Below are positions 1-64,000 of a stretch of DNA of 64,000 nucleotides, piece by piece; position 1 is the stretch's first letter, and each line of letters starts with the position of its first letter. A model generated the notes under the pieces. That model had not been told where the DNA came from. It saw nothing but the letters and a program-made list of their open reading frames with translations, and ran no database searches. Both the position numbers and the translations under genes were made by a program. The stretch comes from Desulfitobacterium dichloroeliminans LMG P-21439 (lineage in GTDB: Bacteria > Bacillota > Desulfitobacteriia > Desulfitobacteriales > Desulfitobacteriaceae). The stretch is from the NCBI RefSeq assembly GCF_000243135.2, contig NC_019903.1, positions 2,890,001-2,954,000 on the forward strand. The letters run 5' to 3'.

Positions 1-566
1 AGACCTTTTTGCAGATTAATTATCCCATCGACAGCATCTCCTGTCTCATAATACATATCCTTCTCAACATCTACGGTAATCCCGCCTAAAGTGTCAATGA
101 TCTGCTTAAATCCGTTAAAGTTGGTTTGTATATAGCCTGCAATAGGAACTCCTGTAAGATCGGCAACCACATCCACGAGGTTTTCTAAATCCGTTAATGG
201 AGCTACCCCATTGATTTTGATGTTCTTATAGCCGGGAATTGAAACCCGGGTATCACGAGGTATTGATAACAAACTGACCCGGGCGCTCTTTGGGTCAATG
301 GTAGCCAAAATAATCGTGTCTGTGTTGAACTTCTCCTCGCCCGGGCGCTGATCCGCGCCTATGAGAAGAACACTGATGCTATTCTTAAGCTCTTCAGTCG
401 TTAATTGACCATTCGGACTATTTGGCATAATCTTCAAGTCTGTTAACACACTAAATCCAAGTAAAACACCGACCGCAAGAAGAATCATCACCATGAACGT
501 AAGAAAAAGTTTTCTTTTCCTTCCGTTCTTTCTTCTTTTACTATTGCTATCGCTCTTTCTGCGCAC
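1..566 (-). CDS. LCP (LytR-CpsA-Psr) family protein, C-terminus cut by window edge
   Basis: LCP proteins transfer undecaprenyl-linked glycopolymers such as teichoic acid or capsule onto peptidoglycan outside the membrane. The visible part starts with a very basic tail (MRRKSDSNSKRRKNGRKRK), then one membrane helix (FLTFMVMILLAVGVLLGFSV), then the start of the LCP domain: SVLLIGADQR, DTIILATIDP and a SIPRDTRV stretch with the family's conserved Arg/Asp residues. The frame runs off the left edge, so the 3' end is missing. The start is GTG at 564-566, preceded by GGAG at a 7-nt spacing, with an in-frame stop upstream. It is transcribed away from the small zinc-motif gene at 744. Assignment to the family is firm; the polymer it attaches is unknown. 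Confidence 0.88.
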   Translation of the reverse strand, partial: MRRKSDSNSKRRKNGRKRKLFLTFMVMILLAVGVLLGFSVLTDLKIMPNSPNGQLTTEELKNSISVLLIGADQRPGEEKFNTDTIILATIDPKSARVSLLSIPRDTRVSIPGYKNIKINGVAPLTDLENLVDVVADLTGVPIAGYIQTNFNGFKQIIDTLGGITVDVEKDMYYETGDAVDGIINLQKG

Positions 567-619
567 AATATCACTCCATAAACCTTGCCCAAGTAGATTT
601 AATATTCACAGCCCAACTT

Positions 620-649
620 ATTATACCTTTTATTCGGCAAGATTGTCTG
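620..649 (-). promoter_or_regulatory. Sigma-A-type promoter for the LCP gene
   Basis: Read on the minus strand, CAGACA (4/6 match to TTGACA) is followed after 18 nt by a perfect TATAAT. The expected transcript start lies about 45-50 nt before the GTG start at 566. This is pattern matching only. Confidence 0.5.
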
Positions 650-700
650 ATTTTTTTGATATACCCCCGCAGACTTTTTAGGATTTCGACATCAACTATA

Positions 701-713
701 GCCTATTATAGGC
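701..713. promoter_or_regulatory. 13-bp perfect palindrome upstream of the small zinc-motif gene
   Basis: GCCTATTATAGGC is a perfect inverted repeat with one central base. It lies 31 bp before the ATG at 744, in the divergent gap between the LCP gene and the plus-strand gene. It could be an operator or part of the -10 region. I see no strong -35 at standard spacing, so the role is open. Nothing else is evident in the 567-743 gap besides this and the LCP promoter. Confidence 0.3.
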
Positions 714-743
714 ATATCGTTATAACAGGAGGTACGATCATCG

Positions 744-971
744 ATGCATCTTTCTCATCCGACTCCATTACAAAACATCATGGAATCAAAAACCTGTTCG
801 CGCCGAGGAATACTTCTCCCCTTTAATTCCTATAGCTCGCACAAAAAAGACGCTCAGCATTGTATCTTCTGTGATACAACATTTCCTTTGCGAAATTTCA
901 AAGGAAAAGCAGTATGTCCTACCTGCTCACAAAACATCCTTAAGTTGTTCTTGGAAAGGGAGGTACGATAA
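744..971 (+). CDS. Small protein with paired CxxC motifs, Gin/CsfB-like
   Basis: A 75-residue protein and the only plus-strand gene supported here. The C-terminal half has C-x2-C-x14-C-x2-C (CIFC ... CPTC), a zinc-ribbon spacing close to that of the Gin/CsfB anti-sigma proteins of sporulating Firmicutes. The first 35 residues are basic and show no recognisable domain. An AGGAGGT lies about 10 nt before the ATG. A second GGAGGTACGAT sits at its 3' end. The transcript would end at the 1015-1047 hairpin. The Gin link rests only on cysteine spacing and size. The reading frame could also be longer or spurious, although the Cys pairs and Shine-Dalgarno sequence argue that it is real. Confidence 0.5.
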   Translation: MHLSHPTPLQNIMESKTCSRRGILLPFNSYSSHKKDAQHCIFCDTTFPLRNFKGKAVCPTCSQNILKLFLEREVR

Positions 972-1014
972 AATATTACAATCGTGGGAAAGGTTCAGCT
1001 CAAGAGTCAACCAC

Positions 1015-1047
1015 TGAAAAAGGAAGTCGTTCTGACTTCCTTTTTTG
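1015..1047. terminator. Bidirectional intrinsic terminator between the zinc-motif gene and mecA
   Basis: GGAAGTC (1022-1028), a 5-nt loop, GACTTCC (1034-1040) and then six T on the plus strand. A run of A before the left arm gives a U-tract on the minus strand too, so it can end both converging transcripts. Confidence 0.8.
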
Positions 1048-1056
1048 CATTTCCCC

Positions 1057-1638
1057 CTAAAATTTGAAATGGCTTTTCAAGTTTTGTAGGGCGCGTTCCT
1101 TCAGAATCACTTTCCCATGTTCTTCTAGGAAAATCTTAGCGACATCGACCAACTCACCATATTCATCCAATAAGGCTTCCGCTATTTGTTTCTTCTTACC
1201 AGAGCCTAAATGGCTAACGACAAGATAGTATTCCCCATCAAACTCAAAGAGGCTGGAGCGAACACGGGAAATATCAGGCATTCGCCTCACAACGGACAGG
1301 ACATCCTCCAAATCAGCAAAAACATAGACCCACTCCGTAGCTTTTGAACGGCTTGGTCTCTTGTTTTCCTTCTCTTTTGGTATTGCTTCGATGACATCTT
1401 CTTGTTTGATAACCGTAATCACGAATTCTTCGTTAGAAGATGCCGTAGCTTGTATCCAGAAGGGTTGGTCCAGATTAAACTCCACTTCTTCCCTTGCCTG
1501 TGAAATCAATTCCCAAAAGAGTTGCTCACTTCGTTGGGATCTTTGTAAAAGATCCGCCATAGTAATCTCTCGGTCGGCAAGTTCGGTAAAGGAAATAAAG
1601 ATGCGGATTGTATTATCATTGACTTTTTGAATACGCAT
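1057..1638 (-). CDS. mecA: MecA-family adaptor protein for ClpC
   Basis: MecA binds unfolded or regulatory substrates and hands them to the ClpC AAA+ unfoldase; in Bacillus it controls ComK and development. The 193-residue product has the typical opening MRIQKVNDNTIRIFIS and the RSEQLFWELI segment near residue 35-45. A charged linker (KEKENKRPSRSK) follows at about 95, then the C-terminal ClpC-binding domain. Length is slightly below B. subtilis MecA. ATG at 1638 is preferred over the in-frame GTG at 1647, because AAAGGAGAGG is then about 10 nt upstream and the start matches the family. It is monocistronic by context, with the terminator directly downstream. Confidence 0.85.
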   Translation of the reverse strand: MRIQKVNDNTIRIFISFTELADREITMADLLQRSQRSEQLFWELISQAREEVEFNLDQPFWIQATASSNEEFVITVIKQEDVIEAIPKEKENKRPSRSKATEWVYVFADLEDVLSVVRRMPDISRVRSSLFEFDGEYYLVVSHLGSGKKKQIAEALLDEYGELVDVAKIFLEEHGKVILKERALQNLKSHFKF

Positions 1639-1785
1639 AACCCTCACCTCTCCTTTCCAATCGTAATGAATAGTTATCTCTTATGATATCACATTACTAC
1701 AAGAATGTGTTGCTAAAACGCGAGATTTTTTTTGTAGCTTTTACAAATAAAGGTGCATCTTCTAGAGTTTTGTATTTGAACTTCT

Positions 1786-2889
1786 TTAAGATAGGGTGAT
1801 GAGATTATATTTTCTGGACCCTAAGCCCACACTCTCACCGTAATCTAATTGAACAGACCAATCAACTTCAGGGTGAATGACCCTGAACTTATCTGTTTCG
1901 TGATGACGCTCTCCCAATATCGAATAAGGGTTCCCATGAGCTTGATTGACAAGATCTACAGCGGCTTGATCAATGGCTACCGGATCTTCAGAGGCTAAAA
2001 TTCCAATATCCTGCACAATCGGTATGTCATTCCAACTCACGCAATCACAGATTGGGGAGACATTGTTAACGAAGGTGATGAACCCGCTCTTTCTCTCTTT
2101 TTCTTTTAAAGCACCCACAGTGTACTCCACGATTTTCTCCTGGATCACATCCGGAGTGGTCTTCCAGTTCACGGCTATAGCCTTAAAAGTACAGGTTACT
2201 GCACATTCGCCACAGCCTATACAAAGACTGGCATCAATCCTTGCTTTATCCCCAACTGTTATGGCCGAGGCAGGGCACCAACTCCGACAGCGACCACAAG
2301 CCGTACAACGCTCAGTATCAATTTGCGGAAGTATATCCGAGTGCTGCTGTTGCTTCCCGGCACGACTTCCCAAGCCCATCCCTACGTTCTTTAAGGTACC
2401 GCCAAAACCGGTGGCTTCATGGCCTTTAAAGTGCGAAATCGCAATCAGGGCGTCAGCATGAACTGCAGCACTACCAATCTTTACCTCTTTAAAATGCTTT
2501 AAGTTTACTGGTACTGATACATAGTCTTTCCCATTTAGCCCGTCGGCAATCACTAAAGGGGCCCCCACTACAGAATAATCAAACCCATTTTCAATCGCTG
2601 TTTCCAGGTGATCAATAGCATTCGAACGAGACCCCACATAGAGGGTATTCGCATCCGTTAAGAACGGGCGTCCTCCGGCTTTTTTCACCTGATCCACGAC
2701 TCGCCGTACAAACTGGGGTCTGACGTAAGCGAGGTTACCTCTCTCGCCAAAATGAAGCTTTATCGCAACCATATCATCCTTCTCAATGCCTTTGAGAATA
2801 CCCGACCGACGGATCAGTTTTTCTAGTTTCACCAGAAGGCTTTGACCTTGTGTGATTTTCATACTTGTAAAATACACATCCGAAATCAT
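1786..2889 (-). CDS. DUF362-domain protein with two 4Fe-4S ferredoxin clusters
   Basis: A 367-residue protein. Residues 1-185 form a DUF362 domain (conserved KLHFGERGN, SHFKGHEATGFGGTLKN). Two CxxCxxCxxxC motifs follow, with cysteines at 195/198/201/205 and 223/226/229/233, and these should bind two [4Fe-4S] clusters. No signal peptide or membrane segment is seen, so it is probably cytoplasmic. This architecture is common in strict anaerobes and is usually annotated as a ferredoxin-like protein of unknown electron partner. The start overlaps the end of the upstream membrane-protein gene by 4 nt (ATGA), so the two are probably co-translated. The function of DUF362 is not established. Confidence 0.8.
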   Translation of the reverse strand: MISDVYFTSMKITQGQSLLVKLEKLIRRSGILKGIEKDDMVAIKLHFGERGNLAYVRPQFVRRVVDQVKKAGGRPFLTDANTLYVGSRSNAIDHLETAIENGFDYSVVGAPLVIADGLNGKDYVSVPVNLKHFKEVKIGSAAVHADALIAISHFKGHEATGFGGTLKNVGMGLGSRAGKQQQHSDILPQIDTERCTACGRCRSWCPASAITVGDKARIDASLCIGCGECAVTCTFKAIAVNWKTTPDVIQEKIVEYTVGALKEKERKSGFITFVNNVSPICDCVSWNDIPIVQDIGILASEDPVAIDQAAVDLVNQAHGNPYSILGERHHETDKFRVIHPEVDWSVQLDYGESVGLGSRKYNLITLS

Positions 2890-3386
2890 AGTTTTCCTCC
2901 GTTCCCTTGACCCAGTTTAACTCCATCTTCCTTTTTTTCCTTCACCGGTGGAAGGATTTCACAGGCGATCACTTCCAGGCGATGAGGCAAAAACGTCATA
3001 TTCACTCTTTTACCGGGCTCAAGTGCTTGGTATGTATAGAGATCCACATGGAGTGTTTCTCTTCCCGACTCCCATTCGATCTCGACACTATAGGGGTGAA
3101 GGGTGTCTGAAACCATGCTCTTCCCTTGAATTCCCCCTTGAACAACCACAGGCCTTGCAAACCAATCCGGTTCACTAGCCTGAAACATAAGAAGATAAGC
3201 TGTAAAAATCGTGAGCCAGCCGAATCCTCTAAAGACGAGCAGTAACTTAGCAGTCAACTTCATCTCTTTTTGGGCTACAGAGTAAAATTTCCAAATAGTG
3301 CGCAGGAGAATGAAGATACCCAGCAAAAGAATGCCGAGGGCTTCAATCCACGTCGCTTTCCATAGGTAATTATAATATTCTCCCAT
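2886..3386 (-). CDS. Uncharacterised membrane protein, two N-terminal helices
   Basis: I do not recognise this 166-residue protein. Two hydrophobic segments (about residues 14-32 and 50-68) are followed by a soluble half rich in beta-type sequence (WFARPVVVQGGIQG, VEIEWESGRETLHVDLYTY). It ends in a charged Lys/Glu/Gly tail. The order suggests a small domain exposed on one side of the membrane. It is coupled to the downstream DUF362 gene by a 4-nt overlap, so the pair may work together. It begins just past the terminator of the large flagellar operon and is probably not part of it. Confidence 0.6.
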   Translation of the reverse strand: MGEYYNYLWKATWIEALGILLLGIFILLRTIWKFYSVAQKEMKLTAKLLLVFRGFGWLTIFTAYLLMFQASEPDWFARPVVVQGGIQGKSMVSDTLHPYSVEIEWESGRETLHVDLYTYQALEPGKRVNMTFLPHRLEVIACEILPPVKEKKEDGVKLGQGNGGKL

Positions 3387-3455
3387 AGTTCCCCCATGAT
3401 TGAAATTTCTTCCTTGAAATTATTATAAATTCTCTTGTTTATAAGGTCAAATTAT

Positions 3456-3499
3456 AAAAAGAAACGCCTCCTGGCAATCCATTTCAACGGCCTGAAGGC
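3456..3499 (-). terminator. Intrinsic terminator closing the large fla/che operon
   Basis: In the minus direction, directly after the transglycosylase stop: GCCTTCAGGC, a 14-nt loop and GCCAGGAGGC form a 10-bp stem with one mismatch and one wobble. GTTTCTTTTT follows. This marks the 3' end of the operon that begins at cheA. Confidence 0.72.
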
Positions 3500-3502
3500 T
3501 TC

Positions 3503-4294
3503 TTATATTTGAGCATCTAGTTTTCCCAAGGCAGCAATGATCTTCTTCACATAATTCTGAGTTTCATTATAGGGAGGAATCCCATTGTATTTCTCAACTG
3601 CCCCTGGGCCTGCATTATAGCCTGCTAAGGCCAAGGGAATATTGCCATTGAATCGCTCCAATAGATCCTTCAAGAAATGAGTTCCTCCGTCTAGATTCTG
3701 AGCCGGATTAAATGGGTCCGTCACTCCATAGCTCTTAGCTGTACCAGGCATAAGTTGCATTAGGCCCATGGCTCCCGCAGAGGAAACCGCTTTAGGATTA
3801 AAATTAGATTCTGCAATCACAACTTGACGAATAAGATTGGGGTCAACTCCATGCCGTTGCCCTGCTTCAGAAATTAGCCGTTCAATTTCAGGTTGATCCG
3901 GTCGGTATTGCGAGCTGGGTAACGATTGAGAACTGCCAAGAGCATCGATCCCATCAAAAGGACGACTATGAGTATATCCTGCGTATGGGTTAGCTACTGA
4001 ACCGGACAAAGTTTGTCCTAGCCCAAGAAGATTCATGGTAGACAGCTGAGAATAATCAGTCATCGATAATCCAGTTGGGGAACCCATCTCCATACCCATG
4101 CCTGCCAAAGCTTCTAAAGCCATTCCAGCGCCGGAGTCCAATCCTTCTTCACCAGCTAATGCCGACTGCAGCAAAGTTGCAAAAAGCATCGCCTGAGTTC
4201 CATCAATTCCCTTATTCCCACTCTTGGCAGAATCCTGCCAAGCATTATTCATACTTTGGAGCTGGTAAAGAAGCAATGCTTCCGCACTATTCAT
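3503..4294 (-). CDS. Lytic transglycosylase (SLT/Slt70-like domain)
   Basis: A 263-residue protein with a C-terminal goose-lysozyme-like SLT domain from about residue 138. The probable catalytic Glu162 lies in VVIAESNFNP. The conserved blocks SAGAMGLMQLMPGTA and ALAGYNAGPGAV follow. The first 130 residues are low in complexity and carry no clear signal peptide or membrane helix. As the last gene of the flagellar operon it is well placed to cut peptidoglycan for rod passage, as other flagellum-associated transglycosylases do, perhaps exported through the flagellar type III route. That role is inferred from position. The domain call is firm. Confidence 0.85.
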   Translation of the reverse strand: MNSAEALLLYQLQSMNNAWQDSAKSGNKGIDGTQAMLFATLLQSALAGEEGLDSGAGMALEALAGMGMEMGSPTGLSMTDYSQLSTMNLLGLGQTLSGSVANPYAGYTHSRPFDGIDALGSSQSLPSSQYRPDQPEIERLISEAGQRHGVDPNLIRQVVIAESNFNPKAVSSAGAMGLMQLMPGTAKSYGVTDPFNPAQNLDGGTHFLKDLLERFNGNIPLALAGYNAGPGAVEKYNGIPPYNETQNYVKKIIAALGKLDAQI

Positions 4295-4313
4295 CGGTCA
4301 TCGCCTCCTGCCC

Positions 4314-4769
4314 TTAGATTAATTGGGAAATCCCTTGAAGTTCTGTTTGTTCGAGAATTTTGTTGGGAATCAAAATCATGATAATTCGATCCGGAAGATT
4401 GACAATACCACCTATAAACGGAGCAGTGACTAAGGGAGGCGGAGGAGCTACATCTTCGAAGATGCGCACTTCCTTAACTTGGTCAACCGCAAAGCCGACG
4501 AGAAAGCCATCGACCTCTGTAATCAAGGCGAAGTCATCTACCACGGACTCAGCAATATTCGCAGCATTCTTTTTATTGGCCACTCCAAAACGAACATGCA
4601 AATCAATTAAAGGAATTGCCGAGCCGCGCAAGTTGATTAACCCTTTGACATATTCAGGCGCTTTGGGTATTGGTCGAATATCCCCTAAGCGAGTTATTTC
4701 ACGCACGATTTCGATGGGCATTCCATACTCTTCCTGCCCTAATTCAAATATGACGACTTGATTAGCCAT
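4314..4769 (-). CDS. cheW: CheW-like chemotaxis coupling protein (second copy)
   Basis: A 151-residue single-domain CheW protein: VVIFELGQEEYGMPIEIVREI at the N-terminus, IPKAPEYVKGLINLRG in the centre and VAPPPPLVTAPFIGGI towards the C-terminus. CheW links chemoreceptors to the kinase CheA at the inner membrane. This copy is far from cheA, between flgF and the transglycosylase. The cheW next to cheB/cheA (32296-32739) is clearly a different sequence, so two couplers or a CheW/CheV-like division of labour is likely. No receiver domain is fused to it. Confidence 0.85.
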   Translation of the reverse strand: MANQVVIFELGQEEYGMPIEIVREITRLGDIRPIPKAPEYVKGLINLRGSAIPLIDLHVRFGVANKKNAANIAESVVDDFALITEVDGFLVGFAVDQVKEVRIFEDVAPPPPLVTAPFIGGIVNLPDRIIMILIPNKILEQTELQGISQLI

Positions 4770-4792
4770 GAAGCCACTTCCTTATTTGTTTC

Positions 4793-5545
4793 TTAGACGA
4801 TCCTGCCGATTTCATTCACCGCTTTATCTAAAGTCGAGTCTTGAGTCTGGATGACCTTCTGATTGGCCTCATAAGCCCGCATCACTGTAATCATCTTAAC
4901 CATCTGGCCGGTCAAATCTACATTGGAACCCTCCAGAAAGCCTTGGCGAATACCCGGCTCACCTTGCCAAGCTTGAACCGCTTGGTTTGAGGTATACAGT
5001 GATTGGCCCTCCCGAATCAACTCTTCATTTGGAATCTGTACCAACCTCAACTGATCGACCAATACTCCTCCATCATAAATAGCTCCATTAGTATCCACAG
5101 AAAAATCTCGGCTCAAAGGCCCAATAGGCCCCTCTTCACCAAGGACAGGATTGCCATCCGCCGTTTGCAGCATGCCCTCTGCATTCAATTGAAACTGTCC
5201 ATTCCGAGTGTAGCGCTCGCCATTGGGAGTTTCGACCACAAAAAGTGCCTCTGAGGTAAGAGCCAAGTCTGTTGTTAAATCTGTAGTTTGAAGGGCACCT
5301 TGAACATTCATGCGGGTGACTTGATCCACCACCACCCCTGTCCCCATGCCTCCGATCACTGTATTTCCTGGAATCTCATTTTCAGTACTTGTTCTCATCA
5401 TCAGCAGTTCCGGAAAAGCCTTGTTGCTAGATTCTTCGGCTTTATAGCCGGGTGTTCGTATATTGGCTACATTATCCGCGATAATCTCGCTCTGTGTCTG
5501 GGCAGCAAGCATTCCCGCTGCACCTGTATATAGTCCTTTGATCAT
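4793..5545 (-). CDS. flgF: Flagellar rod protein of the FlgF/FlhO type
   Basis: A 250-residue rod/hook-family protein. The N-terminal Flg_bb_rod motif is ADNVANIRTPGYKAE (about residues 23-37); the C-terminal partner is GSNVDLTGQMVKMITVMRAYEANQKVIQTQD. The KAFPELLMMR segment is very like B. subtilis FlhO/FlhP, the Gram-positive FlgF/FlgG equivalents. It builds the axial rod across the peptidoglycan and is exported by the flagellar type III apparatus without a cleaved signal. It follows flgB directly in the operon. FlgF is chosen over FlgG because the 330-residue protein at 6012 better fits FlgG, but the two names could be swapped. Confidence 0.78.
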   Translation of the reverse strand: MIKGLYTGAAGMLAAQTQSEIIADNVANIRTPGYKAEESSNKAFPELLMMRTSTENEIPGNTVIGGMGTGVVVDQVTRMNVQGALQTTDLTTDLALTSEALFVVETPNGERYTRNGQFQLNAEGMLQTADGNPVLGEEGPIGPLSRDFSVDTNGAIYDGGVLVDQLRLVQIPNEELIREGQSLYTSNQAVQAWQGEPGIRQGFLEGSNVDLTGQMVKMITVMRAYEANQKVIQTQDSTLDKAVNEIGRIV

Positions 5546-5604
5546 AGATGATCACCTTCATATCTTTCTATATAACTACATGACTACCCTATGCGAAAGC
5601 AGCT

Positions 5605-6006
5605 TTATCTTTGTCCGATTACCGTTCGTAAGTTGGATAACTGAGCGGAAATCGCCCGGGTCACGGAATTGTAGTAAATCCCATTTTCGGCCACATTAAC
5701 CATTTCCCGATCGATATCCACGTTATTACCGTCGTTGCGATAGGTCGTGCTTTCATCGTTGACAACCCCGCTGGTATTGAGTTCCGTCTTTTGAAGATGC
5801 CGTTCGGCCGTGACTTTTAAAGGAAGCTCACCATCAACCTTGCCAATAGCCTGTCCCAGAAGAGTGTCAAAATCCACATCGGACCGCTTAAAATCCGGGG
5901 TATCCACATTGGCAATATTATCGGCCAGCACCTTTTGCCTTAAGCTAGCGGCGTCCATGCTCTTCTCTAAAACATTAAACATCGGTGTATTCAACCAATC
6001 TGACAT
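5605..6006 (-). CDS. flgB: Flagellar proximal rod protein FlgB
   Basis: A 133-residue rod protein of typical FlgB length. The N-terminus reads MFNVLEKSMDAASLRQKVLADNIANVDTPDFKR (shown here in part: ADNIANVDTPDFK is the rod motif). The C-terminus holds NDGNNVDIDREMVNVAENGIYYN, the pattern that separates FlgB from FlgC. FlgB joins FliE to FlgC at the base of the rod. It lies between flgG and flgF, not next to flgC-fliE (30212-31092) as in most bacteria. Confidence 0.9.
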   Translation of the reverse strand: MSDWLNTPMFNVLEKSMDAASLRQKVLADNIANVDTPDFKRSDVDFDTLLGQAIGKVDGELPLKVTAERHLQKTELNTSGVVNDESTTYRNDGNNVDIDREMVNVAENGIYYNSVTRAISAQLSNLRTVIGQR

Positions 6007-6011
6007 CTATC

Positions 6012-7004
6012 TTACCTCCTTAGGGAGTTTGCCATGCTCCACATCTGATCTCCATTCGTAATCATACGGGCATTAATCTGGTACGCTCGTTGCACTTGAA
6101 TAAGATCAGTCATAGCTGCGGCTAAATCCACATTGGATTGCTCCAGGGACTGAGTCCGCAGCATACCTACGTTGCGCTCCTGAACTTGGCTACCCGGCGT
6201 CCCGATCAGCTCTTCCCCGGTAACCCCCGGGGCTTCAGGTGTTAGATAGAGGTTATCCCCACCCTTGACTAAGCCCTCGGGATTGGCAAAACTCGCAAGA
6301 TTGATCTGCCCCAAGGTCTCCAGATTTCCATCTATGGTTCCCCTGATTACTCCGTTGCTGTCGATCTGGACTTCTTCTACACCTGGGGGAATCACAAGAG
6401 CCGCTGTCAGCAAATCCCCATTCCAGTCCATCGGCCGCCCCGACTCATCAACTTCAATGGGTCCTTCTGGATAATACCCCTCACCTTCCGCATCATCGAT
6501 TACGACCTGGCCAAAAACCCGTTCCTCTTCATCGATAAAGCCGGTGATCTTGCCTGTCTCATTCACATATAAATCGATAGCCTCTGTAGGAATCCGCAGT
6601 TCAAGGATATAGCCATCGGCATTGACTAGTTTTCCTTGGGCATCCGTTTGGAAATTCCCTACTCGTGTATAGCCACTAGTGCCATCCGCAGTGCGTACAG
6701 GAAAAAATCCTTCACCTTCAATAGCCAGATCAAAGGGATTTCCCGTACTCATAATCGTCCCCTGTTTAAAATTAGAGCTGATGGTCGGTAAGATTACCCC
6801 TGCCCCCACAGGAAGACGATCTCCGACGGCTTGTTCATTAAATTGCTGACCGGCGGGTCTCATTTCCGAAGCTAAGGCTTCCGCAAATTCCACCCGCTGT
6901 GCCTTATAGCCGGGGGTATTCACGTTGGAAATATTGTTGCCGAGAGTATCTAAGGCCATTTGCTGGGCTCGAACCCCTGTGGCCGCTGTATTAAGAATTC
7001 GCAA
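6012..7004 (-). CDS. flgG: Flagellar distal rod protein FlgG, enlarged
   Basis: A 330-residue protein with the FlgG N-terminus (MRILNTAATGVRAQQMALD, then NNISNVNTPGYKAQRVEF) and the C-terminal SLEQSNVDLAAAMTDLIQVQRAYQINARM. Typical FlgG is about 260 residues. The extra material is an acidic stretch at about residues 158-205 (VFGQVVIDDAEGEGYYPEGPIEVDESGRP) that should loop out of the rod surface. It forms the distal rod below the hook and is secreted by the flagellar type III system. It sits between flgE, with a strong hairpin in the gap, and flgB. Confidence 0.82.
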   Translation of the reverse strand: MRILNTAATGVRAQQMALDTLGNNISNVNTPGYKAQRVEFAEALASEMRPAGQQFNEQAVGDRLPVGAGVILPTISSNFKQGTIMSTGNPFDLAIEGEGFFPVRTADGTSGYTRVGNFQTDAQGKLVNADGYILELRIPTEAIDLYVNETGKITGFIDEEERVFGQVVIDDAEGEGYYPEGPIEVDESGRPMDWNGDLLTAALVIPPGVEEVQIDSNGVIRGTIDGNLETLGQINLASFANPEGLVKGGDNLYLTPEAPGVTGEELIGTPGSQVQERNVGMLRTQSLEQSNVDLAAAMTDLIQVQRAYQINARMITNGDQMWSMANSLRR

Positions 7005-7049
7005 GTTACCTGCCCCCTCCCTTTTCGGGAATATACGCAGAGATAAGCC

Positions 7050-7092
7050 TAAAAGGACTTTGACTTCAGGTACAACCTAAAGCCCAAGTCCT
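7050..7092 (-). terminator. Long hairpin with short U-run between flgE and flgG
   Basis: In the minus direction, AGGACTT pairs with AAGTCCT. Inside, GGCTTTAGGT pairs almost fully with ACCTGAAGTC. TTTT follows. It resembles a terminator with a short U-tract and could reduce read-through, or stabilise a processed end, within the operon. It is the only such structure I see between the distal genes of this operon. Confidence 0.5.
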
Positions 7093-7099
7093 AAGTCCC

Positions 7100-8248
7100 T
7101 TATCCACGTTTAAGATCAATAAGCTCCTGCAATAAGGAGTCCGATACAGTGATAACCCGAGAATTAGCTTGGAATCCCCGCTGAGTCACAATCATGTCTG
7201 TGAACTCTTGAGAGAGATCCACGTTAGACATTTCTACGGTGCTGGGAATGATAGCTCCACGGCCATCTTCACCCGCGCCAGCTATTGATGCCGCACCCGA
7301 GTTATTGGAGGCCGCATAAAAGCTATTGCCGAGGTTTTGCAAACCAGCTTCATTGGCAAAATTGGCGACAGCCACTTGCCCGATTATGCGAGTCGCGGAA
7401 GCATCACCATTACTATAGACTCCAGTAATGGCTCCCTTGGAATCTATGGAGAAGCTACTTAAGGTTGCTAGTGGGATATCCGTGCCATCGGCGTATTTTG
7501 CGTCATGGTTTGTGATCGTAAAAGTATTATAAGCAGTGGTGCTTAATGTTGGATCAGTGCCGGTGGGTGGTACTGTGATGGTTCCCCGTGCGCTGTCTAA
7601 TGTGCCGCCGCCAGTAATAGTTGCAGTCGCGCCAATTAATGAAGGATTAGAATATACCCAAGAGTCCCCAGACTTAGCCCAAGCATCTCTGGGAATACTT
7701 ATCGCCGCCGGCGTAACAAGTGGAGGATTTTCGCCAATATTAAATCTAATGGCTTCTAGTTGTGTCCAATCTATCTTTGACTCATCAACATCTGTTGTGG
7801 TACTATCATCTACCATTCTTTCCACACCATACATATATCCCATGACCTTTGCCCCTGTCCCCGGTTCAACCAAGGTACCGTCATTATCTTGTGTGAAGGC
7901 TCCAGCCCGACTATACACGGTCTCTCCGTTATTCTGTAAGACAAAAAATCCTTTACCCTGAATCATCATATCCGTGTTTTTTCCTGTGGATTGGGAGCTT
8001 CCTTCTGTCATAATTTGGTCGATAGAGCTCAGCATGGAACCCAAGCCGATTTGAGCCGGATTGGTTCCCCCTTGGTTGGCTGAGGGCGAGCCTGCACCCT
8101 TCATGGTTTGGCTGAGCATGGTGGAAAATGTAACCCGGCTGCGCTTAAAGCCTGTAGTATTGACATTAGCGATGTTATTACCGATAACGTCCATTTTAAC
8201 CTGATGGTTTTTCAACCCGGAAATTGCTGAATACAAAGAACGTAACAT
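7100..8248 (-). CDS. flgE: Flagellar hook protein FlgE
   Basis: A 382-residue hook protein. The N-terminus MLRSLYSAISGLKNHQVKMD and NNIANVNTTGFKRSRVTF are diagnostic, as is the C-terminal TVEMSNVDLSQEFTDMIVTQRGFQANSRVI. The central region (about residues 150-290) is a variable, Thr/Ser/Gly-rich surface domain. Many copies form the universal joint between rod and filament; export uses the flagellar type III pathway with the hook cap FlgD. flgD and fliK lie immediately upstream, the usual hook-assembly group. Confidence 0.9.
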   Translation of the reverse strand: MLRSLYSAISGLKNHQVKMDVIGNNIANVNTTGFKRSRVTFSTMLSQTMKGAGSPSANQGGTNPAQIGLGSMLSSIDQIMTEGSSQSTGKNTDMMIQGKGFFVLQNNGETVYSRAGAFTQDNDGTLVEPGTGAKVMGYMYGVERMVDDSTTTDVDESKIDWTQLEAIRFNIGENPPLVTPAAISIPRDAWAKSGDSWVYSNPSLIGATATITGGGTLDSARGTITVPPTGTDPTLSTTAYNTFTITNHDAKYADGTDIPLATLSSFSIDSKGAITGVYSNGDASATRIIGQVAVANFANEAGLQNLGNSFYAASNNSGAASIAGAGEDGRGAIIPSTVEMSNVDLSQEFTDMIVTQRGFQANSRVITVSDSLLQELIDLKRG

Positions 8249-8321
8249 TAAGGCGTTCCCCCATTTCTTATTTGCCGTTTCATATCATATCTTACCGAAT
8301 AGGCATTGGGTCAAAATAATC

Positions 8322-8897
8322 CTATACCTGCATCTCCGTATCTGTCTCGCCAGTATCCGGAACCTCCGGATCTGTCGGATCAGTTGCATCGGTAGGGTCT
8401 TTAGGTGGCTCTCCTGACTCTGCAGTCATCGCTTCATCGGCCACGGAAATAATCTCATTCATTTCCACTGCGCTATAGGTACCATCAGCCTTTTTAATCA
8501 CCAATTGGGGATTACCATCCAACCATTGGACGGATTCCACAACCCCTTCCACGATGTTCTCAGTGTCTACATCCATTCCGGCGACATACTTGCCGATCAG
8601 AGCAGCTCCTTGACCCAGGAGTGAATGCTGGAAAAGGGAGGAAAAGGCGCTCGACATACTTTCCATAGAACTTGCTACATTATTCATTTGCTCAAGTGAG
8701 CTGAACTGAGCCATTTGGGTAATCATATCTTTATTATCCATGGGTGAAAGAGGGTCTTGGTTGCTGAGTTCAGTGACCAGTAGCCTTAAAAAATCATCCT
8801 TACCCATGACTTCCTTAGTAGCATCGGAAAAAGCACTACTTTTTGGTGCAGACGTGGGAGCATTGGATTTGTAATTAGGATCAATCGTGTTCCCCAT
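8322..8897 (-). CDS. flgD: Hook assembly scaffold/cap protein FlgD
   Basis: A 191-residue protein with the conserved FlgD N-terminal domain at about residues 29-80 (GKDDFLRLLVTELSNQDPLSPMDN, followed by QMAQFSSLEQM). FlgD caps the growing hook and guides FlgE polymerisation. The C-terminal tail is unusual: a low-complexity acidic Asp-Pro-Thr repeat (DPTDATDPTDPEVPDTGETD). The Ig-like C-terminal domains of larger FlgD proteins are missing, as in many Firmicutes. It lies 10 nt from fliK. Confidence 0.9.
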   Translation of the reverse strand: MGNTIDPNYKSNAPTSAPKSSAFSDATKEVMGKDDFLRLLVTELSNQDPLSPMDNKDMITQMAQFSSLEQMNNVASSMESMSSAFSSLFQHSLLGQGAALIGKYVAGMDVDTENIVEGVVESVQWLDGNPQLVIKKADGTYSAVEMNEIISVADEAMTAESGEPPKDPTDATDPTDPEVPDTGETDTEMQV

Positions 8898-8907
8898 TCT
8901 TTTCCTC

Positions 8908-10497
8908 CTAGGCCGTTACATTAATCCGACGGATTCCTTGTTCGTCTACTTGGGAGTCCATCATACTCTCGAGTTCTTCATTACTCGTGAATCCTAATTT
9001 TTCATCGCCATTCTCCTGGGCCCGAGCTTTGTCTTCTTGCCCTTGGCCTTCTTGGGAATGCCGGTTTTGTTCTCCTAATCCCATCTCCATCATGCCACAT
9101 TGAATACCTAACTGAGTCAGGTTATCCCTGAGATCCGACAGATTGGTTTGCAGTAGTTGTCCAGTGCCTGCGTCAGTGGCCACCATGCGAATATGCATTT
9201 GACCTTCTTCCCAACGCATGGAGATATTGATTTGCCCTAATTCAGCGGGACGCAGATGAATTATCATTTCGCGGAGTTGAGGGCGAGCCTGGTAGGCTTT
9301 TTCAAAAACCTCATTAGCGACTTGCGTCCATACGGGGGTGCCCTTTTCTAACACCTTTCCCTGGACCTGAGATGTCTCCTTTGTTGAGCTCAATCCCACA
9401 ACACTTTCCATGTGGGAATCCTGCAGGGTGAATTGTTCATCTTTGGGGAAGTCGAGGCTACCCTTTTCTTGAAGCCCTACACCTGTTCCCAAAGATTTGT
9501 CGGAACCACTTCCCTTGCCTTGGTTAGCTCCATTTTGTGTAGACGATTGACCCTTTGGGTCTTGCTCGCCGGGCAGTTGGAAATTTCCCGGGTTTTCCGA
9601 TTCCATATTCAGAACCCCCGAGTGCTTAGCCGTGCCCTCCGGCCCATTTTTCCCCAGAGTCCCAGCTATATTTTCTTCCAAGCCTACTGCACCCTCAGCC
9701 GGCTTTGTAGCAAGAGCACTTACTAGTGTCCCTTGGCCATTGCCTTGCTGTGTGCTCGGTACGACCTGTACTTCAACATCATCTACTACTGAAGTCATCG
9801 ATTGACCTATTGCTGTCTGAGCTACTGTGACCTTGTCCGCCGCGATACCCGTACCGGACGCCTGTCCTTCTCCTACTAATCCGATAAACAGACCGCTATT
9901 AAAGCGTTGGGCAGCGATAGCGGATTTTTGCTGGGTTAAGGTGTTCAATCCCTCAGGATGAGTTTTTACTTTCACTTCTCCTGACATATCCGTAAGTAAA
10001 TCGACAATCACATTCTTATATAAATCCAATTCCGACTGTGGGGTATTCCCCTGAAGTTGCCCTGTCATCCCTGACATTTGGGCTACCTCTAATGTTCCTA
10101 GGGGGTTCGAGAAATTGCTTTGACCACGCAAAGTATCCATTTGACTCAAAAGGAGATTCAGTTGACCTGAGAACTCCTCTTCACTCATAGGATTCTGAAC
10201 CTGTCGTGCCAAAACTTCTTGAAGATTTCCCTCTCCTTGAAGCATAGCCATCATAGCCTGAAGTCCCTCTATCCCCAATAGGGCGTTACGTCCGGAATTG
10301 GCTTCCTTGCCCGCCGGTGCGTTGCTCTGATCATCAGAGTCTTGCTCTTGTCCACTATGTTGGTTCATCCAGTTGCCAAAGATTGCAGCAAACATCATTG
10401 CCGCCGCATCATTGCCTTTGGGAGAGCTGTCTACAACTACTGATCCATTATCCGCATTATTGATAGATCCCGTGGACAGAGCCTTAATTGCTGTCAT
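8908..10497 (-). CDS. fliK: Flagellar hook-length control protein FliK
   Basis: A 529-residue secreted ruler protein. The C-terminal Flg_hook domain is clear (about residues 390-475): LREMIIHLRPAELGQINISMRW, then GTGQLLQTNLSDLRDNLTQLGI. This domain contacts FlhB and switches export from hook to filament substrates. The first 380 residues are Gly/Ser/Gln/Asn-rich and unstructured, as expected for the ruler part; the end is Gln/Glu-rich (RHSQEGQGQEDKARAQENGDEK). It lies between sigD and flgD. The family call rests on the C-terminal domain and position. Confidence 0.88.
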   Translation of the reverse strand: MTAIKALSTGSINNADNGSVVVDSSPKGNDAAAMMFAAIFGNWMNQHSGQEQDSDDQSNAPAGKEANSGRNALLGIEGLQAMMAMLQGEGNLQEVLARQVQNPMSEEEFSGQLNLLLSQMDTLRGQSNFSNPLGTLEVAQMSGMTGQLQGNTPQSELDLYKNVIVDLLTDMSGEVKVKTHPEGLNTLTQQKSAIAAQRFNSGLFIGLVGEGQASGTGIAADKVTVAQTAIGQSMTSVVDDVEVQVVPSTQQGNGQGTLVSALATKPAEGAVGLEENIAGTLGKNGPEGTAKHSGVLNMESENPGNFQLPGEQDPKGQSSTQNGANQGKGSGSDKSLGTGVGLQEKGSLDFPKDEQFTLQDSHMESVVGLSSTKETSQVQGKVLEKGTPVWTQVANEVFEKAYQARPQLREMIIHLRPAELGQINISMRWEEGQMHIRMVATDAGTGQLLQTNLSDLRDNLTQLGIQCGMMEMGLGEQNRHSQEGQGQEDKARAQENGDEKLGFTSNEELESMMDSQVDEQGIRRINVTA

Positions 10498-10615
10498 GGC
10501 ATCACCTCCGCAAATTATAGTCCAACTATAATATCGTAATATGCGAGAAAAAACTTTAGCTTTCTACACAATCCAACGTTCATTCGTCATAACACAGCCT
10601 GACCCCAGTTCACAT

Positions 10616-11368
10616 CTAGAATAAATTCTTCTTTTGGCGGCTGAGTCGGCCTCTTAGTCGCAGTATGGCTTGGGAATGAAGTTGGGAGATTCTCGATTCC
10701 GAAAGTTTCATAATGACGGCTATTTCTTTAAGAGTTAAATCCTCCTGATAATACAGAGCAACCACTAGCTTTTCTTTCTCAGGAAGTTTTTCAACGGCAT
10801 CGGCCATGATTTTCTTTTGCTCTTTGAGTTCAACTTCTTGATAAGCTTCTTGGGCCAGCGGGTCTTTGAGCTGAGTTTTAGGAGAGCTATGAAATTCTCC
10901 ATCCTCCCCCGCAGCCATTTCATCTAATGAGGTTATATTGAGCATTTGTCCTTGATGGATAACCGCTTCCAAATCCCGCAGTTCCATCTGTAAAAATACC
11001 GCCACTTCCTCGTTGCGAGCCGGGCGCCCTTGCTGAGCCTCAATTTCAGTGAAAGCTTCTTGAACCCGTTTGACTTTCTGCCGGGCGGAATGAGGAACCC
11101 AGTCCATCGTCCTTAAGCCATCAATCATAGCCCCACGGATTCTCAAGGTAGCATAGGTTTCGAATTTGACTCCTCGTCCAATATCAAAGCGTTCTAAAGC
11201 GTCCATTAGGCCAAAGACACCGTAGCCGATTAAATCATCTTCATCAACATGTTGAGGTAAGGAAATAGCCAACCGACCGGAAATACGCTTGACCAACGGC
11301 AAATAATTTTCGATCTGTTCTTCTCGCCAGGCTCCTCGATTGGCCGCTTCATAAGGATTCGCTATCAT
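10616..11368 (-). CDS. fliA: Flagellar sigma factor, sigma-28 (FliA/SigD/WhiG)
   Basis: A 250-residue alternative sigma factor. Region 2 (about residues 24-100) includes HVDEDDLIGYGVFGLMDALERF and KFETYATLRIRGAMIDGLR. Region 3 follows (VPHSARQKVKRVQEAF). Region 4 ends the protein with a helix-turn-helix (LTLKEIAVIMKLSESRISQLHSQAI). In Bacillus SigD directs flagellin, hook-associated, motor and autolysin genes. Matching promoter sequences are present in this window before flagellin (43084) and fliD (40738). The position after cheC-cheD is the conserved Firmicute arrangement. An anti-sigma FlgM is not in the window. Confidence 0.93.
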   Translation of the reverse strand: MIANPYEAANRGAWREEQIENYLPLVKRISGRLAISLPQHVDEDDLIGYGVFGLMDALERFDIGRGVKFETYATLRIRGAMIDGLRTMDWVPHSARQKVKRVQEAFTEIEAQQGRPARNEEVAVFLQMELRDLEAVIHQGQMLNITSLDEMAAGEDGEFHSSPKTQLKDPLAQEAYQEVELKEQKKIMADAVEKLPEKEKLVVALYYQEDLTLKEIAVIMKLSESRISQLHSQAILRLRGRLSRQKKNLF

Positions 11369-11414
11369 GTTGACTCCCCTCCCTTACAAGTCGCTCGTTC
11401 AATACCGGACTCGT

Positions 11415-11822
11415 TCAATCACCCCAACCCATTCTTCTCACAATTTCTGCTTGTTTTTCAGCATTAGGTAACCCTTCTACTAACTCATGATTCAATTGGC
11501 CCGCGACAGCGGACGGAGCTTGAATCGTTGCTGGAGTTTGTTCAGTCGCCGAATCTCGTTCTATCTCTGCATTGTTCAAATCATCTTCTTGCCCCACAGC
11601 AATATCAAAGACAGCGCCCAGGTACTCCGTTTCTTGATCGATCGCGGATTTTTCAAAGATAGCAATACTTACGATGCATATTCCGTAAATCAAGGCAAAC
11701 CCAACTATCGCATTGAGAATCACCCTTAGAAAACTCTCATCCACCAAGAAACTGACTAATGCTAATATAACTGAACAGCCTATCGCCAAATACCAAGCCC
11801 AAATCCGTAGTTTGTCCATCAT
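11415..11822 (-). CDS. Uncharacterised two-helix membrane protein between cheD and fliA
   Basis: I do not recognise this 135-residue protein. Two closely spaced hydrophobic helices (about residues 9-26 and 33-56) form an N-terminal hairpin. An acidic, Ala/Pro/Gln-rich soluble tail follows (about 60-115) and ends in a basic-amphipathic stretch, AEKQAEIVRRMGWGD. The gene is squeezed between cheD (4-nt gap) and fliA (46 nt), so it is certainly in the operon. In B. subtilis the membrane-anchored motility activator SwrB is encoded next to sigD; a similar regulatory or assembly role is possible, but no sequence relationship can be claimed. Confidence 0.65.
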   Translation of the reverse strand: MMDKLRIWAWYLAIGCSVILALVSFLVDESFLRVILNAIVGFALIYGICIVSIAIFEKSAIDQETEYLGAVFDIAVGQEDDLNNAEIERDSATEQTPATIQAPSAVAGQLNHELVEGLPNAEKQAEIVRRMGWGD

Positions 11823-11825
11823 TAC

Positions 11826-12308
11826 TCAAATCACCTTTTCGCCGTGGTTAATGGTCCGAACCTTCAAATCCCCTGTTCCTACATCAAAATGAATGGTTCG
11901 ACCGAAATTTCCTCCTACATCAGAAACGAGCAGAGGTATTCCTACGCGCTTTAATTCTATAATGACTTGTTCAGCATTGCGATCGCCAATTTTCAGAACC
12001 GGTGGCTTGCCCGGAAAGGAAAACATTTGAGCGCCGCCGGCGATTTTAGCCCGCAGGCGAGTCTTGACTGCTCCCAAGCGCAGAATCTCTTCGACGAGCA
12101 CACCCATCGCTGTATCAGCGTATTTGGCAAGGTTTCCGCCATTGTTCCCACCTGCTGTAGGTAGCATTATATGAGCCATACCACCGACTCTTTGGATGGG
12201 ATCATGAATGCAGATCCCAATGCATGAACCAAGACCTGCTGTCATTAAAATATCGGGAGCTTTTGCCACCTTTAAATCAGCCATTCCTACGCTAATCACA
12301 TTGCTCAT
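11826..12308 (-). CDS. cheD: Chemoreceptor glutamine deamidase CheD
   Basis: A 160-residue CheD. It deamidates receptor glutamines and, in the Bacillus-type pathway, binds CheC and raises its CheY-P phosphatase activity. The active-site block is LMTAGLGSCIGICIHD with the nucleophilic Cys near residue 29; GGMAHIMLP supplies the His. The C-terminal part contains the IKIGDRNAEQ-like core (LKIGDRNAEQVIIELKRVGI). The gene overlaps cheC by 4 nt (ATGA), which fits the physical CheC-CheD partnership. Confidence 0.93.
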   Translation of the reverse strand: MSNVISVGMADLKVAKAPDILMTAGLGSCIGICIHDPIQRVGGMAHIMLPTAGGNNGGNLAKYADTAMGVLVEEILRLGAVKTRLRAKIAGGAQMFSFPGKPPVLKIGDRNAEQVIIELKRVGIPLLVSDVGGNFGRTIHFDVGTGDLKVRTINHGEKVI

Positions 12309-12901
12309 ACTCCAATAGCTCCCAGCAATTTGCTTAATGATCCCTCATCGGGTAAGAAAACAAATTTCCCTTCTATTTGTGGTAATCCAGAAAGCTGGGT
12401 GTTTATAAAAAGCACTGTATCCTCCAGCACCCCGTCTTCCAGAAGAATCGCATCAAAGATTGCTCCAACCATATCCACCGCTAAAGCCGGTACCGAAGGC
12501 TGGAGGGGAATACCGGAAAATTGAGTAAGGGCAACGAGGAAGGAACTCACCATTATATTTCCTACCTCTTTCATGGCTGATTGCGCCATTTCATTTTCAA
12601 AAAGGTTAAAGGACTCGTTCGTTCCGAAGAGAGCTTGCACTAAAATCTCAGCACTCTGCAAAGGGAAGAAGAACACTGCCTTCCCGGGGGCATCACCTTC
12701 GACTTTTACGTAGATGACAGCTTGAGGAACCTCGATATTTCCGATCACAGCAGGAGCTCTGTCAAACTCGATAGCCCGCACCTCCGGAATCGACATATCT
12801 ATCCGGCGGTTAAGCATAGTCGATAAGGCCGTCGCCGCATGCCCGGACCCAATATTTCCGACCTCACGCAACGCATCCAATTGTATTTGATTGATTTCCA
12901 T
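12305..12901 (-). CDS. cheC: CheY-P phosphatase CheC
   Basis: A 198-residue CheC. Two phosphatase-type motifs are visible: LREVGNIGSGHAATALS (residues about 9-25) and MKEVGNIMVSSFLVAL (about 108-123), each with the conserved Glu and Asn. The first has His where many relatives have a further Asn. ATG at 12901 is preferred to an upstream in-frame start at 12949, because it has GAAGGGA about 10 nt upstream, gives the usual N-terminus (MEINQIQLDALREVGNIGSG) and avoids a long overlap with the PilZ gene. It couples to cheD. Together with fliY it gives two CheY-P phosphatases. Confidence 0.92.
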   Translation of the reverse strand: MEINQIQLDALREVGNIGSGHAATALSTMLNRRIDMSIPEVRAIEFDRAPAVIGNIEVPQAVIYVKVEGDAPGKAVFFFPLQSAEILVQALFGTNESFNLFENEMAQSAMKEVGNIMVSSFLVALTQFSGIPLQPSVPALAVDMVGAIFDAILLEDGVLEDTVLFINTQLSGLPQIEGKFVFLPDEGSLSKLLGAIGV

Positions 12902-12902
12902 T

Positions 12903-13547
12903 CTATACCAATCCCTTCTTGCGCAAGTCTCTTTGAATATTAAAAACACATCGTACGATGCGGTCGCGATCCCGTTCAGAAATCTGATAGAAATCTACAG
13001 ATATTGCAAATTTACTGGTATCCTCGACTGGCACAACGCGGCATACCCGCCCCGGTGTCCCTATTGTATAGGAAGGCAACTCAAGATTAGCAAAAAGAAT
13101 GGTGCCTATGTCCAACTTTTCCTTTGACTGAAAGCGCATTCCTCCACCACTCAAGTCCAACATATTGCCCGTTTTTAAATCGCCAAGTCCTGTTCTCTCC
13201 ACTACTTGATAGGTCAGCGGGTAAAAAGCAGCGACTCGCACGTAATTCCTTCTTTGAACCCGCTTAATGCTCTCTGGCATTTCGAGAACAAAAATTGAGA
13301 TGGGGACCGCGATACGCTGAATAACGGTTGTATTAAAAGCATAGGAAGCTACTTCATCCCAGAAGGTGACTACGAGGGGAGTCCTTTCATGGAGAGGTAT
13401 AATCATCCCACGGTGCTGCGGAGCATAGACAGATATCCGCGTCTTGCCCACTTCATCGATGTGGGTTCGATAATTACCTTCGTAATCTCCTTCCGGAACG
13501 TGCACCTCTACTGATAATCCAGGAACTAATTTATCTAGGTATTGCAT
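12903..13547 (-). CDS. PilZ-domain c-di-GMP-binding flagellar brake protein (YcgR/YpfA-like)
   Basis: A 214-residue protein. An N-terminal YcgR-like beta-barrel domain (about residues 1-95) is followed by PilZ (about 98-205). Both c-di-GMP contacts are present: the Arg-rich QRRNYVR at the domain start and DLSGGGMRF (the D/NxSxxG signature). In YcgR proteins, c-di-GMP binding lets the protein contact FliG/MotA and slow the motor. The gene stands between flhG and cheC with 1-47 nt gaps, inside the motility operon, so a link between c-di-GMP and motility is a reasonable inference. No diguanylate cyclase is encoded nearby. Confidence 0.88.
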   Translation of the reverse strand: MQYLDKLVPGLSVEVHVPEGDYEGNYRTHIDEVGKTRISVYAPQHRGMIIPLHERTPLVVTFWDEVASYAFNTTVIQRIAVPISIFVLEMPESIKRVQRRNYVRVAAFYPLTYQVVERTGLGDLKTGNMLDLSGGGMRFQSKEKLDIGTILFANLELPSYTIGTPGRVCRVVPVEDTSKFAISVDFYQISERDRDRIVRCVFNIQRDLRKKGLV

Positions 13548-13594
13548 TGCCTCACCTCCTGTGAACAGATTACTCCCTCAATAATTATTGTGAG

Positions 13595-14464
13595 CTAATT
13601 AAAAGCACGTAATAGGTTCGTTAGGAACCCCCGTATTCCTCCCGCTTGCTTCGGTGGACTGAGATATAAACCAGATACTGAACTGGCAATCCATTGAATA
13701 CATTGAAAGGCTGAACTTTGCGGATAAGAAATACCCACCGGTTCTTGCCTCATCACAGATTTGCCTACTGCTGCATCCTCATACACCCATCCTAAAAGGT
13801 TTAAGGAGATATTTAAGAACCGATAGGAGGCACTCTCTAGACGCTCATATGTATCCTTAGCATCGGATTCCTTTTGAACACGATTCACCACAACGTTGAC
13901 TGAAAAATTGTTTCTCACCTGTTGCAGAGCCTTAAGGAGTCCATAAGCATCCGTTAAAGCGGTCGGTTCTGGAGTGGTAATTAAGATAATATCATCAGCT
14001 GCTTTGAGGAAATTTAACACCGTATGTCCCAGCCCTGCGCCGGTGTCGATGATGATAATATCCGTTAAACCCTCTAAACGACCTAAATTCCTCACGACTT
14101 CTTCTAGTCGTTCCCTCTCAATGTTGGCAAGATCCTGCACTCCAGATCCCCCCGGTAATATTCCAATTCCCTTGGGTCCGTAGATAAGAATCTCCTCAAT
14201 CTCCTTCTCACCACTAAGAAGGTGCTCCAAGGTATAACGTGGCGTTACACCGCAGGCAATATCAAGATTGGCTAGACCTAAATCCCCATCAAGCAAGATG
14301 ACCCGATAGCCAAGATCGATTAGTGCTATGCCTAAATTCACACTGAAATTCGTTTTCCCCACTCCACCTTTGCCACTGGTGACAGCGAGCACACGCAAAC
14401 TCTGCTTTGATTCTAATTTGTGGCGAGAAGCAAGACGTTTTAATACCTTAGCCTGATCATTCAC
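13595..14464 (-). CDS. flhG: Flagellar number/placement ATPase FlhG (YlxH, MinD-like)
   Basis: A 289-residue MinD/ParA-type ATPase. The deviant Walker A is AVTSGKGGVGKTNFSVNLG, followed by ILLDGDLGLANLDIA and IIIDTGAGLGHTVLNFL. FlhG works with the GTPase FlhF to set the number and position of flagella at the membrane. GTG at 14464 is preferred because GAGGGGG then lies about 9 nt upstream and the product begins VNDQAKVLKRLASRH. In-frame TTG 14482, GTG 14479 and ATG 14470 are alternatives with worse spacing. The start overlaps the end of flhF. Confidence 0.9.
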   Translation of the reverse strand: MNDQAKVLKRLASRHKLESKQSLRVLAVTSGKGGVGKTNFSVNLGIALIDLGYRVILLDGDLGLANLDIACGVTPRYTLEHLLSGEKEIEEILIYGPKGIGILPGGSGVQDLANIERERLEEVVRNLGRLEGLTDIIIIDTGAGLGHTVLNFLKAADDIILITTPEPTALTDAYGLLKALQQVRNNFSVNVVVNRVQKESDAKDTYERLESASYRFLNISLNLLGWVYEDAAVGKSVMRQEPVGISYPQSSAFQCIQWIASSVSGLYLSPPKQAGGIRGFLTNLLRAFN

Positions 14465-15698
14465 GTCCATCCCCCTCACCAAGAATATACCGAGTTAGGC
14501 GCTCCGGGGTCGCCACTTCAATATCATCCGGAACATTTTGCCCATTGGTAATATAAGCCACCGGCAGGTTCGTTTTTTCCAATAGGTTTAGAATGATACC
14601 TCCGCCCACGGTTTCATCGAGTTTTGTAAAAATGAGATGAGTGGTTAAGGGCTCAAAGCGCTGATAAATTTTAGCTAAATCCGCGGATTGAGTCGCTGCA
14701 CTCATAACCAGCAGGGTAAGATCCGGCTGTGCCTTGTCGAGGAAGGATTTTAGCTCAGACATATGCAGCTCATGATGAGGGCTACGACCGGCTGTATCAA
14801 TAAATACAAGTTCTTTATCCTCATGACGTTGAATAGCATCACGCAGGCCTGAGGGCGTCATGACCACCTCTACAGGAACACCGATAATCTCGCCAAAGGT
14901 CTTTAGCTGTTCCACCGCTGCTACCCGATAAGTATCGGCGGTGATTAAGGCCACCCGTCGCTTATCGACAATGCTAAAACCAGCAGCTAACTTGCCAATG
15001 GTCGTAGTTTTACCTACACCTGTCGGTCCGATTAAAGCAATAACCCGTGGTTTGCGAACCCCCGGCTGTATGGCAGCTGTATTAACACATATCTGACGTA
15101 TCGATTCTTTAATGCAGGCCCTGACGCGATGGTCTTCATTCCAATCTTCCTCGCGTACATTTTGTTGAACATTGCGTAGAATCCTTTTAATCAGCTTCGA
15201 GCGAATGCCCTGCTCTTTAAGGCGATCAGCCCATTTTTGCAAAGATACGGGCCATACTACTTGTTCGCCCTCTAGTCCCTCAAGCTGACGATTCATGTTC
15301 TCTAACAGTTTGCGCATAGCTAAAATCTCTGTTTCTAAATCGTCTGCTTCTCTAGCCTTGGAAAGACTGCTCTCACCCTGAGGAGTACTTTGCGGCTTCT
15401 CAAGAAATCGGGGAGTTTGGCTAGGCGCTTCCTGAGGCGCGACTTCCCTAAGTAGAGAACTCTCTGGGCGAGCCCCATAGGGGTTCGATGGGTACATAGC
15501 TTTTGCTGATATTTGCTTCTTCACAGGTTCCTCTTCAATTGCAGCCATCACTTCCACCTTAGGTTTGCCGAAAAAACCCAAAAAACCGCCATCTTTAAAT
15601 TGTCGTGTTTGCAGGATAACGGCATCTGAGCCTAGTTCCTGTTTCACCTTGCCCATGGTTTCCGCGACAGTATCGCCAATAAAGCGTTTAACTCGCAT
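14457..15698 (-). CDS. flhF: Flagellar SRP-type GTPase FlhF
   Basis: A 413-residue protein. The N-terminal basic B domain (MRVKRFIGDTVAETMGKVKQ...) and linker are followed by an NG GTPase domain from about residue 150. Its motifs are IGPTGVGKTTTIGKLAAGF (P-loop), DTYRVAAVEQLKTFG, VFIDTAGRSPHH and TKLDE. FlhF recruits early flagellar parts to the correct site, and FlhG stimulates its GTPase. The gene overlaps flhA upstream and flhG downstream, so all three are probably translationally coupled. Confidence 0.93.
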   Translation of the reverse strand: MRVKRFIGDTVAETMGKVKQELGSDAVILQTRQFKDGGFLGFFGKPKVEVMAAIEEEPVKKQISAKAMYPSNPYGARPESSLLREVAPQEAPSQTPRFLEKPQSTPQGESSLSKAREADDLETEILAMRKLLENMNRQLEGLEGEQVVWPVSLQKWADRLKEQGIRSKLIKRILRNVQQNVREEDWNEDHRVRACIKESIRQICVNTAAIQPGVRKPRVIALIGPTGVGKTTTIGKLAAGFSIVDKRRVALITADTYRVAAVEQLKTFGEIIGVPVEVVMTPSGLRDAIQRHEDKELVFIDTAGRSPHHELHMSELKSFLDKAQPDLTLLVMSAATQSADLAKIYQRFEPLTTHLIFTKLDETVGGGIILNLLEKTNLPVAYITNGQNVPDDIEVATPERLTRYILGEGDGRE

Positions 15699-17754
15699 TT
15701 CCAGTCATCACCATCCCTACCGCCTGAACTTGTACCCCATGGACAAGCTCGTTATAAGATAATACTATGAGTTGGGGCAACTGTCGTTCAGTTACCCGTT
15801 TTAAATTAATCCTCACAACCGGTGCACATACCAGTACTGGGTTGAATCCCTTAAGAATCATCTTTTCCATTTCTCGAGCCAAAGACTGCATAACCTCTTG
15901 TAAAACGCGGGGGTCCAGTGTCATATAGCTACCATAGTCCGAAGGTTGAATGCTATCCAGAATCTGTTGCTCTAACTTCGGTTCCAGGGTAAGTACCGGT
16001 AATTCCTTATTGCTACCTAAGAGAGGTTGCACGATTTGTCGTCCTAAGGACTGACGTACGTACTCCGTTAAACGATCGAGATCCTTCGTGGTTCCGGCAT
16101 AATCAGCCAGAGTCTCAAGAATAGTGACCATATCCCGAATGGAAACCCGTTCTCTCAGCAGATTGGAAAGAATCTTTTGCATTTGTCCCAGATTGATGTG
16201 CTCCATGGCATCATCCACAGCTGCCGGAGCCTGCTCGCGAGCGTGATCAAGAAGGGTCTTCACATCCTGGCGGCTTAAAATCTCCCAGGCATTGCTCTTA
16301 ATGACTTCGGTAATATGCGTCGCTAATACCGTAGGGGCGTCCACGACAGTTCCACCATTCATCTCCACTTCTTCCCGGTAAATCGCATTGATCCATTTTG
16401 CATCTAAGCCAAAGGCCGGTTCCTTAGTGGGGATACCCGGGATGTTATCATCGCCTAGGCCGCTGCTCATAGCCAAATAATGGTCAGCCATAATCTCCCC
16501 TCCGGCCACTTCGGCACCGCGTAATTTTATGGAGTACTGATTAGGTTGTAAATTCATATTATCTCTAACGCGAATGACTGGCACTATAAAGCCCAGCTCA
16601 CTGGCTACCTGGCGGCGAATTAAGACTATCCGGTCCAGTAAATCTCCGCCCTGCTGGACATCTACCAGGGCGATGAGTGCATACCCCAGCTCCAGTTCCA
16701 TATTATCGATAGTCAACAGGTTAAGGACGTTCTCCGGCTTTTTGCTTTCTTCGATGGCCGTTTCCCGTGCCGCTGCTGTCTCTTCAACTAGGTTCTGTTG
16801 GCTGCCCCTATCCATGGTTCTTCCAAGAAGCACCAAAGCGATAGCCACGATGAGTAAGGGTACCCAAGGAAGACCAAACATAGCGAGGATTATGCACACT
16901 CCAGCAGTAATATAGAGGGCTTTCGGGGTACGAAAGAGTTGACTGGATAAATCTTGCCCCAAGTTGGTCTCAGAAGCCGCTCGAGTGACCACAAGGCCAG
17001 TTGCAGTAGACATCAAAAGGGCTGGAATCTGTGTGACGAGTCCATCCCCTATCGTAAGCAACGTATAGGTATGTAGGGCTTCCATGATATCCATGCCCCG
17101 CATAGCGATTCCAGTTACAAATCCACCGATGATATTGATAAAGAGAATAATTATCGCGGCAATAGCGTCCCCTTTAACAAATTTGCTAGCTCCATCCATC
17201 GCTCCATAGAAATCGGCTTCGGATTGAATTTTTTTTCGTCGATCCCGAGCTTGTAGATCGGTAATCATACCGGCGTTAAGATCCGCATCAATGCTCATCT
17301 GTTTTCCTGGCATAGCATCCAATGTAAAACGAGCGCCTACTTCCGATACCCGTTCCGAACCCTTAGTAATAACAATAAAATTTACGACAACGAGGATGGC
17401 AAAGATAATAAAACCGACCACTGGTTCGCCGCGCACAACGAACTCCCCGAATTGTTCGATGACATTGCCGGCGTGAGCATCGGCAAGAATTAAACGAGTT
17501 GTGGATACATTAAGAGATAGCCTGAATAAGGTCAAGATAAGAATCAAGGAAGGTAGCACCGAAAAATCCAGCGGATCCTTAGTAAACACCGCAATCATCA
17601 GGGTAAGCACCGCAGAAGTGATGCTGACCGTCAATAAAATATCCAGTAGTAAGGGCGGGATCGGGATGACCATCATGACAACAATAGAAACGATAAAAAT
17701 TGCGGCAAGTACATCGATATTGTTATACCAGCGTCGGCTAATGTTTGTGGCCAT
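15688..17754 (-). CDS. flhA: Flagellar type III export gate protein FlhA
   Basis: A 688-residue protein of normal FlhA length. About eight membrane helices fill residues 15-330. Between them is the conserved cytoplasmic FHIPEP-type loop (GSERVSEVGARFTLDAMPGKQMSIDADLNAG, shown here in part: LDAMPGKQMSIDADL). The cytosolic C-domain, about 345-688, is the docking platform for chaperone-substrate complexes (for example EPAFGLDAKWI, HITEVIKSNAWEILSRQDV). FlhA forms the nonameric ring of the export gate and uses the proton motive force. It lies between flhB and flhF. Confidence 0.95.
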   Translation of the reverse strand: MATNISRRWYNNIDVLAAIFIVSIVVMMVIPIPPLLLDILLTVSITSAVLTLMIAVFTKDPLDFSVLPSLILILTLFRLSLNVSTTRLILADAHAGNVIEQFGEFVVRGEPVVGFIIFAILVVVNFIVITKGSERVSEVGARFTLDAMPGKQMSIDADLNAGMITDLQARDRRKKIQSEADFYGAMDGASKFVKGDAIAAIIILFINIIGGFVTGIAMRGMDIMEALHTYTLLTIGDGLVTQIPALLMSTATGLVVTRAASETNLGQDLSSQLFRTPKALYITAGVCIILAMFGLPWVPLLIVAIALVLLGRTMDRGSQQNLVEETAAARETAIEESKKPENVLNLLTIDNMELELGYALIALVDVQQGGDLLDRIVLIRRQVASELGFIVPVIRVRDNMNLQPNQYSIKLRGAEVAGGEIMADHYLAMSSGLGDDNIPGIPTKEPAFGLDAKWINAIYREEVEMNGGTVVDAPTVLATHITEVIKSNAWEILSRQDVKTLLDHAREQAPAAVDDAMEHINLGQMQKILSNLLRERVSIRDMVTILETLADYAGTTKDLDRLTEYVRQSLGRQIVQPLLGSNKELPVLTLEPKLEQQILDSIQPSDYGSYMTLDPRVLQEVMQSLAREMEKMILKGFNPVLVCAPVVRINLKRVTERQLPQLIVLSYNELVHGVQVQAVGMVMTGNAS

Positions 17755-17788
17755 GAGTGGATTCCTCCTTTCTTACCCCGTATACTTC

Positions 17789-18841
17789 TTATCCAGTATA
17801 TTTCTTTCTTTTGAGCTTATAGACGAAGGCAAGGACCTCTGCTACAGCTTTATAGAGTTCCGCGGGTACGGCTTGCCCAATTTCTGCTTGCGCGAAGAGG
17901 GCACGGGCCAGCGGCCTGTTTTCCATGGTAATGATGCCATATTCTTTGGCAAGCTGTTTGATCCGTTGTGCAATTTCGTCAGCTCCTTTGGCAACGATGA
18001 CGGGAGCTGCATTCTCTTTAGGGTCATAGCGCAGAGCAACTGCATAGTGAGTCGGGTTGGTCACGACCACATCGGCCGTCTTTAAGTCCTGCATCATACG
18101 TTGCATAGCCATGGCTCTTTGCTTCCGCTTAATCTCACTTTTTATTTGAGGATTACCTTCGGTTTGCTTATACTCTTGCTTCATTTCTTCATGGGACATT
18201 TTGAGGTTTTTCTCGTAGTCCCACCACTGATAGAGGAAATCTATCCCGGCAATGACAAAAAAGGATAAAGCAATTTTCCAACCCAGATCGACAATCAATC
18301 CACCTATAAATACGGCCCCTTGGCCTACTGTAAAGCGGGCCATAACCGGAAAGACTTCAAAGTTATCGCGGATTGTTGCGTAGAGGAAATAGCCAATAAA
18401 GATAACTTTTAGCAAGGATTTGGCCAGCTCTACCCAAGCTTTCACCCCAAACATGCGCTTGGCCCCGTTAAGAGGGCTAATGCGACTAAGCTGAGGCTTT
18501 AATGGCTCAAGGGTGAAAAGAGTACGTACTTGCAGGTAGTTGGCACCTATGGCAATAACTGCCCCGACAATAAATATAGGTGCGCCGATTTGAATGCCTA
18601 GCCAAACTAGATCCACCATTAAGCTAGCAACGGAGCGAGTCGTCCATTCGCTCGAGAGCCTATAGACGTAAGTGAATATTCCTTGAGCCTTTTCCAACAT
18701 GGTCGGGACATAGTATTTCAGAAGTGCAATAAAGCTGACTAGCATGAGTGCGGAGACCATTTCCGTACTCTTAAAGACTTGACCTTTCTTGCGCGCCTCC
18801 TGCCGGCGCTTGGGTGTGGCCTGATGTGTTTTTTCACTCAT
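17789..18841 (-). CDS. flhB: Flagellar export switch protein FlhB
   Basis: A 350-residue protein. The basic N-terminus (EKTHQATPKRRQEARKKGQV) is typical, four membrane helices follow, and the C-terminal cytosolic domain carries the autocleavage site NPTH (about residues 262-265 in VVTNPTHYAVALRYD). Cleavage between Asn and Pro allows FliK to switch substrate class. ATG at 18841 is preferred: it overlaps the fliR stop as ATGA and is preceded by AAGGGGTGG at 8 nt. The GTG at 18853 would lie within that Shine-Dalgarno sequence. Confidence 0.94.
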   Translation of the reverse strand: MSEKTHQATPKRRQEARKKGQVFKSTEMVSALMLVSFIALLKYYVPTMLEKAQGIFTYVYRLSSEWTTRSVASLMVDLVWLGIQIGAPIFIVGAVIAIGANYLQVRTLFTLEPLKPQLSRISPLNGAKRMFGVKAWVELAKSLLKVIFIGYFLYATIRDNFEVFPVMARFTVGQGAVFIGGLIVDLGWKIALSFFVIAGIDFLYQWWDYEKNLKMSHEEMKQEYKQTEGNPQIKSEIKRKQRAMAMQRMMQDLKTADVVVTNPTHYAVALRYDPKENAAPVIVAKGADEIAQRIKQLAKEYGIITMENRPLARALFAQAEIGQAVPAELYKAVAEVLAFVYKLKRKKYTG

Positions 18842-19620
18842 GTTTGCTGCCACCCCTTATAAAGCTCTAAAAGCATGTTCATCGCTCGGTCAAAAAGCAT
18901 ATTCACCGTTTCTCCGAAAAAACTAATACCTAAGAATAGAATAATGAAACCAAAAATAATCTTCACCGGAAAAATAACCGTAAAAATATTCATCTGTGGA
19001 ACAGTCCGCATTAACAGTCCTACCCCGATATCAGAAAGGACCAAAGCGCCCATAACTGGCAAAGCAAGCTGAATGGATAATGTAAAAGTATCGCGGAAAA
19101 GATGAACAAAATAATTAATCCCTTGGGGTAGAGCTGACGGATCAATCGGTACATAGTTATAACTCTCGACCATGGCAGCGATCATATAATGGTGGGAATT
19201 GGTCGCCAGCAGTAGCATAATGGCGATAATCATCTGAAAATTCCCCATCATGGCACTTTGTACACCGAAGATGGGATCGATAGCACCACTCATGTTAAAT
19301 CCCATCTGCATATCGATTAATCGACCGGCACCTTCTAAAACTGCTGTAATAGCATAAATGACAAAACCCACGACCAACCCGACAAAGATCTCTTTAATCA
19401 GGAGCCCTACATAGGGTAAGGTCTCACTGGGAATCAGAGGTCCCCTAGCTAGGATGACTGGATAAAGGATAACAGATATGCTCACGGCCAAGCCAAGCTT
19501 AACCATTGCCGGAACACCACGAGCTCCGAATACAGGAGCTAACATAATCATCCCCGCCCACCGGGAGAGAATGAGGAGGAACAGTGTGAGATTCCATTGC
19601 AAAAATTCTGCTAAGCCCAT
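18838..19620 (-). CDS. fliR: Flagellar export gate protein FliR
   Basis: A 260-residue membrane protein with about six hydrophobic helices. FliR hallmarks include FLLILSRWAGMIMLAPVFGARGVPAMVKLGLA (shown in part: RWAGMIMLAPVFG), GAGRLIDMQMGFNMS and QLALPVMGALVLSDIGVGLLMR. FliP5-FliQ4-FliR1 form the helical core of the export pore. Gene order fliP-fliQ-fliR-flhB is the usual one. Confidence 0.94.
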   Translation of the reverse strand: MGLAEFLQWNLTLFLLILSRWAGMIMLAPVFGARGVPAMVKLGLAVSISVILYPVILARGPLIPSETLPYVGLLIKEIFVGLVVGFVIYAITAVLEGAGRLIDMQMGFNMSGAIDPIFGVQSAMMGNFQMIIAIMLLLATNSHHYMIAAMVESYNYVPIDPSALPQGINYFVHLFRDTFTLSIQLALPVMGALVLSDIGVGLLMRTVPQMNIFTVIFPVKIIFGFIILFLGISFFGETVNMLFDRAMNMLLELYKGWQQT

Positions 19621-19638
19621 ATCACTCCTCCGGATAAT

Positions 19639-19911
19639 TTAGTAATTCCCAAACGTGGCTAGCTCGTTAAATAGATTCGCTGTGTAACCAGTGAGCACGT
19701 CAAGCATCCAAGGTCCCAGTAGTAACATCACCAGAGCAATCCCTAATATCTTGGGTATAAAGGTCAGGGTCTGCTCTTGAATCTGGGTCATGGCCTGAAA
19801 AATACTGACCAATAAACCCACAAGCAAGCTCACACCCAAAATAGGGCCTCCAATCATGAGGGCTGTCATCAAGGCTTCCTTGGCAAGATATAGTACATCA
19901 TTCTGGGTCAT
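19639..19911 (-). CDS. fliQ: Flagellar export gate protein FliQ
   Basis: A 90-residue protein, the usual FliQ size, with two membrane helices (about residues 17-37 and 51-72). The conserved MTQNDVLYLAKEALMTALM start and AMTQIQEQTLTFIPKI segment are present. It is a subunit of the FliPQR pore. ATG at 19911 is chosen because AGGAGG is 9 nt upstream; an in-frame start at 19932 would place the Shine-Dalgarno sequence inside the gene. Confidence 0.93.
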   Translation of the reverse strand: MTQNDVLYLAKEALMTALMIGGPILGVSLLVGLLVSIFQAMTQIQEQTLTFIPKILGIALVMLLLGPWMLDVLTGYTANLFNELATFGNY

Positions 19912-20002
19912 CCATACACCCCTCCTGATCAAAAACCGTCACTGAGTGATAGCAGAAATCCTGTGATTTTTCATAATGAGCCATAGTATCTTGACCCGAT
20001 AG

Positions 20003-20800
20003 CTAGTAAAAACTAGTGACGAGGGATTGGACCACAAGATGCCAACCATCGACAAGAACAAATAAGAGAATCTTAAAGGGCAAGGAAATCATCATCGGTG
20101 GGAGCATCATCATACCCATGGACATTAAGACGGAAGCCACTAACATATCAATGACCATAAAGGGAATAAATATGGCAAAGCCCATTTGAAAGGCTGTCTT
20201 TAATTCGCTGATAACAAAGGCAGGAATTAAAACATAGGTTGGAATATCTCCGTAGGTTTGTGGCCGTTCCATGCGGGCCAAACCGACAAAAAGTTCAAGA
20301 TCCTTTTCCCGAGTCTGTTCAAACATAAATTGCCGCAGGGGAGCTTCCGCTTGATCCAGCGCTTCAGCCTGAGTGATTTGGCTTTGCATGTACGGTTGAA
20401 GGGCTTGGGTGTTCACTTCGTTCCAGGTGGGTGCCATAACAAAAAAAGTTAAGAATAAGGACAGACCGATAATTACCTGAGTTGGTGGCAGTTGCTGAGT
20501 TCCCAGAGCATTACGTACAAAAGAGAGTACAATAACGATACGGGTAAAGGAGGTCATTAACACGAGGATGGCGGGAGCAATCGATAAAACGGTCATCATG
20601 AGCAGGATCTGCAGAGTAGTACTGGTCTGCTCAGCCGTCGATGCCCCGAAATCAAGGGTTAAACCTGCTGCCAATACGGGTTCGGTATTTCTAAGAAGCA
20701 AACCCACCATCAGCAGGATCAGCAAGCCTGCCTTCCCTACACGACCTTGCACTTTCCCTATATAACCTCGTACTGAATTCCAAGGTCGCTTGGTGGCCAT
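20003..20800 (-). CDS. fliP: Flagellar export gate protein FliP
   Basis: A 265-residue protein. An N-terminal signal-like hydrophobic segment (GLLILLMVGLLLRNTEPVLAAG) is followed by four helices. FliP signatures are LVLMTSFTRIVIVLSFVRNALGTQQLPPTQ (shown in part: TSFTRIVIVLSFVRNALG), TFFVMAPTWNEVN and GFAIFIPFMVIDMLVASVLMSMGMMMLPP. It is the main subunit of the type III export pore. The start overlaps the fliO stop (TAATG). Confidence 0.95.
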   Translation of the reverse strand: MATKRPWNSVRGYIGKVQGRVGKAGLLILLMVGLLLRNTEPVLAAGLTLDFGASTAEQTSTTLQILLMMTVLSIAPAILVLMTSFTRIVIVLSFVRNALGTQQLPPTQVIIGLSLFLTFFVMAPTWNEVNTQALQPYMQSQITQAEALDQAEAPLRQFMFEQTREKDLELFVGLARMERPQTYGDIPTYVLIPAFVISELKTAFQMGFAIFIPFMVIDMLVASVLMSMGMMMLPPMMISLPFKILLFVLVDGWHLVVQSLVTSFY

Positions 20801-21297
20801 TAGCGTTCCACCTCCTCTAGCAAACGTTCGAGTTCATCTTCAAACGGCTCTTTCCCTTTGCCGCGTTTGCTACCAAAGGCCTGCTTAGCAATGCCCGCAA
20901 AAATGTTCTCCGCTCTCTCAGCGGGTCGGTGGGCAAGCTCATCGAGAATCTCCGCCGCCAGCTCCGGATCATTAATCTCATCGATTTTAGTCAAATGATG
21001 ATCTGTTCCCGCTAAGACTTGGAGCTTCCCGGCGACCTCAACGAGATAGAGGGACTGGTTGGTATTGAGCATTTGCCGATCCAGAACCCTCGCCCAGGGC
21101 GCCTGCATGCCCCGATAGGATGCTTGGTTCATACGACGAATGACCCATAAGGCCACCACCAGGATAAGGATAAAGATTAGGATCGTTCCCACAAGTCCCC
21201 CCCAATAGGAGGAATCAAGCCCTGTTTGGCTCACGGTCTCAGTAAGTTGACCTTGATAAGGTGTAGCATCGTCTATGCTCACTTGGGTGTAGGGCAT
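20800..21297 (-). CDS. fliO: Flagellar biosynthesis protein FliO
   Basis: A 165-residue protein with one central hydrophobic helix (about residues 32-52, GGLVGTILIFILILVVALWVI). The FliO core RVLDRQMLNTNQSLYLVEVAGK and LAGTDHHLTKI comes next. The C-terminus is charged. FliO helps FliP assemble into the export gate and is the least conserved gate protein. Overlap with fliP and a 2-nt gap to cheY support the call. Confidence 0.88.
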   Translation of the reverse strand: MPYTQVSIDDATPYQGQLTETVSQTGLDSSYWGGLVGTILIFILILVVALWVIRRMNQASYRGMQAPWARVLDRQMLNTNQSLYLVEVAGKLQVLAGTDHHLTKIDEINDPELAAEILDELAHRPAERAENIFAGIAKQAFGSKRGKGKEPFEDELERLLEEVER

Positions 21298-21298
21298 T

Positions 21299-21661
21299 TT
21301 ATTTCAACGCCTTTTGTACAGCCTCAACCACCCGATCTGCTTGGAAGGGCTTGACAATAAAGTCCTTGGCACCTGATTGAATGGCATCAATAACCATGGC
21401 TTGTTGCCCCATCGCACTACACATAACGACTCTGGCTTGTGGGTCGCGCTTTCTGATCTCACGCACAGCCTGCAACCCATCCATTTCGGGCATGGTAATA
21501 TCCATAATGACCAAGTCCGGGGTCAACTCTACAAATTTATCCACGGCAACTGCACCGTTTTCTGCTTCCCCTACGACATTGAAGCCATTCTTTGTTAAAA
21601 TATCCTTCACCATCATCCGCATAAATGCTGCGTCATCAACAATTAAAATATTAGCACCCAC
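21299..21661 (-). CDS. cheY: Chemotaxis response regulator CheY
   Basis: A 120-residue single receiver domain. The acidic pocket is DD at residues 9-10, the phosphorylation site is Asp54 in LVIMDITMPEMDG, and the conserved Lys lies in KDFIVKPF near the C-terminus. CheA phosphorylates it; CheY-P binds FliM/FliY at the switch and, in Firmicutes, favours smooth swimming. It lies between fliY and fliO, the usual Gram-positive order. CheC and FliY in this window should dephosphorylate it. Confidence 0.94.
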   Translation of the reverse strand: MGANILIVDDAAFMRMMVKDILTKNGFNVVGEAENGAVAVDKFVELTPDLVIMDITMPEMDGLQAVREIRKRDPQARVVMCSAMGQQAMVIDAIQSGAKDFIVKPFQADRVVEAVQKALK

Positions 21662-21719
21662 TATTTTTCCTCCTTATAAGAACTGAATTACTTCCTAGTC
21701 CTTTGTTGGCCGGAACGTA

Positions 21720-22949
21720 CTAGAGTCCCATGGCCTTTGTCATACGCTCGCTGGGCTGCACGATATCAGTAATGCGAATCCCAAAGGTCTCATTGATAAC
21801 AACAACTTCGCATTTTGCGACAAGCTTACCATTGACGATCATATCTACGGGTTCTCCTGCCAGTCGGTCTAATTCAATGACTGATCCGGGTCCCAGTTCA
21901 AGAATTTCCTTAATGGTTTTCTTCGCTTTACCTAATTCCACACTGACTTGTAAGGGGACATCCAGAATGAGTCCGAGATTATCTTGCCCCTGAATCAGCT
22001 CTGCTGGCTTTAAGGGAACGAATTGGGCCGGTTGTACCGTGGTTGGCGGAGCCCCATATCCCCCGGCATATTGTCCTCCCGGAGCATGCCCATAAGCAGG
22101 ACCACCATAGCCTTGCTGAGGATACTCCGGCTGAGGTGCATAAGCTACTTGAGGGGGTTGTTCTGGTGGGTGTTGAACAGGCTGCCCATAACTCGCAGTA
22201 GGGGCCTGGACAGGAGCGGGTGGAGGTGGTGTCGGCTTTGTTTCCTGTTTTGAACTTGTTCCTCCCATGGACCCGAGAAGTTTTTCGACCATCCCTTTCG
22301 CCACAGGAATCGGAATCACTTGGACTAAAATACTATCAATAACGTCTTCCACAACCATACGGAAAGAGATTCTGACTAGCTTTTCTTGAGTATTAAGGAA
22401 GTTATTAATTGCATTGGTATCCTGCCCAGACATATCATTTAAGACCAGTTGCGGTGGTGTGATATCAATAACGGAGTTAAACATAGTTGACATTGATGTA
22501 GCAGCTGAACCCATCATCTGGTTCATGGCTTCGGCAACACCACTGATGCTGATCTCATTGAGCTCTTCAGAGGGATTTTGACCATTCCCCCCCATCATTA
22601 AATCGACGATGACGGCCCCATCCCGCTGCGAGAGGATGAGAAGGTTGGATCCCTCAATACCTACTTTATAACGGACATCCACAATGATTGAAGGAATTGG
22701 ATAGTCTTTGCGAATTTGATCAGAATCCGCCAAGTCGACCTTGGGTGTGGTGATCTCTACCTTTCGCATTAAGAGCTGGGATAGGGTTGTGGCTGCAGTC
22801 CCCATAGAGATATTGGCAATCTCTCCTATTGCATCCTTTTCCATATCACTAAACTCTTGAGTGGGTTGTTCTTCGATTGGGGGACCTGATTCAAGATTCC
22901 CTCCCAGCAGGGCATCGATTTCTTCCTGGGAAAGCATCCCATTACCCAT
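21720..22949 (-). CDS. fliY: Flagellar switch protein FliY (CheC-like phosphatase plus FliN domain)
   Basis: A 409-residue protein of three parts. An N-terminal FliM-like peptide (MLSQEEIDALLGG) precedes a CheC-like domain with two phosphatase motifs (DAIGEIANISMGTAATTL and GVAEAMNQMMGSAAT). A long Pro/Gln/Gly/Tyr-rich linker (about residues 230-310) leads to a C-terminal FliN/SpoA domain (LDVPLQVSVELGKAKKTIKEI). It forms the C-ring and removes phosphate from CheY-P at the motor. ATG 22949 is preferred, because AAGGAAGG lies 7 nt upstream and it overlaps the fliM stop. Confidence 0.92.
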   Translation of the reverse strand: MGNGMLSQEEIDALLGGNLESGPPIEEQPTQEFSDMEKDAIGEIANISMGTAATTLSQLLMRKVEITTPKVDLADSDQIRKDYPIPSIIVDVRYKVGIEGSNLLILSQRDGAVIVDLMMGGNGQNPSEELNEISISGVAEAMNQMMGSAATSMSTMFNSVIDITPPQLVLNDMSGQDTNAINNFLNTQEKLVRISFRMVVEDVIDSILVQVIPIPVAKGMVEKLLGSMGGTSSKQETKPTPPPPAPVQAPTASYGQPVQHPPEQPPQVAYAPQPEYPQQGYGGPAYGHAPGGQYAGGYGAPPTTVQPAQFVPLKPAELIQGQDNLGLILDVPLQVSVELGKAKKTIKEILELGPGSVIELDRLAGEPVDMIVNGKLVAKCEVVVINETFGIRITDIVQPSERMTKAMGL

Positions 22950-23937
22950 CCTGATCCCTTCCTTCCTCAACGATTTCTGTTAATTGGATAGCGACATGAT
23001 CTCCTTGCAAACCGGGAACTCCTTTAAACTTACGATAACTCCCCACAAAGACTGGGAGCGGTTCCTTCACATTTTGCATCAGTGGAATAACATCCCCCGG
23101 TTCGAGTTCTAAAAGGTCGCGCACTAATATCTCTGAATATCCCAACAATGTGGTCATATCTACTTTAGCCCATTCTATCTTCTTGCGAATGATATTGACC
23201 TGTTCCTTTGAGTTTTCTTTAGCTTGGGTAGAGAAAAGGAATAGGGTACTGAGCTTATCCAAGATCGGTTCCAGTACAAGGTAGGGGAGACACATATTGA
23301 TCATCCCTACCATCTCTCCGATAGTAACCTCTAGAGTGACTAGGATAATCATTTCATTGGGAGCTACAATCTGAGTAAACTGTGGATTGGTTTCTAGTAC
23401 GATAAACTCTGGCTCGCTCTCCAGCACCTCTGTCCAAGCCTCACTAATCATTTCAATCATCTGCTCAGTGCGATGAGCAATAATCGTACGTTCTATTTCG
23501 GTGAGGTCTCTATTCTTCTCCGAGCTTTGTCCTTGGCCCCCTAATAATCGATCAATAATCGCAAAGGCGACAGCCGGACTCATCTCCATCAACAGCGTCC
23601 CTTCCAAAGGGTTCAAGGTATACAGGCTAAGAATCGTCGGATTTGGCAAGGAGCGAATGAACTCATCATAAGTAATCTGTTCAATGGAGCTTACCTTAGC
23701 TTCAATAACGGTATGGAGATTCCCAGACAAATATGTAGTCAGTGACCGGCAATAATTCTCATAAATATTTTGGAGGGAGTGAATCTGATCTTTGGAGAAT
23801 TTATTCGGTCGTTTAAAATCATAAACTCGGATTTTCTTTTGAGTTTTTGTCGTCTTAATCTCTTCTGCATCGACCTGTCCATCGGAAAGCGCGTTTAGTA
23901 AGGCATCAATTTCGTCTTGAGACAATACCTCTCCCAT
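22942..23937 (-). CDS. fliM: Flagellar motor switch protein FliM
   Basis: A 331-residue protein. The N-terminal CheY-P-binding peptide is EVLSQDEIDALLNALS. The CheC-like middle domain includes YDFKRPNKFSKDQ and EFIRSLPNPTILSLY. The C-terminal SpoA domain has LVRDLLELEPGDVIPLMQNVKEPLPVFVG (quoted in part: LLELEPGDVIPL). FliM connects FliG to FliY/FliN in the C-ring. It follows fliL, as in most Firmicutes, and is coupled to fliY. Confidence 0.94.
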   Translation of the reverse strand: MGEVLSQDEIDALLNALSDGQVDAEEIKTTKTQKKIRVYDFKRPNKFSKDQIHSLQNIYENYCRSLTTYLSGNLHTVIEAKVSSIEQITYDEFIRSLPNPTILSLYTLNPLEGTLLMEMSPAVAFAIIDRLLGGQGQSSEKNRDLTEIERTIIAHRTEQMIEMISEAWTEVLESEPEFIVLETNPQFTQIVAPNEMIILVTLEVTIGEMVGMINMCLPYLVLEPILDKLSTLFLFSTQAKENSKEQVNIIRKKIEWAKVDMTTLLGYSEILVRDLLELEPGDVIPLMQNVKEPLPVFVGSYRKFKGVPGLQGDHVAIQLTEIVEEGRDQDG

Positions 23938-24031
23938 AAGATCCCCCCTCTCAATTTTCAGTATATCTTAATTTTAAGATAGATTTGTCAACAAACCGAG
24001 AATTTTTAGTATTTATATTAGATAACGTTTT

Positions 24032-24451
24032 TTATTGATACACAAAGGATAAGAAAAATATGCTCTGCACTTGGTTGCCTGTGACTTCATTCAATTGGGT
24101 CACGAGTTCGTTCTTCAAATCCTCGCGCACCTCAGGTTGCATGTCCTGTAAGGACTTGCTGGAAAGCACGGTATTGATGCGATCCTTGATAAATGCATCC
24201 TTGGCCAAAATTGGCTCTTCCGACTTCGCATTCATACCTTCAATAGCAATTGTAGCCTTCAGAAAAGCCCCCCCGCGGAGATTTACAGTAAATTCCCCGA
24301 TGGGTATCACCGGGCCTTCTTTCATCTCTACCACTTGTTGAGAGGGGCCGTCATCAAAAAATATCTTTTGGACCCCTATGGTTCCTATAACTCCAATTGT
24401 TGAGCCTAGGAATCCCGCCAGGAAAAGTGTAATCAGTGTTCGCTGGTTCAT
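24032..24451 (-). CDS. fliL: Flagellar basal body-associated protein FliL
   Basis: A 139-residue protein with one N-terminal membrane helix (TLITLFLAGFLGSTIGVIGTIGV) and a periplasm-side FliL domain (IPIGEFTVNLRGGAFLKATIAIE). FliL forms a ring around stators and modulates torque. ATG 24451 overlaps the end of flbD (GAATGA) and has GGGGAG about 11 nt upstream; the longer in-frame start at 24490 would overlap flbD by over 40 nt and add a charged leader. Confidence 0.88.
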   Translation of the reverse strand: MNQRTLITLFLAGFLGSTIGVIGTIGVQKIFFDDGPSQQVVEMKEGPVIPIGEFTVNLRGGAFLKATIAIEGMNAKSEEPILAKDAFIKDRINTVLSSKSLQDMQPEVREDLKNELVTQLNEVTGNQVQSIFFLSFVYQ

Positions 24452-24660
24452 TCTTTTGGTATCTCCCCTTCCCGAAATAGCGGATGGCAAAACTTTTTAT
24501 ATTCCGCAACTTTGCGAATCAATTCTTGTGTCGATTCCACAACCACATATTTATTCCCTCCGGTTAAGGTAATAACCGTATCCGGGGTTGCTTCCATGGT
24601 TTCAATAAGATCTGCATTAATAACTAGCTTTTTACCATTTAGGCGCGTGACTTCAATCAT
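24448..24660 (-). CDS. flbD: Small flagellar protein FlbD
   Basis: A 70-residue protein beginning MIEVTRLNGKKLVINADLIE and containing TPDTVITLTGGNKYVVVES, the usual FlbD/SwrD pattern. In B. subtilis SwrD increases motor power. In Bacillus it sits between flgE/flgD and fliL; here it lies between fliJ (ends 24657) and fliL, overlapping both by 4 nt. Confidence 0.9.
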   Translation of the reverse strand: MIEVTRLNGKKLVINADLIETMEATPDTVITLTGGNKYVVVESTQELIRKVAEYKKFCHPLFREGEIPKE

Positions 24661-25100
24661 GAGCTGTTCCTCCGTCCAAACATGATTTGGCCAGCTTCAT
24701 CAAGGACTGCTTGTTCACGGCGCTGTTCCTTAAGATTAAATACTATTTTTTTCTTTTCTCTTAGCTTTTTCAACTTCTCGCTATCTTGATGGGCTTCCAG
24801 AAGTCTTTCGCGTTGTCGCTCGACAATATCCTCCTGTTGGAGAACTTGCTTCTCCCGTTGACGTAGGAGTTCCAACTGCTTCTGAGTGAAAGTTTGCCAC
24901 AGTCCTAGGTCCTGGGGTGAACTCTGGCAGGCCTCTTTTTGACCTTCCAGGGCAAACTGCCAAACTCGTTCTTGCTCTTGGCATGCCTCTCGGAGCTGGA
25001 AGAGCTTTTGAGTTTCATGAGCCAAGCGCCGTTGCTGTTCTTCAAGGCTACGTTTTGCGAGGCTTAGGGCTGCTTCGAGACGGAATTTGAATTTGGGCAC
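24657..25100 (-). CDS. fliJ: Flagellar export chaperone FliJ
   Basis: A 147-residue, almost wholly helical protein rich in Gln, Glu, Leu and Arg (FKFRLEAALSLAKRSLEEQQRRLA at the start), consistent with the antiparallel coiled coil of FliJ. It inserts into the FliI hexamer like the gamma subunit of F1-ATPase and contacts FlhA. Sequence conservation is low in this family, so the call depends on length, coiled-coil character and position after fliI. A 259-bp gap with a possible small repeat element separates it from fliI. Confidence 0.82.
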   Translation of the reverse strand: MPKFKFRLEAALSLAKRSLEEQQRRLAHETQKLFQLREACQEQERVWQFALEGQKEACQSSPQDLGLWQTFTQKQLELLRQREKQVLQQEDIVERQRERLLEAHQDSEKLKKLREKKKIVFNLKEQRREQAVLDEAGQIMFGRRNSS

Positions 25101-25150
25101 TCAGGTGGCCTCCTCGTCAAAGTTTTTCTGCATGTCTTAGCTAGGGTCAA

Positions 25151-25328
25151 GTAGCTTTTCGCACATCGTTCACTCAGTAGCTCCAGGGCTAATGCCTTCG
25201 CTTTTATGGGAGCTCTGCCAAACCCTTATGCTTTCTGCATGTGAACCGGTGGCGCCGCTACCCCAAAAAAGCATCAGGCACTTTATCGCCCTTCCGCTAA
25301 AATCGTTCACTCTTGTGCGAAAAGCTAC
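25151..25328. repeat. Possible small palindromic/MITE-like element between fliI and fliJ
   Basis: The gap between fliI and fliJ is unusually long for this operon. It is bounded by a perfect 15-bp inverted repeat, GTAGCTTTTCGCACA (25151-25165) and TGTGCGAAAAGCTAC (25314-25328). Just inside each end the 11-mer GAGTGAACGAT occurs once (read on the minus strand), in direct orientation. The interior has GC-rich palindromic pieces such as GGCGCC. No convincing protein is encoded and I saw no target duplication or second copy in this window. It could be a non-autonomous mobile element or an RNA processing site. Confidence 0.45.
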
Positions 25329-25359
25329 GCTTACGGGTCCGGCAGTTAATGAGAAGACG

Positions 25360-26661
25360 TCATTGGAGAGCCAACTTAAGCTGTTCAATCATCTCGTCGA
25401 AGGTGGCCATCTCCTCTACATCTTGGCGGAGGAAGCGATTGATCCCTTCGATATGCTGGATAGCATCATCGATGCGAGGATTGCTACCGGTCACGTAGGC
25501 ACCAATATCAATCAAATCTTTGGCATCGTTGTAGACGGCTAGGTGTTCTCGAAATTTCCCGGCAAGGTCCTTATGTTCTGGAGAAATAATATCATTCATA
25601 ACCCGACTGACGGATTGTAGGGTGTCAATGGCCGGATAATGGTTTTGCATCGCTAATTCCCGGGTTAAGACAATATGCCCATCGAGGATTCCCCTGACGG
25701 AGTCGGCGATGGGTTCGTTGTGATCATCACCATCTACAAGTACTGTGTAGATTCCAGTGATGCTACCACTCTCGCTCATCCCCGAACGTTCCAGTAGCTT
25801 AGGTAAGAGCGCAAAAACCGATGGAGGGTAGCCACGAGTGGCTGGTGGTTCTCCGGCGGTTAGACCGACTTCCCGTTGGGCCATGGCGAAACGTGTCACG
25901 GAATCCATCATTAAAAGAACGTCTTGCCCTTGATCCCGAAAGTATTCGGCAATGGCAGTAGCGGTAAAGGCTGCTTTCAAGCGAACCAATGCCGGTTGAT
26001 CTGAGGTCGCTACTATCAATACCGAACGCTCTAAACCAGCTTCGCCCAGATCCTTTTCAATAAAGTCGCGGAGCTCTCGGCCACGTTCCCCCACCAATGC
26101 GATTACATTCACGCTGGCGGTGGTATTCCGTGCCATCATCCCCAATAAGGTGCTTTTCCCGACCCCAGATCCAGCAAAAATCCCTAATCTCTGTCCTCTA
26201 CCCAAGGTCAAGAGTCCATCAACTGTTCTTACTCCCACACTCAGGTGGTCACGGATGCGGGGGCGCTGAAAGGCATTGGGTGGGGCGTTTTGCAAAGGAT
26301 AATCCCGGCTTGTGAACAAGGGACGGCCGTCCAAGGGCTGCCCGAGACCATCAATGATGCGACCAAGAAGGGCCGATCCGACACCAACCTTAAGTTTATG
26401 CTGTTGAGGGATGACCCGATCACCCGGGGAAATTCCCTCCAACTCGGCCAAGGGCATCAGCAAAGTCGTAGAATTGCGAAATCCCACCACCTCAGCCGGA
26501 ATTTCTTGACCATGTTGGGTATGGATCTTGCAATATTCTCCCACGCTCGCTCGGGGACCATCGGATTCAATCATGAGTCCAACGATTTTCGCCACCCGCC
26601 CATGAGATACAATCAAATCCAAATCGTCAATCTTGTCAACCAAGTTCGGCCAATCGGTCAT
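25360..26661 (-). CDS. fliI: Flagellum-specific type III export ATPase FliI
   Basis: A 433-residue F1-beta-like ATPase. Walker A is GSGVGKS (residues 164-170 in IFAGSGVGKSTLLGMM). Walker B and flanks are VLLMMDSVTRFAMAQREVGL. The ATP synthase alpha/beta signature is PAIDTLQSVSRVM. It forms the hexamer that, with FliH and FliJ, delivers and unfolds export substrates. It is full length at the C-terminus (RFLRQDVEEM...LKLALQ). The start overlaps the end of fliH. Confidence 0.95.
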   Translation of the reverse strand: MTDWPNLVDKIDDLDLIVSHGRVAKIVGLMIESDGPRASVGEYCKIHTQHGQEIPAEVVGFRNSTTLLMPLAELEGISPGDRVIPQQHKLKVGVGSALLGRIIDGLGQPLDGRPLFTSRDYPLQNAPPNAFQRPRIRDHLSVGVRTVDGLLTLGRGQRLGIFAGSGVGKSTLLGMMARNTTASVNVIALVGERGRELRDFIEKDLGEAGLERSVLIVATSDQPALVRLKAAFTATAIAEYFRDQGQDVLLMMDSVTRFAMAQREVGLTAGEPPATRGYPPSVFALLPKLLERSGMSESGSITGIYTVLVDGDDHNEPIADSVRGILDGHIVLTRELAMQNHYPAIDTLQSVSRVMNDIISPEHKDLAGKFREHLAVYNDAKDLIDIGAYVTGSNPRIDDAIQHIEGINRFLRQDVEEMATFDEMIEQLKLALQ

Positions 26662-27517
26662 GCCTGAGCTCCTCTCTTAGGAGTTGTTCACAGCGGTCCA
26701 GCTGCGCCTCAACACGAGCATCGAAAATCCCTTCAGAGCATTCAAGAAAACAATCTCCCGCGACCAGGGTTTGGTCTTCTAATAAGGGGATATTAATATC
26801 TTCTGCTGATTGAGAAAGCCATGCATAGTCTGCCAAGGAAACATGAAGCTTCCATCCTTCTCGCTCTTCAGGGAGTAAGGATAAAGCTCGAATACGTTGT
26901 AGCAATCGCTTGGGATGCTCATGGATATGAACCCTCAGAATCCGCTCTGCAACTTTCAAGGCAAGTTGGAGCATAGTCTCATCGACTTTACCCCATTCCT
27001 CCTGGGAAGCTTTTTGGGCGAGTCCAAGAATTTTTTGGGCTTCGGACTTGATGAGCTCTGCTTCACTCGTCCCTTGAACTCTACCCTCCTCTAGACCTTG
27101 AGCCAAACCTCGGGTATGCCCTTCTTGGAAAGCTTCTTGGGAGACTTCTTCATGAAGTTTTTTTGCAAAATCTTCTGCTTCGACACGTGCCTTTTCTAGG
27201 ATAGTAGTCGCTTCCTTTTTTGCCTTCTCTAGAGCTAACAAGGCCTCAGCATGGTTCATCTCCGCTTCGGCGATGATTTTCTCGGCTTGAGCCTGAGCCT
27301 CTTGAAGCTGGGCACTCTCGCCTTCTTGAACTTCTTCTACCCTAGTAATCGTTTGAAGTTGGAAATCTTCTTGCTGAGTAAAGCTTTCTCTTTGATTCTT
27401 GAGCAGGGATAGATGCTTACCCAGGTATTGCAACTCCTCAGTCTGTTCAACCACACAGGGACTGCTGACGGCCACGGCATTGCATTTAACTACTCGAGCC
27501 CTAATATATGATCTCAT
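26636..27517 (-). CDS. fliH: Flagellar export ATPase regulator FliH
   Basis: A 293-residue protein. A long Glu/Ala/Gln-rich coiled coil covers about residues 45-150. The C-terminal FliH/V-ATPase E-like domain contains LALKVAERILRVHIHEHPKRLLQRI. FliH dimers restrain FliI and dock it to the C-ring. ATG 27517 is preferred because GAGAGGTGG lies just upstream; the in-frame start at 27547 would overlap fliG by 47 nt. Position between fliG and fliI supports the name. Confidence 0.88.
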   Translation of the reverse strand: MRSYIRARVVKCNAVAVSSPCVVEQTEELQYLGKHLSLLKNQRESFTQQEDFQLQTITRVEEVQEGESAQLQEAQAQAEKIIAEAEMNHAEALLALEKAKKEATTILEKARVEAEDFAKKLHEEVSQEAFQEGHTRGLAQGLEEGRVQGTSEAELIKSEAQKILGLAQKASQEEWGKVDETMLQLALKVAERILRVHIHEHPKRLLQRIRALSLLPEEREGWKLHVSLADYAWLSQSAEDINIPLLEDQTLVAGDCFLECSEGIFDARVEAQLDRCEQLLREELRHDRLAELG

Positions 27518-28505
27518 CACTGCCACCTCTCGAAATGACGATTGCACCGGTTTCTTCCAGTCGACGAATTACTTTAACAATACGTTGTTGAGCTTCTTCG
27601 ACGTCTCTCAAGCGGACAGGCCCCATGAATTCCATATCTTCGCGTAAGTTTTGTGATGCTCTGGCAGACATATTGGCCATGATTTTTTGGGCCACTTCAG
27701 GATTAGAGCCTTTGAGAGAGAGGGCCATATCCTTCATATCCACTTCACGCAGCACCAGCTGAATACCCCTGTCATCCAGCATAACGATATCCTCGAAGAC
27801 AAACATCTGACGTTTAACCTGTTCAGCTAATTCCGGATCATCCACTTCTAAAGATTCCATAACCACTTTTAAGGTACCGGGATCACTGCGGTTAAGAATA
27901 TCGACAACACTTTGGATGCCTCCGGATGACGTGTAATCCGCGGGAGCCAAACTGGAGATTTTGCGTTCAAGTATCTTCTCGATCTCTTTTAAGACATCGG
28001 GGCTTGTTCTGCCCATTAATGCAATCCGTTTCGTCACATCCGCTTGTCGTTCCTGAGGTAAGCTAGAGAGGAGAATCGCCGCTTTATCCGCCGGCAAGTG
28101 AGTCATGATTAATGCAATAGTTTGTGGATGCTCCCCTTGAATAAAAGAAAGCAATTGCTTAGGATCGGTTCGACGTACTAAATCAAAGGGGCGCATTTTT
28201 AAAGAAGTAGAAAGACGGGTGATAATCTCAAAAGCCCGTTGCTCACCTAGGGCTCTCTCCAAAACATCCCGTGCATAATCAATCCCCCCCTGGGAGATAT
28301 AATCATTAGCTACACACATCTGATAGAATTCATCGACAACCTTATCCCGCTGTTCTGATGAAATCTTTCGTACATTAGCCATCTCTAAGGTCAGTTGCTC
28401 GATCTCCGCCTCGGTTAAGTGCTGAACGACCTTCGCTGACCGTTCAGACCCTAAGGCAATCATCAATATGGCTGTTTTCTGAATTCCGGTAAGCTGCTGG
28501 CTCAT
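27501..28505 (-). CDS. fliG: Flagellar motor switch protein FliG
   Basis: A 334-residue protein with the FliG N-, middle- and C-domains. The start is LTGIQKTAILMIALGSERSAKV. The middle-domain EHPQTIALIMTHL motif is near residue 125. The C-terminal torque helix region contains FEDIVMLDDRGIQLVLREVDMKDMALSLKG (quoted in part: LREVDMKDMALSLKG), with the charged residues that contact MotA. It links the MS ring (FliF) to the C-ring. Spacing to fliF is 1 nt. Confidence 0.95.
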   Translation of the reverse strand: MSQQLTGIQKTAILMIALGSERSAKVVQHLTEAEIEQLTLEMANVRKISSEQRDKVVDEFYQMCVANDYISQGGIDYARDVLERALGEQRAFEIITRLSTSLKMRPFDLVRRTDPKQLLSFIQGEHPQTIALIMTHLPADKAAILLSSLPQERQADVTKRIALMGRTSPDVLKEIEKILERKISSLAPADYTSSGGIQSVVDILNRSDPGTLKVVMESLEVDDPELAEQVKRQMFVFEDIVMLDDRGIQLVLREVDMKDMALSLKGSNPEVAQKIMANMSARASQNLREDMEFMGPVRLRDVEEAQQRIVKVIRRLEETGAIVISRGGSDEIIY

Positions 28506-28506
28506 G

Positions 28507-30108
28507 TCACTTTTCCTCCGCTAGCCAAGTTTTAACAAGACGCGCCACTTCATCAGGATTACTCTGGGCATAAGTATCCACGGCTTCTTTGATTTTTTGG
28601 CGCTCGATTTCTTCGGCAGATTTTTGTTTGTTTTGAGCCAGCTTAAGCTCAGCTTCGTGTTCAGCCTCTTGCTGAGCCAGTAGAAGCTCTTCTGCTGCCG
28701 CCAATGGCACAGGTTGAAGCTCTTGACCGAAGCCCAAAGCTCCTGCCTCTTGTTTGCGTTTTGATCGCATGCGGAAAAGAACAAATAAGAAGGCTAAGGC
28801 TAATAAAGCCCCCACTCCCCATTCGATATATGTGCGTATCTGCTCCTGACGGGCTGCTTCGGCCATTGCCTGCTCTTGCTCCAGTGCACCTGTTTTGTCG
28901 AACGGCAGAGCGGCTACCTGAATTTCGTCCCCACGTTCCAGAACAATTCCGGCTGCTGAACCGACAATAGCTTTAATCTGCTCCACCTGATCTTCACTTA
29001 TAGTGTCGGCATCCAACATGACCGAAACAGAAAGACGTTTGATGTCTCCCTGGTTTTTAATGCGTTGTTCTTGAGTACTATCGACCTGATGATTAATGGT
29101 ATCACTGGTGCTCTCCGAAGTTGAGGTTGTGCCCAGCCCATCCGGGGCGATATAACCCGGAACATTAGTATTAACCCCCGGAGCTGTTCCACCTGCAGAG
29201 GTATTAGTCGTATTCTCCGTTGTATGAGCCTCACTAAGCACGGCCCCCGGTCCATGAACCACAGAGTCCGTCTTTACTTCATCAAAATCTAAGGTTGCAT
29301 TGGCTCGTACAACCGTCTTCCCGGGGCTAAACACCTTATCTAACATACTTTGTACAGATTTACGAATATTCTCTTCCGTAAGCTGCTTAAGCTGAATTTG
29401 AGTAGCTGTCATCTTTCCCGGTAATTGATCCTCACTTAGTACGTCAGAAAGAACATTCCCATTGGAATCCACGATGGTCACGTTCTCCAGCTGAAGACCC
29501 TCCACAGAGGCCGATAAAAGATTTGCAATCCCTCGGACCTGCTCCTCAGTGATAGGCTCCTCTTCTTTAAGAGTTAGGGTGACGGCTGCGGTTGTATCCT
29601 CCTGCTGCTCCACGAAAAGGGTCGGCGCTGGTATTGCCAAATGCACTCTGGCAGCTTTGACACTGCTTAAGGTCCTTAAGGTTGTCTCGAGCTCTGTTTG
29701 TAATCCTAAATTATAACGCAATCTGCGATCGGATTCTGTCTCTCCGACACGCATCTCGTTAAGGCTTTCACTCCAACTGAATTGACTTCCTTTTGGCAAG
29801 CCAGAATTGGCCAGTTCCAATCGAATCGCTGCAGCCGCTTTTTCAGGAACCAAGATAGAAGAACCATTGTTACCTAATTTGTAGTCAGCCTTTAAGGCCT
29901 TTAATTCGGTCGTAATCTCTCCAGCCTCTACATCAGATAATTCCGTAAAGATTGGCACATAATTAGGATTACTTGCCCAATAAAGCAAGGAAATAAGTGC
30001 AATAGCAACTGCCAGAGGAGCGGCGACAGTAATAACCTTTTGTAGGCGAGAGAGTCTGCCCCAAAATGCTTGTACGGATGATTTAGTTTCAGCCCACGAA
30101 AAATCCAA
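28507..30108 (-). CDS. fliF: Flagellar MS-ring protein FliF
   Basis: A 533-residue membrane ring protein. One N-terminal helix (about residues 26-46) is followed by the YscJ/FliF ring-building domain (IFTELSDVEAGEITTELKALK, GLPKGSQFSWSESLNE). After a Thr/Asn/Gly-rich extracellular loop (about 280-340) comes the second helix (about 430-450). The C-terminal FliG-binding tail ends NPDEVARLVKTWLAEE. FliF is the first ring assembled and houses the export gate. Confidence 0.95.
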   Translation of the reverse strand: MDFSWAETKSSVQAFWGRLSRLQKVITVAAPLAVAIALISLLYWASNPNYVPIFTELSDVEAGEITTELKALKADYKLGNNGSSILVPEKAAAAIRLELANSGLPKGSQFSWSESLNEMRVGETESDRRLRYNLGLQTELETTLRTLSSVKAARVHLAIPAPTLFVEQQEDTTAAVTLTLKEEEPITEEQVRGIANLLSASVEGLQLENVTIVDSNGNVLSDVLSEDQLPGKMTATQIQLKQLTEENIRKSVQSMLDKVFSPGKTVVRANATLDFDEVKTDSVVHGPGAVLSEAHTTENTTNTSAGGTAPGVNTNVPGYIAPDGLGTTSTSESTSDTINHQVDSTQEQRIKNQGDIKRLSVSVMLDADTISEDQVEQIKAIVGSAAGIVLERGDEIQVAALPFDKTGALEQEQAMAEAARQEQIRTYIEWGVGALLALAFLFVLFRMRSKRKQEAGALGFGQELQPVPLAAAEELLLAQQEAEHEAELKLAQNKQKSAEEIERQKIKEAVDTYAQSNPDEVARLVKTWLAEEK

Positions 30109-30211
30109 AGGTATCGCTCCTCTTTTATGTATCTACTCATATTTTCTACAAGTTAACCCCTTAAAACAGAATCAAAAAACCGTATCTATTTATGTAGTCA
30201 TAAATAAACTA

Positions 30212-30556
30212 TTAAATCTGCATTCTCATGACTTCATGATAAGCATCCAGCACTTTGTTGCGCATTTCTACAGTTAAGGATAAGGAAAGACTGGCTTTTT
30301 CCATGGCAATGACCGCTGTGTGGAGGTCCTGAATCTGGCCCGTGGCTAGTCCGAAACTAGCTACGTCCGCTTCCTTCTGAAGGGCATCGACCTTCTGTAA
30401 GGCCTCATTCAAAAACTGGCCAAAATCTGCACCGACTTTGCCTGCTCCCACATCCCCTAACTTCTCTTGACTCCCCTGGGTAGTTGCCCCCTGAATTGAA
30501 TTCAGATTAGGAGTCAAAAGCATAGGGTTCATAGGAGCGATTGGATTAATTGCCAT
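30212..30556 (-). CDS. fliE: Flagellar hook-basal body junction protein FliE
   Basis: A 114-residue protein with the FliE C-terminal pattern: FLNEALQKVDALQKEADVASFGLATGQIQDLHTAVIAMEKASLSL (quoted here in overlapping parts: GQIQDLHTAVIAMEKA). It ends KVLDAYHEVMRMQI. It joins the MS ring to the rod. The GGGAGG site is just upstream. Gene order flgC-fliE-fliF is standard. Confidence 0.92.
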   Translation of the reverse strand: MAINPIAPMNPMLLTPNLNSIQGATTQGSQEKLGDVGAGKVGADFGQFLNEALQKVDALQKEADVASFGLATGQIQDLHTAVIAMEKASLSLSLTVEMRNKVLDAYHEVMRMQI

Positions 30557-30564
30557 TTAATATA

Positions 30565-31092
30565 TTACCTCCCTATTTCCAAAGCTTTACTCATCATCGA
30601 TTTAGAGGCATTCATCGCCGTAACATTCGCTTCATAAGCCCGTGAGGCTGATATCATATCCACCATTTCAGTGACGATATTGACATTAGGTAATCTCACA
30701 TAGCCGGCAGGAACCCCTGCCTCAGGAGTTTGGGCTGCATCAGGAGAATCCGGGTTATATTCCAGACGGAATTCAGCAGGATCTCCCGCAATGGCTTGAA
30801 CATCCACCCCATTGCCGGTCGCACTACGGGTCGCGAGTCCTGAGGTTAACGCTGTTGGGTTCACCTGTTTTCCCTGTAAGGCTTGATTTAAAGTTTCAGC
30901 AAAGCTAAATTGGGGTTCTCTCGCTTTAAATACGACCACTTGGCGTCGGTACGGGATAGGATTCCCTCCGGGCGTAGCCTCGCTGGTCCGGGTGGTATTA
31001 ATATTAGCGATATTATTGGATATGACATCCAGGCGCAACCGCTGAGCAGTCAAGCCCGAGGCGCTGGTATCCATTGACCCAAAAATACTCAT
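30565..31092 (-). CDS. flgC: Flagellar proximal rod protein FlgC
   Basis: A 175-residue protein. The rod motif is RLRLDVISNNIANINTTRT; the C-terminal partner is PNVNIVTEMVDMISASRAYEANVTAM. The middle insertion (about residues 75-120, VNPTALTSGLATRSATG...) makes it somewhat longer than many FlgC proteins. ATG 31092 is chosen because AAAGGAGGT lies 6-8 nt upstream, although an in-frame ATG at 31116 exists. Its partner flgB is not beside it but at 5605-6006. Confidence 0.9.
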   Translation of the reverse strand: MSIFGSMDTSASGLTAQRLRLDVISNNIANINTTRTSEATPGGNPIPYRRQVVVFKAREPQFSFAETLNQALQGKQVNPTALTSGLATRSATGNGVDVQAIAGDPAEFRLEYNPDSPDAAQTPEAGVPAGYVRLPNVNIVTEMVDMISASRAYEANVTAMNASKSMMSKALEIGR

Positions 31093-31097
31093 GGTTG

Positions 31098-32309
31098 TTA
31101 CCTCCTTTGCACACATTCAACAATTGTTCGAGCGATCTCTCCCAAGGGAACAACCCGATTGGCTAATCCCGCATCGACAATCGCTCGCGGCATACCATAA
31201 ACCACGCAGGTCTCTTCCGCCTCGGCAATGGCGAAGCCTTCTCGTTCTTTGATCTCTCTCATCCCTTTAAGGCCATCGTTACCCATGCCGGTCATCACCA
31301 CCCCTAAGCTCCCCTTGCCCACTTCCTTGGCCAAGGATAAAAACATAACATCTACCGAAGGATGGTAAAGGGTCGTTATAGGAGATTCATCACCGATATG
31401 TAGATGGAGCTGGGAGCCCTGGCGCTGAACCTGCATTTGTTTACCCGCAGGGGCAACATAGATAGTTCCCGCCTTTAAAGCCTCACCGTGTACTCCTTCT
31501 CGTATATTGAGAGGTGACATGCCATTGAGGCGTTGAGCCAAAGGCGCCGTAAAGCCGGGCGGCATATGTTGAGCGACCAGAACAGGAACGGGAAAATTAG
31601 CCGGAAGTTGTGTTAATACAGCTTGAAGGGCCGAGGGTCCTCCGGTAGAAGTCCCAATCGCCACAATCTCGATCGGATGCTTAGGAAGAGCTTCCCCCCG
31701 TTCTAAGGAACGTCCCTTGGTTGTTCCCGAGACAGTGTTGGCATTTCCTAAGGAAGACTGCCCTGTAACAGAATTTCCTAAGGCACTGGTGCCGGGCCGA
31801 GGGGTCGAGTCGGGTGTGTTTCCCGCAGACCAGGTCGGTCGTGACCCAGTACTTGGTATTGAACGGTTTACCCTTTTTTTAGCTAAACGGTTAGGATCAA
31901 TTTGAGCCGCTGCTTTTACTTTTTCAATCAGATCCCGAGCCAAAGCCTGCACATCGGCTCCGGGACCACCGGAAGGCTTGGTCACCACTTCAAAGGCTCC
32001 CGCCTCTAAGGCTTTCAGGCTGGCTTGTGCCCCTTCTGTGGTCAAAGCGCTCAGTATAATAACCGGCGTCGGTTGCCAACGCATAATCTCCCCTAGTGCT
32101 TGTTGACCATCGATGACCGGCATCTCAATATCCATCGTCACCACTTGAGGGCGGAGGGCTTGAAGCTTTTCAATACCTTCTCGGCCATCTCGAGCAGTAT
32201 CCAGGACCTTAATTTCCGGATCCTGGCTTAATATCTTCTGGAGTGTAAGACGCATGAAGGGGGAGTCATCCACAATCAGAACTGTGATTGGAGAATTAGG
32301 CCGATTCAT
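31098..32309 (-). CDS. cheB: Chemotaxis methylesterase/response regulator CheB
   Basis: A 403-residue protein. The receiver domain has Asp pair DD near residues 14-15 and phosphoacceptor Asp60 in VVTMDIEMPVIDG. A long Ser/Thr/Gly/Pro-rich linker covers about residues 145-205. The methylesterase domain has catalytic Ser in GTSTGGPSALQAVL, His in VAQHMPPGFTAPLAQRL and Asp in MTGMGNDGLKGM. It removes receptor methyl groups and can deamidate glutamines. The linker is longer than usual. The matching methyltransferase cheR is not in this window. Confidence 0.94.
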   Translation of the reverse strand: MNRPNSPITVLIVDDSPFMRLTLQKILSQDPEIKVLDTARDGREGIEKLQALRPQVVTMDIEMPVIDGQQALGEIMRWQPTPVIILSALTTEGAQASLKALEAGAFEVVTKPSGGPGADVQALARDLIEKVKAAAQIDPNRLAKKRVNRSIPSTGSRPTWSAGNTPDSTPRPGTSALGNSVTGQSSLGNANTVSGTTKGRSLERGEALPKHPIEIVAIGTSTGGPSALQAVLTQLPANFPVPVLVAQHMPPGFTAPLAQRLNGMSPLNIREGVHGEALKAGTIYVAPAGKQMQVQRQGSQLHLHIGDESPITTLYHPSVDVMFLSLAKEVGKGSLGVVMTGMGNDGLKGMREIKEREGFAIAEAEETCVVYGMPRAIVDAGLANRVVPLGEIARTIVECVQRR

Positions 32310-32739
32310 GGTTTATCTCACCACCCATGATGTTATCGAGATTGAGAAGAATGAGCAAACGCTCTCCAATCTTGCCCACACCACGGATAAAATGAGAATC
32401 CATACCTAAGGCCACTGGCGGTGGTGGTTCAATAGATTCGGTATCCAAACGCAACACTTCCGTGACTGCATCCACCCGAATACCAAAGACTTTATTCTGG
32501 ACTTGGAGCACGATAATCCGGCTCAAATCACTCTCTTCCACACGCTCCATACCAAAACGTGTCCGCAGACTCACGACAGGAATAACATTACCCCGCAGAT
32601 TAATGACACCTTCCACATAGTCCGGAGCTTTGGGGACTCGAGTAATGGGAGGGATACGAATAATTTCTTGGACAAGCATGATGTCCACCCCAAATTCCTC
32701 TGTGCCGAGACCGAATGTAACCAATTGTTCTTCTGCCAT
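32296..32739 (-). CDS. cheW: Chemotaxis coupling protein CheW
   Basis: A 147-residue CheW domain: VTFGLGTEEFGVDIMLVQEII, then VPKAPDYVEGVINLRGNVIPVVSL, then GIRVDAVTEVLRL. It bridges CheA and receptors. Its position between cheA and cheB makes it the main coupler; the other cheW (4314-4769) is divergent. It overlaps cheB by 14 nt. Confidence 0.93.
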   Translation of the reverse strand: MAEEQLVTFGLGTEEFGVDIMLVQEIIRIPPITRVPKAPDYVEGVINLRGNVIPVVSLRTRFGMERVEESDLSRIIVLQVQNKVFGIRVDAVTEVLRLDTESIEPPPPVALGMDSHFIRGVGKIGERLLILLNLDNIMGGEINHESA

Positions 32740-32793
32740 TTTTATGCCCTCCTTTTATTATCCCGCATGGAATATCTATATTTCTCCAACAAG

Positions 32794-34983
32794 TTAACCT
32801 CTTCTGGTCACAAGTATATCTTGAATCAAGCTCCCGATATCGAGAATCAGCGTCACCTTACCATCACCAAGGATAGTAGCTCCGGCAATTCCAGGGAGAT
32901 TATTAAGGAACTCACCTAAGGATTTTATGACTACTTCCTGTTGCCCGCGTAATCCATCTACGATCAGACCCAAGGCCTTATCGCCTAAGCCAACGACGAC
33001 AACAAAAACTTCTTCCGGTTCAACTTCGGCCGGGGGAAGTTCGAATTTTTCACGCAGAGAAATCAAGGGCAATGTATTGCCACGAAGCTGTACCATAGGT
33101 ATGCCGCCCACATTCTTGATTTCTTTTTGCTCGACCAGCAGAGTCTCCAGTACAGATGATAAGGGAACAGCATAAATTTCTGTGTCTGCTTCGACCAGTA
33201 GGGCTTGGATAATGGCTAAGGTCAAGGGTAGGCGTATGGTAAAGGTTGTCCCTTCGCCGGCTCGCGTGGTGATGTCAATCATGCCGCCCAGATTATTCAA
33301 GGCTTTCTTAACAACATCCATGCCGACTCCCCGTCCGGAGATATCCGTTACTTGGTCCGCTGTGCTAAAGCCCGGCAAGAAAATCAGATTGGCGATATCT
33401 CGTTCAGAAAGGCCTTCTCTTTCCCCGACCAACCCACGGCTCAGTGCTTTTTCGTAGATTCTATTGAGATCCAAACCCTTGCCGTCATCAGAGATGAGAA
33501 TAGCAATATGGTTTCCTTCATGATATGCATCAAGGGTGATGGTTCCCAACTCGGACTTACCGGCAGCGCGGCGTTCCTCGGGCGATTCAATACCATGATC
33601 GACAGAGTTACGAATGAGATGCATAAGGGGATCGCCAATCACTTCGACGACCGTCTTATCCAATTCCGTATCTTCACCCTTAAGCACCAGCTCGATCTCT
33701 TTTTCGGTTTTGCGTGCTAGGTCCCGAACCAAGCGTGGGAAGCGGCTGAATACAGTGCCAATTGGAACCATGCGCAAACGCATAGCGCTTTCTTGCAGAT
33801 CACTCATAAGACGCCCTAAATATACCGTCGTCTCATTCAAGTTATTGACCATGGCATCCATGTGATATTGTTCTTTTAAATCCTGACCGATTTGAACAAG
33901 ACGGGTCCGGGTAATTACCATTTCTCCGACCAAATTAATCAGGTTGTCCATGCGAACGGTATCGACCCGAATCGTATGGACTTGATTATTTCCTTCACTT
34001 ACACCATTGTTGACATTCCCTGTCACCGGCTTAGCGGGAGATGAGGCCACAGCCTTTAGCGGAGCAGATTGTACCGGTTTATTAATTTGCTTCTGTTGTT
34101 CAACAACAGAAGGTGCTTCTGTGCCCTCTAACACTTCAGCTTGCGCTGTAGCCGCCACTTGATTCACGACGAATGGAGCCACAGCTTCAGTACTGGAATA
34201 GGGGTGGATGACAACTTCTGCTAATTCCGAAACAGTTAAGAGCTCTGCCCGAATGTCCTCCGGCGAATCATCAGAGAGGATGAGCATGGCAAATTCATCT
34301 TCGTTGCCCACTTCAAGATCTTCGACGCTGGGGATCATTTTTACGACCTTCCCCACATTTTCCATGCGTTGCACCGCCATGACTGCACGCACAGCCTTCA
34401 TTAATGTATTGGGAGCAAATTTTATGACTGCTTGGTAGATGCCATGTCCTAAACCCTGGGCATCCCGCACTTGATCACGGACTTCCTCTATCAGTTGGAA
34501 ATCGATGGGTGGATATTCAGAGGGTGTTTCAGTATGTACAGGGACTTCAATGCTCTTGGCCGGTACAGGAACTTCGCCCCGCATCAGGGCATTCATTTCA
34601 TCGACCAGATCCTGATAATCAACGTTTATTTCCACTCGCTGCTCGACTTGATTTAACATTTCCTTCACACGATCGGTGACCGCTAACAAAAGATCGACCA
34701 TGGGAAGAGAAACTTCCATTTTCCCTTGGCGCAACCGATCGAGTAAATCCTCGGCTGAGTGCGTCAAGGCAACAATGGAGGTAAAACCCATGGTCCCGGA
34801 GGCCCCTTTTAAACTATGTGCTGATCGAAATAAGTCATTAATAAGACCGACATTATTGCCTTCCTTTTCTAGTTGCAACAATCCTGCCGCAAGCTTTTCG
34901 ACTTGTTCCTGCGAATCAAGGAGATAAAACTCTAGGAACTCTCCCAAATCGACACCCATATTTTGATTGTCCTCTTGGCTCAT
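32794..34983 (-). CDS. cheA: Chemotaxis histidine kinase CheA
   Basis: A 729-residue CheA. The Hpt domain carries phospho-acceptor His56 in LFRSAHSLKGASGTMGF. A second domain of about 175-265 fits the CheY-binding P2 region. Dimerisation helices include IRVDTVRMDNLINLVGEMVI. The ATPase shows DPLMHLIRNSVDHGIE (N box), SDDGKGLDL and GRGVGMDVVKKAL. A CheW-like domain ends the protein. ATG 34983 (MSQEDNQNMG) is preferred, since AGGGGTGG precedes it by about 8 nt; the in-frame ATG at 35040 has no visible ribosome site. It is the first gene of the 31-kb operon. Confidence 0.92.
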   Translation of the reverse strand: MSQEDNQNMGVDLGEFLEFYLLDSQEQVEKLAAGLLQLEKEGNNVGLINDLFRSAHSLKGASGTMGFTSIVALTHSAEDLLDRLRQGKMEVSLPMVDLLLAVTDRVKEMLNQVEQRVEINVDYQDLVDEMNALMRGEVPVPAKSIEVPVHTETPSEYPPIDFQLIEEVRDQVRDAQGLGHGIYQAVIKFAPNTLMKAVRAVMAVQRMENVGKVVKMIPSVEDLEVGNEDEFAMLILSDDSPEDIRAELLTVSELAEVVIHPYSSTEAVAPFVVNQVAATAQAEVLEGTEAPSVVEQQKQINKPVQSAPLKAVASSPAKPVTGNVNNGVSEGNNQVHTIRVDTVRMDNLINLVGEMVITRTRLVQIGQDLKEQYHMDAMVNNLNETTVYLGRLMSDLQESAMRLRMVPIGTVFSRFPRLVRDLARKTEKEIELVLKGEDTELDKTVVEVIGDPLMHLIRNSVDHGIESPEERRAAGKSELGTITLDAYHEGNHIAILISDDGKGLDLNRIYEKALSRGLVGEREGLSERDIANLIFLPGFSTADQVTDISGRGVGMDVVKKALNNLGGMIDITTRAGEGTTFTIRLPLTLAIIQALLVEADTEIYAVPLSSVLETLLVEQKEIKNVGGIPMVQLRGNTLPLISLREKFELPPAEVEPEEVFVVVVGLGDKALGLIVDGLRGQQEVVIKSLGEFLNNLPGIAGATILGDGKVTLILDIGSLIQDILVTRRG

Positions 34984-35040
34984 ATCCAGTTCCACCCCTA
35001 ACTTTTGCTTTTGCATATTTAAAAACTCAATACCTATCAT

Positions 35041-35314
35041 TTATGTAATCAATAAAACCATAGAGTAATCATATCTTTGAGTAATTCGCCGTTTATTTTA
35101 TAATTCCTCCAAGCAAAGAGTTGTTAAGATAAGTTTGATGCTTCTGGTTACTTCTCGATACTTTTACTTAATAATACTAACATCTTCTCATTCCACGTGT
35201 AAATACAACGAACTGACAAATTCTGTATTTATAAGTCCCATTTTTATAGGACTTTTGTCCTGTTTGGTATCTATTCTTGATTCTGAGCTTAGCCGTCCTT
35301 GTTATAGAAGAAGA
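35041..35314 (-). other. Leader/upstream region of cheA, between IS66 and the che/fla operon
   Basis: This AT-rich 274-bp stretch contains no convincing gene. On the minus strand it holds a small hairpin, AAGTCC with GGACTT (35233-35254), flanked by GGACAA and TTTGTC that can extend it. A second inverted pair, AAATAC with GTATTT, lies nearby. A GGAGG that is not followed by a usable start codon sits about 70 nt before the ATG at 35040. The operon promoter should be here, but I could not identify an unambiguous sigma-A or sigma-28 match. Confidence 0.4.
35307..35314. repeat. Left target-site duplication of the IS66 element (GAAGAAGA)
   Basis: The 8 bp just outside the left inverted repeat are identical to the 8 bp at 37840-37847 outside the right one. 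Eight-base duplications are characteristic of the IS66 family. Confidence 0.9.
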
Positions 35315-35341
35315 GTAAGCGTCAAACAAGTCGGTGTATAG

Positions 35342-35379
35342 AAAAAGGGTAAAAACCAGTATAAACTAAGTTTTTACCC
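35342..35379 (-). terminator. Intrinsic terminator at the 3' end of the IS66 transposase operon
   Basis: In the minus direction, GGGTAAAAAC (overlapping the tnpC stop codon), a 13-nt loop and GTTTTTACCC form a perfect 10-bp stem, followed by TTTTTC. It lies just inside the left inverted repeat. Confidence 0.8.
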
Positions 35380-36941
35380 TATTTGCAGACAGCCTGTACA
35401 TCTGGACTCCACGGCAGATAATCTTCAAGAAATTCTGGGTATTGACCGAACTGCACCCCGGGTAACTCTTTAAAGATGAAGCAAAGATATTTATAGGGAT
35501 TCAGGCCATTGGCCTTAGCCGTTTCAATCATGCTGTAAACGGCAGCGCTAGCAGTTGCTCCTTTCGGGCTTCCACTAAACAGCCAGTTTTTTCGTCCGAT
35601 CGTAAAGGGGCGGATGCTGTTTTCGGCTAAGTTGTTCGAGATGGCGCAGTTTCCATCCAACAGATAATTCATCAATTCCTGTTTATGGTTTATGGCGTAA
35701 TTAAGAGCTTGCCCAAGTTTAGATTTAGGGAGAACCTTGTTCTTAGTGTAATCCACCCATACCCAAAAGGCCTCCAAAACAGGTTGTTCCTGCTTCAGAC
35801 GCTCGGATTGTCGCTCTTCTCTTGAACACCCTTCAAGAGTTTTCTCTATCTCAAAGAGTTCATTACAAAATCGAACCCCATCGCTTGCCAAAGTGGCTTC
35901 CGGGCTATGGATATCCTTTGGCAGGGCCTCAACGAAATTCCTTCGAACATGAGCCCAGCACAGGCATCGCGTGATTCCCTCCACCTTTTGGTAGCCTGAG
36001 TAGGCATCCGAGTGGAGGTATCCTTTAAATCCTTTTAGGAATTTCTGAGGATATTTACCACTTCTACCCGGTTGGTACTCGAAGATCCGGATGGGATGCT
36101 TACAGTGTTTGCTCGTACTGTAAACCCACATGTAAGAATCCGTGGTATTCTTTCGGCCCTCTTCGTTGAGGACTTGAACCGGAGTTTCGTCAGCATGCAG
36201 GAAGTTTTCCTCCAAGAGCTTCTGATGCATCCGTTGCAAAAGCGGGGTCAGCCAATCTCGGGCTGCGACCATGATCCAATTGGCCATGGTTGCACGGCTT
36301 AATTCAACGCCCAGCGTCTTCCACTCCTTTTCCTGACGGTACAGAGGAAGCGCGTTGACAAACTTCTGATGCATTACCCAAGCTACTGTGGAGGGAGATG
36401 CCATGGAGTGCTGAATGACTGGAGAAGGTACAGGTGCTTTCTCCATATAGGGCAAGTTATTCTTACGGCAGCTACGGCACTCGAAGGTTTCGCGGTAAAT
36501 ATCGATTACTCTTACTTTTGCAGGGATGAATTCAATTTCGGTTCTCACGAACTCTTCTCCCACAGAGACCAGTGTCGTCTGACACTCTTCGCAGGACCGG
36601 TCATCTTCTAAGAGAGTACAGAACCGCTTTTCATGGGGAAGGTCTTTCAAAAGTTCCTTACGCTGACCGTCGAATTTCTTTCTCTGGTACCCCTCGACTT
36701 GCTTAAGGTCCGGTTCCACAGCCTTAGGATTAGATTCCGTTTCTGCTTCATCAAAAAGAGACATCTGTCCCACAGAAAGGACGGATGTCTTCTCAGAGCT
36801 TCGACCAAAGAGTTTACGGGTCAGATGATGAACGGTTTCATGAAGAAGTTTGTTTTCCTTCTCTAGTTCGGTGATGCGGTTTTCAAGAGTTTTTACCGAT
36901 TTTACTTCACTCATCAGCCCTAAATCCTTTGCGTTTCTCAC
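35379..36941 (-). CDS. IS66 family transposase TnpC (Orf3)
   Basis: A 520-residue transposase. An N-terminal leucine-rich coiled coil (about residues 10-45) is followed by a zinc-finger-like CEECQTTL ... CRSC segment. The DDE domain has HADETPVQVL, YLHSDAYSGYQKV and CLCWAHVRRNFVEAL. The C-terminal IS66 block is NNLAENSIRPFTIGRKNWLFSGSPKGA (quoted in part: NLAENSIRPFTIGRKNW). It catalyses cutting and joining of the element. It appears full length. Confidence 0.95.
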   Translation of the reverse strand: MRNAKDLGLMSEVKSVKTLENRITELEKENKLLHETVHHLTRKLFGRSSEKTSVLSVGQMSLFDEAETESNPKAVEPDLKQVEGYQRKKFDGQRKELLKDLPHEKRFCTLLEDDRSCEECQTTLVSVGEEFVRTEIEFIPAKVRVIDIYRETFECRSCRKNNLPYMEKAPVPSPVIQHSMASPSTVAWVMHQKFVNALPLYRQEKEWKTLGVELSRATMANWIMVAARDWLTPLLQRMHQKLLEENFLHADETPVQVLNEEGRKNTTDSYMWVYSTSKHCKHPIRIFEYQPGRSGKYPQKFLKGFKGYLHSDAYSGYQKVEGITRCLCWAHVRRNFVEALPKDIHSPEATLASDGVRFCNELFEIEKTLEGCSREERQSERLKQEQPVLEAFWVWVDYTKNKVLPKSKLGQALNYAINHKQELMNYLLDGNCAISNNLAENSIRPFTIGRKNWLFSGSPKGATASAAVYSMIETAKANGLNPYKYLCFIFKELPGVQFGQYPEFLEDYLPWSPDVQAVCK

Positions 36942-37004
36942 TGCATTTAGTATAGCATGAAAACGCCATAAAGTCCAGTAACCATGCAGGTTTGGGCCAT
37001 TTCT

Positions 37005-37367
37005 TTATACCGAAAAGCAGCCTGTGGAATCCCACTTTTTCACGGCCTTAGGCTGATCAATAGACAGCCCTTCCATAAGCCAGCGGAATTCCTGGCGGGT
37101 AATCCCGCGAACTGCTTCAGCATTCTTGGGCCATTGGAATTTGCTCTTTTCAAGTCGCTTATACAGAAGAACAAAGCCATCCCCTTCCCAATAGAGTGCC
37201 TTCAGTCGATCATGCCGACGGCCACAAAAGAGAAACAAACTATTTTGAAAGGGGTTGAGCTGAAAGTTTTGCTGAACTAGGGCTGCCAGTCCGTCTATGG
37301 ACTTACGCATGTCGGTATACCCGCAGGCGAGGTAGATTTTCTCGGCCTTAGAGATGTCACCGAACAT
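37005..37367 (-). CDS. IS66 accessory protein TnpB (Orf2)
   Basis: A 120-residue IS66 Orf2-like protein with the family signature AEKIYLACGYTDMRKSIDGL, then FLFCGRRHDRLKALYWEGDGF and KRLEKSKFQWP. It is required for transposition of IS66-type elements; its molecular role is not settled. It overlaps tnpA by 11 nt, which suggests translational coupling. Confidence 0.93.
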   Translation of the reverse strand: MFGDISKAEKIYLACGYTDMRKSIDGLAALVQQNFQLNPFQNSLFLFCGRRHDRLKALYWEGDGFVLLYKRLEKSKFQWPKNAEAVRGITRQEFRWLMEGLSIDQPKAVKKWDSTGCFSV

Positions 37368-37722
37368 GTTGAAGTGCTCTAAGAGTATTCTCGATTAAGT
37401 TCAACGAGGCAGTGTTATGAATTTCTAGACTTGCGGAATCTAAGCGAACCACGATCGCTGGTGACAAGGAATCTGTCGCCGGAGAACTGACCTGGGGAAG
37501 TGAAAAGGATACGGGTACGATAGAATTGTTTTCGTTTTGAAGTGCCGGAAGAGCCTCACAGGCGGCAGTGCGGACTCGTCTCAACCAATAGAAGTAACTA
37601 CTTGGATGAATATTATGTTCAGCACACCATGCGGAGACTGTTTGCCCACTGCTGCGACATTCACTAATAAGTCGAGTCCATTTCTTCAATCGATAGTTTT
37701 GTGTGACTTTCTGAGTATCCAC
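37357..37722 (-). CDS. IS66 accessory protein TnpA (Orf1)
   Basis: A 121-residue protein. The N-terminal helix-turn-helix region reads LKKWTRLISECRSSGQTVSAWCAEHNIHPSSYFYWLRRVR (quoted in part: GQTVSAWCAEHNIHPSSYFY), the typical IS66 Orf1/IS3-OrfA-like DNA-binding domain. The C-terminal half is variable. It is the first gene of the element, about 90 bp from the right inverted repeat. Confidence 0.92.
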   Translation of the reverse strand: MDTQKVTQNYRLKKWTRLISECRSSGQTVSAWCAEHNIHPSSYFYWLRRVRTAACEALPALQNENNSIVPVSFSLPQVSSPATDSLSPAIVVRLDSASLEIHNTASLNLIENTLRALQHVR

Positions 37723-37839
37723 TTTAATCCTCCTTTGAAGTTTTTCAAGTCTACTTGAAAAACTCTAAAAACTTCAATTTACGAGGATTGTCTCATAGTT
37801 TCCGAGATGGGGCTATACACTACCTTATTAGGCGCTTAC

Positions 37840-37847
37840 GAAGAAGA
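37840..37847. repeat. Right target-site duplication of the IS66 element (GAAGAAGA)
   Basis: A perfect copy of 35307-35314 immediately outside the right inverted repeat. Confidence 0.9.
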
Positions 37848-37852
37848 AATAA

Positions 37853-37892
37853 GCATTAAAAAAACACTCCCACTAATAGCTTGGAGTGTTTT
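37853..37892 (-). terminator. Intrinsic terminator of the fliD-fliS-fliT-flaG operon
   Basis: In the minus direction, AAAACACTCC (37883-37892), a 12-nt loop and GGAGTGTTTT (37861-37870) form a perfect 10-bp stem, with the T-run continuing beyond. It lies 27 bp after the flaG stop and just before the IS66 target site. Confidence 0.85.
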
Positions 37893-37918
37893 CCTAAAGC
37901 TTGCTTATCGAATGCATC

Positions 37919-38299
37919 CTAAACTCGTTGATCCACGAATAACCCGGCTTCATTTGTAAGATTGTGAAGGAGTTCTAAGACCCATTTTGGAGAAGCTTCC
38001 TTGAGGACCTTTTCAGAATCCTGATCGACAATCCGGACGAGAATCTCTTCCGAATTCTTCTCTTCATGAAGATCGAAACGCATTCCCTTATTGATTAGAT
38101 TCATAAAGCGGTTTAATTTATCTAAAGCCTTCTCCACTTCTTCCCTGGGAATGTCTTCCCGGGCATCAGGGATTTCATTTTTACGTTCCACAACCGGTCG
38201 AGCGATATCATGGGAACGTTCCAGTTTTTGACCAGCATAAGCATCCACAGGCATCATGGTCTTCTGATTATTTGGTTGAATCGGTTCGATGGTGATCAT
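37919..38299 (-). CDS. flaG: FlaG family protein
   Basis: A 126-residue protein. The N-terminal half is polar and variable. The C-terminal FlaG domain (about residues 50-120) includes VEKALDKLNRFMNLINKGMRFDLHEE and ILVRIVDQDSEKVLKEA, with PPKWVLELL-like SPKWVLELLHNL. FlaG is usually encoded next to fliD/fliS and influences filament length in some bacteria; the mechanism is unclear. It is the last gene before the terminator. Confidence 0.85.
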   Translation of the reverse strand: MITIEPIQPNNQKTMMPVDAYAGQKLERSHDIARPVVERKNEIPDAREDIPREEVEKALDKLNRFMNLINKGMRFDLHEEKNSEEILVRIVDQDSEKVLKEASPKWVLELLHNLTNEAGLFVDQRV

Positions 38300-38312
38300 C
38301 GCAATTCCTCCT

Positions 38313-38645
38313 TTAGCGTTCCCAGTTTCTGCTAGCCATAGGAGGTTGATTTCCTCCCGAGTAGGCTTCCGCTACTTGTTGGTGGTGCTTCATCTTGCTA
38401 TGGGTCGCTTGAAAATGATTCATGAGGACTTGATTCGCACTTAGGACCTGTGCCTGTAGCTTCTTACCGGCGGGAGAAGAGATATACCCATCGTCTGAAG
38501 CGTCTTCGATGAGGACCTGCAACCGCTCTCGCTGGTTCATGAGTTCATAGAACAACTCCATATCCTGGCGATCGAGGAATTTCAGCATTTCCTTGGTGAG
38601 GAAAAGGTAGTCTTGCCATAATTCAGGCGCAGTTTTATTGATCAT
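38313..38645 (-). CDS. FliT-like flagellar chaperone (putative)
   Basis: A 110-residue helical protein (LWQDYLFLTKEMLKFLDRQD, ELMNQRERLQVLIED). It lies directly after fliS and before flaG, the place of fliT in Bacillus and many Firmicutes. FliT is the export chaperone for the filament cap FliD. The family is poorly conserved, so the call depends on size, helical character and position. The C-terminus (YSGGNQPPMASRNWER) is polar. Confidence 0.65.
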   Translation of the reverse strand: MINKTAPELWQDYLFLTKEMLKFLDRQDMELFYELMNQRERLQVLIEDASDDGYISSPAGKKLQAQVLSANQVLMNHFQATHSKMKHHQQVAEAYSGGNQPPMASRNWER

Positions 38646-38679
38646 GCCTTGTATCCTCTCCCCCTCCCAATTGCGACCG

Positions 38680-39078
38680 TTATCTCACTGCCAGCTTACT
38701 TTGTTGAGCTTGCTTCATAGCCTCTTGCCAAGTATTGCGCATTTCCTCTAAGATAGTTTTGGCGTTATTCAGTTGCTGAACATCCTTCTTAATATTGCCC
38801 TCAATCAAGCAATTCTCGATATATTCATAGAGTGCTGCCCAATTTTGTGAGAGTTCATAATTCATATCTAAGGTCACCATGAATTCACGAACGATGGCCT
38901 GCACTCGCAGATTGGCTTTGTGGGATTTCTCCATCTCGCCTTTTTCCAGGGCTAGGATGCTTTCAGCTAAAAACCGTAAAGCTCCATTATATAAAAGCAA
39001 AGTCAGCTGCTCTGGTGATGCTGTCATAATCTGTTGATTCTTATAGGCTGCAGCCATTTGGGAATTTAACATATTCAT
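38680..39078 (-). CDS. fliS: Flagellin export chaperone FliS
   Basis: A 132-residue four-helix chaperone. It shows the FliS signature AAYKNQQIMTASPEQLTLLLYNGALRFL near the N-terminus (quoted in part: IMTASPEQLTLLLYNGA) and AIVREFMVTLDMNYELSQN in the middle. It binds the flagellin C-terminus and prevents polymerisation in the cytosol before export through FlhA. It lies next to fliD, as usual. Confidence 0.94.
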   Translation of the reverse strand: MNMLNSQMAAAYKNQQIMTASPEQLTLLLYNGALRFLAESILALEKGEMEKSHKANLRVQAIVREFMVTLDMNYELSQNWAALYEYIENCLIEGNIKKDVQQLNNAKTILEEMRNTWQEAMKQAQQSKLAVR

Positions 39079-39159
39079 TTCACTTCCATCTTAAATATTC
39101 ATTCTACTTTTTCTTTCTTTTTCTAAATGAAAATGATATAGAATCGCCTATCGTACTAC

Positions 39160-40647
39160 TTACTGACCGGTAAACTGCGAAAGCAACCAGCTATTTTGCT
39201 GGGATATCTTACTTAGGGCAGATTCCATGGCATCGAATTGTTTATAGTAACGCGCCTCAATGCTTGCTAAACGATCATTCATTCGATCAAGACTGTCATT
39301 ATAATCCCGAATCCGCATTGCTAGACTGCTTTTTGTATCACCATCAAGAGTACTGCTAATACCGGCTACCGTAAAGATTTTATCCATGGACGTCTTTATC
39401 GTATCATAAATTCGATTTGAAACACCCTGTTTATCACTAGTATCACCACTGGTGCTAAATAGTTTATTAATAACATCCGGATCTTCCTCTAAGGCTTTCT
39501 TAAGCTTAATCTCATCGATATAAAGCTTGCCCCCCTCGGAATAATTCCCTGTAGTTATCCCGATCGACGCTAGGCTCACATAATTTCCTGTGAGACCACT
39601 GATTGGCGAAGAAATATCACTGCGCAACTTGAATACAGCCTCTTGAAGAATAGTATCTCGACGCAACATTCCGCTTTTCGACTTTTTATCCCACTCGGTT
39701 ATCTCCGATTCCTTCAGGGCACTTCTCTCCTCATTAGTTAAAGGCATAAATTTAGTATATTTCGCTTCATTCAATTCACCATTGAGTTTCGCGAGCAAGT
39801 CATTATAGGAATTGACAAAATCCTTCACCACTGATAAAGACTTTTCATTATCTGCAGCAATGACGACATTCGCAACGCCCTTTGCTTTAAGGTTATATGT
39901 CACACCGGAGATAGTGAAAGTGTTACTAGATTGGCTAAGCCCAAGTACGCCATCAAAGTCAAAGATAGCATCTTTTCCTTCTACAGACGTCTGAAGTTTT
40001 AAGGTCGATGTCAGAAAATCAAGACCGTCTATATCTGTGGTACCTGTAAAATCAATCTTCGCTTCTGCACCAGATTTCGTAGAATAGATGAAAAAGCGAT
40101 CTAAATTTGCATCATAGTTCGCCTTAATTCCCAGACCAGAATTGTTGATATTACTGACAAATTCATTAATGCTCTTCGTAGTGTCGACAGTAATTGTTTG
40201 AGATTCGGTCCCGTTACTTAGCTTAATATCAAAGGTATCAGGGGTAGCTCCATCCATCGCGAATTGATTCCTTAAAGTATCTTTGAGCGATTGGCTTCCT
40301 AACGAGATTGAACTTGTCATTCTAGCGCCCTCAGCAAGCTGAGTCACATTAATTGTATGGCTCACGTTGGCCGCCTCTGCATTAGCCGTTGCCGAAACAA
40401 TCCCTTCTGCTGTTGAGGAAGCAATCTTAGGCATTAGGGTACTCTGCAATTTATAATTAAATGCGGTTGTATTGCGAAAATCACGTAGCGAGGTATACAT
40501 CGTATTGTAATCCGCTTTTTTCCACTCCAGCTGCGTCTTCTTCTGCCAGACTTTGTCATATTGGGTACGCCGTGCAGCCATCATATCCTTAACTAATTGT
40601 TCAACATCAATGCCTGAACCGCTCAGACCATAACTCCGTATTGCCAT
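39160..40647 (-). CDS. fliD: Filament cap protein FliD
   Basis: A 495-residue HAP2 protein. The FliD N-terminal domain (SYGLSGSGIDVEQLVKDMMAARR, residues about 5-27) and C-terminal coiled-coil domain (about 400-495, DYNDSLDRMNDRLASIEARYYKQFDAMESALS) are clear. Only part of the latter is quoted: RLASIEARYYKQFDAMES. FliD caps the filament and guides flagellin folding. ATG 40647 is preferred since AAGGGGGAA lies 6-8 nt upstream; the longer in-frame start at 40674 lacks a good site. A sigma-28-like promoter lies 91 bp upstream. Confidence 0.93.
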   Translation of the reverse strand: MAIRSYGLSGSGIDVEQLVKDMMAARRTQYDKVWQKKTQLEWKKADYNTMYTSLRDFRNTTAFNYKLQSTLMPKIASSTAEGIVSATANAEAANVSHTINVTQLAEGARMTSSISLGSQSLKDTLRNQFAMDGATPDTFDIKLSNGTESQTITVDTTKSINEFVSNINNSGLGIKANYDANLDRFFIYSTKSGAEAKIDFTGTTDIDGLDFLTSTLKLQTSVEGKDAIFDFDGVLGLSQSSNTFTISGVTYNLKAKGVANVVIAADNEKSLSVVKDFVNSYNDLLAKLNGELNEAKYTKFMPLTNEERSALKESEITEWDKKSKSGMLRRDTILQEAVFKLRSDISSPISGLTGNYVSLASIGITTGNYSEGGKLYIDEIKLKKALEEDPDVINKLFSTSGDTSDKQGVSNRIYDTIKTSMDKIFTVAGISSTLDGDTKSSLAMRIRDYNDSLDRMNDRLASIEARYYKQFDAMESALSKISQQNSWLLSQFTGQ

Positions 40648-40737
40648 TGAAAATTCCCCCTTGTCTGCAAGCAACTATAGTAATTCAGATGTTACGCATA
40701 TGAATCTTTTAACATCCATACTATTCTTCTATAATAA

Positions 40738-40764
40738 ATATCGGATGATTTCCAAAAAACTTTA
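40738..40764 (-). promoter_or_regulatory. Sigma-28 (FliA/SigD) promoter upstream of fliD
   Basis: On the minus strand: TAAA, 15 nt, TCCGATAT. The B. subtilis SigD consensus is TAAA-N15-GCCGATAT, so 11 of 12 fixed positions match. It should drive fliD-fliS-fliT-like-flaG. The remaining bases of the 40675-41059 gap are AT-rich and hold nothing I can support. Confidence 0.85.
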
Positions 40765-41059
40765 GCGTTTTAAATTTTAAAGGAAATTGGATATGATTGT
40801 TTTTTGATTAATCGCTAAGCATGATATCATATAGATTTGGTTTACCTTGTTTTTTAAGCTACTGTTTAGATAGCTTTTATGAAAACTCGATAGTTTTGGA
40901 ATAGGAGCCAATAGCATCATTTGAGACATTAAAATAGGGATCAAACAAAGCAGACTATGTGTAACAATAATTGTAGTCAATGATAAATACAGAAATATAT
41001 AAGTTAAAACTACAAAACCACTATTCCCTATAGGTTTGGCGACCCTTAACGACTCCAAA

Positions 41060-41257
41060 TCACACCCATATATCAATATTACTCCCTAATTGCGTAACAA
41101 CCGATAAGTCGCTTACGCCTGACATTCCTTCAAGCATCATTGCCAACGACTTGCTTTGTTCTCTCGCCACATCTATGGTCATCTTCATCACAGAAATTGA
41201 TGCTTGTTGCTGGACTTTAGCTTGATTCATTACAATTGACATAGCCGCTATATCCAT
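41060..41257 (-). CDS. YjfB-family putative motility protein
   Basis: A 65-residue protein, MDIAAMSIVMNQAKVQQQAS..., typical of the YjfB family: an N-terminal helix with alternating hydrophobics and Gln, then AREQSKSLAMMLEGM. These small proteins are commonly encoded beside flagellar genes and some are sigma-D dependent, but their role is unknown. AGGAGG is 7 nt upstream. It is 51 bp downstream of flagellin with no terminator between, so it probably shares the flagellin transcript. Confidence 0.82.
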   Translation of the reverse strand: MDIAAMSIVMNQAKVQQQASISVMKMTIDVAREQSKSLAMMLEGMSGVSDLSVVTQLGSNIDIWV

Positions 41258-41307
41258 TAAAGGGCCTCCTTACACGATTTCAATTGATTTCTGCTATATA
41301 TATTTAT

Positions 41308-43008
41308 TTATTTCAATAATTGCAAAATCTCTTGAGGCCGGAAGTTCGCTTGAGCCAGCATTGCTTGGGCAGCTTGGCTAAGGATGCTGCTCTTTTGGAA
41401 ATTCATCATTTCCTTTGCTAGGTCTACATCACGAATACGTAACTCACTCGCAGTTATATTTTCCTCGGCATTGGCCAAGTTTAATATTGTATGCTCTAAT
41501 CTGTTTTGAACAGCTCCAAAATAGCTTCGGGCATTTGATACCAACCCTAAAGCTTTATTAATTGTACCTATTGCTGCATTAGCCCCACTCTGTGTCTTAA
41601 TATTTGTTCCTACTAGCTCTAATGCAGACGTCCTAAGATCAAAGCTTTGGAAAGGTATATTCTGTCCAGAATTTGCACCAACGTGAAAAACTATTTCCCC
41701 TAATCCTACTGATCCTGCAGAGTTAACGAAATCCAAGGTGAAATGCGTATTCAAAGTGGCCACACCCGTAGCATTGGGGATTGTCTGATCAAGAGTTAAG
41801 TCACTACTACTACCTTTTGCACCACCGATTGTGATAACGCCAGACCCTTGTGTAAAATCAGCACTTCCCATCAGATAGGTATTTAGAACCCCCGCACTAG
41901 ACGAATTAGCATTAAACCAATTTATAAATTCTGTTGCAGTTGTCAAATCTGCAGCTCCTATCGCACCATCTAATTCTGTCCCTGTAAAATTCTGCGTAGT
42001 GTTTAATAACGCCTGATCGAGCGTATCTCCTGCTTCCAACCGGTCAATTATTGCATTGATCCCATCATCAGTAACCTCATGGAGCACCTTAACTGCTTCG
42101 TAAGCCGAACGATAATCCCCATCAAAAGGGTATCCCATGCTAACATGATGGTCGGTTACGCCAAACAGATTTCCCCCTTGAATGGTCATTGCCAAGCCCT
42201 CGATAAACCAATTTTCTTCAGCTGTATCTACTCCATCTCTACTAAAGGGCATTTCTGTAAACTGAAAAGCATGGACCATTTCGTGAGCTAATAAAGTATC
42301 TAAAATGCCTTCCGGCCTCAGATTACCTGAGCCGTCAAAGACCTTCGCAGTATTGACTCGAAGCGTTAGAGTAGCTCCACCGTCCGCTGTACCCATCGAA
42401 GCTCCAGTCGAAGTTATATCGTTATAGTAATATTCTACACGCATTGGTCGTTTTATTGGGCTATCCGGATAGTCAATCCCCAATCGTGTATAAATAGCCA
42501 CCATACTATCATTGAGCCATCCAGGCAGCTTTGAAGTAAGTTCGTCTAAGGCCGCCTGAGAGATGCCCGTATACTGAGACACTACACTACCACTTTGATT
42601 TAGCAATTTTTTGGTATTAAATTCAGTATCGTTAGCAATCATTTCAATATTACTTAAAATCTGAACCATCTCATCCTGCAAGTAGGCCCTGTCTTCATTA
42701 GTTAATGTTCCGTTAGCGGCTTGAACAGAAAGCTCCCTGCTCCTTTGCAACATATCCTGAATTGAAGCAGCCGCACCCTCAGCAGTTTGAACCAAAGAAA
42801 TCGCATCTTGGGCATTACGGATCGCTTGGCTAAGTCCACGAATTTGCCCACGCATTTTTTCTGATATAGTAAGCCCAGCGGCATCATCACTAGCATTATT
42901 GATTCGTAACCCAGAAGAAACCTTTTTCAAGCCTTTACTTACTTCATTTTGCTTAATTGATAATTTGTTAAAGGTATTTTGAGCTGATATATTATGATAA
43001 ATTATCAT
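41308..43008 (-). CDS. Proteolytic flagellin (flagellinolysin type): flagellin with internal zinc metallopeptidase domain
   Basis: A 566-residue flagellin. Residues 1-138 are the conserved D0/D1 N-terminus (NASDDAAGLTISEKMRGQIRG, SLVQTAEGAA). Residues about 465-566 are the C-terminal D1/D0 and end RPQEILQLLK. The variable region (about 145-400) is a peptidase-like domain: HEMVH at 242-246 (zinc ligands His242 and His246, general base Glu243) and NWFIEGLA with Glu270 as probable third ligand, the gluzincin pattern. This matches the described flagellinolysin family, in which the filament carries thousands of protease copies. A sigma-28 promoter lies 76 bp upstream, the export chaperone FliS is downstream and FkbM/glycan genes lie upstream. 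Enzyme activity is inferred from motif only. Confidence 0.92.
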   Translation of the reverse strand: MIIYHNISAQNTFNKLSIKQNEVSKGLKKVSSGLRINNASDDAAGLTISEKMRGQIRGLSQAIRNAQDAISLVQTAEGAAASIQDMLQRSRELSVQAANGTLTNEDRAYLQDEMVQILSNIEMIANDTEFNTKKLLNQSGSVVSQYTGISQAALDELTSKLPGWLNDSMVAIYTRLGIDYPDSPIKRPMRVEYYYNDITSTGASMGTADGGATLTLRVNTAKVFDGSGNLRPEGILDTLLAHEMVHAFQFTEMPFSRDGVDTAEENWFIEGLAMTIQGGNLFGVTDHHVSMGYPFDGDYRSAYEAVKVLHEVTDDGINAIIDRLEAGDTLDQALLNTTQNFTGTELDGAIGAADLTTATEFINWFNANSSSAGVLNTYLMGSADFTQGSGVITIGGAKGSSSDLTLDQTIPNATGVATLNTHFTLDFVNSAGSVGLGEIVFHVGANSGQNIPFQSFDLRTSALELVGTNIKTQSGANAAIGTINKALGLVSNARSYFGAVQNRLEHTILNLANAEENITASELRIRDVDLAKEMMNFQKSSILSQAAQAMLAQANFRPQEILQLLK

Positions 43009-43083
43009 ACCATCACCACTTTTATAGCTAATTCATTTCATAATTAGCATCTACTAAAACGCCAAATTATGATGTTATTAGTA

Positions 43084-43111
43084 TTATCGAACAGAATGTC
43101 TCTTAACTTTA
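43084..43111 (-). promoter_or_regulatory. Sigma-28 promoter of the flagellin gene
   Basis: On the minus strand: TAAA, 16 nt, TTCGATAA, close to the FliA/SigD consensus. It leaves a leader of about 70 nt before the ATG at 43008. Confidence 0.72.
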
Positions 43112-43141
43112 AACCAAAATACTTCTTTTCCGCTTGTTAGT

Positions 43142-43304
43142 CGTACCTAGAGACTGCCGAACCCGAGGTGAAGAACTACCCACTCAATAAAAGGCGGGTT
43201 CATCCAATTTCGTCAGATTTCTTCAGGTCCAGAACACCACGGGAAGATTGACCGAATGGGAAACCTTCCCTCGAATAAAGGGCCAGTATCGGGGTGCGTT
43301 TTTT
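43142..43304 (+). ncRNA. Candidate structured RNA between flagellin and the FkbM gene
   Basis: This 163-bp segment is richer in G+C than its flanks and folds well on paper. A closing helix pairs 43142-43156 with 43284-43298 (13 of 15 positions pair, two as wobbles). Inside are a 7-bp stem GAACCCG/CGGGTTC (43159-43165 with 43195-43201) and a long imperfect hairpin (43204-43224 with 43241-43259). Six T follow the closing helix on the plus strand, which looks like a terminator and favours plus-strand transcription. No meaningful protein is encoded in either direction. I do not recognise the family. It may be an ncRNA or a remnant of a small mobile element. Confidence 0.45.
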
Positions 43305-43319
43305 AAATATTTATAACCG

Positions 43320-44420
43320 TTATATTGTTGCATATAGCACTGTATCCACGCCATAAAGGCCATGACTTCGTAGAAAGAATTTATATTCAGGAATAACTGA
43401 GTGAATCAGTAGTGGAATTCGCCAAATGTCATCATTTTTATGATAGACCGCGATTGCTAAGTCGGGCTTATCCTCCACGAGAATTTTCTTCGCTCCCAGT
43501 ATAGCGCTGTATTCTGCACCCTCAATATCCATTTTGATAAAGGTTGGATGAAACCCTACCAGCGCCTCAGATAGTGATACACACCGAATCATCTCTCCCC
43601 CACACTCAGAAATGTGGCTACCCGCTGTCCCTTGATTCGTGAAAAAGAACTTGCCTGTCCGATCCGCAACTCCGCAAGGAAAGCATATAGCTGATTGGAT
43701 ATCCTTACAGCTTTCCATATTCTGATGTAGTAAGGAGAAATTCTTCTCATCCGGTTCAAAGCACACTACGGATTGAATCGGAATCCCATGACTCAACCCT
43801 GTCAAAATGCTATCCCCTGAATATGCTCCACAGTCAACAAATCTCTGGTAGCCTTTACGAAATTTTATAGATTTGGCAAAGTATTGCGGTTCATCGCAAG
43901 GCATACAGAACGCAGAGAAATCACTTATCAGCTTTGCTTTGATAAACTGGTAGAACACTTGTATGCTAGCTTCATCTTCTAGCAAGTCCGCAAATTCCAG
44001 AATATCTTGCTGCGCCTTTTGGATAGCCAGCGGATTATATAAAAAAACTGCTGCATATTTATAATGCAATATATCACGAAATCCCACTGCACGCAGTTGA
44101 TTGGCTACTGCGTTAAAATAGGCCTCCGAGGAATCAAAGCTTAAGAGCACGATTGCATTTTCGATTACATCCTGCGGCAAAGCAATATCATCCAAATTAT
44201 AAACCGGCTTAGAACGATAACGCATTTCCCGTGATCCACGTATATCTAGAAAAGCTGTCACACTCTGACCGTTCCCAGTAAGTGCATCATAAACCAGTCC
44301 GCCCACACGCCCCGCACCATATAATAAGATCTCCTTATCATAGAATATCTCACTCGGGCATGAGGGAGTAATTTCTGTACTTAATAATTCAATAAATTTC
44401 TCTGTTTGCTCTTTATTCAT
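43320..44420 (-). CDS. FkbM-family SAM-dependent methyltransferase with N-terminal Rossmann-like module
   Basis: A 366-residue protein. Residues about 28-115 form a GAG-type nucleotide-fold module (LLYGAGRVG, AFLDIRG) shared with several glycosyltransferases upstream. Residues about 190-345 are an FkbM methyltransferase: FVDCGAYSGDS (SAM loop), VVCFEPDEKN and FIKMDIEGAEYS. FkbM enzymes O-methylate sugars and other hydroxyls. Adjacency to flagellin suggests methylation of the flagellin glycan; this is inferred. A sigma-28-like sequence lies 64 bp upstream, so it may be expressed with the filament genes. Confidence 0.83.
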   Translation of the reverse strand: MNKEQTEKFIELLSTEITPSCPSEIFYDKEILLYGAGRVGGLVYDALTGNGQSVTAFLDIRGSREMRYRSKPVYNLDDIALPQDVIENAIVLLSFDSSEAYFNAVANQLRAVGFRDILHYKYAAVFLYNPLAIQKAQQDILEFADLLEDEASIQVFYQFIKAKLISDFSAFCMPCDEPQYFAKSIKFRKGYQRFVDCGAYSGDSILTGLSHGIPIQSVVCFEPDEKNFSLLHQNMESCKDIQSAICFPCGVADRTGKFFFTNQGTAGSHISECGGEMIRCVSLSEALVGFHPTFIKMDIEGAEYSAILGAKKILVEDKPDLAIAVYHKNDDIWRIPLLIHSVIPEYKFFLRSHGLYGVDTVLYATI

Positions 44421-44483
44421 CTTTGGTGCCTTTCATACTTCTTATTTGATTTTAGAAACTCCATAATCCAAATCTATCTGAAT

Positions 44484-44510
44484 ATTACGGTTCACGAGAG
44501 CCGCTATTTA
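44484..44510 (-). promoter_or_regulatory. Possible sigma-28 promoter of the FkbM gene
   Basis: On the minus strand: TAAA, 15 nt, ACCGTAAT (5 of 8 matches to GCCGATAT). It is weaker than the fliD site. It is the only candidate signal I see in the 44421-44622 gap, which has no gene. Confidence 0.35.
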
Positions 44511-44622
44511 AACTGAACCCCATACATTGGACATTATGATATAATAATTTCCAACCAGACTTCCGCAGATTTTGTCTAAATTTTGGGGGGCAGTCAAACA
44601 CTGTGGCTCATTTTAGACCGGA

Positions 44623-45864
44623 TTATTCATCTATCCCTAAAATTTGCGGCGGACAAGCAAGCAATAGATTATCAATGCACTGTTTTGTTATAACATAAGG
44701 AAATTCCGCCGTTACAAGTTGCTCTTCGATTTCAGCATAAGCATCTACCGCTATAATGACAAGCCAATTCTGTTTGTCCGCTTCAAGCACAGAAAGCGGG
44801 ACACAAGACAAACCAGCAGTCATAGTTTTATGCTTGTCAGGATTGTTGTCACAAAAACACTCGGCAGGAATAGTCCTGGCATCAAGTTCATATTTGAGAA
44901 TCTTGCCATGAAAACCCGCTCCAAAGATACAAATCTTTCTATTGCATCCACCGGAAAATTCCCATAGCCGATTTATTAAGAATTCTTGCTTCTGATTATA
45001 TTCTTCCTTAGGCAACTCCGACATACACTTCATTACATCTGAAATTTCTGGTATATCAGCTCGATTTTTCATTATACAGGCGACCCGATGGTAAAAGGCT
45101 CTTAGTGAAGGGAACATCATCTGGATTTCTTGCTGAGAAAGCTTCTTGAAAAAGGTATAGTATAACTCTGCACATGATAGAGCAAATCTATTGTTCGTCA
45201 CTTTGCCGGACTGCATATGTAATCGAGAGCATAATAATACTTCAGGCAGAAATATCGTTTGCTGCCCTCTAAACATTCGAAACATTAAGTCATAATCTTG
45301 TGTTAATGGCAATTTCTCATCAAATAACCCAACTCTGTCAAAATGACTCTTATGTATTAACAAAGCGTTTGCATGCAGCGTTCCTATTACAATTGGAAAT
45401 ACCGAATTCGTCAACTGGTCTATCGTGTATGCATGCTCTTGGCGCACAGAAGAAACAGAGCCAGACGAAACATTTAATAAATCGTAGTTGCCATGAACAA
45501 TTCTAGTTTTATCGTCGCAATTCTGCAAAGCAAGCAATTGCTTTTCTAATGCATATTCATAAAAAAAATCATCGTGTGCCAGCCAAGTAAAATACTCCCC
45601 CCGCATATTGGCAATACCAAGATTCAAAGCGGATGCAACACCGCTATTCTCTTTATGAAAATACCGAATCTTGTCGGCGTATGTCAAACAAATAGCTTCA
45701 GTGTGCCCATAATCTTTTGAACCGTCATTGACCACAATAATCTCTTTGTTGGAATACGTTTGTGCTATAGCCGAGTCAATAGCATCCCTTAAATAGTTAG
45801 AACCATTATATACAGGTATGATAATCGAAATCATCGGCATTGTCATATAGTTCACATACTCCAT
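44623..45864 (-). CDS. GT2 glycosyltransferase with C-terminal Rossmann-like module
   Basis: A 413-residue protein. The GT-A domain of family 2 spans about residues 10-220: ISIIIPVYNGSNYLRDAIDSA, VVNDGSKD and WLAHDDFF (metal-binding DD), with TQDYDLMFR further on. Residues about 308-405 are the shared module: KICIFGAGFHG (GAG at 315-317) and CFCDNNPDKHK (DNNP at 339-342). GT2 enzymes move a sugar from a nucleotide donor to an acceptor. The first 220 residues are very like the GT2 at 49153, suggesting duplication. The start is uncertain (45864, or ATG 45846 with GGAG 12 nt upstream). Confidence 0.85.
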   Translation of the reverse strand: MEYVNYMTMPMISIIIPVYNGSNYLRDAIDSAIAQTYSNKEIIVVNDGSKDYGHTEAICLTYADKIRYFHKENSGVASALNLGIANMRGEYFTWLAHDDFFYEYALEKQLLALQNCDDKTRIVHGNYDLLNVSSGSVSSVRQEHAYTIDQLTNSVFPIVIGTLHANALLIHKSHFDRVGLFDEKLPLTQDYDLMFRMFRGQQTIFLPEVLLCSRLHMQSGKVTNNRFALSCAELYYTFFKKLSQQEIQMMFPSLRAFYHRVACIMKNRADIPEISDVMKCMSELPKEEYNQKQEFLINRLWEFSGGCNRKICIFGAGFHGKILKYELDARTIPAECFCDNNPDKHKTMTAGLSCVPLSVLEADKQNWLVIIAVDAYAEIEEQLVTAEFPYVITKQCIDNLLLACPPQILGIDE

Positions 45865-45870
45865 TTCCTC

Positions 45871-47649
45871 TTATTTTGCAGGCATCCTGCTCTCATAATA
45901 TTTACAGATTTCAAAAATGATCCGATTAAACTTCTGAATTAAAACCACTGATTCTTTAGAAGAATAATCAATCCCTTCAATATCTTCTAGACCTGTAATC
46001 CATTTTATAGGAGGCACCGCAAGTAATATTTCATCAAGTGTCTGTTTAGTTGTAATGAACGGAAAGCCGGCTGAACGCAATTGCTCTACCACAGATTGCG
46101 GATTTTGTATAGCTACAATAATTAATATGGTTTCCTTTCTTTCTAACAGGTTCTGCGGAGAAATGCAGTTAACAGAATCGAAAAGATAACCCCATTTATC
46201 TGGATTGTTATCAGCAAAGCAATGGACTGTGACCATTCTGCTTCGCAGCTCCTGATATAATTGGATTCCATATTCTCCCGCACCGAAAACACAAAGATTT
46301 TCAGCCTTGCCACCCGAAAGTTCCTTTATCTGCTGCTCCAATTGCAATAATTGCTCAGTCATCTTCTGCGGCACCTCTGTTTCTTGCAATCTTTGATTTG
46401 CATAGCGATAGGCTTTTTCCGGTTTTTGCCTTCTCTCCATAACTTCCCGATACAGCTCAATATGACGATTTACATAATCTTTATATCGATAATGTTCTTT
46501 AACAATACGTTTACCCATTTCTCCACGTCGTTGGCGTTCCGGAGGACTCTGAATCAGGCGCTCTACCGCCAATTTTAGTTTATCGCTGTCCTTGTAAGGA
46601 ACCCCAATCCCACATTCAGGCGCAAATGTAATATCATATAAAACCGTATCTTCAAATACAATGATCGGGCAACCAGAGGCCATCGCTTCTATCGCCATCA
46701 GACCAAAAGACTCGGCCAGAGAAGGCATAAGAAAAACATCACAGGCAGTATAGAAGTCGACTAGAGTAGGAAAGTCATTAGTCCAGCCGAGCTCTAGAAC
46801 TTGATACTTCGAGGTATACTCTATAGGCAATTTTCCTGTTCCAAGGGTAAGTACCGTTATCGGAATATCGGAGGTTAACTTGTCCAGCATTTCCTCAATA
46901 TAGCGCGTCCCTTTAATTTCATTCGCTTCATTTCGAAAGCCGATAACAAAATTATCGTAGGGTATTCGCCAACGATCTCGAACTTCATTCCGTTCTGATT
47001 GGGAAAAACGATCAATCTCAATACCAAAAGGAATTCTATGTATTCGCTTGAAGTGCGCTGTCAACGGACTATTCCTAATATAATTTTCCATAAACTTTGA
47101 AGCAACTACAAGGTCAATATCCATCTCACGATATACGGCCTTTTTTATTTTCCACATAGCATGGGCGTTATCGTGCTGCAATGGGAAATTAGCATCCCGC
47201 AGGTTGCAACAAGGATCGCAACCATCCTGCCATCTCTTGCAATCACATGGATGCACACAATGGCCGGTTACCAACCACGGATCATGAATCGTCCAAATAG
47301 ATGGCTTCCTAGATATTAAAGCAGGAAGATCCAAAAGAGACAATATCTGATTATGAATTAAGTGATAATGTACAATATCTGCATTCTGAAATACAGGGTG
47401 TTCAGCCAATAGCTTGCCAACCGGAGAAAGCAAATTTGCCATACTCAATTGGTACTCAAAATTCTTTAAAACTGCTCGGATATGGCCCCCATGCCTATCA
47501 GGCAAAGCTAATATTGATGGTTCCTCGCTTCTTTTTTCTAAAACCAATTGATGTGTGTCATATCCCGTCTGACTCAGCGACAAATGCAAATCATATCCGT
47601 TAAATCGCCGTCCAACCAAATCACAATTATTTACGTACACAATATTCAT
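45871..47649 (-). CDS. GT-B glycosyltransferase (GT4-like) with C-terminal Rossmann-like module
   Basis: A 592-residue protein. Residues 1-400 are a GT-B fold. An unusual Cys-rich insertion lies at about 131-149 (CVHPCDCKRWQDGCDPCC). The GT4 donor site includes SLAESFGLMAIEAMASGCP, with the E-x7-E pair at 313/321. A basic helical linker (about 400-448) leads to the module: NLCVFGAGEYG (GAG 456-458), CFADNNPDKWG (DNNP 480-483) and a TTKQTLDEIL end. It is the third of five consecutive genes 51679-44623. Acceptor and donor are unknown. Confidence 0.85.
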   Translation of the reverse strand: MNIVYVNNCDLVGRRFNGYDLHLSLSQTGYDTHQLVLEKRSEEPSILALPDRHGGHIRAVLKNFEYQLSMANLLSPVGKLLAEHPVFQNADIVHYHLIHNQILSLLDLPALISRKPSIWTIHDPWLVTGHCVHPCDCKRWQDGCDPCCNLRDANFPLQHDNAHAMWKIKKAVYREMDIDLVVASKFMENYIRNSPLTAHFKRIHRIPFGIEIDRFSQSERNEVRDRWRIPYDNFVIGFRNEANEIKGTRYIEEMLDKLTSDIPITVLTLGTGKLPIEYTSKYQVLELGWTNDFPTLVDFYTACDVFLMPSLAESFGLMAIEAMASGCPIIVFEDTVLYDITFAPECGIGVPYKDSDKLKLAVERLIQSPPERQRRGEMGKRIVKEHYRYKDYVNRHIELYREVMERRQKPEKAYRYANQRLQETEVPQKMTEQLLQLEQQIKELSGGKAENLCVFGAGEYGIQLYQELRSRMVTVHCFADNNPDKWGYLFDSVNCISPQNLLERKETILIIVAIQNPQSVVEQLRSAGFPFITTKQTLDEILLAVPPIKWITGLEDIEGIDYSSKESVVLIQKFNRIIFEICKYYESRMPAK

Positions 47650-47695
47650 GGTCTTTTCTCTCCATATAGCTTTACGTTTTATGACTGCCTAATTA

Positions 47696-49156
47696 CTATG
47701 TGCGAAAGTTGAGATCATAACGCAAAAGAAGTTCTGGTTCAAGAATCTTAAATATATTTGTAAAATGCTCGTCTTCATTAAATCCCATTTGAGAAAGTTG
47801 CATTGAAATTTCTTCCATATAAGAGTGACTGGCAATTATAATCATAATCTTATCTGCATGCTCCTGTAATAGAGTTTGGGGGCTGCAAATAGGCCTCCCC
47901 CTGAAATAACACTGCCATTTAAGCGGATTGTTATCCACAAAATAGAATGCCTCAAATGGTATCATCTTACATAACCACTCGCAGCCCGCGCCAGTTCCCC
48001 AAAGTATAACTTTTTTATCAGTAAACTTCTCTAGGCCTTTTTGCGGATCATTTCTCTCACTCACTAATTTGTTCTCGGATTTATTTTCAAGTGCCATTTG
48101 AATCAATTTATGGTACTGATCTCCCATACGTTCGATACTAAAATGGATTTCTGCGTAATCCTTCGCTTGTTGACTCATGCGCATCAACAATGGCCTATCA
48201 AAATAAAGCTGTTTAATTGCTTGGCTAAATTGTTTTACTTCACCATGATCCACTAAAAATCCAGTTTTTTTGTCTTGAATGGTACAGTCTGTAGCACCGG
48301 TCAATCGAGATGCTACAGGTATGCAGCCGCAAAGCTGTGCCTCAATTGGAGCAATGCCCAAACCTTCCATATAAGAAGGAAACAAAAGAATATGAGCACT
48401 ATGCATTAGAGCACGCACTTGTTCCGAACTAAGCATTCCCCAATACTTAACAAACTTCTCTGTTCCATTATTCTGAAACAATTCCTTCAATTGCCCTTTA
48501 TCTGAACCATCCCCTACGACGTCTAGTGTCACTTTCAACCCATCGTCAATTAAGGTCTTTACTATCGGTGGAAGTAAAAATACCCCTTTATCTGAATTAC
48601 TTATTCTCCCCACATACATAAGCTTTATCGTACTTAAGAAAAAATCTCGTTCAATTGCAATATCTACATTAGCTTTCGGAATACCATGTAGAATTACATC
48701 GCACTTATAATGCTTATTTATTCTCTCTACTGTCTTTTTTACCGCAGGGCTAACTGCAACAATATGGTCGCAAAGTCCAGCATTATAAGTGCCAATTCTC
48801 GCGCAATACTCATCAGTCCCATGTACAATAGGAATAACAACGGGATTAGCTTTGCCAGTGCCAATACCGATTTGAGCGAATAATGCATGGTTTGAAAATA
48901 CAATATCAAACTCTCCATCATACAGCACCTTTGATACCCTACTCACATGCTCTAAAGGCTCTACAGAATTTAAACCAGGCACATATATTTCTTCGAGTCC
49001 CATCTGAGCGATTCGCTCAAACCAATTGCCCAGGCAGTTTGTCGTTACAATCGTCACATCATACTGACAGCATTTAAGATATGCACCCAAGTTCAATAGG
49101 AAGGTTTCAATCCCTCCTCCAAGCATACCATAAACAACTAAAGCAATTCTTGTCAT
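47696..49156 (-). CDS. GT4 glycosyltransferase with C-terminal Rossmann-like module
   Basis: A 486-residue protein. The N-terminal GT-B domain begins MTRIALVVYGMLGGGIETFLLN. The donor-binding domain has KLMYVGRISNSDKG, VVGDGSDKGQL and PSYMEGLGIAPIEAQLCGCIPVA (E-x7-E). Residues about 382-480 are the module (VILWGTGAG, YFVDNNPLKW). ATG 49156 has GGAGGA 9 nt upstream and overlaps the previous gene's stop (ATGA). It most likely adds a sugar to the growing flagellar or surface glycan. Confidence 0.85.
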   Translation of the reverse strand: MTRIALVVYGMLGGGIETFLLNLGAYLKCCQYDVTIVTTNCLGNWFERIAQMGLEEIYVPGLNSVEPLEHVSRVSKVLYDGEFDIVFSNHALFAQIGIGTGKANPVVIPIVHGTDEYCARIGTYNAGLCDHIVAVSPAVKKTVERINKHYKCDVILHGIPKANVDIAIERDFFLSTIKLMYVGRISNSDKGVFLLPPIVKTLIDDGLKVTLDVVGDGSDKGQLKELFQNNGTEKFVKYWGMLSSEQVRALMHSAHILLFPSYMEGLGIAPIEAQLCGCIPVASRLTGATDCTIQDKKTGFLVDHGEVKQFSQAIKQLYFDRPLLMRMSQQAKDYAEIHFSIERMGDQYHKLIQMALENKSENKLVSERNDPQKGLEKFTDKKVILWGTGAGCEWLCKMIPFEAFYFVDNNPLKWQCYFRGRPICSPQTLLQEHADKIMIIIASHSYMEEISMQLSQMGFNEDEHFTNIFKILEPELLLRYDLNFRT

Positions 49157-50385
49157 TTTTTCTGTCCTCCACAACAGTCACATACTAAGGCACGGATAGC
49201 TGGTACAAACCGGATAATTTTCATCACTTCCGCATAATCAATCCAATATTCGCACCCCAAGCTAAGCAGTTGGCTCCAGATTTGCTCTGTCCCATTTTCC
49301 GGTGTAATAATAATCATCGCGTTTTGCACCATGGTTGCCTCAGGCAAAAAACAGGGCAGATTCTCTACCACTCCTTGGCCTGGGTTATTATCTATAAAAC
49401 ACTCTACCTCTATGCCGCGCACAGTAAGCTCGCGGCATAGCGCTTTACCGCGCTTCCCTGCACCAAATAGGATAATACGGTCTGAACGATTGCTACACCA
49501 CTGCAATAATGCTACTTTCGCACTTTCGCGCAGCTTCGCCCCGTTTGCTGGTTCAACTAATGCAAACAGCTGTTCCCGGTTCCAATCTGCACAGTTTGAA
49601 AAGCCTGCTAGGCTGTCACACCGCGCCATTTCATAATGGAAATTATAGCGGCTACCAAATAAAGAAATAATTTCAACCTCAGAAAGAGCTTGATAAAATC
49701 CTAAGTGCAGTTCTTCCCGTGCCATATTATGTGCTGGGTCGATTACACCGGTTTGATTGGCATGAATACGGTATTTTACTAATGGCTGATTAACGTAAAC
49801 CAGTCGACGGTTGCGAAAGGCCCGAAACCACATATCATAATCCTGGGTTGTTCTTAGCAGGGGATCAAACAATCCACACTGTTCAAAAACACTGCGATGC
49901 AACATTACGGTATTTCCGTTTACCACTCCATACAAGAGTGAATACACCCCAGTAGTCAGCTTGGCATTTGTATGGCCTTCATTAGCCCGCAGGCGTATCA
50001 GCTGCTGATTATGCATGTCGATAAGATCCGCATCGCCAAAGAGCGGCGCAGTCATATCTCCATCGCGATAAAGGGCGTTTATTGAATACTCCACCTTATG
50101 TGGATAATAAACATCATCGTGGGATAACCAAGAGAAATACTCTCCCTGCATGTGTTCAACGCCTATGTTTACTGCAGTGGCTACACCGCCATTCTGTTTC
50201 GCATAATATCGTATCTTCTTACCATAGCTGAGACAGATTTCTTCAGTGTTGTCGGTTGAACCATCGTTTACAACGATGATTTCGCATTCGGAATATGTCT
50301 GAGCCAGCGCACTATCAATCGCGTCACGAAGATAGTTTGCACCGTTATATACAGGAATAATGATGGATACCAAAGGACTAGCCAT
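49153..50385 (-). CDS. GT2 glycosyltransferase with C-terminal Rossmann-like module
   Basis: A 410-residue protein. Its GT-A domain (residues 1-215: VSIIIPVYNGANYLRDAIDSA, VVNDGSTD, WLSHDDVYY, TQDYDMWFR) closely resembles that of the gene at 44623. The C-terminal module has RIILFGAGKRG (GAG 308-310) and CFIDNNPGQG (DNNP 332-335). A short Cys-containing tail (ALVCDCCGGQKK) follows. It is coupled to the downstream GT4 by a 4-nt overlap. Donor sugar unknown. Confidence 0.85.
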   Translation of the reverse strand: MASPLVSIIIPVYNGANYLRDAIDSALAQTYSECEIIVVNDGSTDNTEEICLSYGKKIRYYAKQNGGVATAVNIGVEHMQGEYFSWLSHDDVYYPHKVEYSINALYRDGDMTAPLFGDADLIDMHNQQLIRLRANEGHTNAKLTTGVYSLLYGVVNGNTVMLHRSVFEQCGLFDPLLRTTQDYDMWFRAFRNRRLVYVNQPLVKYRIHANQTGVIDPAHNMAREELHLGFYQALSEVEIISLFGSRYNFHYEMARCDSLAGFSNCADWNREQLFALVEPANGAKLRESAKVALLQWCSNRSDRIILFGAGKRGKALCRELTVRGIEVECFIDNNPGQGVVENLPCFLPEATMVQNAMIIITPENGTEQIWSQLLSLGCEYWIDYAEVMKIIRFVPAIRALVCDCCGGQKK

Positions 50386-50413
50386 AATTTCACCCCTAAG
50401 CAGCGCACTAAGC

Positions 50414-51679
50414 CTATTTCATCCGCCGTAGCCACAAGCTCGCACTATGCCAACTATCGGTATTCATCATGCTAGGGTAACATTCATTACATACCGCAAG
50501 CTGTTCTTGCAACAAATACATAGCTGGCAATAAAACCTCGAACGAATCATTAAAGACAAAGAATGCTTGCAATAGATAACTTTCCGTCCAAAATACCCGA
50601 AATGTTGGGTCAGTGGCGTAAGTCTTACCATATTCATAAGGCATAGGAATATCGTGGAAATGAATCAATACCCCTGGCCCTAAAATCGGCAATATCTCCA
50701 AAATTTCATAATTTACATCCCCACCGATACGAACAGTATGTGAGGAGTCAATAAACAGGATATCGTTTTCCTCTAGCTCCTCAAATATCGTTAAATCTAC
50801 TTCCTCAACAGGCATGTTTATTATCTCTGCATGATCCAATGAACCAAAAGCACAATAGGGATCAATAACCTTATAAGAAGTCGGTGGCACACCATCACTC
50901 ATATTGTCCATGATAGCTTTACGAATAACTCTGGTTGAATTACCGCTACCGATCTCAATAATTTTTTGAGGGCGGTGCTTCCTAATCATACCGTATAGGA
51001 AGGATGCGCAAATATAACTAAACGAGCTGTTAGCAAGATGAAACTCCAGCGGATCAGCCGTAGCTGACAAAGCCCAGTCGTATGCCGGTTGATATTTCGC
51101 TATGTCCTTAAGATTGGCAACATATCTATCAGCCTCCCAGCGAATACCCGATAACTTGCTTTTTCGCTCCCAAATATTGCGGCGTTCTAAATCCTTAATA
51201 TCGGGTATGGGCTGATAAAAATGCCTTTGCATCGGCAAACAATCATATTCCAAGCATTTGTCTGTTCCCACTCCACTATATGCCATATATCGAACTAGCT
51301 CTGCGCCTATATCTTCAACTAAATTCATTGCGTTAATTTCCAACTTGTCAATGATATCTCCCATAAGTACAATATACGGGAAGCCCATGTCACGTAATGC
51401 CGCCGCAATCTTTTCCGGCTCGTTTTTTATGGCAACGATCATCAATAAACATTCCTTGTTTGGAAGCAGCGTATCCGGACCTTGACAGATAACATCACCA
51501 AAAACCGGCTTACCCCATTTAATCGGATTATTATCAGCGAACATGGCTATGGCAATGGACGAAAATTTCAATAGGCAATACAATCTTTTCCCATAATCTC
51601 CCGCCCCAAATATGCAAATTTTAGCATCTCCTTTAATGCTATTCTTATGTAATAATTGTTTTGTCCTTGTAGCTTGCAT
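50414..51679 (-). CDS. SAM-methyltransferase-like protein with N-terminal Rossmann-like module
   Basis: A 421-residue protein. The shared module is N-terminal: KICIFGAGDYG (GAG 25-27), MFADNNPIKWG (DNNP 49-52). Residues about 225-380 look like a class I SAM methyltransferase of the Methyltransf_24 type: KIIEIGSGNSTRVI (SAM loop), YKVIDPYC, DILFIDSSHTVRIGGDVNYE and VLIHFHDIPMP. The DSSH and FHD motifs are frequent in that group. A strong sigma-A promoter lies 83 bp upstream, so it probably starts a separate five-gene unit running to 44623. Confidence 0.75.
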   Translation of the reverse strand: MQATRTKQLLHKNSIKGDAKICIFGAGDYGKRLYCLLKFSSIAIAMFADNNPIKWGKPVFGDVICQGPDTLLPNKECLLMIVAIKNEPEKIAAALRDMGFPYIVLMGDIIDKLEINAMNLVEDIGAELVRYMAYSGVGTDKCLEYDCLPMQRHFYQPIPDIKDLERRNIWERKSKLSGIRWEADRYVANLKDIAKYQPAYDWALSATADPLEFHLANSSFSYICASFLYGMIRKHRPQKIIEIGSGNSTRVIRKAIMDNMSDGVPPTSYKVIDPYCAFGSLDHAEIINMPVEEVDLTIFEELEENDILFIDSSHTVRIGGDVNYEILEILPILGPGVLIHFHDIPMPYEYGKTYATDPTFRVFWTESYLLQAFFVFNDSFEVLLPAMYLLQEQLAVCNECYPSMMNTDSWHSASLWLRRMK

Positions 51680-51761
51680 AGCGTCATCCTCCCATTCGTA
51701 TAAAAAATATACGGACCTTTCGCAAATCCCACTCTAGCTATGTATCATGCTAGGTTAACAG

Positions 51762-51790
51762 TATTTACACATCTCAAATTGCCCTGTCAA
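51762..51790 (-). promoter_or_regulatory. Sigma-A-type promoter upstream of the methyltransferase-GT unit
   Basis: On the minus strand: a perfect TTGACA, 17 nt, TAAATA. The -35 and the spacing are ideal; the -10 is weak. It lies 83 bp upstream of the ATG at 51679, in the only sizeable gap of this part of the locus. Confidence 0.5.
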
Positions 51791-51833
51791 CAAATATGAC
51801 GCATGCAAAAAAGCTGAACAAATGATTAAACTA

Positions 51834-52916
51834 TTATCCCCGAACCATCAAGCGGACGTGAGAAGATTTACCGTATTTTTCTATATGCTTCTTTGCCCTT
51901 CTGCGTAAGGTCAAAAGTAATAACCGCGATTGCTTTAATTTGAAAAGCATAGGGATGACACGGCTGTCAGTCAGCCTTGTTGGATAATACACCTGGCTAG
52001 CCTCATACACAAGAGATGTGTTAACAAGCTCGGTCAATTCTGGTAGAAATCCATCGAAAAAATATTCTTCATATGCTACTGCTTTCACCATCTCTGCAAT
52101 CATATTATCAAAAAACTTAAAAAGAAGCGCATTTTTTATATCTTCGGAGATACCCTGACTGGTAGCTATGACACGCCAAAATTTCCCGAACATGGTTACA
52201 TACAACTTTAATCGGTCTGGATATAACCATGACATCCCTTGGACTCTTTCATCCCCATATTGATAATAAATATATTGGATAGAAAACACATTGTATATGT
52301 TTTTCGCAAAGTTCAAATAATCCGCGACAAACAGGGAGTCATTCCCAATCACAAATTTTTCATCAAACATAATCTTGTTATCAAAGATAATTGAGCGTTT
52401 AAAGATAGAGCCATTAACTGCACTAAGAGCATGACCAATTTGCCCCGGCCCTTCTTCACCGCGCAGAATACTGATTATGGCTTGTGTACTAGTGTAGGTT
52501 TCATAGTGTGGTAGGCAGTATCTCGTAGCAAAATCGCGTGATGATAGGTTATTGCTCTTCTCTATATATGCTCCCACAGCCATATCAGCCGCAGATTCAT
52601 CCATTGCATTCACAAACCGTTCTATCGCATATAGAGGCAATTCATCATCTGAATCACAAAACATAACATATTGTCCGGTTGCCTTTATGAGTCCCGCATT
52701 TCTCGCACTGGCTTCTCCGCTATTCGGTTTATGAATAACACACACCCGTACATCTGTGGCAGCATATTCATCACAGATTAAACCAGATGAGTCAGTAGAG
52801 CCGTCATCAACCAACAATACCTCAATATCGTGATAGCTTTGATTGACTAAACTGTCCACACACCTTTTTAAATATTCTTCTGTATTATAAATAGGCACAA
52901 TAATTGAAACTGTCAT
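51834..52916 (-). CDS. GT2 glycosyltransferase without the Rossmann-like module
   Basis: A 360-residue GT-A enzyme: VSIIIVPIYN-type start (MTVSIIVPIYNTEEYLKRCV), VLLVDDGSTDSSG, NSGEASARNAGL and FCDSDDELP. The C-terminal half is helical and ends in a basic stretch (LTLRRRAKKHIEKYGKSS). ATG 52916 has CGGAGGA 6-7 nt upstream; the longer frame from 52943 would include the Shine-Dalgarno sequence. It resembles capsule and exopolysaccharide GT2 enzymes. It follows the radical SAM gene. Confidence 0.85.
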   Translation of the reverse strand: MTVSIIVPIYNTEEYLKRCVDSLVNQSYHDIEVLLVDDGSTDSSGLICDEYAATDVRVCVIHKPNSGEASARNAGLIKATGQYVMFCDSDDELPLYAIERFVNAMDESAADMAVGAYIEKSNNLSSRDFATRYCLPHYETYTSTQAIISILRGEEGPGQIGHALSAVNGSIFKRSIIFDNKIMFDEKFVIGNDSLFVADYLNFAKNIYNVFSIQYIYYQYGDERVQGMSWLYPDRLKLYVTMFGKFWRVIATSQGISEDIKNALLFKFFDNMIAEMVKAVAYEEYFFDGFLPELTELVNTSLVYEASQVYYPTRLTDSRVIPMLFKLKQSRLLLLTLRRRAKKHIEKYGKSSHVRLMVRG

Positions 52917-52987
52917 TGTATTCCTCCGCGTTTCTCTAATCATAAATAAACACCGTATTATTCATTTTAACTCAACGAAACTTCTAC

Positions 52988-54181
52988 CTATTTTAGAGGA
53001 ATTTGAATTGCACACGGAATGGATTTAACATTGCTACTGAAGCCACGACAGCGACGACAAAAACCGACATATCCTTTATTGGTAAAACCTTGTCGAAACT
53101 CAAGTATCTCCATTTTACTTGAACTTGCTATATCAATATAATCGTTATCAGTTTCCGATGCTATTCCTGCTTTTTGCGCGAACTTATGATAACAACATCC
53201 ATAAATTTGTCCATTGTAAAAGTCGTGCAGAAAACTATTACAATTATCCTTGTGTTTTATCATTTCTTCTTCACTTAGTGATGAATTATCAGTATCATTA
53301 ATTTCAAAGTCATACCAACTATCGGTTCGAACAAGCGTAACAGGAATATCTGCGTTTTCAAATGCACACTTGACCGACTCTATTCTAGAAGCACACAGAG
53401 GAACATTCTTAGAATAATCATCTAAACTAACTGAACACCTTGCTTGCTTAATTGCTTTCAAAACACCTACAGAAGGCACAATACTACCATTTGTAATCAC
53501 AAAAAGTTCAAAAATCCTCTCTCTATAATTTTCAGAAATATAGTCAAGAAAGCGCGGTAGCTCTTTATGCAATAATGGTTCTCCTCCTGAAAAATGCAGT
53601 GAATACAAATAATCAAACTTCGAAAATACCATATCAATATGGCTTTTAAACTCGTTAAAGGTCTCATCCCTAGGATTATTTATGTAAGAAGTAAAATTCA
53701 AGCATCCTTTGCAGTTTAAATTACAACGTGTTGTGAGACAATAATTTGTCCAATGCGATATGAGAATTCCGTATTTATACATCGCCCATACACACAGAAA
53801 ATTCTGTATAAAATTATCGTTTCGGTTATGCTGTTGTAAAGCGGAAAATACATTAACTATACCATACCTATTTAATAACTCCCTTACTTCGTCTTGTCCA
53901 TTTGAAAATGCCAAAATTACTGCCTTCTTTTTAGCATTTTGTCTTGTAGACTCCAATAGCGATTGGGGAGAAAACACTTTTTTACCGCAAAATAGTTCGT
54001 TCTGCTTTTCGCTACATTTATCCAAAAAAATAATATTAAATTTGTTATTAAAGTTTAGGAACAAAAGAAAATCATAACACTTTTTCGCAACCTCTGACAC
54101 GCCCCAGATATACAGATCTTCAACCTGGAGGTATTCTTCTCCAAATTTATCTAGTTCATGGCCTTTACTCGTCCATCTCAT
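52988..54181 (-). CDS. Radical SAM protein with N-terminal Rossmann-like segment
   Basis: A 397-residue protein. The radical SAM cluster motif CxxxCxxC is TTRCNLNCKGC (Cys 153/157/160), with FSGGEPLL at about 198. A Cys-rich C-terminus (NGQIYGCCYHKF ... GFCRRCRG ... PCAIQ) could bind an auxiliary cluster in SPASM or twitch style. Residues about 20-110 look like a degenerate copy of the shared module (LYIWGVSEVAKKC, IIFLDKC, KVFSPQSLL). ATG 54181 has GGGAG 8 nt upstream. Substrate unknown; sugar or peptide modification is possible. Confidence 0.8.
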   Translation of the reverse strand: MRWTSKGHELDKFGEEYLQVEDLYIWGVSEVAKKCYDFLLFLNFNNKFNIIFLDKCSEKQNELFCGKKVFSPQSLLESTRQNAKKKAVILAFSNGQDEVRELLNRYGIVNVFSALQQHNRNDNFIQNFLCVWAMYKYGILISHWTNYCLTTRCNLNCKGCLNFTSYINNPRDETFNEFKSHIDMVFSKFDYLYSLHFSGGEPLLHKELPRFLDYISENYRERIFELFVITNGSIVPSVGVLKAIKQARCSVSLDDYSKNVPLCASRIESVKCAFENADIPVTLVRTDSWYDFEINDTDNSSLSEEEMIKHKDNCNSFLHDFYNGQIYGCCYHKFAQKAGIASETDNDYIDIASSSKMEILEFRQGFTNKGYVGFCRRCRGFSSNVKSIPCAIQIPLK

Positions 54182-54384
54182 AATATGTACTCCCATCATT
54201 GTAGACTGGAATAATGATCAACACATCAGCTTATTTCCCTATAATAAATAGATTCAGATATATCTATTAATAGTAGTAACAACACGGTGGCAATAGATAC
54301 GTTCCAGCAAGTAACCCTCATATATATTTTTGCAGCATAGCCGGCTCGCCAGCAACGATAAGGAGATAACAATTAAACTCAAAT

Positions 54385-54409
54385 CACCGATTAACTTCAT
54401 TAATCGGTG
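54385..54409. terminator. Hairpin after the epimerase gene, weak terminator
   Basis: CACCGATTAA and TTAATCGGTG form a perfect 10-bp stem with a 5-nt loop in the 296-bp gap between the epimerase and the radical SAM gene. The minus-strand tail (ATTTGAGTTT) is only partly T-rich, so termination may be partial. The rest of this gap is AT-rich with no clear gene or strong promoter. Confidence 0.5.
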
Positions 54410-54477
54410 TATTTATAAAAATTAACTTTTTTAGTTTTTCCTCAATTTGATTTATTGCTGTGTGAATATCCCACCAC

Positions 54478-55608
54478 CTACAACTTTTTTCCCCATACAC
54501 GCTGGTTAATAACATCAACATAGCTCTGGATGATTCGGATAACCTTGTCCGATACATTCAAATCAGCATAATCTGGTACAGCGCTATGATTATTACCCAT
54601 TGCGTACATGCCTACTGCCATTTCGACGGATTGCAGCACCGATTCAGAGTCAATGCCGCCAAGAATAAATGCACCTTTATCCAAGGCTTCCGGCCGCTCA
54701 GTAGATGTTCGGATGCTCACCGCCGGGAAGCCGCTAATGGCTCCTTCTTCCGGTAGTGTGCCGCTGTCGGAAACCACGCAATAGGCGTGCTGCATCAGCT
54801 TGCTGTAATCGGTAAAGGAAAATGGCGGCAGTTCTCGCACCAAGGCATGGAGCTTGACGTTACGTTCCTTAATAAATTTTGCGCTACGGGGATGTACGGA
54901 ATAAATAATCGGCATAGCATAGCGTTCCGCCAACGCATTAATAGCTTCCATCAGGCTTATAAACGCTGCGGGGTTGTCAATATTTTCTTCCCGGTGAGCG
55001 GAAAGCACCATATATTGTCGTTCTTTTAGATGCATTTTGTTTAGCACCGTACTCACCGTTATTTTTTCCTTATTTGCAGCTATAATCTCTGCCATCGGTG
55101 AGCCTGTTACATAAACAAACTCTTTACGTACCCCTTCTGCCAGTAGGTAGCGCCGGGCATGCTCCGTATATGGCAGATTGACATCACTTATATGGTCAAC
55201 GATGCGGCGGTTGATCTCCTCCGGCAAGTTTTCGTCAAAGCAGCGATTACCTGCTTCCATATGGAAGATGGGGATCTTCAGCCTTTTCGCCGAAATTGCA
55301 GCCAGTGCAGAATTGGTATCTCCCAGTATCAAGAGCGCATCTGGCTTAACCTCTGCCAGAAGTGCATAGGTTTTGGCGATAATATTCCCCATAGTCTGTC
55401 CCAAGTCGTCACCAGAAACATTCAGATAATAGTCAGGTCTGCGGATAGCTAAGTCCTGATAGAAAATTTCATTTAAGTTATAGTCGTAATTCTGTCCAGT
55501 ATGAACAAAAATGTGTTCAAAATAACGGTCTGCTTTCTTGATCGTTTCGGACAGACGGATGAGTTCCGGCCTAGTTCCGACAATGGTCACCAATTTCAAT
55601 TTTTTCAC
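54478..55608 (-). CDS. Non-hydrolysing UDP-GlcNAc 2-epimerase family (WecB/WbjD/CapG-like)
   Basis: A 376-residue protein: LVTIVGTRPELIRLSETIK at the start, HTGQNYDYNLNEIFYQDL, LILGDTNSALAA, HMEAGNRCFDENLPEEINRRI, VLSAHREENI and VVSDSGTLPEEGAISGFPAV. These are signatures of the 2-epimerases that act after a 4,6-dehydratase and a reductase, such as WbjD, CapG or WbvD. GTG 55608 is preferred: AAGGAG lies 7 nt upstream and it follows the stop of the upstream gene by 1 nt. It should catalyse the last step to a UDP-L-sugar such as L-QuiNAc or L-FucNAc. Confidence 0.88.
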   Translation of the reverse strand: MKKLKLVTIVGTRPELIRLSETIKKADRYFEHIFVHTGQNYDYNLNEIFYQDLAIRRPDYYLNVSGDDLGQTMGNIIAKTYALLAEVKPDALLILGDTNSALAAISAKRLKIPIFHMEAGNRCFDENLPEEINRRIVDHISDVNLPYTEHARRYLLAEGVRKEFVYVTGSPMAEIIAANKEKITVSTVLNKMHLKERQYMVLSAHREENIDNPAAFISLMEAINALAERYAMPIIYSVHPRSAKFIKERNVKLHALVRELPPFSFTDYSKLMQHAYCVVSDSGTLPEEGAISGFPAVSIRTSTERPEALDKGAFILGGIDSESVLQSVEMAVGMYAMGNNHSAVPDYADLNVSDKVIRIIQSYVDVINQRVWGKKL

Positions 55609-55609
55609 A

Positions 55610-56473
55610 CTACTGCTCCTTAATGCGATAATGCGTGTACTGTGCTTTATGCGCAATAATCCATTTTCCCATATTTGCTACCATCTGTTCATAAGAAGGC
55701 ACTACAAAAGGAAAATCTGTACGGCAGTTAAGCAAGGATTTATCTTCTTGTACCCTGTTGTCAGGCTGAATATTAATCGGTTCAGTTCTGAGTGAATTTA
55801 ATAACCTCAGCAGCTCGTGCTTGCTGATTCTCTCGCTATTGACCAAGTGATACAATCCCGTCAGATTCCGCTCCAAGGCCAAGGCAATTGCCTCTGCCAG
55901 AACAATCGTTGTGACGCCTGTCCAAATAGCATTAGTATAGCCATGTATGAGACTAGTCTGCCCCATAAACCAATTGAACAGCCCAATGCCATTCTCGTTA
56001 ATATCCGGTCCGATAATGGATGTGCGAAACGTCAGGTTCTTGCTGTCATTGAGTTCTCCCAAAGCCTTTGACCTACCATAAAGTGTATTGGCAGATCGGA
56101 AGCTATCCTCTTGGTAATTGCCCTTTTCATGACCGGAAAATACACAGTCGGTACTCAGGTGAATCACACGGGTAGGAGAATTTGCCGTCAGCTCCGAGAG
56201 CAAATGCGGTAAGCAACTATTCAACCAAATACCGGTATAGGGACTAATATCCACAGCGCGATTCAATACGCCAACACAATTGACCACTGCATCAAAGCTT
56301 TGCTGTTTGAATACGGACTCCAACACTTGGATATCACAGGCATCAGCTACAATCATCTCACAGAAAGGCAAATCTCTCCTGGCAAGTCCGGTGACAGAGT
56401 ACCCCTTCGCCGCTAGACTTAGCGCAATAACATGTCCGGCCATGCCGCCGGCGCCAAGTACAAGCACCCTCAT
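55610..56473 (-). CDS. RmlD-like SDR reductase of UDP-deoxysugar synthesis
   Basis: A 287-residue short-chain dehydrogenase. Cofactor motif VLVLGAGGMAGHVI (GxGGxxG) is at the N-terminus. RmlD-type motifs STDCVFSGHEKGNY and YGRSKALGE (Tyr-x3-Lys) follow. It lacks the cupin domain seen in CapF, so it matches the RmlD-type reductase used in the UDP-L-RhaNAc/L-QuiNAc route (WbvR type) better than the L-FucNAc route. It overlaps the dehydratase upstream (TAATG). Product choice is inferred. Confidence 0.82.
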   Translation of the reverse strand: MRVLVLGAGGMAGHVIALSLAAKGYSVTGLARRDLPFCEMIVADACDIQVLESVFKQQSFDAVVNCVGVLNRAVDISPYTGIWLNSCLPHLLSELTANSPTRVIHLSTDCVFSGHEKGNYQEDSFRSANTLYGRSKALGELNDSKNLTFRTSIIGPDINENGIGLFNWFMGQTSLIHGYTNAIWTGVTTIVLAEAIALALERNLTGLYHLVNSERISKHELLRLLNSLRTEPINIQPDNRVQEDKSLLNCRTDFPFVVPSYEQMVANMGKWIIAHKAQYTHYRIKEQ

Positions 56474-57474
56474 TATGCCAGCTCCTCGCGAATGTATTCC
56501 GTTGTTAGAAGTTTGTCTTTTATTTGCTCAACACTAAGTTGCACTGTGTTATTAGAATTAAACTCATCTATTTTCGACCAGTTGGCTTTGCCTTGTTCAA
56601 AATATTGTTCATAGTTCAAATCGCGATTGTCAGACGGTATCCGGTAAAAACCTCCCAGGTCAACCGCATGCAAACACTCTTCTTTAGTCAGCAAGGTTTC
56701 ATAGCACTTCTCACCATGCCTAATCCCAATATAGTTGATAGGATTATCCGCATGAAACAGATCCTTAACCGCTTGAGCTAAATCGCCAATGCTGGAAGCT
56801 GGGGATTTCTGTACTAGAATATCCCCTGGAGCAGCATGTTCAAAGGCGAACAGCACCAAGTCTACAGCTTCGTCTAAGTTCATTAGAAAACGGGTCATAG
56901 TAGGGTCTGTAATCGTCAGGGGCCTTCCACTCTTAATCTGCTCCACAAACAGCGGTATCACCGATCCGCGCGAGCACATGACATTGCCGTAACGTGTCCC
57001 GCAGATGAGCGTCCGATCTGTGGTCCGCGATTTGGCTACAAATATGCGCTCCATCATTGCTTTGGAAATCCCCATGGCATTAATCGGATAGGCCGCTTTA
57101 TCCGTAGACAGGCAAACCACCTTTTTGACCCCGGCCTCAATGGCTGCGGTCAGAACATTGTCAGTGCCGACACAATTCGTCTTCAACGCCTCCATCGGGA
57201 AAAACTCGCAGGATGGCACCTGCTTCAAGGCTGCCGCATTAAAAACATAATCAACACCGTACATCGCATTGCGAATGCTCTGCACATCCCTAACATCGCC
57301 GATGCAAAACTTGATTTTCTGGTTGCGGTACTGCTTGCGCATATCATCCTGCTTCTTCTCATCACGGGAAAATATGCGAATTTCCTTGATGTCAGTGTCT
57401 AAGAAGCGTTTCAACACTGCATTTCCAAATGAACCCGTACCGCCTGTTATCATAAGTGTAGAGTTTTTAAACAT
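56473..57474 (-). CDS. UDP-GlcNAc 4,6-dehydratase (5-epimerising, WbjB/CapE/FnlA-like)
   Basis: A 333-residue SDR. It has LMITGGTGSFGNAVLKRFL (NAD-binding), RIFSRDEKKQDDMR, VFNAAALKQVPSCEFFPMEALKTN, CLSTDKAAYPINAMGISKAMME (Lys in place of Tyr in part of the catalytic motif) and RYGNVMCSRGSVIP. These are hallmarks of the CapE/FlaA1/PseB group. With the next two genes it forms the dehydratase-reductase-2-epimerase set that converts UDP-D-GlcNAc to a UDP-2-acetamido-2,6-dideoxy-L-hexose. ATG 57474 is preferred to GTG 57477. Confidence 0.86.
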   Translation of the reverse strand: MFKNSTLMITGGTGSFGNAVLKRFLDTDIKEIRIFSRDEKKQDDMRKQYRNQKIKFCIGDVRDVQSIRNAMYGVDYVFNAAALKQVPSCEFFPMEALKTNCVGTDNVLTAAIEAGVKKVVCLSTDKAAYPINAMGISKAMMERIFVAKSRTTDRTLICGTRYGNVMCSRGSVIPLFVEQIKSGRPLTITDPTMTRFLMNLDEAVDLVLFAFEHAAPGDILVQKSPASSIGDLAQAVKDLFHADNPINYIGIRHGEKCYETLLTKEECLHAVDLGGFYRIPSDNRDLNYEQYFEQGKANWSKIDEFNSNNTVQLSVEQIKDKLLTTEYIREELA

Positions 57475-57534
57475 CACATTTTCCCACTTTTCTAGCGAAA
57501 ATATTGCTCTAATCTATAAAAAATTCTCCGATAT

Positions 57535-58614
57535 TTAGCGCTTTCCTTTGCCATCTGTCCATGAACCCAAGCAATGGTGGATGGCAAAGGTTCTCTCATC
57601 AATCTCAGCATTGCAACCTGCTAAACCACTTGTAACCAAAAAACAAGGGGGATAGACCGCTATATCGGCGATCAGTTGGTATGCAAAATTCTTTTGCATA
57701 CCTGCCTCTAGAAGCACTGCCGATTCATAAACACTGTTTGTCGTTAAATTGCAACTACCATCAGCATTGATAAAATTCATCACAGCGCGCGGCTTATCCC
57801 GCATCTGCCTAAGTGTCTCATGGCCCGGAACACTGCCGACGATAGCACTATTAAGTAAAGGCCACTCTGCATAGGAGATAAATGCCTGGTTATAAAGCAA
57901 GTTGTCAAAACACTTCACGACTTCGACATCAGTATCCAAGTAAACCCCTCCATAACGGTAGAGAATATCAAGCCTAGCATAGTCGGATACAAAGGCAAAT
58001 TTCTCATTCCCATAAGCCTGACGCATATAGCTGGTTTGATAGACATCGTAATTGTCTTCATTCCAACAGATGATTTCATATTCAGGATTATATTGCCTCC
58101 AGCTTGCTATGCAGTCCTGCATAAAAGCAGACAACTCTCCGCCGCCAAACCAGCAATAGTGGAGGGTCTTCGGTATCAGGCTTATCCCCTGCACCTCTTT
58201 ATAACCTGCTGAGCAGAACTTGTCGGTTGCAACCACCTCTTTGATATACGAACGGTTTATAGCAGTGAATGAATAACATTTCAGATTTTGCAATTCCTCG
58301 TATTGCTCCAAGGCGTGAATGACCGACTCGAAGGCTTGGCAAGTAATGAGAAGTAGCTTGTCTGTAAAATCCATAGTCAGCAATGCGGAAATCCCTTGAA
58401 TAGTTATATCCCGACCGGCAACCTTGATATAAGTACCGTGTTTTTCTGGATTGTTGTCAATAAAACAACAAATACACTCACTAATACCAGCCTTTTGAAA
58501 AATATGTTCAATCGAAGTGGCAACCATACCGGCACCAAAGCATATGATATGTTTTTCGCCTGCCTTCACTTCGGCGACGAAATCTTCATAAATGCACTCA
58601 TACAGGATATTCAA
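57535..58614 (-). CDS. DXD glycosyltransferase (GT32/OCH1-like) with N-terminal Rossmann-like module
   Basis: A 359-residue protein. Residues about 20-120 are the shared module: IICFGAGMVA (GAG 27-29), CCFIDNNPEKHG (DNNP 53-56). Residues about 145-350 form a Gly_transf_sug-type domain: IPKTLHYCWFGGGELS, SWRQYNPEYEIICWNEDNY, ARLDILYRYGGVYLDTDVEV (the DXD) and a final HHCLGSWTDG. The start is a TTG with a run of six G upstream. Donor unknown; capsule enzymes of this fold often use UDP-sugars. Confidence 0.85.
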   Translation of the reverse strand: MNILYECIYEDFVAEVKAGEKHIICFGAGMVATSIEHIFQKAGISECICCFIDNNPEKHGTYIKVAGRDITIQGISALLTMDFTDKLLLITCQAFESVIHALEQYEELQNLKCYSFTAINRSYIKEVVATDKFCSAGYKEVQGISLIPKTLHYCWFGGGELSAFMQDCIASWRQYNPEYEIICWNEDNYDVYQTSYMRQAYGNEKFAFVSDYARLDILYRYGGVYLDTDVEVVKCFDNLLYNQAFISYAEWPLLNSAIVGSVPGHETLRQMRDKPRAVMNFINADGSCNLTTNSVYESAVLLEAGMQKNFAYQLIADIAVYPPCFLVTSGLAGCNAEIDERTFAIHHCLGSWTDGKGKR

Positions 58615-58634
58615 TGGAATCCCCCCGCTTGGTC

Positions 58635-59351
58635 TTATATCCCCAATATTTGCTGATTTTCCTTGGCTTCGTACAATGCGCGAAATATATAATAGTCAGC
58701 TGGAGCTGTAATCTTCATATTATTGGGAGGGCTGATCGCCATATGAAGCTCCATACCGTACATATTGCAAAGGTGCGCAGAGTCAACAGCCACAATACCA
58801 TCCTTGTGTGCCTTTTGATGCAATTTCCAGATTACGCCATAGCGAAAAGACTGGGGAGCCTTAGCAACATACATACGTCCGCGTTCAGGGACAGAATTAA
58901 TTAAATCACCTTGCTCGCTGTAGATAACGCTCTCAATCACCGGCTCAACTGTGATTGCAGTGCCGCATTCTTTAACCTTGGCGATATTAGTAGTGATAAG
59001 TTCCTTGTTAATCAGCGGCCGTACCCCATCATGAATTAGAACAATATCCTCAGACTGACAGATGGCTTCCATGGCTTTAAGCCCATTATAGATCGATTCA
59101 TGACCAGTGGGTCCGCCGGCTACGATTCGCGTAATTTTTCTAAAGTCATAGCGTTTGAGCCAAAGCTTCAGTTCGGCAATCCAGCTTTCCAAACAGACTA
59201 CGACAATATTGTCAATTTCAGGATGTCCCTCAAAATGTTCTAAGGTATAGAGAATAATCGGTTTTCCATGCAGTTCTAGAAATTGTTTCGGTTTGGCGCT
59301 GGCATTCATCCGTTGCCCGGTGCCTCCCGCAAAGATAAGCGCTGTTACCAA
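58635..59351 (-). CDS. IspD/TarI-family cytidylyltransferase
   Basis: A 238-residue protein: LIFAGGTGQRMNASAKPKQFLELHGKPI (nucleotide loop; quoted in part AGGTGQRMNASAKPKQF), VVCLESWI, VLIHDGVRPLI and TVEPVIESV. The form FAGGTGQRM is closer to the ribitol/glycerol-phosphate cytidylyltransferases TarI/Bcs1 than to housekeeping IspD, and the context is polysaccharide synthesis. It should make a CDP-polyol or CDP-sugar. The start is TTG with AGGAGG 8 nt upstream. It stands between an SDR and the TagF-like gene on one side and GT32 on the other. The exact substrate cannot be read from sequence. Confidence 0.8.
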   Translation of the reverse strand: MVTALIFAGGTGQRMNASAKPKQFLELHGKPIILYTLEHFEGHPEIDNIVVVCLESWIAELKLWLKRYDFRKITRIVAGGPTGHESIYNGLKAMEAICQSEDIVLIHDGVRPLINKELITTNIAKVKECGTAITVEPVIESVIYSEQGDLINSVPERGRMYVAKAPQSFRYGVIWKLHQKAHKDGIVAVDSAHLCNMYGMELHMAISPPNNMKITAPADYYIFRALYEAKENQQILGI

Positions 59352-59388
59352 AGCAGTTTCCTCCTAATTCGAATACGTGATTTCACAT

Positions 59389-60444
59389 TTACTGTCCCTG
59401 CCAATCTGCAACCATTCGTTTATACATAGCCATTAGCCCGAAATGGGGCTGCCACCCTAACAATTTCAGTTTATCCACGTTGAGTTGAAAACCGGCATCC
59501 GGTGCATAGCCGCGCTTCTCAATATCATTGGGGATTTGAACAACTGCTTTTATTCTGCCTTGACCAAGCTCGCTTGCCACCAGCTCCGCCATTTCCCTGA
59601 TGGTAACACTGGCCCCCGGATTAGCTATATTATAGGCCTGACCATCTGCACCATACAGTAAGAGCGTCAATAATCCTTGCACAGCATCTGCCAAATAGCA
59701 ATAATTCCCTCTGGATTTTCCCTCAGTATGTAATACAATGTCTTTTCCTGCCAATACACTTTGCGCAAATTGCGTGAACACTCGCGTATCCTCTTTCGAT
59801 GTTCCTGCGCCAAATGTTTGCGCTAACCGTGCGATTTTTACCGGAACTCCGTGCTGTACCGCGTATGCAACGCACAGAGTCTCACAAAGTCGCTTGCTTT
59901 CGGGATAGCTACTCCTAGGGTTGGACAAATCTATATATCCCAAGTCCGTTTCCCTTACTTCGCCGAACAAGCTCTGTCCATAGACTTCCATAGATGACAG
60001 ATAAACAATGCTCTTACACTTCCGTCCTTTGGCAAGCTCCAACAAATTCCTCGTACCATCCACGGCTGTGGTTATGACATCAACCGGTTTCCCCACCATG
60101 TCCGCCGACTTGGTAATTGCCGCACAGTGGAAGATATAATCCACTGTACTGGGGATGTCTTCAATAGATAAGGGCTGACGAATATCACCGTCGATGAACA
60201 CATCCAGTCCGCACTCTTTCGTCAACTTCTCGCCCTTAGCGTTATTCCTGCCGTTGCCGATAAGATTAAGATTAAGCTGGTATTTCTTACTGGCAGCCCT
60301 TAACACACGAGTCAGTGCCGTACCAATCAATCCGGTAGCACCGGTAATAAGCACCGATTTATCTAACATTTCGCACCACGGCAGATGTGGGTCGGAAATG
60401 ATTCGTTCTATATCCTCATCAAAAACACGCTTAGCCAACCACAT
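59389..60444 (-). CDS. NAD-dependent sugar-nucleotide epimerase/dehydratase (extended SDR)
   Basis: A 351-residue extended SDR. The nucleotide motif is SVLITGATGLIGTALTRVL near residue 30; DYIFHCAAITKS, VYLSSMEVYG and SYPESKRLCE (Tyr-x3-Lys catalytic pair) follow. It begins with a 28-residue extension (VFDEDIERIISDPHLPW) seen in some loci with IspD-like partners. It overlaps the TagF-like gene by 14 nt. Paired with the cytidylyltransferase, it may modify a CDP-activated or nucleotide-linked sugar. It takes the place of TarJ, which belongs to a different family. Confidence 0.8.
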   Translation of the reverse strand: MWLAKRVFDEDIERIISDPHLPWCEMLDKSVLITGATGLIGTALTRVLRAASKKYQLNLNLIGNGRNNAKGEKLTKECGLDVFIDGDIRQPLSIEDIPSTVDYIFHCAAITKSADMVGKPVDVITTAVDGTRNLLELAKGRKCKSIVYLSSMEVYGQSLFGEVRETDLGYIDLSNPRSSYPESKRLCETLCVAYAVQHGVPVKIARLAQTFGAGTSKEDTRVFTQFAQSVLAGKDIVLHTEGKSRGNYCYLADAVQGLLTLLLYGADGQAYNIANPGASVTIREMAELVASELGQGRIKAVVQIPNDIEKRGYAPDAGFQLNVDKLKLLGWQPHFGLMAMYKRMVADWQGQ

Positions 60445-63004
60445 TCACTGCTTTCCTAACACACTCATAAATATTTTTCCCTGCTCTGGACACACTGCAC
60501 TTGGTACATGTTTCTCCTGTATCCTCAATTACACATCGCAGATAGTCTTTGAGGGAGAGGGTATTTTCCTGAAATATGGCCGTATCATTATTAACTATTC
60601 CCCTTTGCCTGCGACGATATTGCTCAGATCCTATTTCCCAACTGTCTTCGTTTGAAACAAACACCGTTTGCCTACGAGTCTCACCAGTTTTCGTATTATA
60701 AGCCATCAACCGATTGGTCTTAGTCGAATAACCATAAACCTCTCCATCTATGATTTCCTGCAATAGATACTTACTTTGAATCGGTTGTGTTGGTGAACTT
60801 TCCTGTTCACATTCACTCTGAAACACATCAAGAATTGTTACAGTATCATTCCTTATGTTTAGCTTAAATGCACAATTCCCACTTGCCGGAAGTACAAAGA
60901 CATTGCCATTCTCATAACTAATATTTTGATAAGGAAAAGGTTTACAACTGCTATCATTGCAAACATTATATCCGCACTCCTTAACAACACCCTCTTGAGG
61001 ATTCCACTTGACAATCGCTCCATGTTCTATAGGAGCCATCCAGAAATATTCTCCATCAGAGCATATGCCAACATACCCAGTATTACAGCTTCTTACTTCA
61101 TGAATCCGATGAGTAAAATCTTTTACATCAAATTCCAACACTGCATTTGCTCCACTACCGGCAAGGAATAGTTTATCTCCCAGCAATACACCGCGATAAA
61201 AATAACCATATTCCGCTTTTTTTATTAGGCGCTCCATATCCTTTATCCAGCCCGAATAACACTTAACTTTGCCTGTGATCAAATCATAACGCAAGATTCC
61301 AGGGTAAGTGTGAGGTATAAAAAATAAAGAATCCCCACAATGAAACACCTGTGAAAATTTGCATTCTGGATTATACTTGACTTTTCCTTCTTTCTTCGGC
61401 TTTTTAATGGGACTACATTTGAAAGAATCACTTGCAAGAGAATATCCCGTGATATTGTCTGCTGAATACGGTGCAAAGATGAGTCTGTCATTTACCATGA
61501 TTACATTCAAAAACGCTCGCCAGCTTGCGAACTTTTCATTTTCAAAAAAACCAATATGTTCAGCTGTCCAAGTTTCCTTACTAATTCTAAACAAGCTGTT
61601 CATGTTTACCGGAACGCACCAAAGATAGTCCGCACCATCACAGAGCACCTCGAATATTAATTCAATCTCATCAGCACTTGATAAAATTTTCATATTGGCA
61701 ATCATAACTGGCTTCCCTGTAGCCGCATACAATGTCACTACCGAACTTGCATCCCCATAATAAGCATCAGAAACGGTTATGGCCCTGTGCAAATCGCTGG
61801 TATCATCGTAGATACCCCAGCCTGCCTCCTTGTATTCTTGGACAACCCACATATATCTATCGAACAACTCCGGACGAAATCTCCGAAAATTCAGCTCTGT
61901 ATTGGGATGGGGTCGCCACCAAAGGACAACATCTTCACGGGAGCGAAAGCACTCAAACACAGACTCTAGCTTCTTAAAATACGGCTCTCCGCCATTGATC
62001 CACGTGAACATATGGGTGTTGTAAAGAATGACTTTCTTGGTAGTTCCGTCTTCTCGATAAAGCAGTTGTTCCCAACCCTCGGGAAGGGAGTAGTCATCCC
62101 GTTTCACATTCAAAACCTTATCGAATTTCGGCGAACCAAGGGCGACAAACTTTTCCGTCGGGTTCCCGTAACGACCGTTCCAGCTGTTTTGCTTATCATA
62201 GTGTTTATATTGATCGATATAAGACTGCCGCTGCTCTTCCGATTGCAAAATAACACGGTCGGCATATAGTACACCGGGAAGTGTTGTGTAGTAATCCTCT
62301 ACATACGCTCCGGCGACGACAAAATAAGGTATGTATACAAGCAGATCACAATACTCACGCAAGCGTTTGCTGTAAAAATCAGGGTGAATGCTCGCATTTC
62401 TAGCCGCATCGTCATAGGCATAATGAATAAAGACCACATCTGGACGACGTGCCGCAATATCATATTCCTGCCAATTGGTGATAGGGACATTTTCCGGGTA
62501 TTTACCGCCTTCATAGTGCATCTTCCCGAAGGTTCCGTTAGGAGCAAGCTCATAGTAGGGAATTGGCACAACATAGGCATCACAGCAAGGGTCATCCTTT
62601 GCTTCCAGCCACACCGATTCCAAGCTGTCCCACATTGACGCGTTGTAAGGGAAGAATACTACCTCCAGCTTGTTAGGCTTCAGTTCGGTTTTTACGTTAT
62701 TTTCGATTTTAATCAGCTGCTTTTTTAAGCTTTTCCAAAACTTGTCGCTACCTTTCTGCTCAACAGCAAGGCTTGCTTGATACAAAGATCCATAGTATTC
62801 TCCGAGCAGTGCAACTGTTTGTGTACCTTCTCCTTCGATCCCTACGATAAAATCGCAGATTGCTGTCACGAAATCTTGACAATCAGCCAAAACTTGAAGA
62901 ACAGCGGAATCTTCCCCTTGCAAGAAAAGCAGCTTGAGTTCCGCATTTGCCTCATTCAGTGTTTGTAACAGTTCCAAAATTTTCTTCTGATCGAATCTTC
63001 GCAT
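60431..63004 (-). CDS. CDP-glycerol glycerophosphotransferase-like protein fused to a C-terminal beta-propeller
   Basis: An 857-residue protein. Residues 1-115 are helical. Residues about 115-470 resemble TagF/TagB GT-B phosphotransferases: PYNASMWDSLESVW, VWWRPHPNTEL-like motif (VVLWWRPHPNTELNFRR), DLHRAITVSDAYYGDASSVV and ATGKPVMI. From about 490 to 790 at least five repeats with aromatic-Gly patterns (DSLFFIPHTYPGILRYDL, DKLFLAGSGANAVLEFDV, EYFWMAPIEHGAIVKW, GNVFVLPASGNCAFKL, GEVYGYSTKTNRLMAYN) look like beta-propeller blades. A Cys-containing tail ends it. No export signal. ATG 63004 is the best start. It likely transfers a phosphopolyol or phosphosugar to a glycan. Confidence 0.75.
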   Translation of the reverse strand: MRRFDQKKILELLQTLNEANAELKLLFLQGEDSAVLQVLADCQDFVTAICDFIVGIEGEGTQTVALLGEYYGSLYQASLAVEQKGSDKFWKSLKKQLIKIENNVKTELKPNKLEVVFFPYNASMWDSLESVWLEAKDDPCCDAYVVPIPYYELAPNGTFGKMHYEGGKYPENVPITNWQEYDIAARRPDVVFIHYAYDDAARNASIHPDFYSKRLREYCDLLVYIPYFVVAGAYVEDYYTTLPGVLYADRVILQSEEQRQSYIDQYKHYDKQNSWNGRYGNPTEKFVALGSPKFDKVLNVKRDDYSLPEGWEQLLYREDGTTKKVILYNTHMFTWINGGEPYFKKLESVFECFRSREDVVLWWRPHPNTELNFRRFRPELFDRYMWVVQEYKEAGWGIYDDTSDLHRAITVSDAYYGDASSVVTLYAATGKPVMIANMKILSSADEIELIFEVLCDGADYLWCVPVNMNSLFRISKETWTAEHIGFFENEKFASWRAFLNVIMVNDRLIFAPYSADNITGYSLASDSFKCSPIKKPKKEGKVKYNPECKFSQVFHCGDSLFFIPHTYPGILRYDLITGKVKCYSGWIKDMERLIKKAEYGYFYRGVLLGDKLFLAGSGANAVLEFDVKDFTHRIHEVRSCNTGYVGICSDGEYFWMAPIEHGAIVKWNPQEGVVKECGYNVCNDSSCKPFPYQNISYENGNVFVLPASGNCAFKLNIRNDTVTILDVFQSECEQESSPTQPIQSKYLLQEIIDGEVYGYSTKTNRLMAYNTKTGETRRQTVFVSNEDSWEIGSEQYRRRQRGIVNNDTAIFQENTLSLKDYLRCVIEDTGETCTKCSVSRAGKNIYECVRKAVNVVG

Positions 63005-63054
63005 GTCCCCAACTCTTTCGTGAATTATTATATCTTCTCGGCATTTTAGGAGAA

Positions 63055-63083
63055 AGTATAGCATGAATCCGACATGAATCCAA
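63055..63083 (-). promoter_or_regulatory. Sigma-A-type promoter upstream of the TagF-like gene
   Basis: On the minus strand: TTGGAT, 17 nt, TATACT, with transcription expected about 45 nt before the ATG at 63004. An 8-bp direct repeat, GATTCATG, lies in the spacer. It would drive the run of seven closely spaced genes 63004-54478. Confidence 0.5.
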
Positions 63084-63150
63084 TGATTTGTTTTACTATA
63101 CCTTAAGGAAGCAGCTCTCTTCTCACACTGCCATTTTCCAGCTGTTTACA

Positions 63151-63999
63151 TTATGTTTTTGAACCCGTTTGAGTTTTTAAACCATGTTCATTAATTTCCA
63201 AGTACTTTTGCTCCAAGTCATTGCCCCTTGGAAGATTATCCATACTCCATCGTAGAAATTCATAGATATCATTTTTTCTATACCCTAAATCATATGCCTT
63301 AATTAGAGAAGCCGCTGCATTGTTATATTCACGCAGCTTATACCAGCAAATGCCCTCAGCATATATTTGGTTAACCAATTGCTTATTTTCGATCACTAAC
63401 TGCTTCCTATATTGTTGATAAAGTTTTAATGCGACTAAGTAGTTTTCATGTTGGAAGAAAAAATTCCCCAGTTCTGCATAAACAATTTTCTCTTCAAAAT
63501 ATTGAGCCAGTCGAACCCCTCTATCCAATATTTCCTTAGTCCCAAAAAGATACATATAGTTAATTAGATTCAAATATTCTTCCGTATATTTCTGGTCAAA
63601 CACGACTAACTCATGCCTAACCATTCCTTTGACAAAACTTTTCATCGGTTCAGATGTATGTTCTTCAACCCAGTCCAGATATTCTTCGCGTTCACTCATG
63701 AGGGCCGATACTACGGCAATAGCCGCAAAAGTATTATTGCTTGGATCTTCATGCAAACACTTCTGAGCAATTGCAAAGGTTTTATCAAACTGACTATTGG
63801 CCAGAAGCATATACACCGCCGTCAAATCATCGCTACCATATTCTTTTATCAACAAGACCGAGTAGTAGGCAAGCACTTGTGGTAAGGGGACTCCCATCAT
63901 AGTAGTGATTATAAAATGCAAATCTTCTTTGTCATCCTTTTTATAAACACTGTTCAATAATAAAATAATATCCTCTACGGGAAAATCCTTAATAATCAT
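63151..63999 (-). CDS. TPR-repeat protein, N-terminus beyond the window
   Basis: At least 282 residues, entirely helical. Repeat-like units are visible (ANSQFDKTFAIAQKCLHEDPSN; FFFQHENYLVALKLYQQYRK; EGICWYKLREYNNAAASLIKAYDLGY), matching tetratricopeptide repeats. The frame is open to the right edge, so the ATG at 63997-63999 may be internal. Such regions are often the C-terminal part of a GT2-TPR glycosyltransferase or a scaffold protein in flagellin-glycan loci, but no catalytic domain is visible here. About 70 bp and a promoter separate it from the next gene. Confidence 0.6.
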   Translation of the reverse strand: MIIKDFPVEDIILLLNSVYKKDDKEDLHFIITTMMGVPLPQVLAYYSVLLIKEYGSDDLTAVYMLLANSQFDKTFAIAQKCLHEDPSNNTFAAIAVVSALMSEREEYLDWVEEHTSEPMKSFVKGMVRHELVVFDQKYTEEYLNLINYMYLFGTKEILDRGVRLAQYFEEKIVYAELGNFFFQHENYLVALKLYQQYRKQLVIENKQLVNQIYAEGICWYKLREYNNAAASLIKAYDLGYRKNDIYEFLRWSMDNLPRGNDLEQKYLEINEHGLKTQTGSKT

Positions 64000-64000
64000 C

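Follow-up and report, generated by a model that had tools for sequence, protein, structure and literature searches.

A SpeY-like Twitch radical SAM protein in a glycan locus of Desulfitobacterium dichloroeliminans, a candidate sugar or polyol dehydrogenase

The window, by which we mean the whole stretch of 64,000 nucleotides of Desulfitobacterium dichloroeliminans DNA analysed here, harbors within a glycan locus a radical SAM gene whose product, an oxygen-sensitive type of enzyme, is a member of a coherent, unnamed and apparently undescribed radical SAM family. We consider it slightly better than an even bet that this product is a SpeY-type Twitch radical SAM dehydrogenase recruited into a surface or flagellar glycan locus. 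Our best reading of its reaction is a two-electron oxidation of a hydroxyl on a glycan sugar or polyol, rather than deoxygenation, epimerisation or methylation, since a four-Cys auxiliary pattern and a SpeY fold coincide with the lack of a conserved extra Cys, of a B12 domain and of a peptide partner. The mechanistic kind is a known one and the setting is new; no description of the family was found in the open-licence full text of PubMed Central, where SpeY, by name or by PDB codes, likewise yielded no relevant match. A previous sequence-only reading had proposed a radical step such as deoxygenation, epimerisation or C-methylation; it was right about the setting and the absent peptide partner and probably wrong about the reaction.

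The gene and the segments of its product are positioned as follows:
52988..54181, minus strand: SpeY-like Twitch radical SAM gene, 397 aa from its likely start, as judged by ORF, model and profiles
54149..54181, minus strand: N-terminal signature MRWTSKGHELD, common to the subclade of the window gene
53846..54115, minus strand: N-terminal Rossmann-like module, residues 29-118, a diverged version of the module that the locus's glycosyltransferases and methyltransferases carry
53702..53725, minus strand: CNLNCKGC, radical SAM [4Fe-4S] cluster ligands C159, C163 and C166, from sequence and family conservation
53576..53587, minus strand: GGEP motif, residues 205-208
53048..53242, minus strand: Twitch domain with four conserved Cys (C320, C335, C381, C384), a predicted auxiliary [4Fe-4S] site

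The open reading frame spans 52988-54199 on the minus strand (403 aa), and residues are numbered throughout from 54199. We prefer the start at 54181 because this is where the signature MRWTSKGHELD begins, and the signature recurs in family members, again N-terminally; its pattern, Wx[NS][KR]G[HYQFW][EQKRD], was found within the first 60 residues of 9 of 1312 called genes, all family members, and internally in none of the 1312. Pfam Radical_SAM (PF04055) matches the protein at 42.3 bits against a cut-off of 29.5, placing it in the superfamily, and both CNLNCKGC and SGGEP (residues 204-208), which the sequence-only reading had picked out, are indeed present. The six further C-terminal Cys it had counted fall within the last 84 residues (320, 335, 336, 381, 384, 396), and four of them are conserved in the family. 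A SPASM domain with two auxiliary clusters is not indicated, as PF13186 scored 17.8 bits (cut-off 21.5) and the conserved C-terminal Cys number four rather than the required seven. No Pfam match to a B12-binding domain was seen in the window protein up to E 1, which argues against C-methylation. The protein passed none of the curated NCBIfam models and has weak database matches by itself, its family assignment coming from profiles and the structural model. Around the gene, no Rfam match was found in window 40000-64000, and promoter-like sites were at chance level (14 found vs. 12.4 expected). PF13486, used to see whether the host is a dehalogenating relative, gave a single match that stayed below its cut-off.

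To define the family, named genomes were scanned with a four-row alignment (A2), alignment A1 being too diverse as a query; 134 relatives were confirmed, and the best 80 of these 134 loci were pooled with earlier loci and filtered at 140 bits against a profile started from 12 members, which left 108 non-duplicate members, the gene calls in the relatives' loci being mechanical ORFs. Their hosts include Lachnospiraceae, Ruminococcaceae, Synergistales, Treponema, Brachyspira, Gastranaerophilales, Helicobacter, Elusimicrobiota, a Holosporales MAG, a methanogen MAG and others, many of these relatives being on MAG contigs that are possibly misbinned. Plasmid-collection records added relatives in a deltaproteobacterium and in Nonomuraea; single-sequence scans of genome-contig and viral-contig collections found nothing, and tblastn of phage records gave no match. 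In a sample of the phylum, the family occurred in at least 6 of 398 genomes by sequence and at least 9 of 398 by profile, with the first four candidates per genome scored. Among NCBIfam models listed for 65 members (alignment A3), none was specific to the family.

Conservation follows the predicted clusters closely. The CX3CX2C motif occurs in 108/108 members, with C159, C163, C166, G206 and N237 invariant, as are Y262 (107/107) and Q399 (98/98), and with W295 in 100/106. The Twitch Cys are conserved to a similar degree (C320 in 105/106, C335 in 104/106, C381 and C384 in 104/104), with a spacing of C-X14 to X20 (one X27)-C, a GX4C motif in which the Gly is found in 81 of 103, and a CX2C motif in 104/104. 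As GX4C and CX2C are the motif form of the four-Cys Twitch cluster, we assign the family to the Twitch class. All seven cluster Cys, three for the SAM cluster and four of the Twitch pattern, occur in 101 of the 108 members; four of the other seven are cut by contig ends, and three are full-length with a substitution, each without one Twitch Cys. In the tree, the window gene groups with its relatives in [Eubacterium] cellulosolvens (L025) and Ruminococcaceae UBA1320 (L026) at a support of 0.967, this clade being nested in a subclade of nine members (0.978).

This pattern of Cys also bears on whether the protein is an epimerase that inverts a carbon centre of a sugar once the glycan is complete, in the way NeoN acts on neomycin, a reading we deem unlikely. 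NeoN-type enzymes act on sugars, glycosyltransferase and sugar genes surround the window gene, and net inversion could also arise if a separate reductase re-reduces a ketone. However, radical SAM epimerases such as NeoN and EpeE return the hydrogen from a conserved non-ligand Cys, and outside the seven ligands the best Cys column is filled in 59/106 members, the window protein having Leu324 there; C336 and C396 of the window protein are not conserved across the family. Cys-dependent epimerisation, as proposed before, is thus disfavored for want of a conserved eighth Cys.

The fold speaks for oxidation as well. The AlphaFold model from 65 family sequences has a pLDDT of 91.8 and a pTM of 0.91; VIA-align put SpeY first with Z 21.5, 21.3 and 21.1 (246-249 residues aligned, rmsd 2.7-2.8), followed by BtrN (13.9) and anSME (12.8) and, lower down, BlsE (11.1) and DesII (10.4), the structure lists compared being without AprD4, NeoN and HygY. 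Foldseek gave SpeY at 2.4e-9 and its first non-SpeY row at 2.5e-5. Family profiles also had SpeY on top, at 6.9e-18 (12 rows) and 8.7e-19 (65 rows), spanning both SAM core and Twitch, vs. an E of 0.46 for the window protein alone, for which structural-alignment identity is 15-16%. We regard this match as specific, because a control profile of 11 other radical SAM proteins from similar loci placed BtrN on top (1.1e-30) and matched SpeY at 8.3e-7 over the core only; this control group is likewise nearest to a Twitch alcohol dehydrogenase structure. With SpeY the nearest solved relative by profile and fold over SAM core and Twitch, we group the family as SpeY-like; because structures are available for only a handful of Twitch enzymes, a deoxygenase or epimerase whose structure is unsolved could be a closer relative. 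A deoxygenase or dehydratase of the AprD4 or DesII type, removing a hydroxyl or amino group, would suit the substrate class and the radical chemistry, and DesII and BlsE do appear in the structure list, but SpeY is far closer than either, and a dedicated AprD3-like reductase was not identified (no profile search for one was made). We therefore hold this reading to be improbable, and deoxygenation, another of the reactions suggested earlier, to be less likely than dehydrogenation.

The neighbors of the gene define the setting:
51834..52943, minus strand: GT2 glycosyltransferase adjoining the radical SAM gene downstream, a pairing that recurs in L025 and L026
54478..55656, minus strand: WecB/CapG-like UDP-N-acetylglucosamine 2-epimerase
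55610..56473, minus strand: CapF/RmlD-like reductase (RmlD family, below the NCBIfam cut-off), which we take to be CapF
56473..57477, minus strand: CapE/FnlA-like UDP-GlcNAc 4,6-dehydratase/5-epimerase (FnlA 533 bits, below the cut-off of 730)
58635..59351, minus strand: IspD-like cytidylyltransferase (NCBIfam: D-ribitol-5-phosphate cytidylyltransferase; 168.2 bits, cut-off 166)
59389..60444, minus strand: extended SDR paired with the cytidylyltransferase
60431..63064, minus strand: large protein, weakly similar to CDP-glycerol glycerophosphotransferases (17.8 bits, under the cut-off of 22.1)

The CapE-, CapF- and CapG-like genes lie upstream of the radical SAM gene and presumably encode a UDP-N-acetyl-L-fucosamine pathway, some of them scoring below NCBIfam cut-offs. 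Their cassette with the radical SAM gene and GT2 recurs in two other genera, where the radical SAM relatives are 40% identical and the accompanying proteins are CapE 62%, CapF 48%, CapG 55% and GT2 44% (L025), and CapE 84%, CapF 60%, CapG 75% and GT2 35% (L026); in all three loci, the radical SAM gene sits directly between CapG and GT2. These findings bear out the earlier placement of a radical SAM enzyme inside a glycan locus. No gene clearly consuming a keto sugar, be it aminotransferase or reductase, was seen beside the radical SAM gene in the window, which counts against oxidation. Genes at window 58635-63064 (IspD-like, SDR and glycerophosphotransferase-like) suggest a CDP-polyol, ribitol-like glycan component, and a ribulose-phosphate 3-epimerase gene precedes the IspD gene in L026.

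The link to glycosyltransferases, which the sequence-only reading had proposed to check by co-occurrence, extends across the family. With profiles for GT2, IspD and the phosphotransferase built from the same loci as those counted, we found GT2 at 50 of the 68 named family loci (density 0.92 per 10 kb) but at 2 of the 12 control loci, which carry other radical SAM genes (density 0.29 per 10 kb), and CDP-polyol-type glycan genes (IspD-like, glycerophosphotransferase-like) in 14/37 module loci vs. 0/42 module-less ones (Fisher 4.9e-6, post hoc and ignoring kinship), the split being drawn at 126 or more residues before the motif, which puts some long or fused ORFs in the module class. Of 127 immediate-neighbor ORFs of family genes, 28 are GT2 by Pfam, the scan covering 127 of 155 ORFs, with 19 from L004-L019 and 9 of more than 600 aa left out and ORFs above 720 aa dropped earlier; across the 3.62 Mb of the host's genome, PF00535 matched 19 times. 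In Butyrivibrio YAB3001, some 6 kb separate the family relative from a flagellin-domain gene, the sole clear flagellin match among the loci, two weaker ones being in control loci (L096 and L103); since just one family locus has a clear match, we regard the family as glycan-associated, not flagellin-specific. The flagellin of the window locus (41308-43008, minus strand) is itself a flagellinolysin, with a metallopeptidase-type insert (HEMVH) between the flagellin ends (NF033876 222.4 bits, cut-off 205).

Could the enzyme instead mature a protein or peptide, whether a RiPP-like one or the flagellin? Peptide maturases of the radical SAM/SPASM type abound, about 10 kb separate the flagellin gene from the radical SAM gene, and PqqD-like genes occur within eight genes of module-less relatives at six loci (L057, L061, L066, L073, L074, L090), which makes peptide chemistry possible somewhere in the wider family; L073 also has a second PqqD protein with a weak HPr-kinase-like match. 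Against a maturase, the window gene has no PqqD gene beside it, and the flanking gaps hold only unsupported small ORFs of 20-57 aa, in agreement with the earlier remark that no precursor gene is visible there; none of the peptide-maturase models among the 25 listed NCBIfam matches came near its cut-off, and the conserved cassette consists of glycosyltransferase and nucleotide-sugar genes instead. We judge a maturase very unlikely. Clustering with a peptide-maturation or housekeeping group, the outcome that would have spoken against the earlier reading, was not found either, as no NCBIfam model was passed and the best solved relative is SpeY.

Several loci of relatives contain further radical SAM genes. 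L026 has four family genes at 9986-19515, three of them among module GT2 genes, plus a sub-threshold radical SAM protein (12270-13505). Glycan loci of this kind (L011 10855-16105, L010 15134-16147, L030-L033, L005 and L053) also harbor a second radical SAM group, whose profile matches BtrN at 1.1e-30; the Brachyspira plasmid pBHWA1 carries five consecutive genes of this group. A plasmid glycan cluster of a cockroach-gut deltaproteobacterium (L009 13049-16951 and 21446-22723) encodes four additional radical SAM proteins that bear an IYIWGA-type module at the N-terminus. In 14 loci (L031 6738-8864 and 13 more), the radical SAM gene has as an immediate or close neighbor the gene of a protein of about 700 aa with an N-terminal module and a HAD-like stretch; the one tested, from L031, had no Pfam or NCBIfam match.

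The N-terminus of the window protein does resemble the shared module, as had been noticed, in divergent form: a profile of six window module copies matched residues 29-118 at 18.8 bits (E 4e-5), vs. 6.2 bits for the best of 500 shuffles. Modelled alone, the module reached moderate confidence (pLDDT 78.2), with fold neighbors WbaP (Z 10.5), Rex (9.7), 3nkl, a quinovosamine dehydrogenase entry (9.7), sugar acetyltransferases (8.4-8.7) and an FkbM protein (8.0). Forty-four of 108 members have at least 130 residues ahead of the SAM motif, and those with the module fall mostly in one clade (29 tips 0.93, 30 tips 0.72).

The radical SAM gene looks newly acquired. At 34.1%, its GC content is below that of the CapEFG-like genes (46%), of the window (44.3%) and of every 1.2-kb tile of positions 1-40000 (39.8% or more), and its start is crossed by a remnant of another gene:
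54165..54230, minus strand: leftover 5' part of a GT2 gene (ADVLIIIPVYNDGSTYYEMDE*), overlapping the beginning of the radical SAM ORF in a different frame

The pattern I[IV]P[VA]YN occurs three times in the six frames of the window, namely in this remnant and at two real GT2 starts. By single-sequence search, the gene is present in 1 of 45 genomes of the host's taxonomic family, this being the window gene itself, with no relative in the 44 others. Five matches in four other genomes of that family yielded three stretches that we read, and these carry CapE- and CapG-like genes without a family member; hence the locus probably existed before the gene was exchanged into it, and the upstream pathway does not depend on the gene. 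The same finding weakens the notion that the gene is part of the UDP-FucNAc-like pathway itself, so that of the radical step on a nucleotide sugar or glycan envisaged earlier, the glycan setting stands and this nucleotide sugar is a poorer candidate. Most improbable, in our view, is that the gene is a non-functional passenger brought in by recent recombination and now decaying: the low GC, the GT2 remnant at the junction and the lack of relatives in the 44 genomes would all fit, but the frame is open with all catalytic motifs intact, and the same neighbors (CapG-like upstream, GT2 downstream) recur in two other genera.

Returning to dehydrogenation, we surmise that the three-Cys cluster would cleave SAM and that the resulting 5'-deoxyadenosyl radical would abstract hydrogen from the carbinol carbon of a sugar or alditol unit. 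Loss of a proton from the substrate radical and transfer of its electron to the auxiliary [4Fe-4S] cluster with its four Cys would then yield a keto group, and the partner GT2 or later enzymes may place or use the oxidised unit in a glycan presumably carried on flagellin. The Rossmann module probably assists in binding a carrier, nucleotide or partner that the other module enzymes use as well.

To our knowledge, the Twitch radical SAM alcohol dehydrogenases characterised so far belong to antibiotic biosynthesis. If the family consists of their relatives in the surface-glycan clusters of many phyla, anaerobes could put carbonyl groups and their derivatives on surface sugars by radical chemistry, and glycan loci currently annotated merely with a "radical SAM protein" would gain a handle. 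Surface or flagellar sugar coats may then carry sugars oxidised by radical chemistry, as the family recurs in the glycan clusters of many microbes. A broader proposal, which we find conceivable yet doubtful, is that radical SAM sugar dehydrogenases form a widespread unrecognised surface-glycan branch in anaerobes, in which SpeY-like enzymes fused to the module, at times encoded in tandem with glycosyltransferases in alternation and accompanied by the second, BtrN-like group, would convert individual residues of the glycan or polyol-phosphate chain into keto sugars as it grows, in the present case on flagellin.

Among known systems, SpeY (PDB 7wzv, 7wzx, 7x0b), an antibiotic enzyme of spectinomycin biosynthesis, shares with the family the SAM core and Twitch, and the seven cluster Cys, GGEP, Asn237 and Tyr262 all align. 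It differs in that 1) family Trp295 aligns with a Phe of SpeY in profile alignments; 2) SpeY has 322 residues and is matched over the SAM and Twitch parts only; 3) the family sits in glycan loci. The N-terminal module has the fold of the Rossmann accessory domains of the PglD/WbaP/Rex/FkbM type, whereas the window protein is without their catalytic partner and its glycine loop is degenerate (GVSEVA). BtrN of butirosin biosynthesis (4m7s, 4m7t) has the same Twitch architecture with one four-Cys auxiliary cluster, but is more distant, with Z 13.9 and a weak profile match (E 3e-4) over the SAM core only. According to one source (PMC9012708), BtrN oxidises a cyclitol alcohol, the four-Cys auxiliary cluster is the proposed final electron acceptor in this two-electron oxidation, and MoaA stands in contrast, three Cys leaving its cluster site open.
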